This document shows positions 1-64,000 of a stretch of 64,000 nt of DNA, piece after piece. Where the stretch lies: the NCBI RefSeq assembly GCF_964204645.1, contig NC_134033.1:14138155-14202154 (forward strand). Reading direction: 5' to 3'. This DNA is from Tubulanus polymorphus (lineage: Eukaryota > Nemertea > Palaeonemertea > Tubulaniformes > Tubulanidae). Position 1 is the first letter of the stretch. Each line of letters starts with the position of its first letter. Position numbers and translations under genes: made by a program. Under the pieces are notes generated by a model. That model saw only the letters and a list, made by a program, of their open reading frames with translations, was not told the DNA's origin and ran no database searches.

Positions 1-138
1 TTTATTATTGAGATAAAGCATTCCGAATATCAACAGAATCCCGGCAATAATCGTGCAGTATTTGACGATGAATCGATGTTTGAATAGAAGCTCCATGTTT
101 AGTCTGTCAAAGGCTCTCGAAGGATGATCTTTATACAT
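1..138 (-). CDS. N-terminus of a type II single-pass membrane protein (partial)
   Basis: Reading leftwards from an ATG at 138, the frame stays open to the window edge and gives about 46 residues. A short basic cytoplasmic stretch (MYKDHPSRAFDRLNMELL) is followed by a hydrophobic segment of about 19 residues (VKYCTIIAGILLIFGMLYL), the layout of a signal-anchor as in Golgi glycosyl- or sulfotransferases. The same frame is open a further 65 bp upstream with protein-like composition (FLDHLDWRVRAQATARAL), so the true start may lie in an upstream exon ending near 205. I do not recognise the family; the rest of the protein lies outside the window. The membrane segment is seen; the enzyme-class suggestion is inference. 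Confidence 0.45.
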   Translation of the reverse strand, partial: MYKDHPSRAFDRLNMELLFKHRFIVKYCTIIAGILLIFGMLYLNNK

Positions 139-3042
139 CTGTAACGCACGTGCGGTTGCCTGTGCGCGCACTCTCCAGTCCAGATGATCGAGGAACTTTT
201 TCAGACTTTGTTTTTAGAAATCCACGCGTGGTAAATAAACTCAGGCCTAACCGGCTGATTCGTGATAAACGAATTTATCCAGTCACGACTTGGGCGTGAT
301 GTATATCGAACGGGTTTAAAAGCGTCTCGATTCGATTAGTTACCGCACAAATCGTGGCGGTCGCTTTGTTTCGCAAGGTTTCGCGACTATTTCGATAAAG
401 ACACAGAAATTATCGTAATTTCAGTATCCCAATCTTAATATGCGGTTCACGCTCTGCAAGCAATTTTACAAAAACGAATTATACACGTCCAAAAATCGTC
501 GCCGGTGAACGGATTTCGACCTATCGCTTCCAAGCAAATAAACGTCTGCCATGTCTTCATTCAAAGTAAATCGATAAAAACGTTTCTTGATGTGACGTGA
601 ACAAAAAGTTGCTTTACACGTAGCTGATTCCAGCGTGTTGTTTTAAGCAGGTTTTCGTCCCACCCTGCGCCGTCCTATGTATATTTCAAAGGCCACAGCT
701 GTTCACGTGTATGAGACCTAAGGACCCCGGATCCATTCGTCACTATACAGCTTACCGGCGTCACAGCTGGATTTTATTAATGACCTGCTCATCGATTTAA
801 ATTACGCATTGTTTTCGTTCAAATTAGTGAAACGGTTTTTTTATTGGCTGTTGATATTCGCCGGGGCCGCAAGCAAAAATAAACAATGTTCATGAATTAA
901 CCATGGGCTTTAAATTTGATCGTTTTTGTGGCCGTGAGTTAACATCGGATATTTAACCTCTTATAACCGACAATGCGGCAAGCCAGGATTCCTTGATCCA
1001 CCAGGTTCGCTAGTTTGCTTTCTTTAAGGGTCGCCTCTTTGGTTGCATAAAATGTAGTTAGCTTTTTAATGTAGTATAAACTCTGTAAATAGTGCTAACC
1101 GCGGTAAGGCTTAAAAATCGGCGTAGGAAATCACTGCTGTAGCTAACAGGGTTTACCTGTACCCGCCCCTAGTGGATCCTCGATTGCCACAGGAGGCACA
1201 TTCCATCATCGGGCCGATGACTCTTCTTAAGATTTCCATAGGTAGCAATATCTGTATGTTTGTTTTTATTTTACTTTGCGTCGTTTCGGTTTCCCAAGAC
1301 TATTAATCCCGCCGGATTTTATATTTCGCCGCACGCTCTAAGCAGCCAGCAGGACTCGAACCCGCTTGCCACAACCGCTGCACTGATGATAGTGAAGGCG
1401 ACAACAACTACGCACTTGATCACACACCGAGCTGCTGAGGCCGATTTGTACATACTAATACCGAACCTGGTGGTGGATGCTACGAGTGGCACATCCTCCC
1501 TCTGCAGGGACTCGAACCTGATGGCATCGCTACACTCAGCCACGGCACGAACCCCTGCATCAGTAGACCGGGTGCGCAGGTACATGCGCAGCTTTCCGAA
1601 CGAAAACTGACGGCACCAATCAGATTGCTCGTTGTATAATCGTTGAGGCAAATTTCAAGTAAGAACTATAAATGGGAAAACCCGGGCTAAAATAAAACGG
1701 GATTTCTGATTGGCTAAAAATCACATCATCTGAACTGCGCATGTATCTGCGCACACGGTCGATTATGGCAGGGTTTCGTGCCGTGGCAATCTCGATGCCA
1801 TCAGGTTCGAATCCCTGCCGAGGTATGCTACGAGTGGCAAGGGTGGCAAAATTTGGTTATAGTAAACTATCGTGCATAGCGTATCCTCGATAGCCGCAGG
1901 TGGCAAAATTAAAATCCGCACCGGTATATCTAAACATATTCATTCTAATTCACAATTGCTTGCTTTCATAGTTTTCTGAACTCGATACGATTTAATCCGA
2001 ACACCTTCATTACTCATCGGGCTTATAGCGACGGAATCAAATTAGGCGGTGTAAGGATACCGATCTTATTTCGATCATCAATAAGTGAAGAAATTGAAAA
2101 TTAGCGTCGATACGTGTGTCACACGGGCCTGCATTATTCGAGTCGGTACGAGTGTGTGTGGCGCCCGCGCGCGTGCGTGAGTGTGAAATTAATCACAACT
2201 TCTGATTGAAACTCGCCCACATTATAAAACGTTTGTCATCCGTATATTCTGACGACAGACGAACTACCACTTCCTCCGTGTTAACCGGGTTTAGATTAAA
2301 TAACGAGACAAGTAGAACTTGAAAAAGGTTAACTTTTTTTTGACGCACGAGCTCTCCGGTGCTACTAATGTATAGACGCATCATCTGGTGAAGATCATCT
2401 ATTTCAAATATTCAAACCAACCATTTTGGATTACACTGATTTTGGGAGAAATTGTTTGCGCAATGCGACCAACCGTTAGGCCTAAATCTCGTATCCCCCG
2501 AGACAAAATTCGGCTTCCATAGACTGATTGTCAATAAACGACTTCCTATAATTTAATTGAAATAAGCGATAATCATGAAGAAAACTAGTGACTTTTCGAC
2601 TTAATTCTACATGAGGCATTTTAACTGTTTTGAAAATGGCCTAAAGAATGGGATACTGAAAACGCTACTGTGGCAAGCGAGGTTTCCGCCAGGATCGCTA
2701 TTGGCACTTACCGCGCTTCAATTCCTTATACAGTTCAATCAAATTCGAGTTAACTTTTCTAATAAGTAAATGAATGTTTAGCGAAATCTTTACCACATAC
2801 TGATGGAGGAAGCGACCTAGAGGAGGCACTTCGATTTTGGCCTATTTCCACGTGGGTTTGACGACCGCGCATCGCGCATTTGAATACATTTCGATGAAAA
2901 CGCACAGAAAAATCGATCAAATCGACCTTGAAATATTTGAAATTTGAATTATTTAACGGCGTGTTCTTCGCGCGTCGGAGATGCTGCGTACGTTACGTAC
3001 GTGGTGCTGTGTGGCGGCGGCTATTCCCACACCCGCGCGCTC
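139..3042. other. Intergenic, AT-rich, with repeat fragments
   Basis: No convincing coding exon seen apart from the possible extension to about 205. It contains the SINE-like cluster at 1,345-1,850, and short related fragments around 985-1,010 and 1,165-1,200 that recur at 20,035-20,090 (GGATCC/GATTGCC-type motifs next to CCAGGTTCGCTAGT). A GT/GC-rich stretch lies at 2,150-2,190. Confidence 0.5.
1501..1835. repeat. Inverted pair of SINE-like elements
   Basis: 1,501-1,702 and 1,736-1,832 are the same element in opposite orientation. The first reads GCAGGGACTCGAACCTGATG and later GGCACGAACCCCTGC; the second carries the reverse complements, CATCAGGTTCGAATCCCTGC and a GCAGGGTTTCGTGCC stretch. 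GGTTCGAATCC matches the RNA polymerase III B box of tRNA genes, so a tRNA-derived SINE is likely. A further copy in the first orientation lies at 8,270-8,500. B-box-bearing shorter relatives occur at 44,036-44,059 and 45,615-45,642. Confidence 0.6.
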
Positions 3043-3534
3043 GCCGATATAAACCGACGACAACTTCACGGACATTCAGACGAACTTCCAACCGACGAAA
3101 TTCATTTATTCAAATTCGAAGCACGAATTTCCGCCGGTATTTCGACCGCAGAAGACCGTCGCGCTAGCTGGAAAATCGTTCGAAATATATAATATATATT
3201 CGAAAAATCGGGCCGGATTTCACCGAAAATAAGTTCGAATTGAAACCGACCGAACAAAGGACCAGTCCACGTCGAGTTGCTATTCCTGGTTGGGGAAAAA
3301 GGCGAGTCGGCATTCTTCGGCGAAAAGTTCGCTAAACTGAAGCACCTTCGATTGAGTCAAGTGACACCTGCGCGTTTTTCACCGTCGCTATATATATATA
3401 CATATATACGGCGCTTGCGTGTACGCTCGGCGGCCTTCTTTAAATAGCGTCGCGAAACTTTCGAAACGAGGAGTTAAACCGACGATCTCGGACAGGAAAA
3501 AATCCGTAGCTCCGAAATCCTTAAAGTAGAAGTG
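3043..3534 (+). promoter_or_regulatory. Possible TATA promoter and non-coding first exon
   Basis: GATATAAAC near 3,045 is followed about 30 bp later by sequence suited to a transcription start, and a consensus donor GTAAGT occurs at 3,535-3,540. No persuasive start codon lies between them, so this looks like a 5'UTR exon. Its downstream partner is unknown; one option is the acceptor just before 18,167. Inference from signals only. Confidence 0.35.
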
Positions 3535-5810
3535 GTAAGTAGGAAAACAGTGATTATGATTTATACATATTAATGTTTTTTTTTTCTTCGGATAACTTTG
3601 ATCTGCATTTTTTGTGCTTAAGACTTTGTGTCATTTGTTTAAAAGAAAATAACGATACTTTTACGGGAAGACGAATTTTTTGTCATCGACAAGACTCAGC
3701 TTTATAGATTTTAATATTCAGTTAAATAATTGAAAACATATTTTGCATATGTAATCGGAATTTACTTATAATTGTGGCGTTATAGGTCGAGCATTGCCAT
3801 TTTATGATAGTGTAGTATTTAATCTCTGAACCATAAGCTGAACGCACACGACGCAGGGAAACGCCGAAACAGGAGACGGAAACATGTCTCCGAACGTTTC
3901 CCTGGGTCGTGTGCGTTCACGAAATACGAGAAACACGGTTACGGGAAACAATGTTTTTGAGATAAAAAACTGAGGTTTGATTCCGAGTTTCTGCGTTTCC
4001 GTGCGTTGGGGCTTCACGCGTGCCTATTTCAAAATGTGTTGGTCGAACGAATTACGCTTGATATGCTAAAACGTCATCCCGGTGTATTTCTCTGAAACGC
4101 ACTCTCTCCTCACCTCTGCGCCAAAACGCGTCCTCGGCTGATAAATAAATTAATTATTTTCTCATTAACCGCCGAGTTCATTTTCAGCGCCGCTCGCAAA
4201 AGCACCGAAATTCTATAACGAATCTATGAAATGTATATCGCTGTATTTCGCAGACGATGTGAGCAAGTCGAATTAAGCAATTCATCTGTATGGCAAGATT
4301 AGATCATTTTCATACACGATAAAGTTGAATTCGCACCTAAATCCCTCTCGGATATAATTCACAGAAAAATCTAATAGAATATTCATCATGTATATTGTAT
4401 ATCATATATTCATAACTGAGACTGTTTCATTTATTAAAGCATGAATTTTATGGATCTTTTGTAAGGCATGAAATTCTCGAATTGTGAGTTGCACGGTTAG
4501 ATCTGACATCATATCAGAAAATTCGAATATTTGTGTCCCGTCGAATGATTTATTAGATTAGACGGTTGTCTTACGTCGATTGTTGAAGTTCGTAAATTAT
4601 ATAGATTTATAGAAAGGCGAGAATTGGAAATAATTTGAAAGTTCGTGGTTTCGAGTTCGAGAACTGAAAGTTCAACTAGCAGCCTTCCTCTAAAAGCCGC
4701 GTTGGAGCCAAAATAACCATAAGTTGTTGTTGAAATTCGATTTGACATTAGAAAAACCTACATAGAATTCAGAGATTCGCCTGATTAAATTTTCAACATC
4801 TAGAAGGGATTTTCATTTCTAATTCTTTCATCTAGACTCATATCAAATATCCCTTTAAGCTTCAGTGCCTACGATACAGGCGATCCCGTGTACAGATTAG
4901 ATCGGATTAGGAACGTGGATATACTGTCCTCGAGGCTTTGACGGGTGTCGACCGTCCTAGCCTCGGGGGTCTAAAAAACCTCTCGCTGTTGTGATGAACT
5001 CCTCAAACGGCCGGTAGCGCGGTTCCATATGGGTTATTCGTGAAGCTAAGAGAGCGAACCGGAGCCAGCCACGTGTAGGTTCTTTGGAAACTGTACTGTC
5101 TCACAACGAGTGCTGTCTTACAAAAACAGACACTTCGCTTCTCGGTAAACGCCCCTCGTGACTTTGAATTGGTAACGTGATCTTTGAGCGTGTAAATATA
5201 TTCTATTCGGAGATCGACAAGAATAAAGAATTAAACGTTGATAAAAACCGATGCATCTTTCAAATTGGATCAAGTGACACTCAAACAACTTCAACACCGA
5301 ATCATAACCACAGTGGGTCGTCCTTCTCTTGTATAGGCTTAACTGACCTTATAATTCAGTAACTGGCGAAAAGAATAACACGATACCGAAAGCCTGGAGA
5401 TAGATTACACCTGCAAACGCTCGCAAATTACTCAATTTAATTATTCAATTATTCATTTTTCCTTTTGTCCAACGACAGCTTATTATTTTGGCCAAGGACG
5501 TGGGTGATTCGGGCTCAGATTCGTTTCTCGGGTAACTGGAGCAAGTCAAGCACGAAGGGATTTCTAATATTTCCAACATTAACCAATCGATGTACGAACT
5601 GATATTATAATAACACGCAACGCGATCGCATTGGCATTTCGCGAAGCCGCCATTAAAAATCTGCATATCATATGCAAATGAATGCGTAACGGTTACAATT
5701 TTTTGAACTATAACAATAAAGGGTTTGTGATTGTGCCATCTTAGCCACTTAGATACGTGGAGCCAGTTCCATAGTGTAATAATATCAAGTAGATATTAGA
5801 TAAATCTTTA

Positions 5811-5856
5811 AATAATGATAATAATGATAATAATAATAATGATAATAATAATAGTC
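5811..5856. repeat. AAT/GAT microsatellite
   Basis: Runs of ATAATGATAATAATAATA-type trinucleotides, directly visible. Confidence 0.85.
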
Positions 5857-6292
5857 TCTTCCTCCTTCCCATGATAATGATAATCCTAAATCCTAATCCG
5901 AATTGATGTACATCGTCGTATGCAATTCTATGGTATCGCGTAGGCGCTGTGTTGTATTCTAATGTTATTTCACGTAATGGAAAAAAACATCAACATCAAT
6001 GGAAGTAAAACAGAAAAATCCACTTTTTATTGACCGAGGTTTTTCCTCTCGACTAGTGCTTTTGACTTGGCTCCATAAAAAAACTAGAAAAAATCCATTG
6101 TTGTTTCTTCGTGTATCCATTTCTTTGCAGTATCATGTCATCTTGATGACAAAAAAATTATTCTATTCTACAATTTTTTCTCATCCTCGTTATTGACAAA
6201 GTGGGATCCTGCGGTTCTGACTTTGCATCTAAGTTGCACAGTAGTGCGGGCCTTAACTATGGATGTAATTGCACAGTTATTTTGCTGATATG

Positions 6293-6572
6293 ATTCTAGT
6301 TCCACATTTGGGCGGAATTAATCTGAACCTTAGACCCACTTCTAGGGTTTCCCGTATTTTATTTGAATCTGGATCTAAAAAAACACAGTTGTTTGTTTAA
6401 TTCCTAACTGGATCCAGTGAAACAGTGTTTGGCTAAAATGACTCTGGACCCACTTCCACTGTTTTCTGGGAGTAATTTCAATCTGGACTCAGTTCCACAG
6501 TTGTCAGTTCAATTTCACTCTGGATCTAGTTCCACAGTTGTGAGTTTGATTCCGGACCCAGGTCCACAATTG
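6293..6572 (+). repeat. Degenerate tandem repeat of about 56 bp (plus orientation)
   Basis: Successive units share the core CTGGAcnCAGTTCCACAGTTGT followed by a T-rich spacer with ATTTnACT. The best units are at 6,480-6,572. The same unit in reverse complement forms the array at 15,364-15,720. Confidence 0.6.
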
Positions 6573-7321
6573 TAGATAGTTAAAAGGCTCCCGGCGCCAT
6601 TTTGGTGGCTCCCGATGAAACCTTTCTCACCGCCGAGACAAACATCATCGACATCATGGCTCAGTGTAGGCGATTCGCTTTTTGTATCTCACATATCCCG
6701 GCTGTCTGTAAAAAGGTAGCTCGGATGAAAATATGATGGATAAAATTAATAGAGAATTGATTTTCCCAGGACGTCTTCGACACCAAAGAAGTCCGTGACG
6801 TTGACTCCTTTCATCATGGTAACAGAAACGTACATGCGCTCATAAGTAAGCGCGTTGTTTTTTTTAATGTATCGCTTTTTCCCCCGTCGTGTTTCGGATT
6901 ATCAAGAGCCATTACACGAGTCAGTCAATTATTCACCGGTTTCGTCTGACACCGAAGTTACCGAAGATGTTAAACACAGCTTTCGATCAAAACTCTAAGA
7001 CCAGATTATTAATAGTCGAATATCAAATCATTGATGCAATAAGTTCTCTCGTACGTGTCCCAGTCAGGCGCGCGCTGTGCTACTCGGGTATCAGTAAACT
7101 ACGCAGTTCGATGAACTAAACGCGCGGCTATAATTGGTAATCATTAGTAAGTAAACAGATCCGATCGGTAACCAGTGACTACTTCCATGTTGTTTTTGTT
7201 GCGCGCGTGAAGATTGTAATCGAACGCCAAAAAGTCGAATGGAAAATGTGCGAGCGCTAGATTGCGCGGTAGAATCGAAGGTATGACGTTACGGTTATGA
7301 AGTGACGTCGGAACAAAAGTT

Positions 7322-7392
7322 TGCCGCGCCGGGACTCGAACCCGGGTCTCGCACGCCCGAGGCAGATGCGCATTCCACTTGACCGATTGATT
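7322..7392 (-). repeat. tRNA-like fragment, probably a SINE head
   Basis: On the minus strand the 3' part forms a good T-arm, CCGGG-TTCGAGT-CCCGG, followed by CGCGGCA. The D and anticodon arms do not pair convincingly, and the 5' acceptor strand that should match GCGCGGC is absent. I therefore read it as a tRNA-derived relic rather than a working tRNA gene. Confidence 0.5.
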
Positions 7393-8269
7393 TAGTTCAT
7401 TCGCTCAGTTGTCATTCCTATTGTCGTATTGTCGCACAGGGGAAAGGGTCAACGAGGAAATTCGCTCATACCAGCTAAATTAGAAATACCTTTCCGCGAT
7501 TGTTCGGATTGTTCGTTGTCAATTCGTCCATCATCAAAAAGCGACGGTTCCTACTACCCGCGCCCGTTTAATATATACACTACACAGAGACGAAAGTCAA
7601 ACACGATTGGAATTTGCGTCTTGTTTTCGAGTGATAATGCTCGTGAGGTCGAGGCATTCAGTGCAGAATTAGAGCCTCACGGGCATGACAGGCTAGTTCG
7701 ATTAAATCTAACAACTCATATTCGACCAGACGCCCGTGCTCGATTTGGTTCTATAAACAATCTCATAACCATTACCAGTCCTACTGAATTAATATTCATA
7801 AATACAAACATATAAATACGGAGGGCATCCGCGGAGGAAAAATTCTCTTATTTGATTCTCTATACTTGGCAAATCGAAACAAGTCAAGCACTGCCAAACA
7901 TAACCGCAAATATCAATGAATAAATATTACATAAACCTATCACTGTTAAATGATATACGATACTCGTAGAGCCTAACGCATCAGTGGCCCGATTCACGAT
8001 AAATCTCATCGGGCCTTCTCCGTACTTAACAATCGAGACGGGGCTCTAGTTCCACGTGAACCCCTACTAATGTCTAATTCAACTTGACTTTAAAGAGCAC
8101 GTCAGGTGGCCTAGGTCAGTCAGTTTTGATATGGAACATACCTGATAACAGTCCATAAAGGTTGTAAGTCCAGAAAGGACCGGCAGTTGACCTAAAACAT
8201 CGATTCTTATTTTTGATTTTTTTCCATTTTTAACAATCTTGAAGGATATGCAAAAAGTCTTCATTGAAA

Positions 8270-8500
8270 GATGCTCGGCAGGGATTCGAACCTGATAGTA
8301 TCGAGACTCTGCCATGGCACGAACCCCTGCCCGATTAGACCCAGCACGCGGGTATACAAGCGCCGCTTTGTGGTACGAAAATGCGGTGCCAATCGGTTTG
8401 CATGTTGTATATAGTCGCTGATTCACCGATGTATATAGTCGCTGATTCACCGATAGCTATAAATAAAATGACAACCCGGGCCGCGACAAAACGGATGAAT
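8270..8500 (+). repeat. SINE-like element with internal 24-bp duplication
   Basis: GGCAGGGATTCGAACCTGAT, GGCACGAACCCCTGC, the CAATC..GTTG..GTATA segment and the terminal CCCGGGC..ACAAAACGGA match the copy at 1,501-1,702. A perfect 24-bp tandem duplication (GTATATAGTCGCTGATTCAC plus four bases) occupies 8,407-8,430 and 8,431-8,454. Confidence 0.65.
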
Positions 8501-9448
8501 TCTGATCCTTGTCGAGAGAAGATGTTCTTTCAAACAGAATTCCGCGCGGTGATCTTCTCTTAAGCTTAAACCACAGAACCGTCTCAAGCCCTACTTGCAT
8601 TTTTAAACTGATGGCACTTTATTCGACTCCCTTATTCTCATAGTTTGAGGGGGTCAGAAATAATACAAGCGGAACTAAACGCCATAATTTGCACCGTATC
8701 TGCCGAGTGCCCAAGGCAAACGAGCATTAATTTTCTGAATCCTTGAAATTTCTTGAATGTCCATAAATAGTCTTAATATCCGAAATTCGAAGCTTCAGAG
8801 GGGCGTTTTCTGTACCTTTGGTGGCAAAATATTTGATAGATTTCCGGAATGTGAAAATGTAGAACTAAAATGCGGAACTTGGATTCATACATGGGAAGGG
8901 GGTTCGGCCAGGGGGTATGTGGCCCACACCCCGAACCACGAGAAAGTAGTTTATTTCTGAGCGCGGTTTTGTGCCGGTTACGTCTGCCCGACGGTGACGT
9001 ATAGTGGAATCGAATCACGATCGAAACGCTAAGTGAAAACAACTTCATTTTCGATGAATAAAAAATGACGCTTTTTAGTTCGAGTTTTACGTGATGACTT
9101 AAGGAACAAATACGAATTCACCTCTCACAAATCGTCTCCCTTGTCTCTCGCGTCTCTACATGTATAGCAACCTACACTGTTTTCACTCCATTAAACCTTG
9201 TTGAAAAATTCATTCATATTTACGTCGACAGAATTGGTATTAGTGTACGTCGCAAATTGATACGATAACTACTGGAGTCCTTTTTGGAGTCATGTTCGAC
9301 TCAAACGTCCTATCATACAAAATCAGGTTATTCCCAGGAATATTTCCAAACCTTTAGGTCAAACAATTAACCTACAATCGCTTATACCAGCGGCGTAAAC
9401 AATTAGAAAAAAAAAAAATATTTGCCTTGGGTTGATTCGTGTAGTCTA

Positions 9449-9490
9449 TAAATCCGGCCCCGGATCAGAGACAATCTCAGACGTCCCTGT
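9449..9490 (+). promoter_or_regulatory. Possible TATA core promoter
   Basis: TCTATAAATCC at about 9,449 is followed roughly 30 bp downstream by ATCAGAGACAATCTCAGACG, a plausible initiator region. No gene was recognised downstream, so this is only a candidate. Confidence 0.2.
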
Positions 9491-10563
9491 CGACTTGCTT
9501 TCGCGTATATTGTGATTTTTCGTTTTATTCGGGTTTTGTTGAATTGAGCAAATTGAAATCAGTCGTCAAATTCTACAAAAATACGTACAAAACTAGAGAA
9601 ACAGTTTCGATAATCGCGAAACATATTTTCGAAATTATAATCATATCAATGGACAGAAAGCGCACGTGGGCGTCAATAACGAAATGGCACCGCAGGTTTA
9701 AAGAAGTAGAAAATGAACTAATTTTTTCTTTCTTTTTATTTCATTTTGCACACAAAACCCATTACAAATATTAGTGGGACAACACAAAATTTACAGATTC
9801 AATAACAAAATAAACTTGTTTCAATTAACAAACAGAAATAACATAGTTACTAATCCGTACTATCTACGCATAGAGATATCCGTTCAAATATAACACTATA
9901 GAAAATTCTAATGAGAGCAATCATTCATTAGACAAATACAATTTTTTAATTAGTTTCTTGCAAAAAAACTGCAAATCTTTAGGTGAATTTTTAAGACCGA
10001 CTTACAGTGGCGCCATCTGACGTAATATGTTAGATTAATGGCCTGGGATTAGCTTGTTGAAACTGATACGCGGGGTTATCGCGAGACGATATCGACATTA
10101 TCGCTTCTGCATCGGTTAGAAAACGCAACCGTTCGGCGAAAAGAGAAAATCCTTCGCATTTAACGCCGAATTGGATCGAGTTTTATCATGGAAAGCGACT
10201 CTCCTCGACTCGGCGACACCCGGGACTGACACGACAGTCGAAAAATACAAAAACGATACCGAATAGGGCGAAACGACGATAATATTACGCCCTCTCCCTC
10301 CGTCGAGTCGCATGTCGTTGAGTTACCCCGACCTGAATACGATGATGTTATGATCCATCGATGAAGCTCTGATCTGATTTATTTGAACGACAAGGAACGT
10401 TATATCATTGGAGGTGATGGTGTATCAATTATTCAGATCTTGATTTCTTTAAAAAAAGCTAAGAATTTCAATATTGGTAGAAACACGAGCTAAAATATAC
10501 GCGGTGTTTGTGTGTGATGCATTCCGAGCCCAGTACGGCGGTGCTTCGGGGATACCAATAAAC

Positions 10564-10692
10564 AAGTTTCCAGTTTCTAGGCGCCATTTTGTGGCGGTCC
10601 CTCGAGGTCCCCATTGTTGCGATGATTTTCGCTCATTTTTAAAACATAAGTTTAGATTGAATAAAAGAATGGCGCCTAGAAACTGGAAACTT
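10564..10692. repeat. 25-bp perfect inverted repeat with 79-bp spacer
   Basis: Positions 10,564-10,588 (begins AAGTTTCCAGTTTCTAGGCG) are the exact reverse complement of 10,668-10,692. The RNA would fold into a long hairpin. It may be a small MITE or an inverted-repeat transcript source; no target-site duplication is obvious. Confidence 0.75.
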
Positions 10693-12508
10693 CTTTATTC
10701 CAAAAGACAATCGGAGGATTTACAAATTTCGAGGGTCTGCCTCGTGAATAACTTATATTGTTTTTGGCGTAACGTGGAAAAAGCAAACGAATGTAAAAAT
10801 GGTGTAATAAGATCATATAGTAATACAGTACGGGGTGTCACCTAGCTGAACCCACGAGAACACGGTATGAAATCTACACGTTTCAATATCCAGTATACTG
10901 AGAATGTTTGTTTACTTATATTCAGTCAAGTAGCATATTTTCCTGATGAAACCGGTTATGAATAGTTACGGGTTGATTGAAATTTGTGTCGTGCTCTCAG
11001 CTGCAATCCGGGAGTAGAGGAAGAAATCTATACGTTAAGAGAATATCCCGAGAGCGACGAACGGTAAACGCGATGAGGCCGACCTAAAGCCGATCGAATT
11101 GCTTAGCTCAAATAAACTCAGTCCTGAGTTGAATTAGACTCTGAGTTGAAACATCGGAACCCTGATTGTAACTCAGATATATATCTAAATCACGGCTGAA
11201 GAACTGTTCCCAGTTTTCCGATGAGTTTAGATTTGACTTAAAGTAAACTCATTGAAAATGAATTAATCTAACTCTGAATCAAATCTAATTCAAATTGAGG
11301 CCTTTTTAATTATTTTGAGTACGGATCCGCCTCCCAGAATTCTTCAAAAATTATCAAATAAAAAAAGATTTTTTTAGTCCTCCTTCGTGTTTTCATCACA
11401 ATTTTTCAATAGAAAATTTTTTCTTATATGTCCGTCCTGATTTTCAATCAATTATCTTGTAAAAGTTATGTTCATCTTAATTTTCAATCTTATGATTCGC
11501 AAATAAACCTAGTTAATTTCTCATTTCTCCCATCATTTGAATAAAATTGTCACAATTTTCACTCCTTTTATGTCATTTTTTTCTGCACTCCTTCCGAGGT
11601 TTTTATGTGAAAAATACTCAAATGAAAGAAAAATTATTTCAATTTTTTTCCTGTTCTCTTCCATTTTCAAACGCCTTTTATAAAAAAAAGAATTTTCCCT
11701 TCGCCCTCCCTTCTTTCTTCTTGATGAAATCCCTACTCTAATCAATTTCAAAATGAGGTCTGAATAACTGGATCCTAAAACCAACCCCTGGCAAATAATC
11801 TTACATAATCGGCCCTTCCCCGAACAATGCACCGAATATCAGCCGTTTTTTTTAAATATTTATTTCGCGTGGGATTAGGAATTTCTTTCTCGGAAACGTA
11901 ACTCGAAGCGACGGACGTGAGAACGGTAACGTACGCCGCCGATAGAACTTGCGGTCGCTCAACCAGTTGTAATAACACCGAGAATCTACTCGATGAACCC
12001 CGGACCGGCGTATCATATCGCATCGTCTGCGCACGCGCGCGCCTGCGCGAGAATCGTTTTTAACGTAACCGATTAATCAGCGAATCCGAGAAATTCATTC
12101 GTTATTTCTAGGTATATTCGATATATATATAGGGATAGATTCGCGACGTCTAGTCGACCGACCGAATTATCATCAGCTGTTTGGCTAATCGAAAATCTAA
12201 TGATCTAATCAGCAAAGGCCGATCTTTAGCGCAAGGTTGAGCGAGTACTTCCCGGGAAAACCAAATTCAAATTAAAACTTTATTCGGTATATATTTTACA
12301 AGTTACAAACTCGGAATTAACCTCCAAAAATCGCATTTAACCGAGAAAACTAAGTTTATTCCTAGTTACAAACTCGGAATTAACCTCGAAAATTTTTCTT
12401 TAATAGATATGTCACCAGGACGCTTCCGTACTTATTCACTCACGTGTTTACTCAATGAACCTGTTCTCCTCTGTATATATACCTCTGCTTTTAGTCAATA
12501 TCTCACAC

Positions 12509-12551
12509 CTGACGATGATCTCAGGTTGAGATCGAAACGTCGTGTATTTCA
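12509..12551 (+). ncRNA. Hammerhead ribozyme-like motif (Penelope-like element relic)
   Basis: CTGACGA at 12,509-12,515 matches the conserved CUGANGA core. It is followed by a perfect stem II (GATCTCA 12,517-12,523, loop GGT, TGAGATC 12,527-12,533) and GAAA at 12,534-12,537. ACG/TGT can form a short stem III ending in GTA. Complementarity for stem I is not evident, so activity is doubtful. Hammerheads of this compact kind are known from Penelope-like retroelements. Confidence 0.45.
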
Positions 12552-13498
12552 TTCATTTTAGATTTTTTGAATAAATAGATTCTCGATTTTAGATTACTTT
12601 AATTTGTACATAGTGCGTTTTTATCTTATTGGCCATTTGTTGATATATGTTCTGTTACGTATAGCGAGTCTCGAACATTGACAGGCAAACAAACTTTGAT
12701 GATGTCAAGTGCAATTCGTCTTAACAAAGAGGCCGTGGAGGTGAAACCATAGTTTTATTTACCCGTCAGTGTAGGAGACACTTTACGAAACACAAGTAAT
12801 CATTATATGGTCATTTACAATTTCTGATTCGTGAGAAATGTTAGAAACATCCAACCAATTTCAACCTGATGAGCCGAATTCTTCGAACAAACCTGGTCTC
12901 CCACCAAAGACCTTACCGTCATCGGCGGCCATCAAGTTTAGGCAATCGAGGCTGGTTGCATCTCTGATTTTTACTATTTCTAATTCATCTAACAGCGCGA
13001 GTAAAGGTGAAGGAGAAGCCGTCGTAGTAAAATCGCTATCAGCGGCGTTTCACACCGCTACCGTCGAAAAGGATTTTATCGTCAAAATCGAGGCGCGGTT
13101 CTCGTCAGATCGAGACGCCGAATTTCGTTTGAGGAATAATTCATTACGACTAATTGATTCGTATCGCGCTCGCGTCGACTTCTAGTAGACATCCACTTCT
13201 TTTTTATCTCGTAACTCCCGTTTCATTCATTCATCTATTCACCCATCTGCCGAAAAGCGTTCTCTTTAAGCGTGGCAAAATACGCAGAATTCAATCGACC
13301 GTTAGTTTCAGATCATCAAAAAATGTATTCGTTTTATGTTGCTTTTGAAGCTTATCGCGACTTCGACTGAAAGGAGAGATCGAAAAAAAAGTAAAGAGGA
13401 GGGTTGTCGAATTTTTTTATGTTTTTCTGTGGGGTCAGCGTTGTTTAGAAATTAGTTAACCAGTGAACACGGTGACTTTAAAAGTTCATTGTCCTGCA

Positions 13499-13601
13499 GG
13501 GCCCAGTTTCACAAAAAGGATTAAGGCCTAAATCGATAAACTGAAATAACGAAGAAATTAAATCGATTTAAGAGTTAAACCTTTTTTCTGAAACTGGGCC
13601 C
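13499..13601. mobile_element. Short palindromic MITE-like element
   Basis: The ends read GGGCCCAGTTTCACAAAAAG and, in reverse complement, GGGCCCAGTTTCAGAAAAAA, giving terminal inverted repeats of about 20 bp around a 60-bp AT-rich core. A similar end (GGGCCCAATTTCACGAAG) occurs alone at 32,754-32,771. Confidence 0.65.
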
Positions 13602-13923
13602 AGCTGATAATATTTGTAATTTCATCGTATTACACCTGTGACAAAACCAAATCTCGCTTATTTCTGTAGTAAAGATGCCTCGAGTCAGAGCAGATTATCT
13701 TTTTACATCGCGAGTAAGCAATCCTAGAAAGTCCTAGCAGTGCTAGAAAATTATCGGTGCGTTATCAAAGATTACTGGTAGAAGTGCGTGTGCCAAACCG
13801 CGTACCTCATTTCACTGATAAATGATAGAAAAAGGCTGGAATCCGGGATTTAGTAGAGAAAACCGGACTTTTTGTGATAGCTGTTACAGCGTTGGAGATG
13901 AGTTGTATATAATCAGACGTTCT

Positions 13924-14038
13924 GGGCCCAGTTCCACCGGTTGAGAGTTATTAGTATTTGACTCTAGGGTTGAGACACTGGAAATGAACTAATTTTAACT
14001 TTAAATTAGATCGTACTCAGGACTGTGGAACCGGGTCC
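13924..14038. mobile_element. MITE-like element with GGCCCAGTTCCAC ends
   Basis: The left end GGGCCCAGTTCCAC pairs with the right end GTGGAACCGGGTCC. The interior is AT-rich. It resembles the neighbouring 13,499-13,601 element and the GTTCCAC core of the tandem arrays at 6,293 and 15,364. Confidence 0.45.
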
Positions 14039-15363
14039 TGAGTACGTTATTTTATACGTAAATCGATAGGTGGAAGAGGGAATGGAGAATTCTCGACGAT
14101 GTTACTGGCAAGTTAGAATTCATAAATTTGAGGAAACTTGAGGAAATATTTCATATCGCATTTTTCGCTTTACATGTGACATTGTGAATTGTATATTTTT
14201 ATACTTAATCGTTGCTTGCAACCGTTTTTTTTTAGCTTTTTGTAATATTGTTTTACGTTTTTTCGTTTCTCATTTTTTTCCATCGACAATCGTGTTACCT
14301 GTTAATAAAAAGATGTTCGACTCGACACTTAGGCATCTCTCTAACGGTAAAAATAACCAGCTTTTGAGCAAGTGGGTTCTGTTCGGCAACCAATTTGAGT
14401 GAACTAAACGATAGTCCCGTTTTTTATGACGAAACGTCTTGTGTCATGACAGAATGATTACCTTATACAATAGACCTTCAAAACAAATTAACACTGTCAT
14501 GTGCGTTTTGAATTGCTAGTTCCTATGATGCAAGTCGAGGAGAAACAGGTTTTTAAGGCGTTGGCTAAAGTTTCATGCGGCGTTAGATTCAGTTTTCCGT
14601 CGTTCGGTATCCGGTTATACTTTCCTTGAATCATCGCGCAGTGGAACACTCCGCAAAGCGTTCGAATCTCGGATATCCCGGCTTCTCTGCTTCTCGAGTC
14701 CCAGACTCCTTATTATTTATTATTCTTTTTTTTAAATTTTTTTTTCCATTTTGAATTATAATAATCGTACAAAGTAATTTGTAATTTTTATTATTTTCTT
14801 GTCGACACTGCTTGCCATGGTAAAGATATCCTCTATGCGATGCAGTGACGTCGGGTCTATTAAGACTTTCGAAAATGTATTCAATTATTTCAGTTTTAGA
14901 AACAGCCAATCCCGTTTTAGAATACATTAAAATGCAGTGGATGCTCTCTGATTTTTTAAAGATTATATGGGGTAGGGCCCAAAACAACTCCCTTTGCAAG
15001 GGACTTTGTGCCTACGGCGCTCGCCATTGCGGAAACCCAACTTATGCCTTAACTTTTTCCTGATGTCGAACAATAGAAAAAATGAACGGTACGTGTCACT
15101 GTAAATCAAAAAGGAACCTTATCGGGTGGAGCGTTTACGCCCCATGCAGGGGTTTACGAGGAATACTTCCCACGAAAAGCGAATATACTTCATATCGTCG
15201 AATTCGACAGGAAATGAAATATGAGGTATCCATACTTCAAACGCGCTCAAGTCCTGTTAAAAAGCCTCCGTCGTTAATTTGTTTGTTTTACGAGGAAAAT
15301 GTCTCGATGCGGCCCTCCTGTAGCTGTCGGAAGAAGGTCGAGAGTATTCCGCGAAATATGCAC

Positions 15364-15720
15364 AGCTGTGGAACTGGGTCCAGAGCCAAATTAAAATAAC
15401 ACAGCAACTGTGGAACTGGGCCCGGAGCCAAATAAAACCCACACAGCTGTGGAACTGGGCCCGGAGCCAAATAAAACCCACACAGCTGTGGAACTGGGTC
15501 CAGAGCAAAATAAAAATAACGCAAATGTGCAACTGGGTCTAGAGTAAAATCTAAAAATACAACTGTGCAACTGGATCCAGAGTCAAATAGAAATAACACA
15601 AATGTGGAATTGTGAAAGTGGGTGGTTAAATTTAAACGATGAAAACTTTTTTTAGAGATCAAGCCCGGATTATATCTGCACAAATGTGAAACTGGGTTCA
15701 GAGTGAAATCTGGCCTGTGG
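15364..15720 (-). repeat. Tandem repeat of about 56 bp (minus orientation)
   Basis: At least five units share CTGTGGAACTGGGYCCRGAG followed by CAAAT(A/T)AAA and a short spacer. The central units at 15,408-15,520 are nearly identical, while the outer ones decay. It is the reverse complement of the repeat at 6,293-6,572. Confidence 0.75.
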
Positions 15721-16261
15721 TACTGAAGTCACTCAAAATTTCGAAAAAAATAAACGGCTTTACCGCGGAAACTGTTTTTTTTTCGAAATGACCATTCATT
15801 CAATCTGACACTTGTTTGACAACTTTCGTTTGAGAGTGATAGACCGCCAAAAGGGCGAACTCTGCTAAAGTCTTCTTGATTTTATCACGCGTATTTCATA
15901 CTCATGAAACGGCTGTTTTTGCTGCGCTCGTGCGAAATCACGAATATGACGATGAAAATCGACTGCGATCGTTAAAACTAAGGGGGAAAGTAGCAGACAA
16001 TCATTTGAACAGACACACACGCGCTACCGAGCAGGCGCACCTTTAAAATTTCCCTCGACCTCGCCGGGGTTACGATACAATCAGATATCGTAATATTATT
16101 ATTTAGATAGCGTAGATTATTTTTATTATGTATAAATATATCGCTGATAAAATTCGTGCGCCGTTATTAGTGAGTACCGGTTGTGAGTGACGCGCAACCT
16201 CCCCACCTGTTATTAGAATTTTATACGGCTCGGATTGATAGCGGCAAGCGAGTACCGGGGC

Positions 16262-16544
16262 TATATAAGTATCCAATATGTTTATCACACGTACGTACGT
16301 AGCATTGTATCAGTGTATCATCGATAGCGGGATCCATTCCGATTTAGGCCCAATATATAGAGAACTATCTTCTCATCGTTTTCCGTTCGGCGTATGATTA
16401 CACGATTCGTAGTGATACGGCGCCGACTAAACTTCGGCTAATACGAGCGCGCATCAATTCGTATAATCGGATAGATTAGAAACTGACACAAAGCAAGTGG
16501 AAATATCCAACGGACCGGAGAAATATATCGGACACATTTTAACG
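16262..16544 (+). promoter_or_regulatory. TATA promoter and 5'UTR exon, probably for the 99-residue peptide gene
   Basis: TATATAAG at 16,262-16,269 places a start near 16,292. The presumed exon runs to 16,544, where a donor GTGAGA follows. The next good acceptor on this strand with a coding exon is TTTCAG just before the ATG at 18,167. Linking the two is inference; the intervening 1.6 kb shows no coding exon. Confidence 0.45.
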
Positions 16545-18166
16545 GTGAGATCGCTTACGATATTTTTTTTCTAAATAGTTTATTCATATTATGCTTTCAT
16601 ATTTTAGTTTTCTGTTTTTTTTCTTTCAAGTTAAGTCATATTTTGTCACGTTTTGGAGCCTGTTCGCTCGCAAAGACGATTCAAGCCATTTAAACCGATC
16701 TAGGAAGTTTCGCCTTCTGCCAAATTGATACCTGATTCTGATCGTCAGATTCTGATGTCAAATTGATAAATGATTCCTGTCATTTTGTTACCTGACCTTT
16801 TCGGCGTTCTAAACCTCCGAACTATGAAGCCGCGCCTGAGACACCTCGATATCGGTTGACTCAGGCATTTCGCACGATTTACTATTGGACCCATGTTTAG
16901 AAAAAAAACTATCTTTACTGATCTACAGATATTGAAACTTTAAGCTTAGTGGTTTTAAATTGACTCTAAATCGAAGTTCGACTTAAAATAGAAGGAAAGG
17001 CATATAGGGTTCTCGGCGAAACCACGGACTCAAAGGCGAATGAAAGCCCTGGTCTGGTAATTGGAGCGCAAAACAGTATTCTACGAGGCGTTTGAACGGA
17101 AGAGGATTTTTGGGTTCTCGAGGAGGAGCAGTGCGTAAAAGCCACATCATAACGTAGTTTCCTAATAAACGTCATTGACATTGGTTCGAGACATAGGGGG
17201 GCCGATCATCAGTGGTTGGTACTATCTTGTAAACGTTTGTAATTCGAAACCGTCATTTCGGTATTTCTATTATTTTTCAGCGCTCAGCGAAAAGTCATTA
17301 AATTCAGCGTTTCGAATTATTTCGCTAATTACGAAAACGCGGTGGTGCTAATTACCGCCATCATAATAGCAATCACCCCCCGTGCGCGTGCATTTCCCTT
17401 TTCATTGCGTACGGGGCTTTATGAGGGTTTATAGCGAATCTGTAGTCTGTTAACAATTTTTAAAAAAAGTCATTCGCGGTTGATTGTGATATCGTTCAAA
17501 TAGAAATATTCGGTAAAATCGAATTATTTCACGATAAACCGTTTGAAATTTAACGGTTATTCGTCGCCGGCTGTCGACGAGAAGGTGAACGAGATGAATA
17601 TGCAGTTTTTCGATGTAGCTTTTAACGAGTATCGCGGGATGAAATTCGGCATCAGACCCCGTCAGTTATCGCCTTACATAATAACTGCCGTCTCAATTAT
17701 CCCCGTGACGTGCATCGCCTGACCATGTTTAAATATTTCATCCAACTACGATACTTAAGATAGGCTTATAAAAGTATATCTGAAGCTTGTCAAAGTGCAT
17801 CAGATGGCGCTAATAGTGACCTCAAGTGCTAAACTGTTTTTTCGCAAGTTACGTAATGCACGTTATATCGCAAAATTATGGTTTGGTGTCATCGAAATTT
17901 AACGGAATATCATCTATTTCCTAGTTTGTTACCATTGCCAATATACGAGAGCTCTTGTAATTCTGGTCTGGGTGCCAGGGGGGATGCAAAAAACCCTTTT
18001 CTTATTTCATAAAAAAACACACAAATATATTTTACTTCATAAATAACGCAATTTATCCACTATGACAGTTATTTAGATTTGAAATATAGTTATCTTGAGT
18101 GAGATAATTTGTGTTCGAATTGTTCTTTCGCGAATGAACTAATTTATTGCGAATTCGTCGTTTCAG

Positions 18167-19585
18167 ATGAAAAGTCTGCGGTTTGTTTTGTTTTTCGTAG
18201 CGACCGCCCTGATCGTGTCCACGTGTCTGGCTTTCCCGTATCACAGGCGGTATACCAGTTTCCGAATGCGTCGCAATAGTAAGTGTATCCTGTCCATTCC
18301 TCAGCTCTTTTTTGCTTTTAAGATCATATCATTCAATAAATTCAAACAATACTTGTCACCAGAAAGAAGAAAATCAAGTAGGGAGCAATTCCCCTTTCGA
18401 AAAAAAACTCACTGAATTCATGTGAAAAGACTGTATGAATTCGAAAAGCTCGTACGATTTAAGCGTGTTTGTAAATCGTGCTTTAATTTAGCAAATCGAT
18501 CGATCGAAGCCGCAAAAATCACTTGAATTGACAGGAACGATTGCAAGACAGTGGCATAAATAGAAAACAGGTTTTTTTGAAAACGGCTCATAGCGTTTGA
18601 ATTGAAACTTCATAATCCGCTTACAGTTTCTCTTTGATTGTGGCTTTATTTCTCAAATTAAAAAAAGAATATTTCATTCGTTTTGCGTTAGATCGCTGAA
18701 ACGTAATAGAGACAGTCGGTACTTTCAGGTTAACTAGTTAGTTTCATTTAGAGTAGTACAAGCTTTCGCTACTTATAGCTTCATCAGGTTTGATGCATGA
18801 GTGATTGGGATATGAATTAGTGTCACAATGAATCATAAAGCTACGATTAGTAGCGAAAGCTCTCATCTCAAATAAACTAGTTAACCTATGAAGTACCTAT
18901 CAGACGAGAAGATACACAATATCCGTGTATGATGATGACGAGAGAATTCCCACAAAAACGAAACCAGATTACTTTAATCTCGCACTACATCCCCTTAGTT
19001 TGTCGTTTGTCTTCTTTGTTTCTTTCCTTAGTGTTACGGTTTTTGTTATTTAATTACTTTAATCTTAATCCTTTAATCTTTAACATTTGTCATATTCTTG
19101 TATAAATATCCTGTTATTTGATTTTTGTTCTCAGTACGACCGATGATGGCTAACAGTTGTTAGCCGAAACGTGGCTCCTCAAATACAATCATTCTGATAT
19201 AGAATTTTTCAATCTTGGCTTCGTTATGTGTCAATTCTCTCGTTATGAAGTATCTGCCTCTACGTTTTACTGAATTCAACACCAGATTAACTCATTTCTT
19301 CTACAACGAATCTTTGCGATAAAAAATCGTTAGAACTAGAAACAACGACTGTAAGACATACGAATTAACACCGTATCTATATATCGTCGTTTTTCAGATC
19401 GAAGCTCGATGGATTTCTGGTACAACTGGAACGACTACCTGCGGGGACTGGGCTCGTTGGACGGCGACCCGACCAGCGCTCTGGAACGACCCGAACTCGA
19501 CCACTTTTTAGAAGAGAACAATCTTACGAAAGGAGAACTATTAGAACTTTTAGATTCGATCTCGTTCGGGGATTTAGGGATTTGA
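18167..19585 (+). CDS. Secreted peptide precursor, 99 residues, two coding exons
   Basis: Exon 1 (18,167-18,278) follows an acceptor TTTCAG and ends at GTAAGT; exon 2 (19,398-19,585) follows TTTTTCAG and ends at TGA. The joined length is 300 nt, so the phase closes exactly. Residues 1-22 form a signal peptide (cleavage after CLA). The start of the mature part is basic, with RR at 27-28 and 35-36 that could be convertase sites, releasing a short YTSFRM-like peptide. The C-terminal 60 residues are acidic and helix-prone (HFLEENNLTKGELLELLDS) after an aromatic patch (MDFWYNWNDYLRGL). There are no cysteines after the signal region. I do not recognise the family; a neuropeptide or other secreted precursor fits the layout. 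Confidence 0.7.
18718..18897. mobile_element. MITE-like palindrome inside the peptide-gene intron
   Basis: About 60 bp at the left (GGTACTTTCAGGTTAACTAG ... GCTTTCGCTACTTATAGCT) is inverted at the right (AGCTACGATTAGTAGCGAAA ... GTTAACCTATGAAGTACC), with a 65-bp centre. No target-site duplication was resolved. Confidence 0.65.
19140..19175 (+). ncRNA. Hammerhead-like motif (Penelope-like element relic)
   Basis: CCGATGA at 19,140-19,146 is one base off the CUGAUGA core. A perfect stem II follows (GGCTAAC 19,148-19,154, loop AGTT, GTTAGCC 19,159-19,165), then GAAAC at 19,166. The core substitution suggests a decayed ribozyme. It lies in the intron between the two coding exons of the peptide gene. 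Confidence 0.45.
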
Positions 19586-19627
19586 TGATTTGGCGGCATT
19601 TCTAAGTGGCATTTCTTTTCACGCTGT

Positions 19628-19633
19628 AATAAA
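19628..19633 (+). terminator. Polyadenylation signal of the peptide gene
   Basis: AATAAA lies 43 bp after the stop codon at 19,583-19,585. Confidence 0.6.
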
Positions 19634-19639
19634 ATGAAG

Positions 19640-20545
19640 AAGCCAGATTTTCTAAGAATGCAAATGTTTCTCGTCACTGTAAATCATTTAACCACGTATT
19701 TCTTCGCAAACTTTTCACGTATCGAAAATTCTACGATTTTGGTTTCCGAGTCAGAGGAATTCAGGCGTAAGGAGCAATCTACATTTGGCTCGGTAGTCGT
19801 CGAAATTAGAATTCGAACGGCGCTTTCGGGGTTCGAACCTACCGACCACAAATTTTCGATGTATGTTTATGGCCGATTACTTATTTACCAGTCTGAATAC
19901 GACTTAAAGCTTCAAGCTATCTGTTGTCTTGCTGCCGCTAGAAATCGCTCCCGAAAAGCTTCCCCGAGCAACAGGAAAACGTGGCACAGGAGAAAAAAAG
20001 AAATGGGGTACCCGCAGTGCTACTGGGCAATCGAGGATTCCGCGTATGGCAGGCGAGGATCCGCCAGGTTCGCTAGTAGATCGATTTCTACTAGCGTTCG
20101 ATTTCTACTACATTACAATGAAATCTGAATGAAATTTTCTCTTAAATGAATCTATTATTCATATACCTACACCGATATCTGAGTAGAAGAATGAAGGTAT
20201 TGTATATTTGGTGGGTGCTATGATAATGTATGGAGTGGGGGTCAAAATATCCAGTTCAAAAATTCGAGACGGGGCGACCTACTGCTCTTCACGCCATCTG
20301 GTTTTGCGGGTACCCCATTACCGGCTGGAAACTGCTTGTGAAGCCGGTTCGAGTGCGCTTTTTGTCTGTAAAGAATATAGTTGCTGGGTTTCAACCACTT
20401 AGACCTTTAAAGCAAATTCATCTGTAAAATATTTACTTCAGAGCAGCGTATATTTATTAACCATCAGAAGGCGCAGAATGTAACATAAAACGCTCATATT
20501 CACGCGTACATTTGGAACGCTGTATAACCGCTTTACAAACAATCT
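19640..20545. other. Intergenic with repeat fragments and gene A 3'UTR
   Basis: 19,835-20,090 carries B-box-like (GGGGTTCGAACC) and GGATCC/CCAGGTTCGCTAGT fragments shared with 985-1,200. From about 20,440 the sequence aligns with 45,180-45,350 next to gene B, so it is probably gene A's last, non-coding exon and flank. No coding gene seen. Confidence 0.45.
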
Positions 20546-20720
20546 GTAACGATACGAAAATAAAGTGTATATAATAACAAATTGCATCGAACCTGGTGTG
20601 CCACACACACAATAAGACGTATATATATCACATTTTTCGATGTTCACATTTCATTTCTTATTGAAATGCGATATTCAGGTAAGTGTAAAATTAAACAATA
20701 AGTTTTGGACTTACTGGCTG

Positions 20721-23700
20721 CTACACATTTTGGGCCTGCGCTTTCGATTTTCTGGTCACCGGGCCCTATAAAAAAAGCGGAATAAATAAATACCTATACA
20801 CATATTTTGAAAAAATTAAATATTATTACTGAATTGAAATTCAGCCTCGTTTTCCTCCCTTCCACTTCTTTACCGCTTGGATCGTTTTTTCTTGTTTTCT
20901 ACCTTGTGGTCTCTTGTTGTTAGCGTTCTTGCGAATAAGTTGTGGCGAAATTGGCTGAAAATCTATGATGATATTCTTTTTTCCTTTCACTCTTGTGTTT
21001 TTCTTGTTATTTGCTAGAGGAGCGTTCTGAATTCAGGAAATAAACGAAATCAGACACACGATTATCTCTCCAAATCCCCTCCTATCCCTCTGAACCATAC
21101 CCTGGTATTCTGGTTCTTTCCTCGTTTGCTATTTTTGTTAGCATTCTTTATACATGTACATGGTAGTTTGTTCACGAATCTTGACAATATCAACTTCATT
21201 CTAATGATTTTCTTATTTTTACCCACGAAACCATCCGCGAGACAGTGATATCATGAATTTGGCACTTTGACAGTTAATTAAGCTTTTCCCCTTTTCTTTC
21301 CCTTCCCTCTCCCTCTCTCATTTTCTGTCTATATTCTCCTCTTACCTGGATCGTATTCTTTTGTTTCTTTCCTTGTTTCTTAATATTGTTAGCTTTATTG
21401 ATGGTTTGTTGCCGAATCTTCTCTCCACCATTTTTCTTATTATTTCCATTGCCAATAATTCCATTACCATATATCCACTTCACTCCACCGCCATTTTTCT
21501 TATTATTTCCATTGCCATATATCCACTTCACTCCACCAACATTTTGCTTATTATTTCCATTGCCATTATTTCCACCATATATCCACTTCACTCCACCAAC
21601 ATTCGTCTTATTTTTTCCATTGCCATTATTTCCATTACCATATATCCACTTCACTCCACCAACATTTTGCTTATTATTTCCATTGCCATTATTTCCATTG
21701 CCATATATCCACTTCACTCCACCGCCATTTTTCTTACTATTTGCATTGCCAATAATTCCATTACCATATATCCACTTCACTCCACCAACATTTGTCTTAT
21801 TTTTTCCATTGCCATTATTTCCATTACCATATATCCACTTCACTCCACCGCCATTTTGCTTATTATTTCCATTGCCATTATTTCCATTGCCATATATCCA
21901 CTTCACTCCACCGCCATTTTTCTTACTATTTGCATTGCCAATAATTCCATTACCATGTATCCACTTCACTCCACCAACATTTGTCTTATTTTTTCCATTG
22001 CCAATAATTCCATTACCATATATCCACTTCACTCCACCGCCATTTTTCTTATTATTTCCATTGCCATATATCCACTTCACTCCACCAACATTTTGCTTAT
22101 TATTTCCATTGCCATTATTTCCACCATATATCCACTTCACTCCACCAACATTCGTCTTATTTTTTCCATTGCCATTATTTCCATTACCATATATCCACTT
22201 CACTCCACCGCCATTTTTCTTACTATTTGCATTGCCAATAATTCCATTACCATATATCCACTTCACTCCACCAACATTTGTCTTATTTTTTCCATTGCCA
22301 TTATTTCCATTACCATATATCCACTTCACTCCACCGCCATTTTGCTTATTATTTCCATTGCCATTATTTCCATTGCCATATATCCACTTCACTCCACCGC
22401 CATTTTTCTTACTATTTGCATTGCCAATAATTCCATTACCATATATCCACTTCACTCCACCAACATTTGTCTTATTTTTTCCATTGCCATTATTTCCATT
22501 ACCATATATCCACTTCACTCCACCGCCATTTTGCTTATTATTTCCATTGCCATATATCCACTTCACTCCACCGCCATTTTTCTTACTATTTGCATTGCCA
22601 ATAATTCCATTACCATGTATCCACTTCACTCCACCAACATTTGTCTTATTTTTTCCATTGCCAATAATTCCATTGCCATATATCCACTTCACTCCACCAA
22701 CGTTTTTCTTACTATTTCCATTGACATTATTTCCATTGCCATATATCCACTTCACTCCACCGCCATTTTGCTTATTATTTCCATTGCCATTATTTCCATT
22801 GCCATATATCCACTTCACTCCACCAACATTTTTCTTATTATTTCCATTGCCATATATCCACTTCACTCCACCGCCATTTTGCTTATTATTTCCATTGCCA
22901 TTATTTCCATTGCCATATATCCACTTCACTCCACCAACATATGTCTTATTTTTTCCATTGCCATTATTTCCATTACCATATATCCACTTCACTCCACCAA
23001 CGTTTTTCTTACTATTTCCATTGCCATTATTTCCATTGCCATATATCCACTTCACTCCACCGCCATTTTTCTTATTATTTACATTGCCAATAATTCCATT
23101 GCCATATATCCACTTCACTCCACCAACATTTTTCTTACTATTTCCATTGACATTATTTCCATTGCCATATATCCACTTCACTCCACCAACATTTGTCTTA
23201 TTTTTTCCATTGCCATTATTTCCATTACCATATATCCACTTCACTCCACCAACGTTTTTCTTACTATTTCCATTGACATTATTTCCATTGCCATATATCC
23301 ACTTCACTCCACCAACATTTGTCTTATTTTTTCCATTGCCATTATTTCCATTACCATATATCCACTTCACTCCACCAACGTTTTTCTTACTATTTCCATT
23401 GACATTATTTCCATTGCCATATATCCACTTCACTCCACCAACGTTTTTCTTACTATTTCCATTGACATTATTTCCATTGCCATATATCCACTTCACTCCA
23501 CCGCCATTTTGCTTATTATTTCCATTGCCATTATTTCCATTGCCATATATCCACTTCACTCCACCAACATTTTTCTTATTATTTCCATTGCCATTATTTC
23601 CATTGCCATATATCCACTTCACTCCACCGCCATTTTGCGTATTATTTCCATTGCCATTATTTCCATTGCCATATATCCACTTCACTCCACCGCCATTTTT

Positions 23701-26700
23701 CTTACTATTTGCATTGCCAATAATTCCATTACCATATATCCACTTCACTCCACCAACATATGTCTTATTTTTTCCATTGCCATTATTTCCATTACCATAT
23801 ATCCACTTCACTCCACCGCCATTTTTCTTATTATTTACATTGCCAATAATTCCATTGCCATATACCCACTTCACTCCACCAACGTTTTTCTTACTATTTC
23901 CATTAACATTATTTCCATTGCCATATATCCACTTCACTCCACCAACATTTGTCTTATTTTTTCCATTGCCATTATTTCCATTACCATATATCCACTTCAC
24001 TCCACCAACATTTTTCTTATTTTTTCCATTGCTATTATTACTATTACCATATATCCACTTCACTCCACCGCCATTTTTCTTATTATTTCCATTGCCATTA
24101 TTTCCATTGCCATATATCCACTTCACTCCACCGCCATTTTTCTTATTATTTCCATTGCCATATATCCACTTCACTCCACCAACGTTTGTCTTATTTTTTC
24201 CATTGCCATTATTTCCATTACCATATATCCACTTCACTCCACCGACATTTTGCTTATTAATTACATTGCCATTATTTCCATTGCCATATATCCACTTCAC
24301 TCCACCGCCATTTTTCTTATTATTACCATTGCCATTATTTCCATTGACAGATATCCTCTTCACTCCACCTTTCTTCTTCGTATTCTTTCCATTGACATAT
24401 ATCCTCTTTACCCCACCTTTCTTCTTATTCGTTCCAGTGACATATATCCTCTTTACTCCACCCTTCTTCTTATTCTTTCCATTGACAGATATCCTCTTTA
24501 CTCCACCTTTCTTCTTCTTATTCTTTCCATTGACATATATCCTCTTTACTCCACCTTTCTTCTTATTCTTTCCATTGACATATATCCTCTTTACTCCACC
24601 TTTCTTCTTCTTATTCTTTCCATTGCCATTTATCCTCTTCACTCCACCCTTCTTCTTATTCTTTCCATTGACATATATCCTGTTCACTCCACCCTTCTTC
24701 TTATTCTTTCCATTGACATATATCCTCTTCACTCCACCTTTCTTCTTATTCTTTCCATCGACATATATCCTCTTCACTCCACCTTTCTTCTTCTTATTAT
24801 TTCCATTGACAGATATTCTCTTCACTCCACCTTTCTTCTTATTCTTTCCATTGACATATATCCTCTTTACTCCACCTTTCTTCTTCCTATTCTTTCCATT
24901 GACAGATATCCTCTTCACTCCACCTTTTTTCTTATTCTTTCCGTTGCCATTTATCCTCTTTACTCCACCTTTCTTCTTCTTATTCTTTCCATTGACATAT
25001 ATCCTCTTTACTCCACCCGTCTTCTTATTCTTTCCATTGACAGATATCCTCTTTACTCCACCTTTCTTCTTCTTATTCTTTCCATTGACATTTATCCTCT
25101 TTACTCCGCCTTTCTTCTTATTCTTTCCATTGACATATATCCTCTTTACTCCACCTTTCTTCTTCTTATTCTTTCCATTGCCATTTATCCTCTTCACTCC
25201 ACCTTTCTTCTTCTTATTCTTTCCATTGCCATTTATCCTCTTCACTCCACCCTTCTTCTTATTCTTTCCATTGACATATATCCTCTTTACTCCACCTTTC
25301 TTCTTATTCTTTCCATTGACATATATCCTCTTCACTCCACCTTTCTTCTTATTCTTTCCATTGACAGATATCCTCTTTACTCCACCTTTCTTCTTCTTAT
25401 TCTTTCCATTGCCATATATCCTCTTTACTCCGCCTTTCTTCTTATTCTTTCCATTGCCATATATCCTCTTCACTCCACCTTTCTTCTTATTCTTTCCATT
25501 GCCATATATCCTCTTTACTCCGCCTTTCTTCTTATTCTTTCCATTGCCATATATCCTCTTCACTCCACCCTTCTTCTTATTCTTTCCATTGACATCTATC
25601 CTCTTCACTCCACCCTTCTTCTTATTCTTTCCATTGACAGAGATCCTCTTCACTCCACCTTTCTTCTTCTTATTCTTTCCATTGACATATATCCTCTTCA
25701 CTCCACCTTTCTTCTTCTTATTCTTTCCATTGCCATTTATCCTCTTCACTCCACCTTTGTTCTTCTTATTCTTTCCGTTGACATATATCCTCTTTACTCC
25801 ACCTTTCTTCTTATTCTTTCCATTGACATATATCCTCTTTACTCCACCTTTCTTCTTATTCTTTCCATTGCCATATATCCTCTTCACTCCACCTTTCTTC
25901 TTCTTATTCTTTCCATTGCCATTTATCCTCATTACTCCACCTTTCTTCTTCTTATTCTTTCCATTGACAGATATCCTCTTTACTCCACCTTTCTTCGTCT
26001 TATTCTTTCCATTGACAGATATCCTGTTTACTCCACCTTTCTTCTTATTCTTTCCATTGCCATATATCCTCTTCACTCCACCTTTCTTCTTCTTATTCTT
26101 TCCATTGCCATTTATCCTCTTCACTCCACCTTTCTTCTTATTCTTTCCATTGACATATATCCTCTTTACTCCGACTTTCTTCTTATTCTTTCCATTGCCA
26201 TATATCCTCTTCACTCCACCTTTCTTCTTATTCTTTCCATTGACATATATCCTCTTTACTCCACCTTTCTTCTTATTCTTTCCATAGCCATTTATCCTCT
26301 TCACTCCACCTTTCTTCTTATTCTTTCCATTGACATATATCCTCTTTACTCCACCTTTCTTCTTATTCTTTCCATTGCCATATATCCTCTTCACTCCACC
26401 TTTCTTCTTCTTATTCTTTCCATTGCCATTTATCCTCATTACTCCACCTTTCTTCTTCTTATTCTTTCCATTGACAGATATCCTCTTTACTCCACCTTTC
26501 TTCGTCTTATTCTTTCCATTGACAGATATCCTCTTTACTCCACCTTTCTTCTTATTCTTTCCATTGCCATATATCCTCTTCACTCCACCTTTCTTCTTCT
26601 TATTCTTTCCATTGCCATATATCCTCTTCACTCCACCTTTCTTCTTCTTATTCTTTCCATTGACATATATCCTCTTTACTCCACCTTTCTTCTTATTATT

Positions 26701-29700
26701 TCCATTGACAGATATCCTCTTTACTCCACCCGTCTTCTTATTCTTTCCGTTGCCATTTATCCTCTTCACTCCACCTTTCTTCTTCTTATTCTTTCCATTG
26801 CCATTTATCCTCTTCACTCCACCTTTCTTCTTCTTATTCTTTCCATTGCCATTTATCCTCTTCACTCCACCTTTCTTCTTCTTATTCTTTCCATTGCCAT
26901 TTATCCTCTTCACTCCACCTTTCTTCTTCTTATTCTTTCCATTGCCATTTATCCTCTTCACTCCACCTTTCTTCTTCTTATTCTTTCCATTGCCATTTAT
27001 CCTCTTCACTCCACCTTTCTTCTTCTTATTCTTTCCATTGCCATTTATCCTCTTCACTCCACCTTTCTTCTTCTTATTCTTTCCATTGCCATTTATCCTC
27101 TTCACTCCACCTTTCTTCTTCTTATTCTTTCCATTGCCATTTATCCTCTTCACTCCACCTTTCTTCTTCTTATTCTTTCCATTGCCATTTATCCTCTTTA
27201 CTCCACCTTTCTTCTTATTCTTTCCATTGCCATATATCCTCTTCACTCCACCTTTCTTCTTCTTATTCTTTCCATTGCCATTTATCCTCTTCACTCCACC
27301 TTTCTTCTTATTCTTTCCATTGCCATTTATCCTCTTTACTCCACCTTTCTTCTTCTTATTCTTTCCATTGCCATTTATCCTCTTTACTCCACCTTTCTTC
27401 TTCTTATTCTTTCCATTGACATATATCCTCTTCACTCCACCTTTCTTCTTATTCTTTCCATTGACAGAGATCCTCTTCACTCCACCTTTCTTCTTCTTAT
27501 TCTTTCCATTGCCATTTATCCTCTTCACTCCACCTTTCTTCTTCTTATTCTTTCCATTGCCATTTATCCTCTTCACTCCACCTTTCTTCTTCTTGTTCTT
27601 TCCATTGCCATATATCCTCTTTACTCCACCTTTCTTCTTATTCTTTCCATTGACATATATCCTTTTTACTCCACCTTTCTTCTTATTCTTTCCATTGCCA
27701 TTTATTCTCTTCACTCCACCTTTCTTCTTCTTATTCTTTCCATTGACAGATATCCTCTTTACTCCACCTTTCTTCTTATTATTCTTTCCATTGACAGATA
27801 TCCTCTTTACTCCACCTTTCTTCTTATTATTCTTTCCATTGACAGATATCCTCTTCACTCCACCTTTCTTCTTCTTATTCTTTCCGTTGCCATTTATCCT
27901 CATTACTCCACCTTTCTTCTTCTTATTCTTTCCATTGACAGATATCCTCTTTACTCCACCTTTCTTCTTATTATTTCCATTGACAGATATCCTCTTAACT
28001 CCACCCTTCTTCTTCTTATTCTTTCCATTGATATATATCCTCTTTACTCCACCTTTCTTCTTATTCTTTCCATTGACATATATCCTCTTCACTCCACCCT
28101 TCTTCTTATTCTTTCCATTGCCATATATCCTCTTTACTCCACCTTTCGTCTTATTATTTCCATTGCCATATATCCACTTCACTCCACCCTTCTTATTATT
28201 TCCATTGCCATATATCGACTTCACTCCTCCGCCATTTTTCTTATTCTTTCCATTGCCATATATCGACTTCACTCCTCCGCCATTTTTCTTGTTATTTCCA
28301 TTGCCATATATCCACTTTATCCCGCCCTTCTTATCATTTCCTTTGCCATATATCGACTTCACTCCACCATTCTTATTCTTTCCATTGCCATATATCGACT
28401 TCACTCCACCCTTCTTATTATTTCCATTGCCATATATCCACTTCACTCCACCCTTCTTATTCTTTCCATTGCCATATATCCACTTCACTCTACCCTTCTT
28501 ATTATTTCCATTGCCATATATCCACTTCACTCCTCCGCCATTTTTCTTATTCTTTCCATTGCCATATATCCACTTCACTCCACCCTTCTTATTCTTTCCA
28601 TTGCCATATATCCACTTTACTCCGCCCTTCTTATTATTTCCATTGCCATATATCCACTTCACTCCACCCTTCTTATTCTTTCCATTGCCATATATCCACT
28701 TCACTCTACCCTTCTTATTATTTCCATTGCCATATATCCACTTCACTCCTCCGCCATTTTTCTTATTCTTTCCATTGCCATATATCCACTTCACTCCACC
28801 CTTCTTATTCTTTCCATTGCCATATATCCACTTTACTCCGCCCTTCTTATTATTTCCATTGCCATATATCCACTTCACTCCTCCGCCATTTTTCTTATCA
28901 TTTCCTTTGCCATATATCCACTTCACTCCACCCTTCTTATTATTTCCATTGCCATATATCCACTTCACTCCACCCTTCTTATTATTTCCATTGCCATATA
29001 TCCACTTCACTCCACCCTTCTTATTCTTTCCATTGCCATATATCCACTTCACTTCACCCTTCCTATTCTTTCCATTGCCATATATCCACTTCACTCCACC
29101 ACCGTTTTTCTTGTTGTTTCCCACAAGAACATGCTGGAGACAGAGAAATAACAATTTCAGAACTTCATCAATAATGTCGGCTTTCCCCATGTTCCTCCTC
29201 TTCCTTCTCCCTGCCCTTCTCACTACATTCCTTAACCTCTATTTTTTTTCTTCTTACCGTCTTGTACGTATTCTTATTGATTGTTTGTCGCTGAATCTTC
29301 ACATTCTTCCCCTTCGCGCTACAATTTTTCGTTATCTTCCCTACAGCAACTTCCTGGAGAAACAATGATTCAATTACTTGAAAATAATAGTAACTATTCT
29401 TATCGTAACATTATCATCACTCATTGCTTTATACTCATTTATTCCTCAACTTTCATTTGAAATTGTGCGGAAATTTTTGAAACATTGTATTTTGTGCATT
29501 AAGATTATTTTTATATCATATAGATTGATTAAACTGTCGCATCATTTTATTAAGTAAAAACGACCCGAAACGTTAGAGCTATATGTACCAGCTTCAGACG
29601 AACGAACCCACCGGGCGATCTAAATTGAGACAAGGATTTCCGTTCCACATTTAGGGCGCGATTTTTCTTATCAATTTCACCTGCAAAATGAAGGAGATCA

Positions 29701-31321
29701 TCTCATCTTGGTAAGAGGCAAATCTTTCCATTCCCACCCCCGCTGCACTGGACTCGAAACTGTAAAGGCGGGAACATAGATTAGAGGCATGAGTTTAATC
29801 ATGATGCATTGTTTGAAATAAATAAAGTCGCAACAAGAAAGCAAGTTTCCTAAAAGGTAGAATAGCTATACTCTGACGTGAAGAACAGATGATGATTTCA
29901 AAACTTACCGCATACAGAAATTAATAGATTAAAAACGAATTCTATCATTCAAGAATTAAATTCAAAAGACACGACGTTTCATACTCTCACTAGAGATCAA
30001 CGTCATCTGAAAATAATAATTATAGAATTCGTTTTAAATCTTTTGAGTTCTGTATATAGTGGGTTTTAAACTTATTAAGTTGTATAAACAAGAATACTAA
30101 CTTGCAAGTTTATTGACACATTGAAAAACAACACACATGTATTTATATTGTCGACAATGAATATGTTATTATGAATGATATACACATGTGGTATATGTCA
30201 AGGATCAACGGAATTCTTTGTGAATTTGCATATATCGACGATTGAATTGAACTGACTGGGACCAGTCTAGCGCCAGTAATGAACGAACGAACGAACGAAC
30301 GAACGAACGAACGAACGAACGAACGAACGAACGAACGAACGAACGAACGAACGAACGAACGAACGAACGAACGAACGAACGAACGAACGAAGAAATGTAA
30401 TAAAAAAAACACGCTCACAGTCAACCCTCAACACAAAGAATGGGGACATAATAAACTATGATAACTGTTTGATTAAGAGCTACCTATGTAATCATCTAAT
30501 AAGCCAGTTGTTTTCTCTGTAATTCTTCAATCATCAAGTGCATACTTTTAATGTAACTATAATTTCAGTTTGAATTAGAGGATACCTGTATAATGTAATC
30601 ATTCAGTAAGCATAAGTTGTTTACTGTTATTCCTCAGAAACAGTTTTGAATTTTCCAGATTTATCAGATTGTCACTGATGTTATGCCAAAGTAAAGGGCC
30701 GGATATTTTCACTGAAAATTTTCTTTTTAGGCTATTGTCAGAAACTGTGTGTAAATCTTGACGTCGCCGAGTATCGTGACTGTGTGGATTTGAAAATTTT
30801 GGCTTCAATGATTTTCGAATGATTCCGCTAATTCAGAGTTGACGAATTTGTAAATAAAAGTACCTCGTTAAACTAAAACTCCATGCCAGAAAATGCTTTA
30901 CCCATTTCTTCGGGGGGTTATTTGAAGTGAATATCAGTGGAATATATTCAACGCGATCTTTGTGACTGTCAAAATGTATCAAAATGACGACGTAAGCGAA
31001 TCAACACGCATTAATTACAGAAATCGGCACCGCACGTGTTTTTATTATCACCAATTGAAAATAACGACATTGTGAAAAATGACTCTATTCAAATAATTGA
31101 GCGTGGGAGGAATATCAGTTGTTGATGGTCAATATTGTGGGTTTTCAATACGTTCAAAGCGCGCTGATAGTATTGAGATCTGGTCGGATATAGCTCGGAA
31201 AGGGTTAACGTATCTTACCTAGAGCGCGTTTATCTCGATCTTTCTCGTGTTCATCCCTTGAGTTGACAACGGCTGCCAACAACAACACAGTCGCCGCGCC
31301 AATGAAAACTAAACTCCGCAT
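20721..31321 (-). CDS. Gene A: giant secreted basic repeat protein, about 2,746 residues, six coding exons
   Basis: Exons on the minus strand: 31,321-31,219 (signal peptide, MRSLVFIGAATVLLLAAVVN), 29,680-29,612, 29,340-29,258, 29,133-21,346, 21,026-20,874 and 20,765-20,721 (TAG). Each has AG/GT borders, and the lengths (103, 69, 83, 7,788, 153, 45) sum to 8,241 nt, an exact codon multiple. The giant exon follows a pyrimidine-rich acceptor (CTGTCTCCAG) and ends at CAG/GTAAGA. It encodes about 160 copies of a 14-22-residue unit (GGVKRIYVNGKNKKK and GGVKWIYGNGNN types), cysteine-free and strongly cationic. The exon 2 donor is the weakest call. An alternative exon 5 donor (CAAG/GTAGAA) would read into a CVAANCL ending like gene B. 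The protein is presumably extracellular and structural (matrix, mucus, cement or shell); that is inference. Paralogue: gene B. Confidence 0.7.
21083..21200 (-). pseudogene. Decayed duplicate of a gene A exon tail
   Basis: On the minus strand AAGATTCGTGAACAAACTAC ... GGAAAGAACCAGAATACCAG parallels the tail of the giant exon (KIRQQTINKANN...KQKNTIQ, 21,420-21,346) but contains in-frame stops and has lost the GT donor. It sits in the intron between the giant exon and exon 5. Confidence 0.5.
21346..29133 (-). repeat. 7.8-kb coding minisatellite (giant exon of gene A)
   Basis: Tandem units fall into three blocks, in protein order. 29,133 to about 28,150 has 42-bp units (KKGGVKWIYGNGNN). About 28,150-24,345 has 45-48-bp units (GGVKRIYVNGKNKKK or GGVKRINGNGKNKKKK). 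About 24,345-21,410 has 63-bp units (NGGGVKWIYGNGNNGNGNNKK). The coding strand is purine-rich throughout and no unit breaks the reading frame. Units at about 26,750-27,190 are almost identical 48-mers, indicating recent local expansion. Exact copy number in an assembly may be unreliable. Confidence 0.9.
30281..30390. repeat. (GAAC)n microsatellite, about 27 units
   Basis: An uninterrupted GAAC tetranucleotide run, interpreted as the 3' tail of the adjacent LINE fragment. Confidence 0.95.
30281..30870 (-). mobile_element. LINE 3' fragment ending in a (TTCG)n tail
   Basis: Minus-strand translation of 30,808-30,599 includes HSHDTRRRQDLHT and GPLLWHNISDNL, the pattern seen at the C-terminus of CR1/jockey-type LINE reverse-transcriptase proteins (a YNTR-like motif, then GPxLWN.LP). 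A stop and about 190 bp of 3'UTR follow, and then a perfect (TTCG)n run at 30,390-30,281, a microsatellite tail typical of such LINEs. The upstream part is frameshifted. It lies inside intron 1 of gene A. Confidence 0.6.
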
Positions 31322-33149
31322 CGCACTGGAAATATGTATGGCATCTTTGATTAACTAACGTGACGGCTTTTCAAATGCAAAGCCGAATCAGAAGAAACCT
31401 TTAGATGGAAAGGTGATAAGTTTTTCGTCAAATGTGTATTGAATACTACGAAAAAAATGAGAGCAAGCTTTTCGTGCATAAAATACCTTTTCGTCTGGTT
31501 ATGAATGAATTTCCGTTTCAGCAGTTATAGATCGTTCTCGAACAAAGCGGGCAGAACGTACCGTCACACAACGCGACGCAAGAGAAGATTGAACAGAACT
31601 GCACCGGGGCACTGGTGTTTAGGTCCCGAAATCGATGTTGAAGGACCTCTCTGTCTTCCGATAATGTAATGTTACCAATTGACTGCACTTAAGAATTCGT
31701 AACTTTTCTCGAATAAGGATCGGAACTATAGAATTCACATCGTACTTATTAACAGCTGTTCAACTCATAATGTGATGAAAGAAGATATCGAAAGTACATC
31801 TAACATTGCGTCTTGTGACTAAATGATAATCTGATCGAGACGTCAAGTTGGACTGCGAAATAGAGTTGACATCATCTTTCTCGGAGTCCTCTATTCCACT
31901 CGTTTGGAGCACCTAGAAATCCAACTAATTTCATCAAAGTTAAGTCGGATCGAAATGCCGACTGAGTTTCGCTTCATTCACGCCAGTTGATGGGGAATCC
32001 TGGCTCTGTAATGGCCAAATATTTATCGTGGGACCAAAAGGATTTTTTCACACGCCGGCGCAACCAGCGTGCCGTTGAAATCCGATCAATACATCGGCCG
32101 TTTTCGAGAATTATTGATATAATAGTTAAGTGTCTTACAGTCATTGTATGAATTTTCATTGTAATAACAGCTGCCAATTAGGTCTCGTCTCTCAATAGTC
32201 TTTATATCTTATTCTTGTTTAATTGATTCGATTTTATCTTGTTAAGTAATGTTATACATCGCTGGTTTACTAGCTACTGCGGCAATTGAAGATCCAATAG
32301 ATCAATGGAATTGAAACAAGCTATACACAAATTACAAAGATCGAAAATGAATATTTATTATTCAGGAATATAACACTGATTAGGACACAACGTTTGGGAC
32401 TGGGTATAGTTCTAAGCCCGGCTTGGCATGGAATATTTCTTGTTTTTATTTTGTCTTCACAATTCCGATCTTGTTATTTCGATGTGTTGATTTATTGGCT
32501 TGTTAATATAATTCTCAAATATGAATTCGCGAGATATGCTGATCAAATTGGCGAGCGTATCGATATCCTATCATCCTTGAATGAAAATGATTTTATGAAC
32601 AGGTTGGACCGCCAAGCTTGGAAGTTTGTAATAAATATTTGTAGTGATAATTCCAATATTATTGATTCCGCATCCATTTTATATGAATAGGATTTGAATC
32701 GGTGTCTCAAACCTGCGACACAATTTGTAAACAAGTAAAAAGAGATGCACCAGGGCCCAATTTCACGAAGGGGAATTAAGAATTTTCTTTCAGTTTTTTC
32801 TTATTGATATTTTTTCGGCCTTTTACGTTGATATCGCACCAGTTATGATATATTTGATAAATGCCCGTGTTTAAAGCCTGACAGGCAACAACATTTCCCA
32901 TGCGTACAGAAATATTGAACACACAGTTTTTATCAATGAACTTTTCGTATGTGCATCTAGGCGTGTATCTGTAATAGGTCGCAAGTTTCAACCATTTCCT
33001 TCTGTATAGCGCCTTATTATGGGGTTTCTTAATACATGCGATGGGATATAGCGATTTATAATTTGCAAAAAGGTAATTATATTTTTCTATCCGAATTCAA
33101 GCATCCAGATGCACATAAGAGAATTGATTAGTATTGGAATTTCTTTTTC
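31322..33149. other. 5' flank of gene A and intergenic space to receptor L
   Basis: About 31,540-31,690 is closely similar to 49,490-49,660 upstream of gene B (shared GAACAAAGCGGGCAGAACGT and ACGCGACGCAAGAGAAGATT). It probably holds the shared promoter and 5'UTR exon, since an acceptor-like TTTCCAG lies a few bases before each ATG. Homology to the gene B side continues weakly to about 32,180. A lone MITE-like end is at 32,754. No other gene seen. Confidence 0.5.
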
Positions 33150-36100
33150 TTATTTCTTGCCTTTGTTTCGTGCTCTGACTGATTTCATATCAATAGTTAG
33201 AATGGTGTAAAGCAATGGGTTCAGAGTTGAGTTTATGGGTAAGAAAAGAACGGACAGCCAAGCAGCGACCTGGTTCGGTATCTCGACCGAAAAAACCACA
33301 CAGAATTGAACGATTATTAACGGTAGCCAACAAAACAAATTACACAGATTAATGACTAAACTGCGTCGAGCTAGAACGAGTTCCGTAGGATCAGCTCTAC
33401 CCGAACCGGACCTGCTTCCAGATACAAGCCTGTACATCTGCGCATACGTCACCATTATCAGAATGAGGATGATCGCGTTTAATACAGCAAATATAGCGAA
33501 CGAATATTGCCAACCTTTGACATTGATAGAGATTAAGTTCATAGGTAGACACACACCTGTGGTACCATAAAATCTGTCTCCGAAATAAGACAATTCTGAA
33601 AGCGGTAGTAAAGCAGATATTCCTAGCGTCATCCAGCATAGACAGCACATTCCACATATAGATTTCGGGGATAAAAGTGGGTTACCAGAAAATGGATCAA
33701 CGATGTTTGAATATCTGAAACGCGTTAGGAGAAACAGAAATGTCAATGAGCCTTCGCACGATAACATTACCACAACTCCGGCAACCTTGCATAATGAACT
33801 ACGAGTCCAGGTTTCAGAATGGAGAAAATAAACACCTTTATAAACGAAATCAGCGCCAGCGATCAGAAGCAAATAAATTGCCATCAGAAAATCACATACC
33901 GCAATATTAATGATGAATACATCTGAAGTTTTGGTTTTCGTTTTTGATGAAATCATGATTGATTTTGAACGAAGTAAAATGACTATACCGTTTGCCAAAA
34001 AACTGAAAAATGCAATTACCCAGATTACAGCTCTGAGGACGGTGTTGTCCATGAGATCTGAACACGATGAAAATTGATCAGGATCCGGGAGACACCGGTC
34101 AATGTTAGGTACCATACAGCAGAATTTGTACGCGTCTGAAGCGAGAAAGAATAATGACGTCAGATTATCGAAGATATTGCTTTCTACGGAAATTATTTGA
34201 AAGTTGTTGGAAAAATCCAGAACTCCTAAAGATCTGAGCCCGGAAAAAGCGTACGAGGATATTGCATTGATTGCATTATTGCTCACGTTCAAAGATTTCA
34301 GCGCAGGTAAACCTCGAAATATATACGGACCAAGAACAGATATAGAGAGACCGTGAAGATCGAGAACCGGAAGTGAGATCAAACCATTGAAACTACCTTC
34401 ATTCAAATATCTTAGTGGATTTCCAGTGAGGACAAGTTCCTTTAAACTCTTTAAACCAAGGAATGTATTTGCAGGTATTGATACTAGACGGTTATGAGAA
34501 AGATCTAAAGAATTTAGATTGTGTAGTTTAGAAAACGCATTGGACACGATGTCTGATAGATTATTATATGAAATATCGAGTACACGAAGATATACAAAAA
34601 GGAAAAATGTCGTTACGTTAAGTAAAATGCTGTTGTTTGTGAGAATTAAAACTCGAGTCGCAGCCGGAAAAATTCCAGATATATCTGACAAACTTGCATT
34701 TTCGCAATTGATGAAATGACCTTGGCATTTACAACCTTTAGGACACGTTTCGTCACAGTAGGCTTCGTCATCCGAGTTATGAATACAATTAACGACACCA
34801 TCACAAACTTCCAACTGCGGAATACATCGATTTTCATCTCCGCATTTAAACATTCCTGGACATGAAAATGTTTTACAACTTAATTCATCTTCTGAATTAG
34901 GACAATCAGTTTGTCCATCACACACCTGTCTGATTGGTATACAGTAAGATGATGGACATTTCACTGTACCAGCTGGACATTCAAATTCACTGCAATCCAG
35001 TAAATGTTCGAGCCTTCTACATGTAGGAAAACCCGTGGCCTTTCTTTCGAAAATACATCTGTCTCGTCTCGAATAACAATGCGGAGATTCGAACGAACAT
35101 CTTTGTTCATCGGTTTCATTACAAAGATTTGTAAATTCAGTCGTACAATATTCTTCACGGTTGCAGTGGATCGTTGGGTTAACAGTTATATTAGTAACTA
35201 TCTCATCTTCTTCCAGTTCACCACCGCAATCAACAATACCATCCCGATACAATAGAGAACTGATACATTCACCATTTACACACAAAAACCCGTTACATTT
35301 GTCCGGAGTGCAGCCGATCTCGTCGGATTTATCTTCACAATGAACCAGTCCATCGCATCTTTTATATGTACCCACGCATTTTCCATTGTTACACCTAAAC
35401 TGTTCTGAGGAACATAAAGTACGATAGCACGAGTTCTCATCTGATCCGTCAACGCAATCTCGTACGAAATCACAAACATTACTGACTGATATAACCTGTC
35501 CATCGTAGCACTGGAATTGGCTCAATGAATTAGAACTTTGACAATTAAGTTCATCTTCTCCGTGTTGACAGTCCTTTCTGGAATCACAAACACGATGTTT
35601 GCTGATACATCTGGCATCGTTACATTCAAACTGCCAGGATTTGCACCCGCTTACAGATGATGATTCATCACTAGTTCTGTTATAGGAACATAACACAGAA
35701 TGCGCTTTATCTGTGATATTATTGAAAGCTGCTAATGACCATTTCGCGATAGTGATATATGTGACGGCATCTCTAGTTACAACTGGTTTTATTGCCAGAA
35801 ATCCACCTCCGTTGCTATCCTTGGTTAGTATATTACCATAATGGTGCTGATAGTGGAACAATTTTATCAAATACGGAATTTCAATGTTAGATGATATCAT
35901 ACCTATGTTTCCGCCGATTGTAAGACACATTCTCCTGGCAGTCTGAACTGCCAATGATTCAGTGTTGAGTGATTCCCAGGCTGTAAGTATCTGATAGCAA
36001 CGTCTTTTAATCCTAATCCAACCTCTTAAACACGTTGAGTCAACTACATCTAACCAATTCCTCATTTTACTAATAGTATCGTTTTGTGAATGTTCCATCG

Positions 36101-39100
36101 TCGTATTTAATTCACGTGAGTATGCAGTTGAGTTGTCCATGCGTTCGGTTTCACAAATGAAAGTCGTATGCATTTGGATGATTTGACACGGAAAACGAAC
36201 CCAGTTGGCGGAACCACGTGGGTTGTTCAGTATCATCGCCGTACACGGTACATTGACGTCATTTGTCGGTTGTTTTCTAAGTGGAGATATCAATCCTTGA
36301 ATAAGTTCTGGTATTGTTTCATTTAAAAAAGCAGGTTTATACCACTCTGTGTAGCTCAATGGTTTCCCATCAGTCCATACGTAGTAACTACCATTTACCT
36401 TGAAATATGATTAATGAGTAGATTATGATATCTTAGGTAGAATAATCAATGATTCTATATCTTAGATTACATATCACTTTATCAACACGAGATCCTTAAT
36501 AAATTGCAGAGCCGTAAATTCGTTTATGAAAAAGGTTTATCGATCTTTCATCACATTAAGACACAACTTATAACTTTAATCAATTTTTTAATCACATATT
36601 TTCACGTGTTTCATATTTTCTAAATTACTGTTGTACCTGCCATTTTAATCCAATCATCACAACAAGCGCCGCTTGTGAATATGCCTGATGAAGCAGTCTC
36701 GTAGCGAACAACTTTTTCACAGCCATCATTTCATGTTGTGAGTTGATACTAAGAAGATGTCCTCCATATTTCTGTCGACAGTACAATTCAGCGTCCTCCC
36801 AATTCAGACGTTCATGTTTGATGTATCTGATACACGAAACTCCAGAATCTAGAAAATCTGATCCGCAGACATTGATTCGATCAATCGGTAAAGGCGATTT
36901 CTCTAAAGTGTATTGAATTTGAAATGTGGGGTAATACGACTTCGTCGCAAGATACAAATCGTACCCGAGAAGACTGTACCAAACATGTCCAGGTACAGCA
37001 TTGTTTTCACATATTTGAGTTTTGAAAATCGTTTCAGCAACAATCTTTCCTCCTCGGTATTGGGGATAGTACACATAAGTTCTTACGTATTGTGTAAACG
37101 ATAAGAAATCTCGTTTAGTAAAAGTTTTCGACTCCGTACAAGACGTTTGTCCGATGAAACGAATCAAGAATCTGAGATAATAGTTTATTTTTCTGTTACG
37201 AGGATGGAAAAACGCAAAGTAATTTGGCTTGCAGCCATGAGTAGGAGGTGTACCTGGATAGTCAGGGGATTGTATCATTCCGCATTTATATCTCTGGCCG
37301 TAATCAAAATCTCTAAAACCATGTGATTTTTTCAATCTCTGACAATTACGCTTAAGTATTACTAATAGACCGCTATTCCCGTACATTGTGAATGCATATC
37401 TATTCAATATCGTTATTCGGCTTAACACTAATCCGTTCAATGACTGACTACTATACCTTAGATATCTATCACACAAACCAAAGACTCTGGTCCAACATCC
37501 GCCCAGCTCATATTTGTATTTTGATAATACATATATGTTTTCTAATGGAAGGCGTCGGTTTTCAGGTGTAATAATTATACAATGTGACGTCATATTTATC
37601 TGACGTTCTCCTTTTCGTAGAACATACCCGTCGCAGTCAGTTGGTCGAAATTGAAGCTTACCACCTCCTAACCGACCATTCCAACTGTAGGCAACTACTG
37701 TAACCGATCCTCCTGATGAAATCAGGCCGACCACTGATCGACCATAGTTCGTCTTATCGCCAGGAGGACAATACGGACCATGGCGTCTATCTGTGAAATT
37801 ACCGCCGTCGTATATGTAGAATCCAGCTCGCTCGCAGTTCTCTGATGTCACGTCGATATGCAAGTCATCTTCATAGATGTCGACTTTCCAGTGAAAGTTA
37901 AATCTACTGATACGATATGTAAACACCTTTGGTATGTGAGGAAGCACATCCGCTTTCAACGTGTAGATTAAGCCTGTCGAACCCATAATATAAATCTGAA
38001 ATAGATTCACATTATCGTTATATCAACGTTATGTTTTTACTCAAAAGTAGATCTGAAATTTTGAAACCACCCTGTCGCGGCAAGCTGCCCGAGCGGAGGA
38101 TGTTTCCAAGTGTCCAAAGTTACGCACACTGTTCAACTAAATTGAATACAATACTTACATCCCTATTTTCCACCTTGACGTCCGATATTCTTAATGATTC
38201 TATTGTGTAGTCAATTGTTGAATTCTGAATCGAAATCACGAAATAATTCTCCGATATCAGTAAACATAACGTCACGAGAAATCCTTCAGATTTTACACTC
38301 GAAGATTCCAGGTAGTTGAAGCCATTTAAAATATCAGTTCCGACAATCGATTGACCCTCGAGTTTGTATACACCGACGACACCTGATTCATTGAGATCGC
38401 GTGTCCAGTTGAAGACGACGTACTGCAGTATTTCAGCTCTGATAGACCAGCAGTACAAGTGTTTAGACTGAGTTATTACGTACGGCCTATCACTAGGAAC
38501 GAGCACTCCGGATTTGTTATAAAAGATCGGAATCGATGGATTAGAAATGTTCCAATCTGATATTTGATATTTTTCAACCACAACCATAGATGTCACCCTG
38601 AACCTTGCACCTTGCCTCGAGAGAGTGATCAGAGCTTTGTTATTTTTAGTGTAAACCGTCTGAGGTGGATAACCGATTTGTTCTCGTAAAATCAATATGG
38701 GATCACTACTTGAGTTCCATCCGTCATAAACTCTAACGTCCTGCTCTGAACCTGCCAATATATAGTAATCAAACTTCTCAAAAGTCAATTTCATCCCGAT
38801 ACCGTCTGGTATCCCGGGCCATTCCAATTTCAGATGACAAGGTTTGTTGATTGAAATGTGAAATTGGTCGTTTCCAGTTTTGTATGATCGAAAACGTGTT
38901 ACACCATTAGAATAATAACTACAATTGTCATCGCTTCTCAGCCCGGTGCCGCTTGGCATATGATAAACTACCAACAGGCGACCGGGTTCTTCTCCAACAT
39001 CACTATTATACACCAAAGAAAACTCATTTGTACGTTGAATATCTGATTTGCGATCTTTACCACATAATTTTTTATTCATTTCGCTTATCCTGAGGAAGCT

Positions 39101-39448
39101 TTTGCGACACCACAATTGTAAATCGTAGTATATTCGAATTCGAAACAGGCCCGGTAAAGAGCTGTTTACTGTCCAACGACATTTAACATCGCGTACTAAC
39201 GACGGATAGTTCGGTGAAAAGATGATACCAGACGTAGAATTGACCGAGTACCAAGTGTTGTTACACGATGAAGTGACAGTTATTGTCGGTTTCTCGGTGG
39301 AGCTCCGATCAGCGGTAGTGCTCTGAGTTGTGGTAGAGCTTTGAGGCGTGGTAGGGCTGCTCCGAGTCGTTGTAGCGCTCTGAGTCGCAGTTTGTGAAAT
39401 AATCAGTAGAATCAGTAGAATCAGCAATAACTCCGTGAAACGTGTCAT
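33150..39448 (-). CDS. Receptor L: CUB-like/C-type lectin/LDLa/LRR seven-transmembrane receptor (GRL101-like)
   Basis: Coding exons are 39,448-38,159, 37,995-36,637 and 36,398-33,150, all phase 0, giving 1,965 residues. Order: signal peptide (MTRFTELLLILLILLIISQ), Ser/Thr-rich linker of about 35 residues, CUB-like region (SGIIFSPNYPS; CGMIQSPDYPG), a C-type lectin-like domain split by intron 2 (NWEDAELYC ... FICETER, about 815-970), a second lectin-like stretch (about 1,005-1,125), five or six LDLa modules from about 1,136 (CDSRKDCQHGEDE, CVDGSDENSC), LRRs (about 1,440-1,650) and a 7TM domain from about 1,672. Landmarks: CDFLM in TM2, FRY where LGR proteins have DRF/DRY in TM3, and NSTLNPLLYT in TM7. 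The LDLa/LRR/7TM order matches Lymnaea GRL101 and relaxin-type receptors; the CUB and lectin parts are extra. It acts at the plasma membrane; the ligand is unknown. Inverted twin of receptor R. Confidence 0.88.
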
Positions 39449-39565
39449 GATGTTGTCGACGGAATGAATTGTGAATTCTCTACACCCAACTCGATTCGCG
39501 AATCCATATTTTTTTCTATTTTATTTTCACATTCAAATTTTCTCTGGACCAATCATCTACATGCA
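33150..39565 (-). repeat. Left arm of a large inverted duplication
   Basis: The whole receptor L gene plus about 115 bp of promoter is repeated in opposite orientation at about 53,270-60,217, separated by some 14 kb. The 3' flanks diverge immediately after the stop codons; the 5' flanks are similar for about 115 bp, then patchily out to 40,520 and 50,470. Confidence 0.9.
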
Positions 39566-41850
39566 GGTTAGTTTGAATTACGTATCATTTTTAAATAACG
39601 GTTTCGTGAACTTATTTTTTTACCGGAAAAAAAAATAACCAAAGGTCGTTTTTCGGACAGTTTAATTTGAATTTAACAATATCTATTTTATCATGTAGTT
39701 TTCTTTCTTTTTTCTGTTCCGAAACCATTCCGATCTAAATTCAATTAAAAACGAAGTTTTTGTCATAATTTCATATTGTTGTACCTACACTCTCGCAACT
39801 TAGGAAAAGCTGACAATTTCGAACTGATGCTACTGCACTGAGAACATGAAAAAATAATGTTCAACAATTATCATTCAAACAAATGAGAAAACATTCAAAA
39901 AGGATTATCATCAGACTGATTCAGATTCTTGCTTCTAATGCGTATGCACTTAGAATAGAAACGTATTTCTTGCTTGCTGATTAGAAATTTGTTAGTTCAT
40001 TGAGGAGATCATCGGTTCTTAGTTGTTTATGGTACGAATACGGATATTTTTGACACTCCAACCATTTCCATGGTATATGGAGGAAAAATAGTATTTACAA
40101 TAATTACATAAAAGGTAATAAAATCTTTTAAAACTTCATAAACTGGATTCACACTTGAATACATGATATACTATTTACATATATACTATCGGAGGGATTT
40201 GTATACATCTAGACCTATTTTGATAAATTTAGCCAAATTTAAAGTTGGATTTTTTAATACATTTAAGTTCAGAAAATTATGGCCACTGCTGCTACTGCTG
40301 CTGCAGCGATGACGTGTCATCCAATTAGCGTTAGACGTGTCCCGGGTGAATATGAGACGGTGTTGACAATTTTCGGACAAAGACCAACTTCGTTAAACGT
40401 TCGTTAAACGAGGATTTCAAATATAGAGTTACTTCCAATTACAGACTACGTGGCGCCTGTAAAAATGAAAGTCTATCTGTTCGCAGTGAGAATAGATACC
40501 ACGTATCACGTTCAGTATTCAAACACCAACAAGTTCATCTAAGGTGTGAAATGCGAAGAATTAGCCAACTGACCAGATTCTATTAGTCCATTTATTTCAG
40601 AGAAAAAGGCAATTGTTTCCGTGTCCTCGATATTTTTGTAAATCCTCAGAAAATTGGAAGTCGCCTTTAGAACGTTTGAAACAATGATAAAAAAACCAAC
40701 CACAACAACAACAGTGGTTACTAGTTTATACGCGATGTAAACAAAAATTAGAAACCGGTTTTTTTTTTGCTCGAAGACAAAGCAAAAAAAGCATAGGCAG
40801 TGACTGATTCTTTAAAATGTACTGTAGATCATAAAAATAGCATTAACGCCGTAAAAAACGAGTATGGACTCGCGACATTAAAACACAACCTTGTTGATTC
40901 TTAGTAGGACCTTCTTAATAGTCTTAATCGGACCGTAAAGCATTGATTTTTAATCGATTTTAAATTGTATCGCAGGATATCCAAAAAGTCTTCATGTGCT
41001 CGATCTCAAGTCAACTTGAAATAGACATTAGCGTCACAACATACGGTGCATATACTGATTGTTTCTACAAATGAAGTTGATTAACCGTTGTATCGGCACC
41101 AGCCATCGATGGAGAAATAGGTTCGTATATAGAAATAGGTTCGTATATTTGTATAGTTATTCGGAATTTATTGAGGATCGTTAGCTCGGGTTTTCTTCAG
41201 AAGTTGGGTCTCAACCTATTGTGAAAAAGGGCCACGCGTGAATAAAACAATGGAGGGCGGGAAGCGTCAGTGCCGATCCTTTTGATCAAAACAGCGCGCA
41301 ATGTACTGTTCTCATTTAAGAAGCTGGAGGCTTTTTTTAAACGTTCGCCTTTTTGAAGCAAATGTTTTTACCAAGCGAATCATTGAAAAATAACATGATT
41401 TGGAAAAATTCGTGCGGACCTCAAACGAGTAGTTTTTCTATAGAAAAGAAAATATATCATATCTAGCAGAATCTAGCTTATTCGGGAACGTTTTTAAATG
41501 ACAATTCAGAAACGAGTCTTTATGGTTTCTACTCGGTAAACATGATGATAAAAATTACTTTATCTTTGCTTTGATTGAGAACACGATTGAAAGAAAAAAC
41601 AAAAGTATGCAATTCTAAGTATGATATCGCACGTATAATCTAGATTTTTAAACTCAAGTCATTATAAGTCCGTGGTATGATGTTCATGTTGCAATCCAAG
41701 GGTGTTGCAAGAGGGTACGATTATTGTGGATTATACCTTGGAGTAATCATTGTCAAAAGATTACTCCAAGATACGTACCCTGAAGCTATCGACCCGATCA
41801 GGCGGTCGCCTAAGACCATCTTCTTTTAAAACATCAAATTCATTCTTTTT
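39449..41850. other. Left inverted-arm flank and intergenic spacer
   Basis: 39,449 to about 39,565 is the receptor L promoter, mirrored at about 53,270-53,382. 40,065-40,260 matches the reverse complement of 50,680-50,470, and 40,270-40,520 matches the reverse complement of 51,225-51,000, but the two blocks are in swapped order relative to the right arm. A small hairpin (CTTGGAGTAATC/GATTACTCCAAG) lies at about 41,739-41,770. The first exon of the galactosyltransferase should lie here but was not identified. Confidence 0.5.
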
Positions 41851-41852
41851 AG

Positions 41853-42888
41853 ATATAAATGGATTGTTTTAGCAATACTTGCTCTGTTTTTACTGCACAT
41901 GCGAGGAGTAGTAAAAATCACGATTGGCGCACCCAGAACGATACGACCGCCATCTCCGTTTATTGGTAATCTACGAGATATTGAATTCGTCAACAACAAT
42001 GCCGCCATATGCCGAGGAAACCCTAAAACTATCGTAGTCATTATATCACGCGTGATGAGCTACGACAAACGTCAGGCAATTCGTGCAACATGGGCCAAAT
42101 CGAATAGCGATGTTCGGTATGTTTTTTTGATCGGACTGCTAGCTACGGAGGACCATCTCTGGGAGCGGTTTCTGCCCGTAGAAATGGCCACGTACGGCGA
42201 TATTATACAGATTAATATGAAAGACGTGTATTACACACTGACGATAAAAACGGGCGCCATGGTTAAATGGGTTTACGAGTATTGCCGACATGCGAAATAC
42301 GTCATCAAAATCGACGATGACATGTATTTGGACGCCGAACAGTTTACGTATGCGTTAGATGCGCGCGCAGATCAGAACGCGTATTTTGTGTGTACGGTCT
42401 TAGTTCGGCCCTTCGTAATTCGAGATCCAAGAAGTAAATTCTATATCAGCCGGGAGACGTGGCCGTTACCTACTTTCTCAAATCATTGTCTCGGTTCCGG
42501 GTATGGTTTCACGGCGAATGCAATTCCCGATATTTGGAGAGCGGCTCTAAAAACTGAACTGATACAATTCGAAGATGTCTGGTTGACGGGCTTAGTAGCC
42601 AGGAAAGTGCAAGATCTTAAACTCGTTAACGATAAACGCGTGCATTTTTTGCCTTTATTAAAAAACTGGTGCGAAATGAAGCATTGCATCACGATGCACG
42701 GACTTAGTCCAGAAAATCTGTTAGATATATGGCGAGACAAGTTGGCCGGTAAAACCTGCCCTCCACCGACCAAAAGTCTACAAAGAAAATGTACAATACC
42801 TGATAATAATCTAATAGTTATGATTGTATTTTTGATCTGTTTCAACTTTATTTCGTGCTCTGATCGATTTCATTTAATATCTGGTTAG
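41853..42888 (+). CDS. Beta-1,3-galactosyltransferase-like (GT31) gene, 5' exon not found
   Basis: The exon follows the acceptor CTTTTTAG at 41,845-41,852. Its first residues form a signal-anchor (YKWIVLAILALFLLH), so the start Met is probably in an upstream exon; an internal Met at 41,899 would lose the anchor. GT31 landmarks in order: RQAIRATWA, YVFLIG, YGDIIQ, YTLTIKT, the metal-binding DxD region IKIDDDMYLD, GSGYGFTAN and FEDVWLTGL. The predicted role is a Golgi type II enzyme adding beta-1,3-linked hexose to glycans; the exact donor and acceptor cannot be read. The last about 15 codons (FNFISCSDRFHLISG) come from sequence antisense to the receptor 3' end, so the stop codon is borrowed from a receptor relic. 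Confidence 0.8.
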
Positions 42889-43015
42889 AATAGTGTCACG
42901 AAGTGGGTTCCGAGTTCAGTTTATTGCTAAGAAAAGAACGGTCAATCAAGCAGCGACCTCATTCGGTGTTCCAATGAAAAAGGACGAATCGGTCGGCTGC
43001 TAATGAAGTGGGAAA
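42845..43015 (-). pseudogene. Decayed receptor 3'-end fragment
   Basis: TTTCGTGCTCTGATCGATTT and CTAAGAAAAGAACGGTCAAT with AAGCAGCGACCT align with the receptor L 3' end (33,165-33,340) in the same orientation. Frameshifts and stops destroy the TM7/C-tail frame. It overlaps the end of the galactosyltransferase frame on the other strand. Confidence 0.7.
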
Positions 43016-43934
43016 CGTGGTTATATCAAACAATCCATTACATGTAACAGTTGGCGAATATTTCGTTTTAGGATATTTGAATACGAATCCATCATAGATG
43101 ATTTCAGTCTGAATTAATCTGCTCTAATCTGGAATACGGATTGCTATATCATTAGAATTTCGTTCATATCGATAAATAATGATGTAATCCACTAATACTT
43201 TATGTCGACTTATTGAAATGCGTAGACTCCTTTATAATCCTAATGTTATGGTACAAAGTATCATTATTCGTCATAAACATAAATCATGTTATGTCAGTGA
43301 TTGCGATGTATTACTACATGATTATCTGAATATATATTATTTGAAAATGTATAAAATGGACTTTCATACCGTTCGAATAAATTAATTTGCTTGAAACACG
43401 CAATAAGGTAAGTTCAGCTCCACGGTTTTTTGACACACCCGTTCTCTAGTGGGTTTAATCATTAGACACTGAAATGTTCAGATCCACAGTATTGTGGAGT
43501 TCATCTGACTCTGACCAAGTTCGCTTGAATCGATTTCATTTGACCGTGCACCAAGTTCTTCAATTTGATTATGGACCCCACGGTCCGTAGGCATAGGGGG
43601 TAACTGGGGTTACTGTACCCCCCCCCCCATTTGGATGATAGTGCCCTTTTTCTGAGATGTACTTATTTGATTTAACCCCGTTACTTATTTACCTTGGGCA
43701 CACTTTCCACAAATGGGCACTTTCACATGGAGGCAGGGCACCTCTTTCAAAAAGGGCATATTAGAGGGCACTCTTTCCACAAAAAAGCACTTTCATTGGC
43801 GCAAGGGCAGTTTCCATAAGATGGATCCGGAGAGCGCCCTTTTATATCAAATAACCTCCACCAACTAAATCCTGCTTACGGGCCCTGACCCTGTTCTAAA
43901 AGTGTTGGTTTTACTTCTCTTTATTTGACACCCC
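43016..43934. other. Intergenic with low-complexity and small repeats
   Basis: A C-homopolymer lies at about 43,619-43,630. A loose imperfect repeat follows, built on GGGCACT-TTCCACAA and CTCTTTC (43,640-43,810). No coding gene seen. Confidence 0.5.
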
Positions 43935-44059
43935 AAAATGAAATGCAATATCTGATTCGTTGTATTTCGTATTGCATTTGAGAATTTCATCGTATTCTAA
44001 TTAGTCTAAGCTAGATTTGCGAAGTCAAACTAAACGATGCCATCAGGTTCGAATCCCAG
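43935..44059 (+). repeat. 125-bp dispersed direct repeat, copy 1
   Basis: This begins AAAATGAAATGCAATATCTG and ends in the B-box-like CATCAGGTTCGAATCCCAG. It is about 97% identical by eye to 45,519-45,642. The SINE-like tail suggests a composite or truncated SINE. Confidence 0.8.
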
Positions 44060-44132
44060 AGTTTATCACTTGAACTATCATATTGATTACGCGTTTCTTT
44101 ACAATCATGTAATACTGTAACGTATTTCAGTA

Positions 44133-44409
44133 ATGTTCACAAAAACTCTCTTCATCGCCTTGGCCGTGTTTATGGTCATTGGAGCTATCGCGGCAAATGG
44201 AGGTAATCTATATGACAATTATTCGGTTCACACGCAATCAGATAATTTCCATTCACAATTTCTACCTTTAACGCCTTGTCTGTATTTTTTCAGAAGTTCG
44301 CTCTGAAAAGAGAGGAATCGGTTGCTGGTGCCGCAGCAGATGGGGCACATATTGGCTGTTTTCTATTAACAGAGACTGTTGCCCGTCCGTTCTTGGGAAA
44401 TGTTGTTAA
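44133..44409 (+). CDS. Small cysteine-rich cationic secreted peptide precursor, 61 residues
   Basis: Exon 1 (44,133-44,202) follows an acceptor-like TTTCAG and ends at G/GTAATC; exon 2 (44,294-44,409) follows TTTTTTCAG and ends at TAA. The joined length is 186 nt. Residues 1-22 or so are a signal peptide (MFTKTLFIALAVFMVIGAIA), then a short pro-segment ending in the dibasic KR, then a 31-residue mature peptide. That peptide has six cysteines in the order CxC...CC...CC (mature positions 4, 6, 22, 23, 30, 31) and several Arg/Trp residues (GIGCWCRSRWGTYW). Size, charge and paired cysteines suggest an antimicrobial or toxin-like defence peptide stabilised by three disulfides; the function is inference and I do not recognise a named family. 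An apparent single-exon frame at 44,276-44,491 is out of phase and should be ignored. Confidence 0.75.
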
Positions 44410-45263
44410 AGGATGCGTGTATAAGGCATCATATTATGGAAACATTTGCAAGATGAATCAAAGCAAATTAAAAAAATATCGTCAGAATTAAGAAATTCTC
44501 GATATGATTGTTTAAATATTTTCACTGAATTAGGAATATTGGTTGCCCATTTCTAACCGTTCTTTCCCGAGACCGGATTGTGGTTTGACGAAAAGATGAC
44601 ACCTCATTACGCGAGGACGATGACCTTTTGAGAACAGAGAAATCCGCAGTCAATTTAGCAGAAAATTTACAAGAGCCCGTGGACGTTGTGCGTGACCAGT
44701 CCGTAGCTGAAGCTAGTAATTACACTTCACACGATTCAACTTGTACAAAATGTTCGAGAATCTGATTTATAACGTGATAAAACTACGCAATAAATCGCGA
44801 GAGACGAATGAAATATGAGTCCCACAATCACAAGTTCGAAAAAGATTTTAAAACATCAAAACTATAAAGAATTCATTAAAAACTCGAATTTTCGGTTTCA
44901 TCCTAAAAACCATTCGAAACCACCGAAAATTCGAGTTTTTAAGAAATTCTTTAAGAATTCTGGACTGATTTCATTTCCTATCTGGTTAGAATATTGTAAG
45001 TAAGTTAATTCAGAGCTGAGTTTATCGGTAAGAAAATTGGTTCGGTGTCCCAATAAAAAAACGAACGATGCAGAATCGGACGTCTGCTAAAGAGGTGGAA
45101 AACGTGGCCATCGCAAACCATCTTGCCCTTTAAATCAATTTGTTCATAAATCATTTATACCACGTATTTACTTCACAGAAGCGTTTTATTACCCATTATA
45201 CTCAGAATGGAACACAAAACACGCTCAAATACACGTATATATTTGGAATGCCGTATTACCGCT
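44410..45263. other. Intergenic with a receptor relic
   Basis: No coding gene is supported apart from the receptor fragment at 44,960-45,115. 45,180-45,263 aligns with 20,440-20,540 and is probably gene B's 3'UTR/flank. Confidence 0.45.
44960..45115 (-). pseudogene. Second decayed receptor 3'-end fragment
   Basis: CTGGACTGATTTCATTTCCT, CAGAGCTGAGTTTATCGGTAAG and TTGGTTCGGTGTCCCAATAA align with the receptor 3' end. It shares diagnostic differences with the 42,845-43,015 fragment (for example TCTGGTTAGAAT and GTGTCCCAAT), so both come from a separate, lost receptor lineage. Confidence 0.65.
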
Positions 45264-48200
45264 TTACAAACAATCTGAAACGAAAACCAAATATACAATG
45301 GCGAATTGCAACGAACCTGGTGTGCCACACAAAATATAACATATGAATCATATTTATCAATGTTTGTATTTGCTTTGATATAGAAGTATATTTGAGAAGG
45401 CCAAGGTCGAGGGGGTTTGCGAACTTTGAATGTTTTCTGCTTAATTCCTGTAACAAATCATTAAGTTCATTGAGTACATAAGTTTTGTGTGGACGTTTTA
45501 TTGGGCGGGCCCCTTACTAAAATGAAATGCAATATCTGATTCGTTGTATTTCGTATTGCATTTGAGAATTTCATCGTATTTTAATTAGTCTAAGCTAGAT
45601 GACGAAGTCAAACTAAACGATGCCATCAGGTTCGAATCCCAGCAGGGGAATATTTGATATACTGTTGGACTTACTCGCTGCGACACATATCGGGTCTTGA
45701 GCCGAGATACAGTTACCATTCATTCGTAGATAGTTCGGCTTACAGGTACATGCGTGGATAGTGGGTAGATCGCAGAGCTCGGGTTGGGCGGCGTTAGGGG
45801 CGTCGCATGTTGCTTCACAAGATACTTTCTTGTATTCTTCATTCGCTCCGCAATTGACAACTGTTGCAAAGAGAAAATTAACATCTAAGCCGTCCATCGA
45901 ATAAAACCAAGAATGAATTACTTTAGAGATCAGCATTTGGAGAAGCGGCCCACATTTGGAAAATGCGAAGTTTACAAATATCTCAGATTTATTTAGGAGT
46001 TCGTCATCTTGTTTGTGAATAACTGAATGCACAATATACACAATTTGTCTATACTCACCGCATCCGGTCTTTTTACGCCATTTTTCTGTCACGGTGAAGT
46101 TATTCTGTCGACAATCGTCTGCTAGTGATTTCAATAGGTCGCAGACGATACCTTTACGATCCGCCTCAGTCGGCGCCGAACACACGTCCAGAACGCAGTC
46201 GTCGCGCAACGCCTTGCGGTCCTGCTTCGATTTAGCGGATAGACATTTGCCAAACGAAAATTTAGATCGAGTTTTCGTCAGCAATCCGCAGTATTGTTCG
46301 TGGGAAGAGTAGGTGGTCTTGTTAACGCACGGCGGAGGGTTCGGAGGGTCGACCAGGCAGCTAGAAAATAGAACGAGAAGAATTAGAAGCAATCAATACC
46401 GAGGACGCAAATCGAATGTCTATACAAGATGTCTGAAGGAGAACTAACGCTAATGAGTATTTCTATGACCTGATATACACGGGGATTTTGAGTCATTTTT
46501 ACGATTTAAACGTAACGCAAAAAAGTCGTAGCCGAATCTGAAAGACAAAGTTAAGTTACGGACTTACTCTTTGGCGATGGTCCCGTTCTCATTTGGAACG
46601 ACGAAACTCTTTCCCAGGACATTGTAACCAGCCTGATCGTCAGTAACGACGTTACCATTTTTGTCGACCATTTGATCACGTTTTGACGAGCCACATCTTC
46701 CGCAGATTCCTGAAAAGAATTTCGGTCTATCACATCGTTTAGAATTAAGTCAAAATGACAAATTCATGTATTTCTAGGAGTTCTAGGAGAACGCATTTGC
46801 AAAGAATCGTGATTTTTGTCTACAGTTTGTTTGCTGCTTGGCATTTACGAGTTGGTGAATGGAGCCAAAGTTTCCACGTTGTGGAACAAACACTTTACCT
46901 TTTGTCTTGTTCATATATCTACTTTTATCGAGGTAAACGTTCACAACCGTACTTCCATCATAAGTGACCTTGACCCCGCACGACGGAACGTTGAACATTA
47001 CATCCGTACTGCCTACATCAGTGATCTCTATACCATTTTTAGTGTAGTAAGGTAACGATACCTGCGCTCCATCGACCTGTATCATAAGAAAAGTCGCATT
47101 ACACGGTGCTGTATCGATTCAGTCAGTAAGCCGATTCTGGTGGCTCATCCTCGGGATTCGAAAATGATGGCCACCAGACTCTGAGCCACGTACGACTTTT
47201 TTAAATCAGTGGTCCATCTAGACACAACACTTCTATTGGTAGGTAAGCAATATTGTTTCTTTTCACACATATAGAAAATGAATCTGGATCGTTTTTTGTT
47301 GTCATTCTAACATGGTTCGTTCCATTTCAGAACAGAGCAACAAGAAATATCTGTTCTAAATGAACGCTTCTTATGAACGCAAGGTATGTTCTAAATTGGA
47401 ACGGACTACAAATTGTCATATCTGATGAAAAAGTAGCGCGTGACCGAGGGTATCCTCGTGAATAGGCCCATGTCAATTCAGCGATTACCTCGACAATCTT
47501 ATTTCTTCTGAAAGTTACGGAAACTCCCCCGAAGAACGAAGTGACCGATTTCGTGTAGGAAACGCTGTTCAATTTCCTGCCGTCTTTGAATCTGCCGGGT
47601 TGATTCGTCGTTCGTACGTGCACGCTGCAATTCCCGGCCGCCGTCTCGACTAACGTGTACGAACATTGGCCTTGAAAGTTGAAACGTTTTCCACCAAATG
47701 ACTTATAGTGCGGATCTCCTCTGGCTTGACATTTACACGTGTTTTTAGCTAAAATAAACGAACGGCGCTCGTATAGACTATTTTGACGGTAAAAAGCAGC
47801 AACTATTGCGGTTTACAGGACTAGTACACCAGCCCTTGCACTAACCTCTGAATCTCTTCCTTTTCCCTGATTTCCTCGTCACCGGGGCCTTTCATAGATA
47901 AGTAGGAAATATTTGTCTAAAAGTTCAGCATTTTGAATAGATTACATCCTCTCCTTCTCCCTCACCCCTCTTACCGTATTTATAGTATCCTTTTGTTTCT
48001 TTCCTTTCTTTTTCTTTTTATTAGCTCTCCTGGTAGATTGTTGTGGCTCGCTTGGTTGAACTGTAGTGTTCTGCAAAACAAAACGAAGCCAGAATACATG
48101 ATTACATCTCTTCCCCTCTTCCTCCCCTCTCCCCTCTTCCCTTCTCCCCTCTCCCCTCTTCCCCTCGTCTCCACGTTCCTTCTTCGCCCTTCCATTTAAA

Positions 48201-48848
48201 ATCAACATCTAACCGGGGAAAAACTAAAATAAACTATCGGACTATTTACACGTAGAAAACGACCAAAAAAACTAAAAATGGACAAAATGATCTTCAACCT
48301 TGTAATATAGCTGTTTCCAAAATTTCGATGTATTAAATTAGGCAGCCATGAAAATTCAACCCAATCAGTCGCTTGCCGGTTCAGACTGAATGGAAGATTG
48401 TTTGATTGAACCCGAACCGAATTTCCCAATTATGTACTTCGATTTAAACAAAAAACCTTTGTAAACTCGACCGCCGATCACACAACTATATCTGTACTTC
48501 GATTTCCGATAACAAAATCAAACCCCCTGTTTCGCTCCCGGCAGGTGTGGTGGGTCTGTTAGGGACAGCCAATCAAAAAAATCAAACGAAATCTACCAAT
48601 CAAATAAATAACAGGGTCAATCCATATTTTAAGATTTAAAAAAACAACAAAAACAATGAAATAGGTAAATTTTAAAACCTGTTGTTTTTGTTTTGCTGGT
48701 CTTTTGCCTCTTTTCCGTTTGAAAAGATGAACGAACCCATCGAACGACCTAGATTCAGGCAGCCATCTACGTTTCCTATCTAGGTCACGATTTTCATCGT
48801 CCATTTCAACTGCAAAAATGAAGCAACGTCCAATCGAAAAGAAATTCA

Positions 48849-48880
<32 letters not shown>

Positions 48881-49128
48881 CATACACTGTAATTTCATTT
48901 ACATAAGTACATACGGTATCGGACTTTTTTATTGATTTTAGGGTGACTCGATTTTCGAGTCATATTTTTTAGCTTAGGTGACAATTATGGTCGGTTATAG
49001 CTCGGAAAGGGTTAACGTATCTTACCTAGAGCGCGTTTATCTCGATCTTTCTCGTGTTCATCCCTTGAGTTGACAACGGCTGCCAACAACAACACAGTCG
49101 CCGCGCCAATGAAAACTAAACCTCGCAT
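45264..49128 (-). CDS. Gene B: secreted basic protein with vWD, C8 and TIL domains, 483 residues, ten exons
   Basis: Minus-strand exons: 49,128-49,026, 48,809-48,679, 48,070-47,975, 47,888-47,846, 47,748-47,489, 47,076-46,899, 46,709-46,568, 46,360-46,059, 45,860-45,675 and 45,274-45,264. All have AG/GT borders, phases match, and the total is 1,452 nt. Residues 1-21 are the signal peptide; 22-124 are Lys/Arg-rich (ANKKKKKGKKQKD, RKSGKRKRFR). The vWD domain starts near 125 (CKCQARGDPHYKSFGG, FQGQCSYTLVE) and reaches GICGRCG near 271. A C8 domain covers about 320-418, and a TIL-type domain about 419-480 (CEATCDAPNA, CTCKPNYLRMNGNC), ending CVAANCL. The vWD-C8-TIL order is that of mucins, zonadhesin and vWF, so an extracellular polymerising or matrix protein is expected. 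It may be a coat, mucus or matrix partner of gene A's product (inference). Confidence 0.85.
45519..45642 (+). repeat. 125-bp dispersed direct repeat, copy 2
   Basis: Matches 43,935-44,059 with a few differences. It lies in the last intron of gene B. Confidence 0.8.
48093..48190. repeat. Polypyrimidine tract (CCCCTCTTCC)n-like
   Basis: About 90 bp of nearly pure C/T with a CTCCCCTCTTC period, in intron 2 of gene B upstream of the exon 3 acceptor. Confidence 0.7.
48847..48882. repeat. (CACG)n microsatellite
   Basis: Nine CACG units, in intron 1 of gene B just upstream of exon 2. Confidence 0.9.
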
Positions 49129-51823
49129 CGCACTGGAAATATGTATCTTTGATTGGTCCACCTGTCGGTTTAGAAGAAAAGTTCAAATGATAAATGGTAA
49201 CGGAAAGCTGATATGGTACTCTCCTTTACTAGTGTACTAACTTATTTATGATCTACTTTTGTTTTTCTAGAATTCACCACATTTTAGAGTGTAAAACCAT
49301 TGTTTTAGTTAGTAGTTGCAAATAGTTTGAATTGTCATAAAGAAACTTCTCGTCATTGCTTACAAATGAAAAAAAACACCGAGTTGCCACTTACATTTTC
49401 GCGCAGTGAAACAGAATACTATAAGAAAAAATAGGATCAAGCTTCTCGTTCGTAAATACCTTTTCGTCTGATTGTGAGTGAATTTCAGTTTCGACAGATC
49501 TTCCTCGAACAAAGCGGGCAGAACGTACTATCACCAAACGCGACGCAAGAGAAGATTGGACAGAACAGCACCGAGGAACTGATGTGAGGGCCCGAAAATC
49601 GATGTAGAAGGATCTCTGTCATCCGATAGTAGTGTTACCAATTGGCTACACTTCAGCGATCTTAATTTTTCTCGAGTTAGGGTCCGAACAATCAAAAATG
49701 ATACTATACACGATTAACAGCTGACACCCTAGATGTGACGAATGAAGATATCATTATCATATTCCACCTTAGTTCATCTAACATAGTCCCAGACTAAATG
49801 ATAAACGGATCGAGACATTCAGTTGGACATTGACTGTGAATATTGTGACTCTCCTTATTGTTAATCAACTATTCAATTTATGTTGTTAATTATGAAATAC
49901 TATTTTTGTGGAGAAAATAAATCATTTCATATCAAATCAAATCGCGAAATAGAGTAGACTCCATGTTTCTTGGAGCCATCCGCCTTATTCATTCAGAGCG
50001 CCTGAAATCAACTTTTTAAGTTAAGTTCAGATTGAAAATGTCGACCGAGATTGGCTCTTATTCACGCTTATTGATGGAATGTCCTGGTTCTGCAAGGGTC
50101 TTATATTTTTTGCATGGGACGAAATGGATTTTTATACACACCGGTGCAGTCATCTTTTCCGTGCAATCCGATCGATATACGTGTATACATGAAATATAGG
50201 AACTTTTAACCGTTGATCTCAAGGAGTCCAGAATTATCGATAATAACGATAAGTGTTTTGCAGACAATATACACGCACTTCCATAACAGCTGCCGAGCCC
50301 TCCTCAAGCTTGTATCGTTTCGATAGTCCTCATTATATCTTCTACCAAAAAATCATAAAGACAATGAATTTTTGCTTCTACATATAGTTAAATGTAGTCA
50401 ATTTGAGTTTGTTATTCTATTATTTAATGGTATATCGCTAGCGTACTAGCAATCGGGGACTCAATACGTGGCGCTAGTGTGAATGAAGTCAATAAATCCA
50501 ACATTTAAACTCGCTAAATTTATCAAATTAGGTCTATATGTACTGATATATATCCCTCCGGTAGTATGTTGTAAATAACGTTTGGAATGTTTTAAAATAC
50601 TTTTATTTCCTGTTTTTTGTGTAAATAATTGTAAATACTGTTTTTTCCTCCATTCACCGTCCATGGAAATGGTTGCAGTGTAATAGATATTGGTATTCGT
50701 TTTCGTTTTCGTATTCTTATATTTTGTAAAACTATAGCGAAGCTAATCAACCCCAGTCGATTCAAAGCTTGCGGTCTCTTGTAAAATACAGATACATAGC
50801 AACTGTTAGGAAATAATAAACTGTTTCTACAAATCAACTGTGGGTTTTTATTTTTTATTTGTCAACTGTACTGAAATTTATATCAGTTCACTACAGTCCT
50901 GGTCAGTAGGCTCATAATGTACATATGTTGTTTGAAAATGTGTGACCTTCTATATCTCACACCTTAGATGAACTAAAATGTTACTATTAGAACGAGCTAC
51001 ATATAGTAGCATCGTAACTGCGAACAGATAGACTTTCATTTTTAGAGGCGCCACGTAGTCTGTAATTGGAAGTAACTCTATATTTGAAATCCTCGTTTAA
51101 CGAACGTTTAACGAAGTTGGTCTTTGCATGAAAATTGTCAACGCCGTCTCATATTCACCGGGACACGCCTAACGCTAATTGGATGACACGTCATCGCTGC
51201 AGCAGCAGTAGCAGTAGTAAATATAGAAACCTAACTGAAAAAAAAGATATCTATGAACTTTAACATGCTTTTTAATCGGTCACTAATTTTCGATTTATTA
51301 ATGTGCGTATGAAAAGCAAGAATTTGAAAATCACGCCGAAAGTTTAATAAAATTACGATCAATCAAAAACTATTGTATCAATCAACGAAATCATTGAGAA
51401 CGACAAAATACTCCATACAAATATATTTCATTTATATATCATTGTTCGTTATAATTTTCAAGTTAAAAGCTAATTTTTCAGGAGCACTGTAGTAATTAAT
51501 TATGGTTTTAACGTTTCGCACTAAGCTGCTAATCAAATAGATATCAATGGAGCTTTATACAAAAACTCGACAATCAAGAAAGTTATATAATCAGAAGTGA
51601 TATTTAGGAAGTAATTTTGTAGAAATGCAGAGAATATTAATGGCAAATTAATTCATCATTACAATTTTCGAATTGTGTATAATTGGTTTGGATTCCCCGA
51701 TGAACTTTCGGTTAGGCTAAAAAATTATATCTTGTTTCTCCTAATCGGCTGGGTCACTTTTGTATACTGCGTTGAAATTTGTTATCAGTTCATTTCTATA
51801 ACTGCCAGGTATGTGACGGTTAG
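49129..51823. other. 5' flank of gene B and right inverted-arm flank
   Basis: 49,490-49,660 is the presumed promoter/5'UTR shared with gene A (31,540-31,690), and similarity persists to about 50,300. 50,470-50,680 and 51,000-51,225 are inverted copies of 40,065-40,520 in swapped order. No coding gene seen. Confidence 0.5.
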
Positions 51824-52778
51824 TATGGAAGCCCTGAAACGACATTACGAATTACGTTTTACGAATTACGTTTTACGAATTACGTCTTACGAGTTACGTT
51901 TTACGACTTATTTTGGGCAACGATTTACCGCTACATTTCGGTTCAATTTCTCACAAGAGGTCAAGGTTGTGGTGCACTCTCCGTGTCGTGAAACTTTGGG
52001 TAGCAAGCAGAAGGCAGCACTGTGGTGAAATCGATTGTAATTTTTTGCCGAATACTTCAACTAATAACGATGATGGATGACAAACGCATTTCTTTCAAAT
52101 AAAAATATATATTTTCATAATTAAAAGCTAAGACTTGTTATGATCATTTGTTACAATTGAAGAATTGTATCTGCACCGATGTGGAGTCCAATTTCATCTC
52201 CATGAAGCCCGAATAATTTCCAGTTTTGTATCGTCTTAATCATCGTGCCCTTCCTTGCCAAATAGGACAGTGTCAGTGTTTGTAATTTATTATTTAATGA
52301 ATCCGGGCGTATGCAGGCTGAATCTCTATACTTTTGATCATTTGAAATCATCGTGTCACTTTTTGACTTCCTTGGTCTTATTATTACTTGTAACAAAAAT
52401 GCGTACGATAAACTCCCTCAATTTCACGGATATACATGTATATATTTCGAAATGCAAAATAAATTCAGTCAGATTCATTCTTCGTCATGATTCGACTTCA
52501 TTGCAAAGCCCGTGTTTTTCCGAAAAAAAACTTTTGAAGCAATAGCCAATAAGTCAATAGAAAACGTAAGTCGTAAAACGTAATTCGTTAGACGTAATTC
52601 GTAAAACGTAATTCGTAAAACGTAAGTCGTAAAACGTAATTCGTAAAACGTAATTGTATAAGACCTTGACCTCGCGCGACATACGCAATGCAGGGAGCTT
52701 ATATGGTAAATCGTTAACCTAACTCGTAATTCGTAAAACGTAAAACGTAATTCGTAATGTCGTTTCAGGGCTTCCATA
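51824..52778. mobile_element. 955-bp non-autonomous DNA transposon with GGTTAG target duplication
   Basis: The left end TATGGAAGCCCTGAAACGAC is exactly inverted at the right end, and the identity runs on through ATTACGAATTACGTTTTACG. GGTTAG occurs immediately outside both ends (51,818-51,823 and 52,779-52,784), consistent with a 6-bp target-site duplication. Sub-terminal arrays of the degenerate 14-mer ACGAATTACGTTTT lie at 51,845-51,910 and 52,562-52,650, with more at 52,725-52,760. No transposase frame is present; the interior frames are short and unrecognised. The superfamily is not assigned. Confidence 0.8.
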
Positions 52779-52784
52779 GGTTAG

Positions 52785-53269
52785 CCTGATGATAAATTTA
52801 AAGAGTAATGTAGTACAAGGAAGATAGGCGGCCGGCCGGGCCAAGCTTTGAGCTCAACGGCCGGGTGCATGGTCATGGCTTAGAGTTAAGACCAGTCTAA
52901 GACCTTCTTGGTTTTATAGCCTATCTAACAACCTTGTTAGATGGGCCTTGAATTTTAAGGCCACTTTCAAACTTAAGTCTCGACCATGGAACCGGCCCCA
53001 GCAGGCGGAGAAACAAGTAAATATTTTTAACCTTAAAGTGGCGTCGTTTGATTTACCTATCTCTACTAAGTGTTTCAAAATGTATTTTTTGATATTCCTT
53101 CTATGTTGTCAGTTTAAAATCCTAAGCTTATTTAAAACAAATTCCCAACCAGAACAGTTATATAAAATATAAGATAAATATAATATATAATATTTATATA
53201 TATAAAAATGTATAAATATAACCGAAAAATGAATTCGTACGTGATTTAAAAACAATGCTATCAACCTAA
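52785..53269. other. Short intergenic stretch before receptor R
   Basis: This contains a GC-rich patch (GGCGGCCGGCCGGGCC, about 52,827) and an AT-rich (TATAT) run at 53,165-53,220. No gene seen. Confidence 0.5.
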
Positions 53270-53382
53270 AACCTGCGTGTAGATGATTGGTTGGGTGAAA
53301 ATATTATGAAAATAGATAAGGAAAATAATCCGCGAATCGAGTTGGGTGAAAAGAACTCAGAATTTATTCCGTCGACAACATC

Positions 53383-56300
53383 ATGACACGTTTCGCGGAG
53401 TTATTGCTGATTCTACTGATTCTACTGATAATTTCACAAACCGCGACTCGGAGCGCTACAACGACGCGGAGCAGCCCTACCACGACAATAACTGTCACTT
53501 CATCGTGTAACAACACGTGGTACTCTGTCGATTCTACGTCTGGTATCATCTTTTCACCGAACTATCCGTCGTTAGTGCGCGATGTTAAATGTCGTTGGAC
53601 AGTAAACAGCTTTTTGTCGGGCCTGTTTCGAATTCGAATATACTATGATTTACAATCGTGGTGTCGTAAAAGCTTCCTCAAGATCAACGGATTTAGTAAT
53701 TCTAACGCAGGGTGTAAAAAAAATGGAGAATTAGATATACAACTTTCGAATGCGTTTTCTCTGGAGTTTTATAGCGATGTTCGAGAAGACCCAGGTCGCC
53801 TGTTAGTTGTTTATCATTTACAAAACAGCACTGGGCTGAGAAGCGATGACAACTGTAGATACTTTATCTATGGGATAGATCGATTTCGATCATATAAAAC
53901 TGGAAGCGACCAATTCTCAATTTCAATCATGAAACCTTGTTATCTGAAATTGGAATGGCCCGGGATACCAGACGGTATCGGGATGAAATTGACTTTTGAG
54001 AAGTTTGATTACGCTATATCGGCAGGCTCAGAGCAGGACGTTAGAGTTTACGACGGATGGAACGCAAGAACTGATCCCATTTTGATTTTACGAGAACAAA
54101 TCGGATATCCACCTCAGACGGTTTACACTAAAAATAACAAAGCTCTGATCACTCTCTCGAGGCACGGCGCCAGGTTCAGGGTGACATCTATGGTAACGGT
54201 AGAAAAATATCAAATATCAGATTGGAACATTTCTAATCCATCGATTCCGATCTTTTCTAACACATCAGGAGTGCTCGTTCCTAGTGATAGGCCGTACGTA
54301 ATAACTCAGTCTAAACACTTGTACTGCTGGTCTATCAGAGCTGAAATACTGCAATACGTCGTCTTCAACTGGACACGTGATCTCAATGAATCAGGTGTCG
54401 TCGGTGTATACAAACTCGAGGGTCAATCGATTGTCGGAACTGATATTTTAAATGGCTTCAACTACCTGGAATCTTCGAGTGTAAAATCTGAAGGATTTCT
54501 CGTGACGTTATGTTTACTGATATCGGAGAATTATTTCGGGATTTCGATTCAGAATTCAACAATTGACTATAAAATAGAATCATTAAGAATATCGGACGTC
54601 AAGGTGGAAAAAAGAAGTGTAAGTATTGTATTTAACTCTTGTTGAACATTGTGTGTAACTTGGAAACATCCTCTATTCGGGGATATGTTAATTGCGCAAA
54701 GCTGCGTACCCGAGCCCCTTACTGAAACAGGAGGTTTCGGAATTAATTTTAGAGCAAAGTTTTAGTTAAGTCTATACGATGATAATGTGATTTTATTTCA
54801 GATTCATGATACGAGCATTCAAAGCTTAATCTATCAGGTAAAAGCGGATGTGCTTCCTCGCATACCAAAGGGGTTTACATATCGTATCAGTAGATTTAAC
54901 TTTCACTGGAAAGTCGACATCTATGAAGATGACTTGAAATTCAACGTGGCATCAGAGAACTGCGAGCGAGCTGGATTCTACATATACGACGGCGGAAATT
55001 TCACAGATAGACGCTATGGACCGTATTGTCCTCCCGCTGATCGTTCGAACTATGGTCGATCAGTCGTCGGCCTGATTTCATCAGGAGGACCGGTTACAGT
55101 AGTTGCCTACAGTTGGAATGGTCGGTTAGGAGGTGGTAAGCTTCAATTTCGACCGACTGACTGCGACGGGTATGTTCTACGAAAAGGAGAACGTCAGATA
55201 AATATGACGTCACATTGTATGGTTATTACACCTGAAAACCGACGCCTTCCATTAGAAAACATATATGTATTATCAAAATACAAATATGTGCTGGGCGGAT
55301 GTTGGACCAGAGTCTTTACTTTGTGTGAAAGATATCTAAGGTATACTAGTCAGTCATTGAATGGATTAGTGTTAAGCCGTATAAAGATATTGAATAGATA
55401 TGCATTCACGATGTACGGGACTAGCGGTCTATTAGTAATACTTAAGCGTAATTGTCAAAGATTGAAAAAATCACATGTTTTTAGAGATTTTGATCACCGC
55501 CAGAGATATAAATGCGGAATGATACAATCCCCTGACTATCCAGGTACACCTCCTACTCACGGATATCAGCCACATTACTTTACGTTTTTTCACCCCGATA
55601 ACAGAAAAATAAACTATTATCTCAGATTCCTGATTCGTTTCATTGGACAAACTTCTTGTAGCGATTCACACTTTATTGGAATTAGAGATTTTATATTACT
55701 AACACAAGAGGTAAGGATAAAAGGACTAAAAGGAAAGGTTATCGCTGAAGGCACGCACGAAACTAAAATATGTGAAAACAATGCTGTACCTGGACTTGTT
55801 TTGTACAGTCTACTCGGGTACGATTTGTACTTGGTGTTTAAGTTGTATTACCCCACATTTCAAATTCAATACACTTTAGAAAAATCGCCTTTACCAATTG
55901 ATCGAATCAATGTCTGCGGATCAGATTTTCTAGATTCTGGAGTTTCGTGTATCAGATACATCAAACATGAACGTCTGAATTGGGAGGACGCTGAATTATA
56001 CTGTCGACAGAAATATGGAGGACATCTTCTCAGTGTCAATTCAAAACAGGAAATGATGGCTGTGAAAAAGTTGTTCGCTACGAGACTGCTTTATCAGGCA
56101 TATTCACAAGCGGCGCTTATTGTGATGATTGGATTAAAATGGCAGGTAACAATACCAGTTAACTAGGAAATATGGACACTCGAAATGTGATGAATTGGCT
56201 GAAAAGCCGTTCACTATTTTAAGGCTAAAAATAGATACCTTGTTTCTCATTTCCAGGCGGGTGAAAAAATCTGAGAATAAGAGACCCGGCAAAATAAAAC

Positions 56301-59300
56301 CCGCAAGGTTGCTGGAAATTAGCTTTTGGGTTAAATTTAAAAAAATCCGTTCGGGCTGGTGTCGGAATGTCTTCTTGTCGTTCTTTCTAGGGGTCACGAG
56401 ATTGGTAAGAAAGTCGAAATGTTATCTCAAGGTCGTCGAGCAGTGACGAGTAAACAATTGTTTGTATCGTGTGTCGTCGTTCGACAAAATGCATTAAAGA
56501 AATATGGGGTTGTTGTGGACCCAAGACCTGACTGCCTTGGTCCTTCGTGTCAATCAACCAAGATATTCAAGGCATGCTGAAGACATTTTTAGCAATGCTT
56601 TGATTCAGCGGGAGTGCACATTTAATGATTTCTCAGTTCTGGTGTGAGTGACTAACTCACTCTTTTAATTTTATAAGCTGGGTATCTTAGCTTTACAAAA
56701 CAAAAAACAGGTGCTTCCAAATATTTTTATCAGAAATTAAGATGCTGTCTGCCGGGTCATTATTTCCAAAGATTCATATTTTCTTTAAATGAATAAATAT
56801 AAGAACCTGTCTTTTTCAGGGATTTTGAAAATGAGAAACAAAGGTATCATTTTTGCCCGAACAATTATTCATAACTTCTTTACAATCTATAATGAATTTC
56901 ATGTAAATAAGATGTAAAATCATTAATGATTCTCATAAACGATTATTGATTCATCATTTATATATTTCAAGGTAAATGGTAGTTATTACGAATGGACTGA
57001 TGGGAAACCATTAAGCTACACAGAGTGGTATAAACCTGCTTTTATAAATGAAACAATACCAGAACTTATTCAAGGATTGATATCTCCACTTAGAAAACAA
57101 CCGACACATGACGCCAATGTACCGTGTACGGCGATGATACTGAACAACCCACGTGGTTCTGCCAACTGGTTTCGTTTCCCGTGTCAAATCATACAGATAC
57201 ATACAACTTTCATTTGTGAAACCGAAAGGATTGATAACTCAACGATCCACTCTCATGAATTCAATACGTCCAAGGAAGGTACAGAAAACGATACTACTGG
57301 TAAAATATGGAACACGTTTGAGGACATTAACTCGACTTGTGTAAGAGGTTGGATTAGGATTGAAAGACGTTGCTATCGGATACTTACAGCCTGGGAATCA
57401 CTGGATACTCAATCATTGGCAGTTCAGACAGCCAGGAGAATGTGTCTTACAATCGGTGGAGATATAGTGATAATAACATCTAATTTTGATATTCAGTATT
57501 TGATTAAAGCGTTTCACTATCAGCACCAGTATGGGAATATACTAATTCAGGAGAGTGATAATGGTGGATATCTGACAATAAAACCAGTTGTAACAAGGGA
57601 TTACATCAAGAACGTCGAAACAGTAAAATGGTCTTTAACAGCTTTCGATAATATCACAGATAAAGCGCATTCTGTGTTATGTTCGTACAATGGAACCGAT
57701 GAATCATCAGCTATGAGCGGTTGTAAATTCTGGCAGTTTGAATGTAACGATGCCAGATGTATCAGCAAACATCGTGTTTGTGATTCCAGAAAGGACTGTC
57801 AACACGGAGAAGATGAACTCGATTGTTCAAATTCTAATTCGTTGAGCCAATTCCAGTGTACCGATGGACAAGTTATATCAGTCAGTAATGTTTGTGATTT
57901 CGTACGAGATTGCGTTGATGGATCAGATGAGAACTCGTGCTATCATACTTTATGTTCCTCAGAACAGTTTAGGTGCGAAAATGGAGAATGTGTGGTCAAA
58001 TATGAAAGATGTGATGGACTGGTTCATTGTAAAGATAAATCTGATGAGATCGGCTGCACTCCGGACAAATGTAACGGGTTTTTGTGTGTAAATGGTGAAT
58101 GTATCAGTTCTCTTTTGTATCGAGACGGAATTGTTGATTGCGGTGGTGAACTGGAGGAAGATGAGATAGTTACCAATATAACTGTTAACCCAACGATCCA
58201 CTGTAACCGTGAAGAATATTGTACGACTGAATTTACAAATCTTTGTAATGAAACCGATGAACAAAGATGTTCGTTCGAATCTCTGCATTGTTATTCGAGA
58301 CGAGACAGATGTATTTTTGAAAGAAAGGCCACGGGTTTTCCTACATGTAGAAGGCTCGAACATTTACTGGATTGCAGTGAATTTGAATGTCCAGCTGGTA
58401 CAGTAAAATGTCCATCATCTTACTGTATACCAATCAGACAGGTGTGTGATGGACAAACTGATTGTCCTAATTCAGAAGATGAATTAAGTTGTGAATCGTT
58501 TTCGTGTCCAGGGATGTTTAAATGCGGAGATGAAAATCGATGTATTCCACAGTTGGAAGTTTGTGATGGTGTCGTTAATTGTATTCATAACTCGGATGAC
58601 GAAGCCTACTGTGACGAAACGTGTCCTAAAGGTTGTAAATGCCAAGGTCATTTCATCAATTGCGAAAATGCAAGTTTGTCAGATATATCTGGAATTTTTC
58701 CGGCTGCGACTCGAGTTTTAATTCTCACAAACAACAGCATTTTACTTAACGTAACGACATTTTTCCTTTTTGTATATCTTCGTGTACTCGATATTTCATA
58801 TAATAATCTATCAGACATTGTGTCCGATGCGTTTTCTAAACTACACAATCTAAATTCTTTAGATCTTTCTTACAACCGTCTAGAATCAATACCTGCAAAT
58901 ACATTCACTGGTTTAAAGAGTTTAAAGGAACTTGTCCTCACAGGGAATCCACTAAGATCTTTGAATGAAGGTAGTTTCAAGGGTTTGATCTCACTTCCGG
59001 TTCTCGATCTTCACGGTCTCTCTATATCTGTTCTTGGTCGGAATATATTTCGAGGTTTACCTGCGCTGAAATCTTTGAACGTGAGCAATAATGCAATCAA
59101 TGCAATATCTTCGTACGCTTTTTCCGGGCTCAGATCTTTAGGAGTTCTGGATTTTTCCAACAACTCTCAAATAATTTCCGTAGAAAGCAATATCTTTGAT
59201 AATCTGACGTCATTATTCTTTCTCGCTTCAGACGCGTACAAATTCTGCTGCATGGTACCTAACATTGACCGGTGTCTCCCGGATCCTGATCAATTTTCAT

Positions 59301-60217
59301 CGTGTTCAGATCTCATGGACAACACCGTCCTCAGAGCTGTCATGTGGGTCATTGCATTTTTCAGTTTTTTCGCTAACGGTTTGGTCATTTCACTTCGTTT
59401 CAGAGCAATTGCAATTTCATCAGAGATGCAAATCAATTCGTCAGATGTATTTATCATTAATATTGCAATATGCGATTTTCTGATGGCAATTTATTTGTTT
59501 TTGATCGCTGGAGCAGATTTGATTTATAAAGGTGTTTATTTTCTCCATTCTGAAATCTGGACTCGTAGTTCATCATGCAAGGTTGCTGGAGTTGTGGTAA
59601 TGTTATCGTGCGAAGGCTCATTGACATTTTTGTTTCTTCTAACGCGTTTCAGATATTCAAACATCGTTGATCCATTTTCTGGTAATCCACTATTATCCCG
59701 GAAGTACGTAACCTATATGTGCTGTCTATGCTGGATAATTCTATGTACGTTTGCTTTACTACCGCTTTCAGAATTGTCTTATTTCGGAGACAGATTTTAT
59801 GGTACCACAGGTGTGTGTCTACCTATGAACTTAATTTCTATCAATGTCAAAGGTTGGCAATATTCGTTCGCTATATTTGCTGTATTAAACGCGATCATCC
59901 TCATTCTGATAATGGTGACGTATGCGCAGATGTACAGGCTTGTATCTGGAAGCAGGTCCGGTTCGGGTAGAGCTGATCCTACAGAACTCGTTCTAGCTCG
60001 ACGCAGTTTAGTCATCAATCTGTGTAATTTGTTTTGTTGGCTACCGTTAATAATCGTTCAATTCTGTGTTGTTTTTTCGGTCGAGATACCGAACCAGGTC
60101 GCTGCTTGGCTGGCCGTTCTTTTCTTACCCATAAACTCAACTCTGAACCCATTGCTTTACACCATTCTTACTATTGATATGAAATCAGTCAGAGCACGAA
60201 ACAAAGGCAAGAAATGA
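53383..60217 (+). CDS. Receptor R: inverted twin of receptor L (GRL101-like)
   Basis: Coding exons are 53,383-54,618, 54,802-56,145 and 56,972-60,217, all phase 0, giving 1,941 residues. The domain order is the same as receptor L: signal peptide, short Ser/Thr linker (about 18 residues fewer than L), CUB-like region, lectin-like domain split by intron 2, second lectin-like stretch, LDLa modules, Cys-rich insert, LRRs, 7TM. FRY replaces DRY in TM3, and NSTLNPLLYT is kept. The promoter just upstream mirrors that of L. The C-terminal half from the second half of TM4 onward and the LRR region are almost identical to L, whereas the stretch between the two lectin-like domains and TM1-TM2 differ more. 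Intron 2 is 826 bp against 238 bp in L, through an insertion. Both copies look functional; ligand and signalling are unknown. Confidence 0.88.
56224..56860. mobile_element. Insertion with inverted ends in receptor R intron 2
   Basis: CTAAAAATAGATACCTTGTT with TCTCATTT at 56,225-56,253 is inverted at the other end (AAATGAGAAACAAAGGTATC followed by ATTTTTG, to about 56,855). The intervening about 600 bp is absent from the matching intron of receptor L, supporting an insertion event. Confidence 0.5.
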
Positions 60218-61284
60218 GGAAAATATATCACATGTAATCAAATGATTCAAACGTGCAATATCGTACTTTATGTAATTTGCCTTTCAAATAGAAAATTAAG
60301 TTCACAACTTTTGCGAAGAAATATTTTACCACTAGCGAGTGTTAGGCATAAGACATCAATGTTTGATTTGCCGGTCGCAGATTATACAAAGATATTATTC
60401 TAACCTTTCACGTGAAAGCCGCATAGTGGATTCCCAATTCCCACGGTAGCCAGCTGCCAATTCTAGATTAAATGTGGCCCTAGCTGAATGTGGATTTTTA
60501 TGCGCGGAGTGTGACGGAGGGTTCCAAGTTCTAGACTGCTACAACGAAATTCATAGTCTATCTGACGAATGTCTCGCTTTTATGTGAATTGTTGGAATCG
60601 TGGACTCTCAATTTTTAAAATTTCATGGAATATACTACATGTACTTCTGTTACACCGGGCGGGTGGACGCTTGGGCACAAATTACGTACCTCAAAATCTC
60701 CAATTTTTTTTGACCCCCTTCCCCTTGTACCAAATTCACTGACCCCCCTCTTAAGTACGTACCATGGCACTCGTGACCACCCCACCCCCCAAATTATATT
60801 GATACCAAGCACACACTGAACAAAAGTCCGAAATGAAGAAATGACACAATAAAAGAATTAAGCAAGTATTGTTGTTTATTGATTTTATATACCCTGTACT
60901 AAAGCCGTGATAAAACACCAGTGGTATCGGCTACTTTCATTTGAGTTTGTGCATATAAAGTACTACGTACCAAGATTGATTAATACCCCCTCCTTCAAAG
61001 AACGTACCTTTTTTGCTGACCCCCCTCCCCCATGTACCACTTCGTATCAAAATTCAGTAACCCCCCTTCCCCAATAGAGGCACGTAATTTATGAAGGCTC
61101 CCTTGGGACTTCTCAGAATCTGGCGGCTGGTGAAGTAGAACCGACTCTCGGTCATTCGTAATATAGCAGCAGTTAGAAAAGTGGGGAGGGGATATAGCAT
61201 CATGACGCCATCTCCGGCTGTCTAGCGAGGTCGTCGCGACGGCAATAATAAATATATACACCAATAAACCAATCAAGTGAAATT
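60218..61284. other. Intergenic between receptor R and POLR2A
   Basis: No coding gene seen; contains the MITE-like element at about 60,676-61,096. The two genes converge here. Confidence 0.5.
60676..61096. mobile_element. MITE-like element with AAATTACGT ends
   Basis: CAAATTACGTACCTC at 60,678 and GAGGCACGTAATTTA near 61,077-61,092 form imperfect terminal inverted repeats. The inner flanks share C-homopolymer-rich tracts (GACCCCCTTCCCC and GACCCCCCTCCCCC). Confidence 0.4.
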
Positions 61285-61305
61285 TGTGTTGTATTTACAG
61301 ATGAT

Positions 61306-61311
61306 TTTATT
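61306..61311 (-). terminator. Candidate polyadenylation signal for POLR2A
   Basis: AATAAA on the minus strand, about 1.45 kb after the stop codon; the 3'UTR between is AT-rich with no other gene. Nearer AATAAA-like hexamers exist, so the choice is uncertain. Confidence 0.3.
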
Positions 61312-62763
61312 TTTTTCGCGAATATTTACAAATACATATCATGGATCACCCCTAACGTGAACGATCTTCTCGAATCCCGCAGTAGATTTCATACATCCGT
61401 CGAGGGTAATTATAAAATATCCTCAGGAATCGAAGGAAACAAAGCCCCCTCTAAAAATATACACTGGGAGCAATACAGGAATGAAAACGAGATAGATACA
61501 AATAACGCTATTTAGACGAGATAGATACCGCACAGAACAACTTAATGAAATACAATATCAGCTTAAATTTACAGATTTCGATTTTTCGTTTGAAAAAGTA
61601 AATCTCGATTTCCAGTAATCAAAAAGCATGAAGTCGCCAACTGTAGCGAAAGCAAAAGTGCAAAAATATCAAAAGTTACGATTGAAACATTTCGTTGAAA
61701 AACGTTCAATAAACCCTTTACATTTCTGTTCATACCCAACAAATCGAATCAGTATTTCTCAAACTATATACGATATTTTGGCGGCCGCTTAATAAACAGC
61801 AGGCCTACGGATATTGCAAAACTATTTACATAAACGCTGCATCGGGAAGATTTACGTGATAATCTCCCAGTGACAGAAAGTAAATAAATAATCACCGCAG
61901 AAAAACCCATTCCGACAATTTTCATTTTCGATTTCGCCGCAATAAACAGGTTCTTACTGTATACGAAATAAAGTTTTCTAACGCAAATTCATGGAAAGTT
62001 TAAACAATAATAGATCGAGTTAAAAAATGCGCCCTTTCGCAAGAGAGAGAGAGAAAGGTTAATCGTACAATGTATTTACAGCAACAACAAAAAATATCGA
62101 AGCAACAAAAAAAAAACAAATCACTTAGATATCCCACTGAATACATGTTTTAAAGTATGAAATGTAAACATCTTTTTTTTTATCAGTTTCTTTGATCAGT
62201 TACTCAAGTTATAGACGACATATTGCGATAACAACTTTTTCTCACTATCGAGAAGTACATTCCATGAAATCTTAAACTATTCAGAATATATGCACACACA
62301 TAATATAGACATCACTTGCTCTAAATCATTCGATGCTATATGAAGCGTTAAGCCCAATTAATTCTACATAACATGAATATTATTGAGTCGCGATATATTA
62401 AGTATGTAGAGTCAATATTGTCATATTTTCAATTGCAAACATCATTTTTCTGATGACGAAATACGTTAAATCTTACATCGAAATAGGCTTCAAAAACTTT
62501 CGTGCATTTGAGCACATCTGCACAGTCGAGACATCAAAAAAGTCTCAAGATTGGCCTCAAGTCGTTTGTTATGTTTGCAATCAGAAACCAAAATGAACTT
62601 ACATTATTAGATCAGTAACAGAACAAACACTTAGCTTAAACTGGTCTTATGTTATCAGATTGGTTTTAGACTGGCTCGAACAGCTAGAGAACCCAGAATG
62701 AGCTTTAGACTGGTTTTAAATCTAAGCCTCGATTACCGAACTGGGTGATGACAACTCAATAAT
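61312..62763 (-). other. Probable POLR2A 3'UTR
   Basis: AT-rich, no coding frame, directly following the POLR2A stop; includes a (GA)n run at 62,041-62,055. The UTR assignment is inference. Confidence 0.4.
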
Positions 62764-64000
62764 TTACTCTTTATCACTATCGTCGTCTTCGGCCGAGAAT
62801 GTCGGACTAGTCGGTGTATATTTCGGAGTAGGGGTTGACGGCGAGTAACTCGGACTCGACGGCGAGTACCCGGGACTCGTCGGACTATACGTCGGCGACG
62901 TCGGTGTGTACTGCGGACTCGACGGACTGTACGACGGACTCGCCGGACTGTATTGCGGACTGCTCGGCGAATACGTCGGACTCGCCGGTGAATACTGCGG
63001 CGACGCCGGACTACTATACTTGGTCGATCCGCCGGGACTGTATTCCGGCGACGACGGACTGTATTTCGGCGAGGTTGGTGTGTAGGTCGGCGATTGCGGA
63101 CTGTATTTCGGACTCGTCGGACTGTACGACGGACTCGTGGGTGAATATTTCGGAGATGTCGGCGTGTATTGTGGAGACGAAGGGCTGTAAGATGGTGAAG
63201 TCGGACTATAAGAAGGCGATGTTGGACTATATTTCGGAGAGCTTGGGCTGTAACTCGGTGAACTCGGAGAGTAACTAGGGCTAGTCGGACTGTAACTAGG
63301 ACTTGTCGGGCTGTAACTAGGAGAGCTTGGAGAGTACGAAGGACTCGTCGGACTGTAACTAGGACTTGTCGGACTGTAGCTGGGGCTGGTAGGAGAATAG
63401 CTCGGACTAGTTGGACTGTAACTCGGGCTAGTCGGGCTGTAACTTGGAGACGTAGGACTATAACTCGGACTGGTCGGGGAATATGAGGGACTAGTCGGGC
63501 TGTAACTAGGTGAAGTCGGACTGTAACTCGGACTAGTCGGACTATAGCTCGGCGATGTCGGACTGTAGCTCGGCGAAGTCGGACTATAACTTGGTGAAGT
63601 CGGACTATAACTCGGAGATGTCGGACTATAGCTCGGGGATGTTGGAGAGTAGGATGGACTTGTCGGACTGTAACTAGGACTAGTCGGACTGTAACTCGGA
63701 CTCGTAGGGCTATAACTCGGACTTGTCGGACTGTATTTCGGCGAGGTCGGTGAGTACCCACCACCCGGACTAGAGGGCGAGTACCCGGGACTCGTAGGCG
63801 AGTAACTCGGACTATCCGGGGTAACGCTCGGAGAACTCGGCAGATAACTGGGAGATTGCGGCGAGTATCGCGGAGACAGCGTACTCACACCCGGACTCGG
63901 AATATACGGACTCGACGGCGATCCTGGAGATCCCGGCTGCGGAGACCAACCCGGACTGTACGCCGGACTGAAACCGCTCTCGCTGGCATTCGACGGGGAA
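62764..64000 (-). CDS. POLR2A: RNA polymerase II largest subunit, C-terminal domain (partial, 3' end)
   Basis: The frame is open from the window edge to TAA at 62,764-62,766, about 411 residues. It starts in the pre-CTD linker ([29 protein letters not shown]), closely like the animal RPB1 linker. About 50 heptads of YSPTSPS type follow: consensus in the middle, degenerate at the start ([14 protein letters not shown]) and toward the C-terminus ([25 protein letters not shown]). It ends in an acidic tail, EDDDSDKE, as in other metazoans. The CTD is the phosphorylation platform that couples transcription with capping, splicing and 3' processing in the nucleus. There is no intron within the visible part. 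Identification is secure. Confidence 0.97.

Follow-up and report, generated by a model that had tools for sequence, protein, structure and literature searches.

A giant polycationic repeat gene beside a VWD-C8-TIL gene in Tubulanus polymorphus: a candidate derivative of a mucus-type D-assembly gene

In the nemertean Tubulanus polymorphus, a 7.8-kb minisatellite appears to be part of a gene that shares common descent, as judged from seven colinear blocks of homology and an exon fusion, with a neighbour encoding a VWD-C8-TIL D-assembly. We hold with moderate confidence that the repeat gene is a duplicated mucus-type D-assembly gene turned into a gene for a giant secreted structural polycation. 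The window discussed here is the whole stretch of DNA that was analysed, 64,000 nucleotides of contig NC_134033.1. An initial annotation of that stretch had proposed that the array is coding and forms one exon of a gene for a giant, secreted and cationic protein. Comparison with the paralogue, which that annotation had missed, rather than the open frame, is what mainly speaks for this proposal.

The repeat gene

As read from the DNA, the repeat gene is a six-exon model on the minus strand, 31,321-20,721 (Table 1). All five of its introns are GT-AG with compatible phases, and all exons join in frame, so that the array is connected, as had been proposed, with a signal-peptide exon on one side and with basic exons on the other. 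The predicted protein comprises 2,758 residues (about 2,746 in the first estimate), with a pI of 11.3, a mass of about 290 kDa, some 750 net positive charges and almost no acidic residues. Its single cysteine is encoded in exon 3, leaving the repeat free of this residue, as first stated. The apparent signal peptide of exon 1 was recognized by eye; the furin-type site that follows is at residue 29. Exon 4 is 7,788 nt long, and its 2,596 codons do contain no stop. The acceptor (TTTCTCTGTCTCCAG) and the donor (GTAAGAGG, directly after CAG) that had been described at its borders are both intact.

Table 1. Features of the repeat gene and of its paralogue (positions in the window)
Feature	Position	Strand	Remarks
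5' flank common to both genes	31441..32091	-	two aligned blocks: 31,853-31,441 with 49,828-49,414 (75% identity); 32,091-31,855 with 50,177-49,944 (71%)
Exon 1	31219..31321	-	apparent signal peptide (by eye), acidic stretch, furin-type RDKR site; phase 1
Exon 2	29589..29680	-	GT-AG, in frame
Exon 3	29258..29353	-	Lys-rich; resembles 3' end of exon 4
Exon 4	21346..29133	-	151-unit G/K/N array, then Lys-rich tail homologous to paralogue exon 3
Probable relic of Lys-rich exon	21100..21223	-	within intron 5; shuffle-controlled local alignment
Exon 5	20874..21026	-	Lys-rich; in-frame GT-AG model
Exon 6	20721..20765	-	last coding exon, TAG at 20,723-20,721; fusion of paralogue exon 4 start with TIL-exon tail
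3'UTR/terminal region	20430..20665	-	AATAAA; 75% identical to 45,385-45,165
Paralogue gene	45165..49128	-	signal peptide as in repeat gene, Lys-rich exons, then VWD, C8, TIL
Paralogue exons 1-4	49,128-49,026; 48,809-48,679; 48,070-47,975; 47,888-47,846	-	
Paralogue exons 5-7	47,748-47,489; 47,076-46,899; 46,709-46,568	-	
Paralogue C8/TIL exons	within 46,360-45,665	-	joins read by eye; 3' end after them

The array is made of 151 units of 14 to 21 residues, rather than the 160 or so counted at first. The last one is incomplete, and the 150 complete units measure 42 nt (16 units), 45 nt (39), 48 nt (53), 60 nt (2) or 63 nt (40). Glycine and lysine each account for 25% of the residues and asparagine for 20%; proline is absent, serine and threonine are scarce, and 735 lysines and arginines face six acidic residues. 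There are 256 Asn-Gly pairs, against a mean of 133 in shuffles of the same composition, and 99 of them precede one of the array's approximately 650 lysines.

Lys-rich exons seem to have multiplied in this gene. Exon 3 resembles the 3' end of exon 4 (local score 39, maximum 27 in 100 shuffles) and exon 5 resembles paralogue exon 3 (33, shuffle maximum 26). The probable relic in intron 5 matches both the end of exon 4 (39, shuffle maximum 27) and its start (35, maximum 26), while its scores with exon 3, exon 5 and paralogue exon 3 do not exceed those of shuffles. It has no acceptor AG at the position where exon 4 has one.

A domain-bearing paralogue 18 kb away

The paralogue starts 18 kb from the repeat gene and encodes a clear VWD-C8-TIL D-assembly. 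Its closest matches are IgGFc-binding protein (FCGBP, PDB 8rde, E 1.8e-131), VWF and MUC2. In the joined protein, Pfam places VWD (4.2e-24) and C8 (2.8e-8) above their cut-offs and TIL (4.1e-5) just below, at 24.1 for a cut-off of 24.5 bits; in a single reading frame TIL reaches 25.7 bits, above the cut-off.

The seven colinear blocks run from the 5' flank to the 3'UTR. Both genes have, in the same order, 5' flanking DNA of some 650 bp, the exon for the signal peptide, exon 2, the Lys-rich end of exon 4 with its donor, and the 3' end. Only two of 102 nt differ between the first exons, where gene conversion is probable; the second exons are identical at 61 of 87 nt. One block spans the donor of the array exon (21,411-21,338 with 48,043-47,967, E 2e-7). 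At the other end, exon 6 is the start of paralogue exon 4 (20,767-20,746 with 47,890-47,869, score 29, given here with no shuffle control) fused to the tail of the paralogue TIL exon (20,737-20,705 with 45,697-45,665, score 41 for a maximum of 28 in 300 shuffles). The paralogue exons that encode the VWD domain are missing at this fusion, and the folded assembly is thus gone from the repeat gene. Pfam, run on the array frame and on two joined end segments, found neither a VWD nor an IgGFc-binding domain.

Is the array translated?

The absence of stops had been put forward as evidence of coding. The frame is open, to be sure, and yet on the opposite strand of the array one frame is also free of stops and another has a single one, while the two other minisatellites with a period multiple of three that were tested in the window (15,361-15,609 and 62,839-63,750) have one and two open frames. 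Openness alone is therefore no proof of coding, and we rejected it as such. Before de-duplication, variation between units gave a weak signal: 84 variants, 26 synonymous, 58 non-synonymous and none creating a stop, with an excess of synonymous changes (P 0.034), a deficit of stops (P 0.012) and a bias in codon positions (17/27/40, P 0.009). After de-duplication no purifying selection was seen in the array, with 8, 26 and 0 changes for 7.3, 25.1 and 1.6 expected; the variants, distributed 11/11/12 over codon positions, look neutral.

This null result is what would be expected of a dying duplicate, which lost its domains by deletion and whose array grew unconstrained, with no protein made or needed. 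The loss of the whole D-assembly, the probable relic exon inside intron 5 and the near-neutral divergence of exon 2 from its counterpart (dN 0.37, dS 0.43, dN/dS about 0.85 over 29 codons) go in the same direction, and the TIL tail in exon 6, which in our reading of the sequence lies out of its own frame since the deletion, would also suit a decaying copy. We nevertheless consider this fate unlikely, if worth keeping in mind. Divergence between the two genes amounts to 25-29% in the 5' flank, exon 2 and 3'UTR, and despite this all five introns have kept GT-AG borders and 2,758 codons remain without a stop; the frame in which exon 3 enters the array is, at the far end, that of the conserved Lys-rich tail; and that tail, compared with the paralogue, has a dN/dS of about 0.28 over its 22 codons (dN 0.26, dS 0.92).

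Another way to account for the open frame is to suppose that a unit lacking stops expanded within an intron, always by multiples of three, so that the openness is incidental and exon 3 (or exon 2) is spliced directly to exon 5. The array has phase 0 on both sides and could be skipped with preservation of the frame, and the second open frame and the two other open minisatellites again agree with such a view. It is made improbable by the end of the array, an in-frame homologue of paralogue exon 3 followed by a homologous donor, which places the array inside an exon, unless that exon died.

Searches for relatives and structure

The initial statement that no described family is known to have this repeat holds for the repeat itself and does not extend to the gene, which we read as a derived VWD-C8-TIL duplicate related to IgGFc-binding protein and mucins. 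Pfam returned no family for the whole array frame, nor for 2,044 of its codons, and the best PDB matches (E 0.55 for these 2,044 codons, 0.2 for a four-segment profile) were not significant. A match of exons 2-4 to a bacterial Secretin family (E 0.0099), below the cut-off, was taken as chance. In a set of 5.8 billion proteins, searched so that matches were possible only at 0.55-1.75 times the query length, array residues 1-400 and alignment A2 had no homologue among the roughly 8,000 best candidates scored for each. The D-assembly paralogue found nothing there either (3,497 candidates), even though it has clear animal relatives; the set thus appears to be devoid of animal proteins, and the misses of the array in it say nothing on novelty.

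Genome-wide, a query of 186 residues (exons 1-3 and the array start) gave at least 38 matches, all those listed being in this window, and tblastn identified no further gene copy in the surrounding 240 kb (140 kb below, 100 kb above). Rfam at gathering thresholds gave no hit in the 284 kb made up of the window and 22 of the 24 flanking stretches. A search for COX1 found none, and of the 12 contigs longer than 11 Mb, among 20 inspected, two carry CCCTAA telomere repeats in their first 1,500 bases. AlphaFold2 models of array segments show many short strands at low confidence (mean pLDDT 41.8 for A2 and 57.2 for A1), too poor for fold searches.

Proposed origin and function

We propose that a gene for a secreted VWD-C8-TIL protein of the mucus type was duplicated, and that one copy lost its folded assembly through a deletion that brought together the start of a short basic exon and the tail of the TIL exon. 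Either earlier or later than this deletion, a unit of a Lys-rich exon would have been amplified in frame to yield the 7.8-kb exon. The product, if transcribed and secreted, would be a signal-peptide-bearing polycation, most likely a multivalent chain that bridges polyanions such as acidic mucins and sulfated glycans to form a cohesive gel, glue or lining; its lysines and tyrosines would be available for covalent curing. We infer that it is best understood as a secreted polycationic component of mucus, glue or tube material.

Asn-Gly readily forms succinimides. As these can react with lysine to give isopeptide cross-links without any enzyme, the array may cure by itself, and one may imagine a material with a single component that, once secreted, hardens through covalent bonds and slowly acquires negative charge by deamidation; we regard this as a long shot. 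No more credible is a coding gene whose product binds nucleic acids or microbes, in defence or DNA trapping: the apparent signal peptide, furin-type site and extreme positive charge would fit, but the giant size, the 256 Asn-Gly pairs and the 25% glycine recall matrix or glue proteins instead, and the ancestry lies in a mucus-type gene.

Because the domain-bearing sister copy adjoins the repeat gene, the birth of a structural protein would be readable here at the level of bases: exon duplication, domain-deleting fusion, repeat growth and a likely gene conversion affecting the signal exon. The array further suggests a polycationic material chemistry that can be tested, through polyanion bridging and Asn-Gly/Lys cross-linking.

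Comparison with known systems

The same assembly that the repeat gene lacks is found in IgGFc-binding protein, mucins and VWF (PDB 8rde, 7pmv, 7a5o) and in the paralogue, from which the repeat gene differs by this loss, while the two have the signal peptide, exon 2, the end of the Lys-rich exon and the 3' end in common. The sea-cucumber Cuvierian-organ proteins (COOLPs) are set beside it here by description: the excerpts that are our source present the Cuvierian tubule adhesive as acidic, unlike the cationic array, and mention no D-assembly relative (PMC12472103).

A parallel case is the frog glue. According to the excerpted account of it, PRIT-Dg, of about 3,250 residues, belongs to an FCGBP-like lineage that lost its VWD supradomains (VWD-C8-TIL) and gained tandem repeats (PMC11237159). 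The repeat gene appears to have followed a similar route: like the PRIT proteins described there, its product combines FCGBP-like ancestry, loss of these supradomains and gain of repeats with a signal peptide, some 3,000 residues, richness in glycine and lysine and little cysteine. Differences are visible too, the repeats being compared by description and not by alignment. In the same account (PMC11237159) the PRITs keep IgGFc-binding domains, of which Pfam found none in the array frame or the two joined end segments of the repeat gene, and their 18-residue repeats carry Pro-Gly motifs and predicted O-glycan sites, whereas those of the array contain no proline and little serine or threonine, and are far more cationic. 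If expressed, the repeat gene would be an apparently independent case of the frog-glue route, taken here with an extreme polycationic repeat.

A minisatellite as a probable coding exon

The initial annotation had claimed the array as a stop-free exon of a splice-compatible gene, and the gene model bears this out: six exons, separated by GT-AG introns of matching phases, encode 2,758 residues, with exon 4, the array exon, contributing 7,788 nt and 0 stops. From residue 22 on, the product has a pI of 11.25, a net charge of about +754 and a mass of 293 kDa. Exon 1 encodes what is, judged by eye, a plain signal peptide; the stretch after it closes with RDKR, and nowhere else in the protein is there a match to R-x-(K/R)-R. 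Intron 1 contains a perfect GAAC microsatellite (27.8 copies).

The array comprises 151 units, 150 of them complete and the last running into the exon tail. TRF reports a period of 48, passing into 63/126/189 toward lower coordinates; complete units measure 42 nt (16 units), 45 (39), 48 (53), 60 (2) or 63 (40). They form three successive blocks: GGVKWIYGNGxNKK, then GGVKRI(Y/N/S)(G/V)NGKNKKK(K), then a longer form, GGVKWIYGNGNNGNGNNKxN. Glycine (25.3%), lysine (25.0%) and asparagine (20.3%) dominate, with 4.1% Y and 2.5% W, and K+R number 735 versus 6 D+E. The 150 complete units include just 87 different sequences, so the array looks young and homogenised.

Features of the repeat gene, its paralogue and their surroundings (window coordinates; identities of homology blocks from blastn)
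Feature	Position	Strand	Counterpart	Identity or score
Repeat gene	31,321-20,721	minus
Array exon (exon 4)	29,133-21,346	minus
GAAC microsatellite, intron 1	30281-30391
Probable relic, intron 5	21,100-21,223
Exon 6, front	20,767-20,746		Start of paralogue's short basic exon	29 (no shuffle control)
Exon 6, rear	20,737-20,705		Tail of paralogue TIL exon and following donor	41 (best of 300 shuffles, 28)
Paralogue	49,128-45,165	minus
Blocks 1 and 2, 5' flank		minus		75% and 71%
Block 3, exon 1 and part of intron 1	31181-31352		48988-49154	95%
Block 4, exon 2				74%
Block 5, 3' end of array exon across donor	21,411-21,338		48,043-47,967	74%
Block 6, tail of TIL exon				85% over 33 nt
Block 7, 3'UTR				75%
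Inverted large-gene pair	33144-39600	minus	53240-60223 (plus)	85-92% in DNA
Galactosyltransferase-like frame	41830-42888	plus
125-bp segment	43935-44059		45519-45642	97%
Second minisatellite	62839-63750

A paralogue with a D-assembly

In both a genome search and a self-comparison the signal-peptide exon recurs almost unchanged at 49,128, with 2 of 102 nt different. This copy opens a second gene on the same strand: after it and exon 2 come a Lys-rich exon and a short basic one, and VWD, C8 and TIL follow (its first seven exons joined in the gene model, the C8 and TIL joins read by eye). Among PDB entries the 480-aa product matches IgGFc-binding protein (8rde, E 1.8e-131), VWF and mucin-2; among Pfam families it matches VWD (4.2e-24) and C8 (2.8e-8), and TIL, at 4.1e-5, scores 24.1 against a cut-off of 24.5. 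The two genes share seven colinear blocks, and the sharp rise in identity at exon 1, beside flanks at about 75%, suggests gene conversion at the signal-peptide exon.

The two parts of exon 6 match different exons of the paralogue, which makes this exon a fusion of both; the deletion that joined them removed the VWD-C8-TIL assembly from the repeat gene. In our reading the TIL tail now lies in another frame and meets an immediate stop. As D-assemblies are widespread, the gene that keeps one probably represents the older state.

The Lys-rich exon has also been copied. Fifteen pairs were scored among six sequences: exons 3 and 5, both ends of exon 4, the stretch of intron 5 that is probably a relic, and paralogue exon 3. 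Eight pairs beat every one of 100 shuffles and seven did not.

Alignment scores among Lys-rich sequences, with the maximum of 100 shuffles per pair
Pair	Score	Shuffle maximum	Outcome
Exon 4 end, paralogue exon 3	53	30	above
Exon 4 start, exon 4 end (one and the same array)	49	21	above
Exon 3, exon 4 end	39	27	above
Exon 4 end, relic	39	27	above
Exon 4 start, relic	35	26	above
Exon 5, paralogue exon 3	33	26	above
Exon 4 start, exon 5	27	22	above
Exon 3, exon 4 start	23	20	above
Exon 4 end, exon 5	34	34	not above
Relic, exon 5	26	36	not above
Relic, paralogue exon 3	25	27	not above
Exon 3, paralogue exon 3	23	26	not above
Exon 3, relic	18	29	not above
Exon 4 start, paralogue exon 3	18	22	not above
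Exon 3, exon 5	16	24	not above

The array appears to have grown inside one copy of this exon, whose Lys-rich tail is still read in frame at the far end of about 7.7 kb of repeat. Against the paralogue this tail gives dN 0.26 and dS 0.92 (22 codons), and exon 2 dN 0.37 and dS 0.43 (29 codons), both short and noisy comparisons.

How far the open frame speaks for coding

That the array frame is free of stops stands; as evidence of coding its openness is not very strong, because over the array the opposite strand, too, has one open frame, as are one and two frames, respectively, of two other period-3n minisatellites tested in the window. A first count took distinct single-base variants among units of equal length class, omitting classes with fewer than five units (four units in all) and entering variants shared by descent between classes more than once. 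Of its 84 variants, 26 were synonymous against 18.4 expected (P 0.034 for the excess), 58 non-synonymous against 61.3, and none a stop against 4.3 (P 0.012 for the absence); codon positions 1/2/3 took 17, 27 and 40 (P 0.009). A second count, made on the 30-nt core of all 150 complete units and entering no variant twice, gave 8, 26 and 0 (expected 7.3, 25.1 and 1.6; P 0.45) and positions of 11, 11 and 12; with numbers this near expectation, the array shows no firm evidence of internal selection.

Genomic surroundings

The window covers positions 14,138,155 to 14,202,154 of contig NC_134033.1, and genes in it encode CUB, LDL-receptor A, LRR, 7TM and VWD domains. The paralogue sits between the members of an inverted large-gene pair; the minus-strand member matches LDL-receptor A, LRR, rhodopsin-type 7TM and CUB, with a C-type lectin match slightly below cut-off, and we take it to be GRL101-like. 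A beta-1,3-galactosyltransferase-like frame (Pfam Galactosyl_T, 1.8e-41) is apparently intronless, and a 125-bp segment repeated near the paralogue's 3' end is perhaps a mobile-element fragment. The second minisatellite (21-nt units; periods 21/42/63/84) has two open minus-strand frames, and its 383-aa Arg/Val-rich stop-to-stop frame has no Pfam match.

The assembly totals 267.8 Mb in 77 contigs; 12 of the 20 looked at are large (32.1 to 11.5 Mb), and two of these 12, NC_134033.1 itself and C10, carry CCCTAA telomere repeats in their first 1,500 bases. The starts of two small contigs, C14 and C20, have the lowest GC (0.29 and 0.22) of the 19 readable starts, the twentieth being mostly or all N; these contigs may be other than host nuclear DNA.

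Function and parallels

Domain loss, this composition and an intact model come together in the repeat gene, and we infer that its product is secreted and, as a polycation, bridges polyanions in mucus, glue, a tube or a lining. AlphaFold2 models of array segments point to short strands, with very low confidence (pLDDT 41.8 and 57.2). Asn-Gly, a pair especially prone to cross-linking by the succinimide route, occurs 256 times in the array, against a mean of 132.7 in 200 shuffles. Given this number, and a report, as cited in PMC8497302, that Asn and Asp can cross-link via succinimide, one may imagine an array that sets covalently with lysine after secretion, a self-curing that we hold to be very improbable.

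Word-based searching of the open-access literature found no paper on this G/K/N repeat. The protein collection searched is seemingly without animals, and close relatives may therefore well exist. Sea-cucumber COOLPs, as described in PMC12472103, are adhesive tandem-repeat proteins, domain-free and predicted to be beta-rich. The best parallel is the gene lineage of the tomato-frog glue protein PRIT-Dg where, according to PMC11237159, VWD supradomains were lost and tandem repeats gained in parallel.
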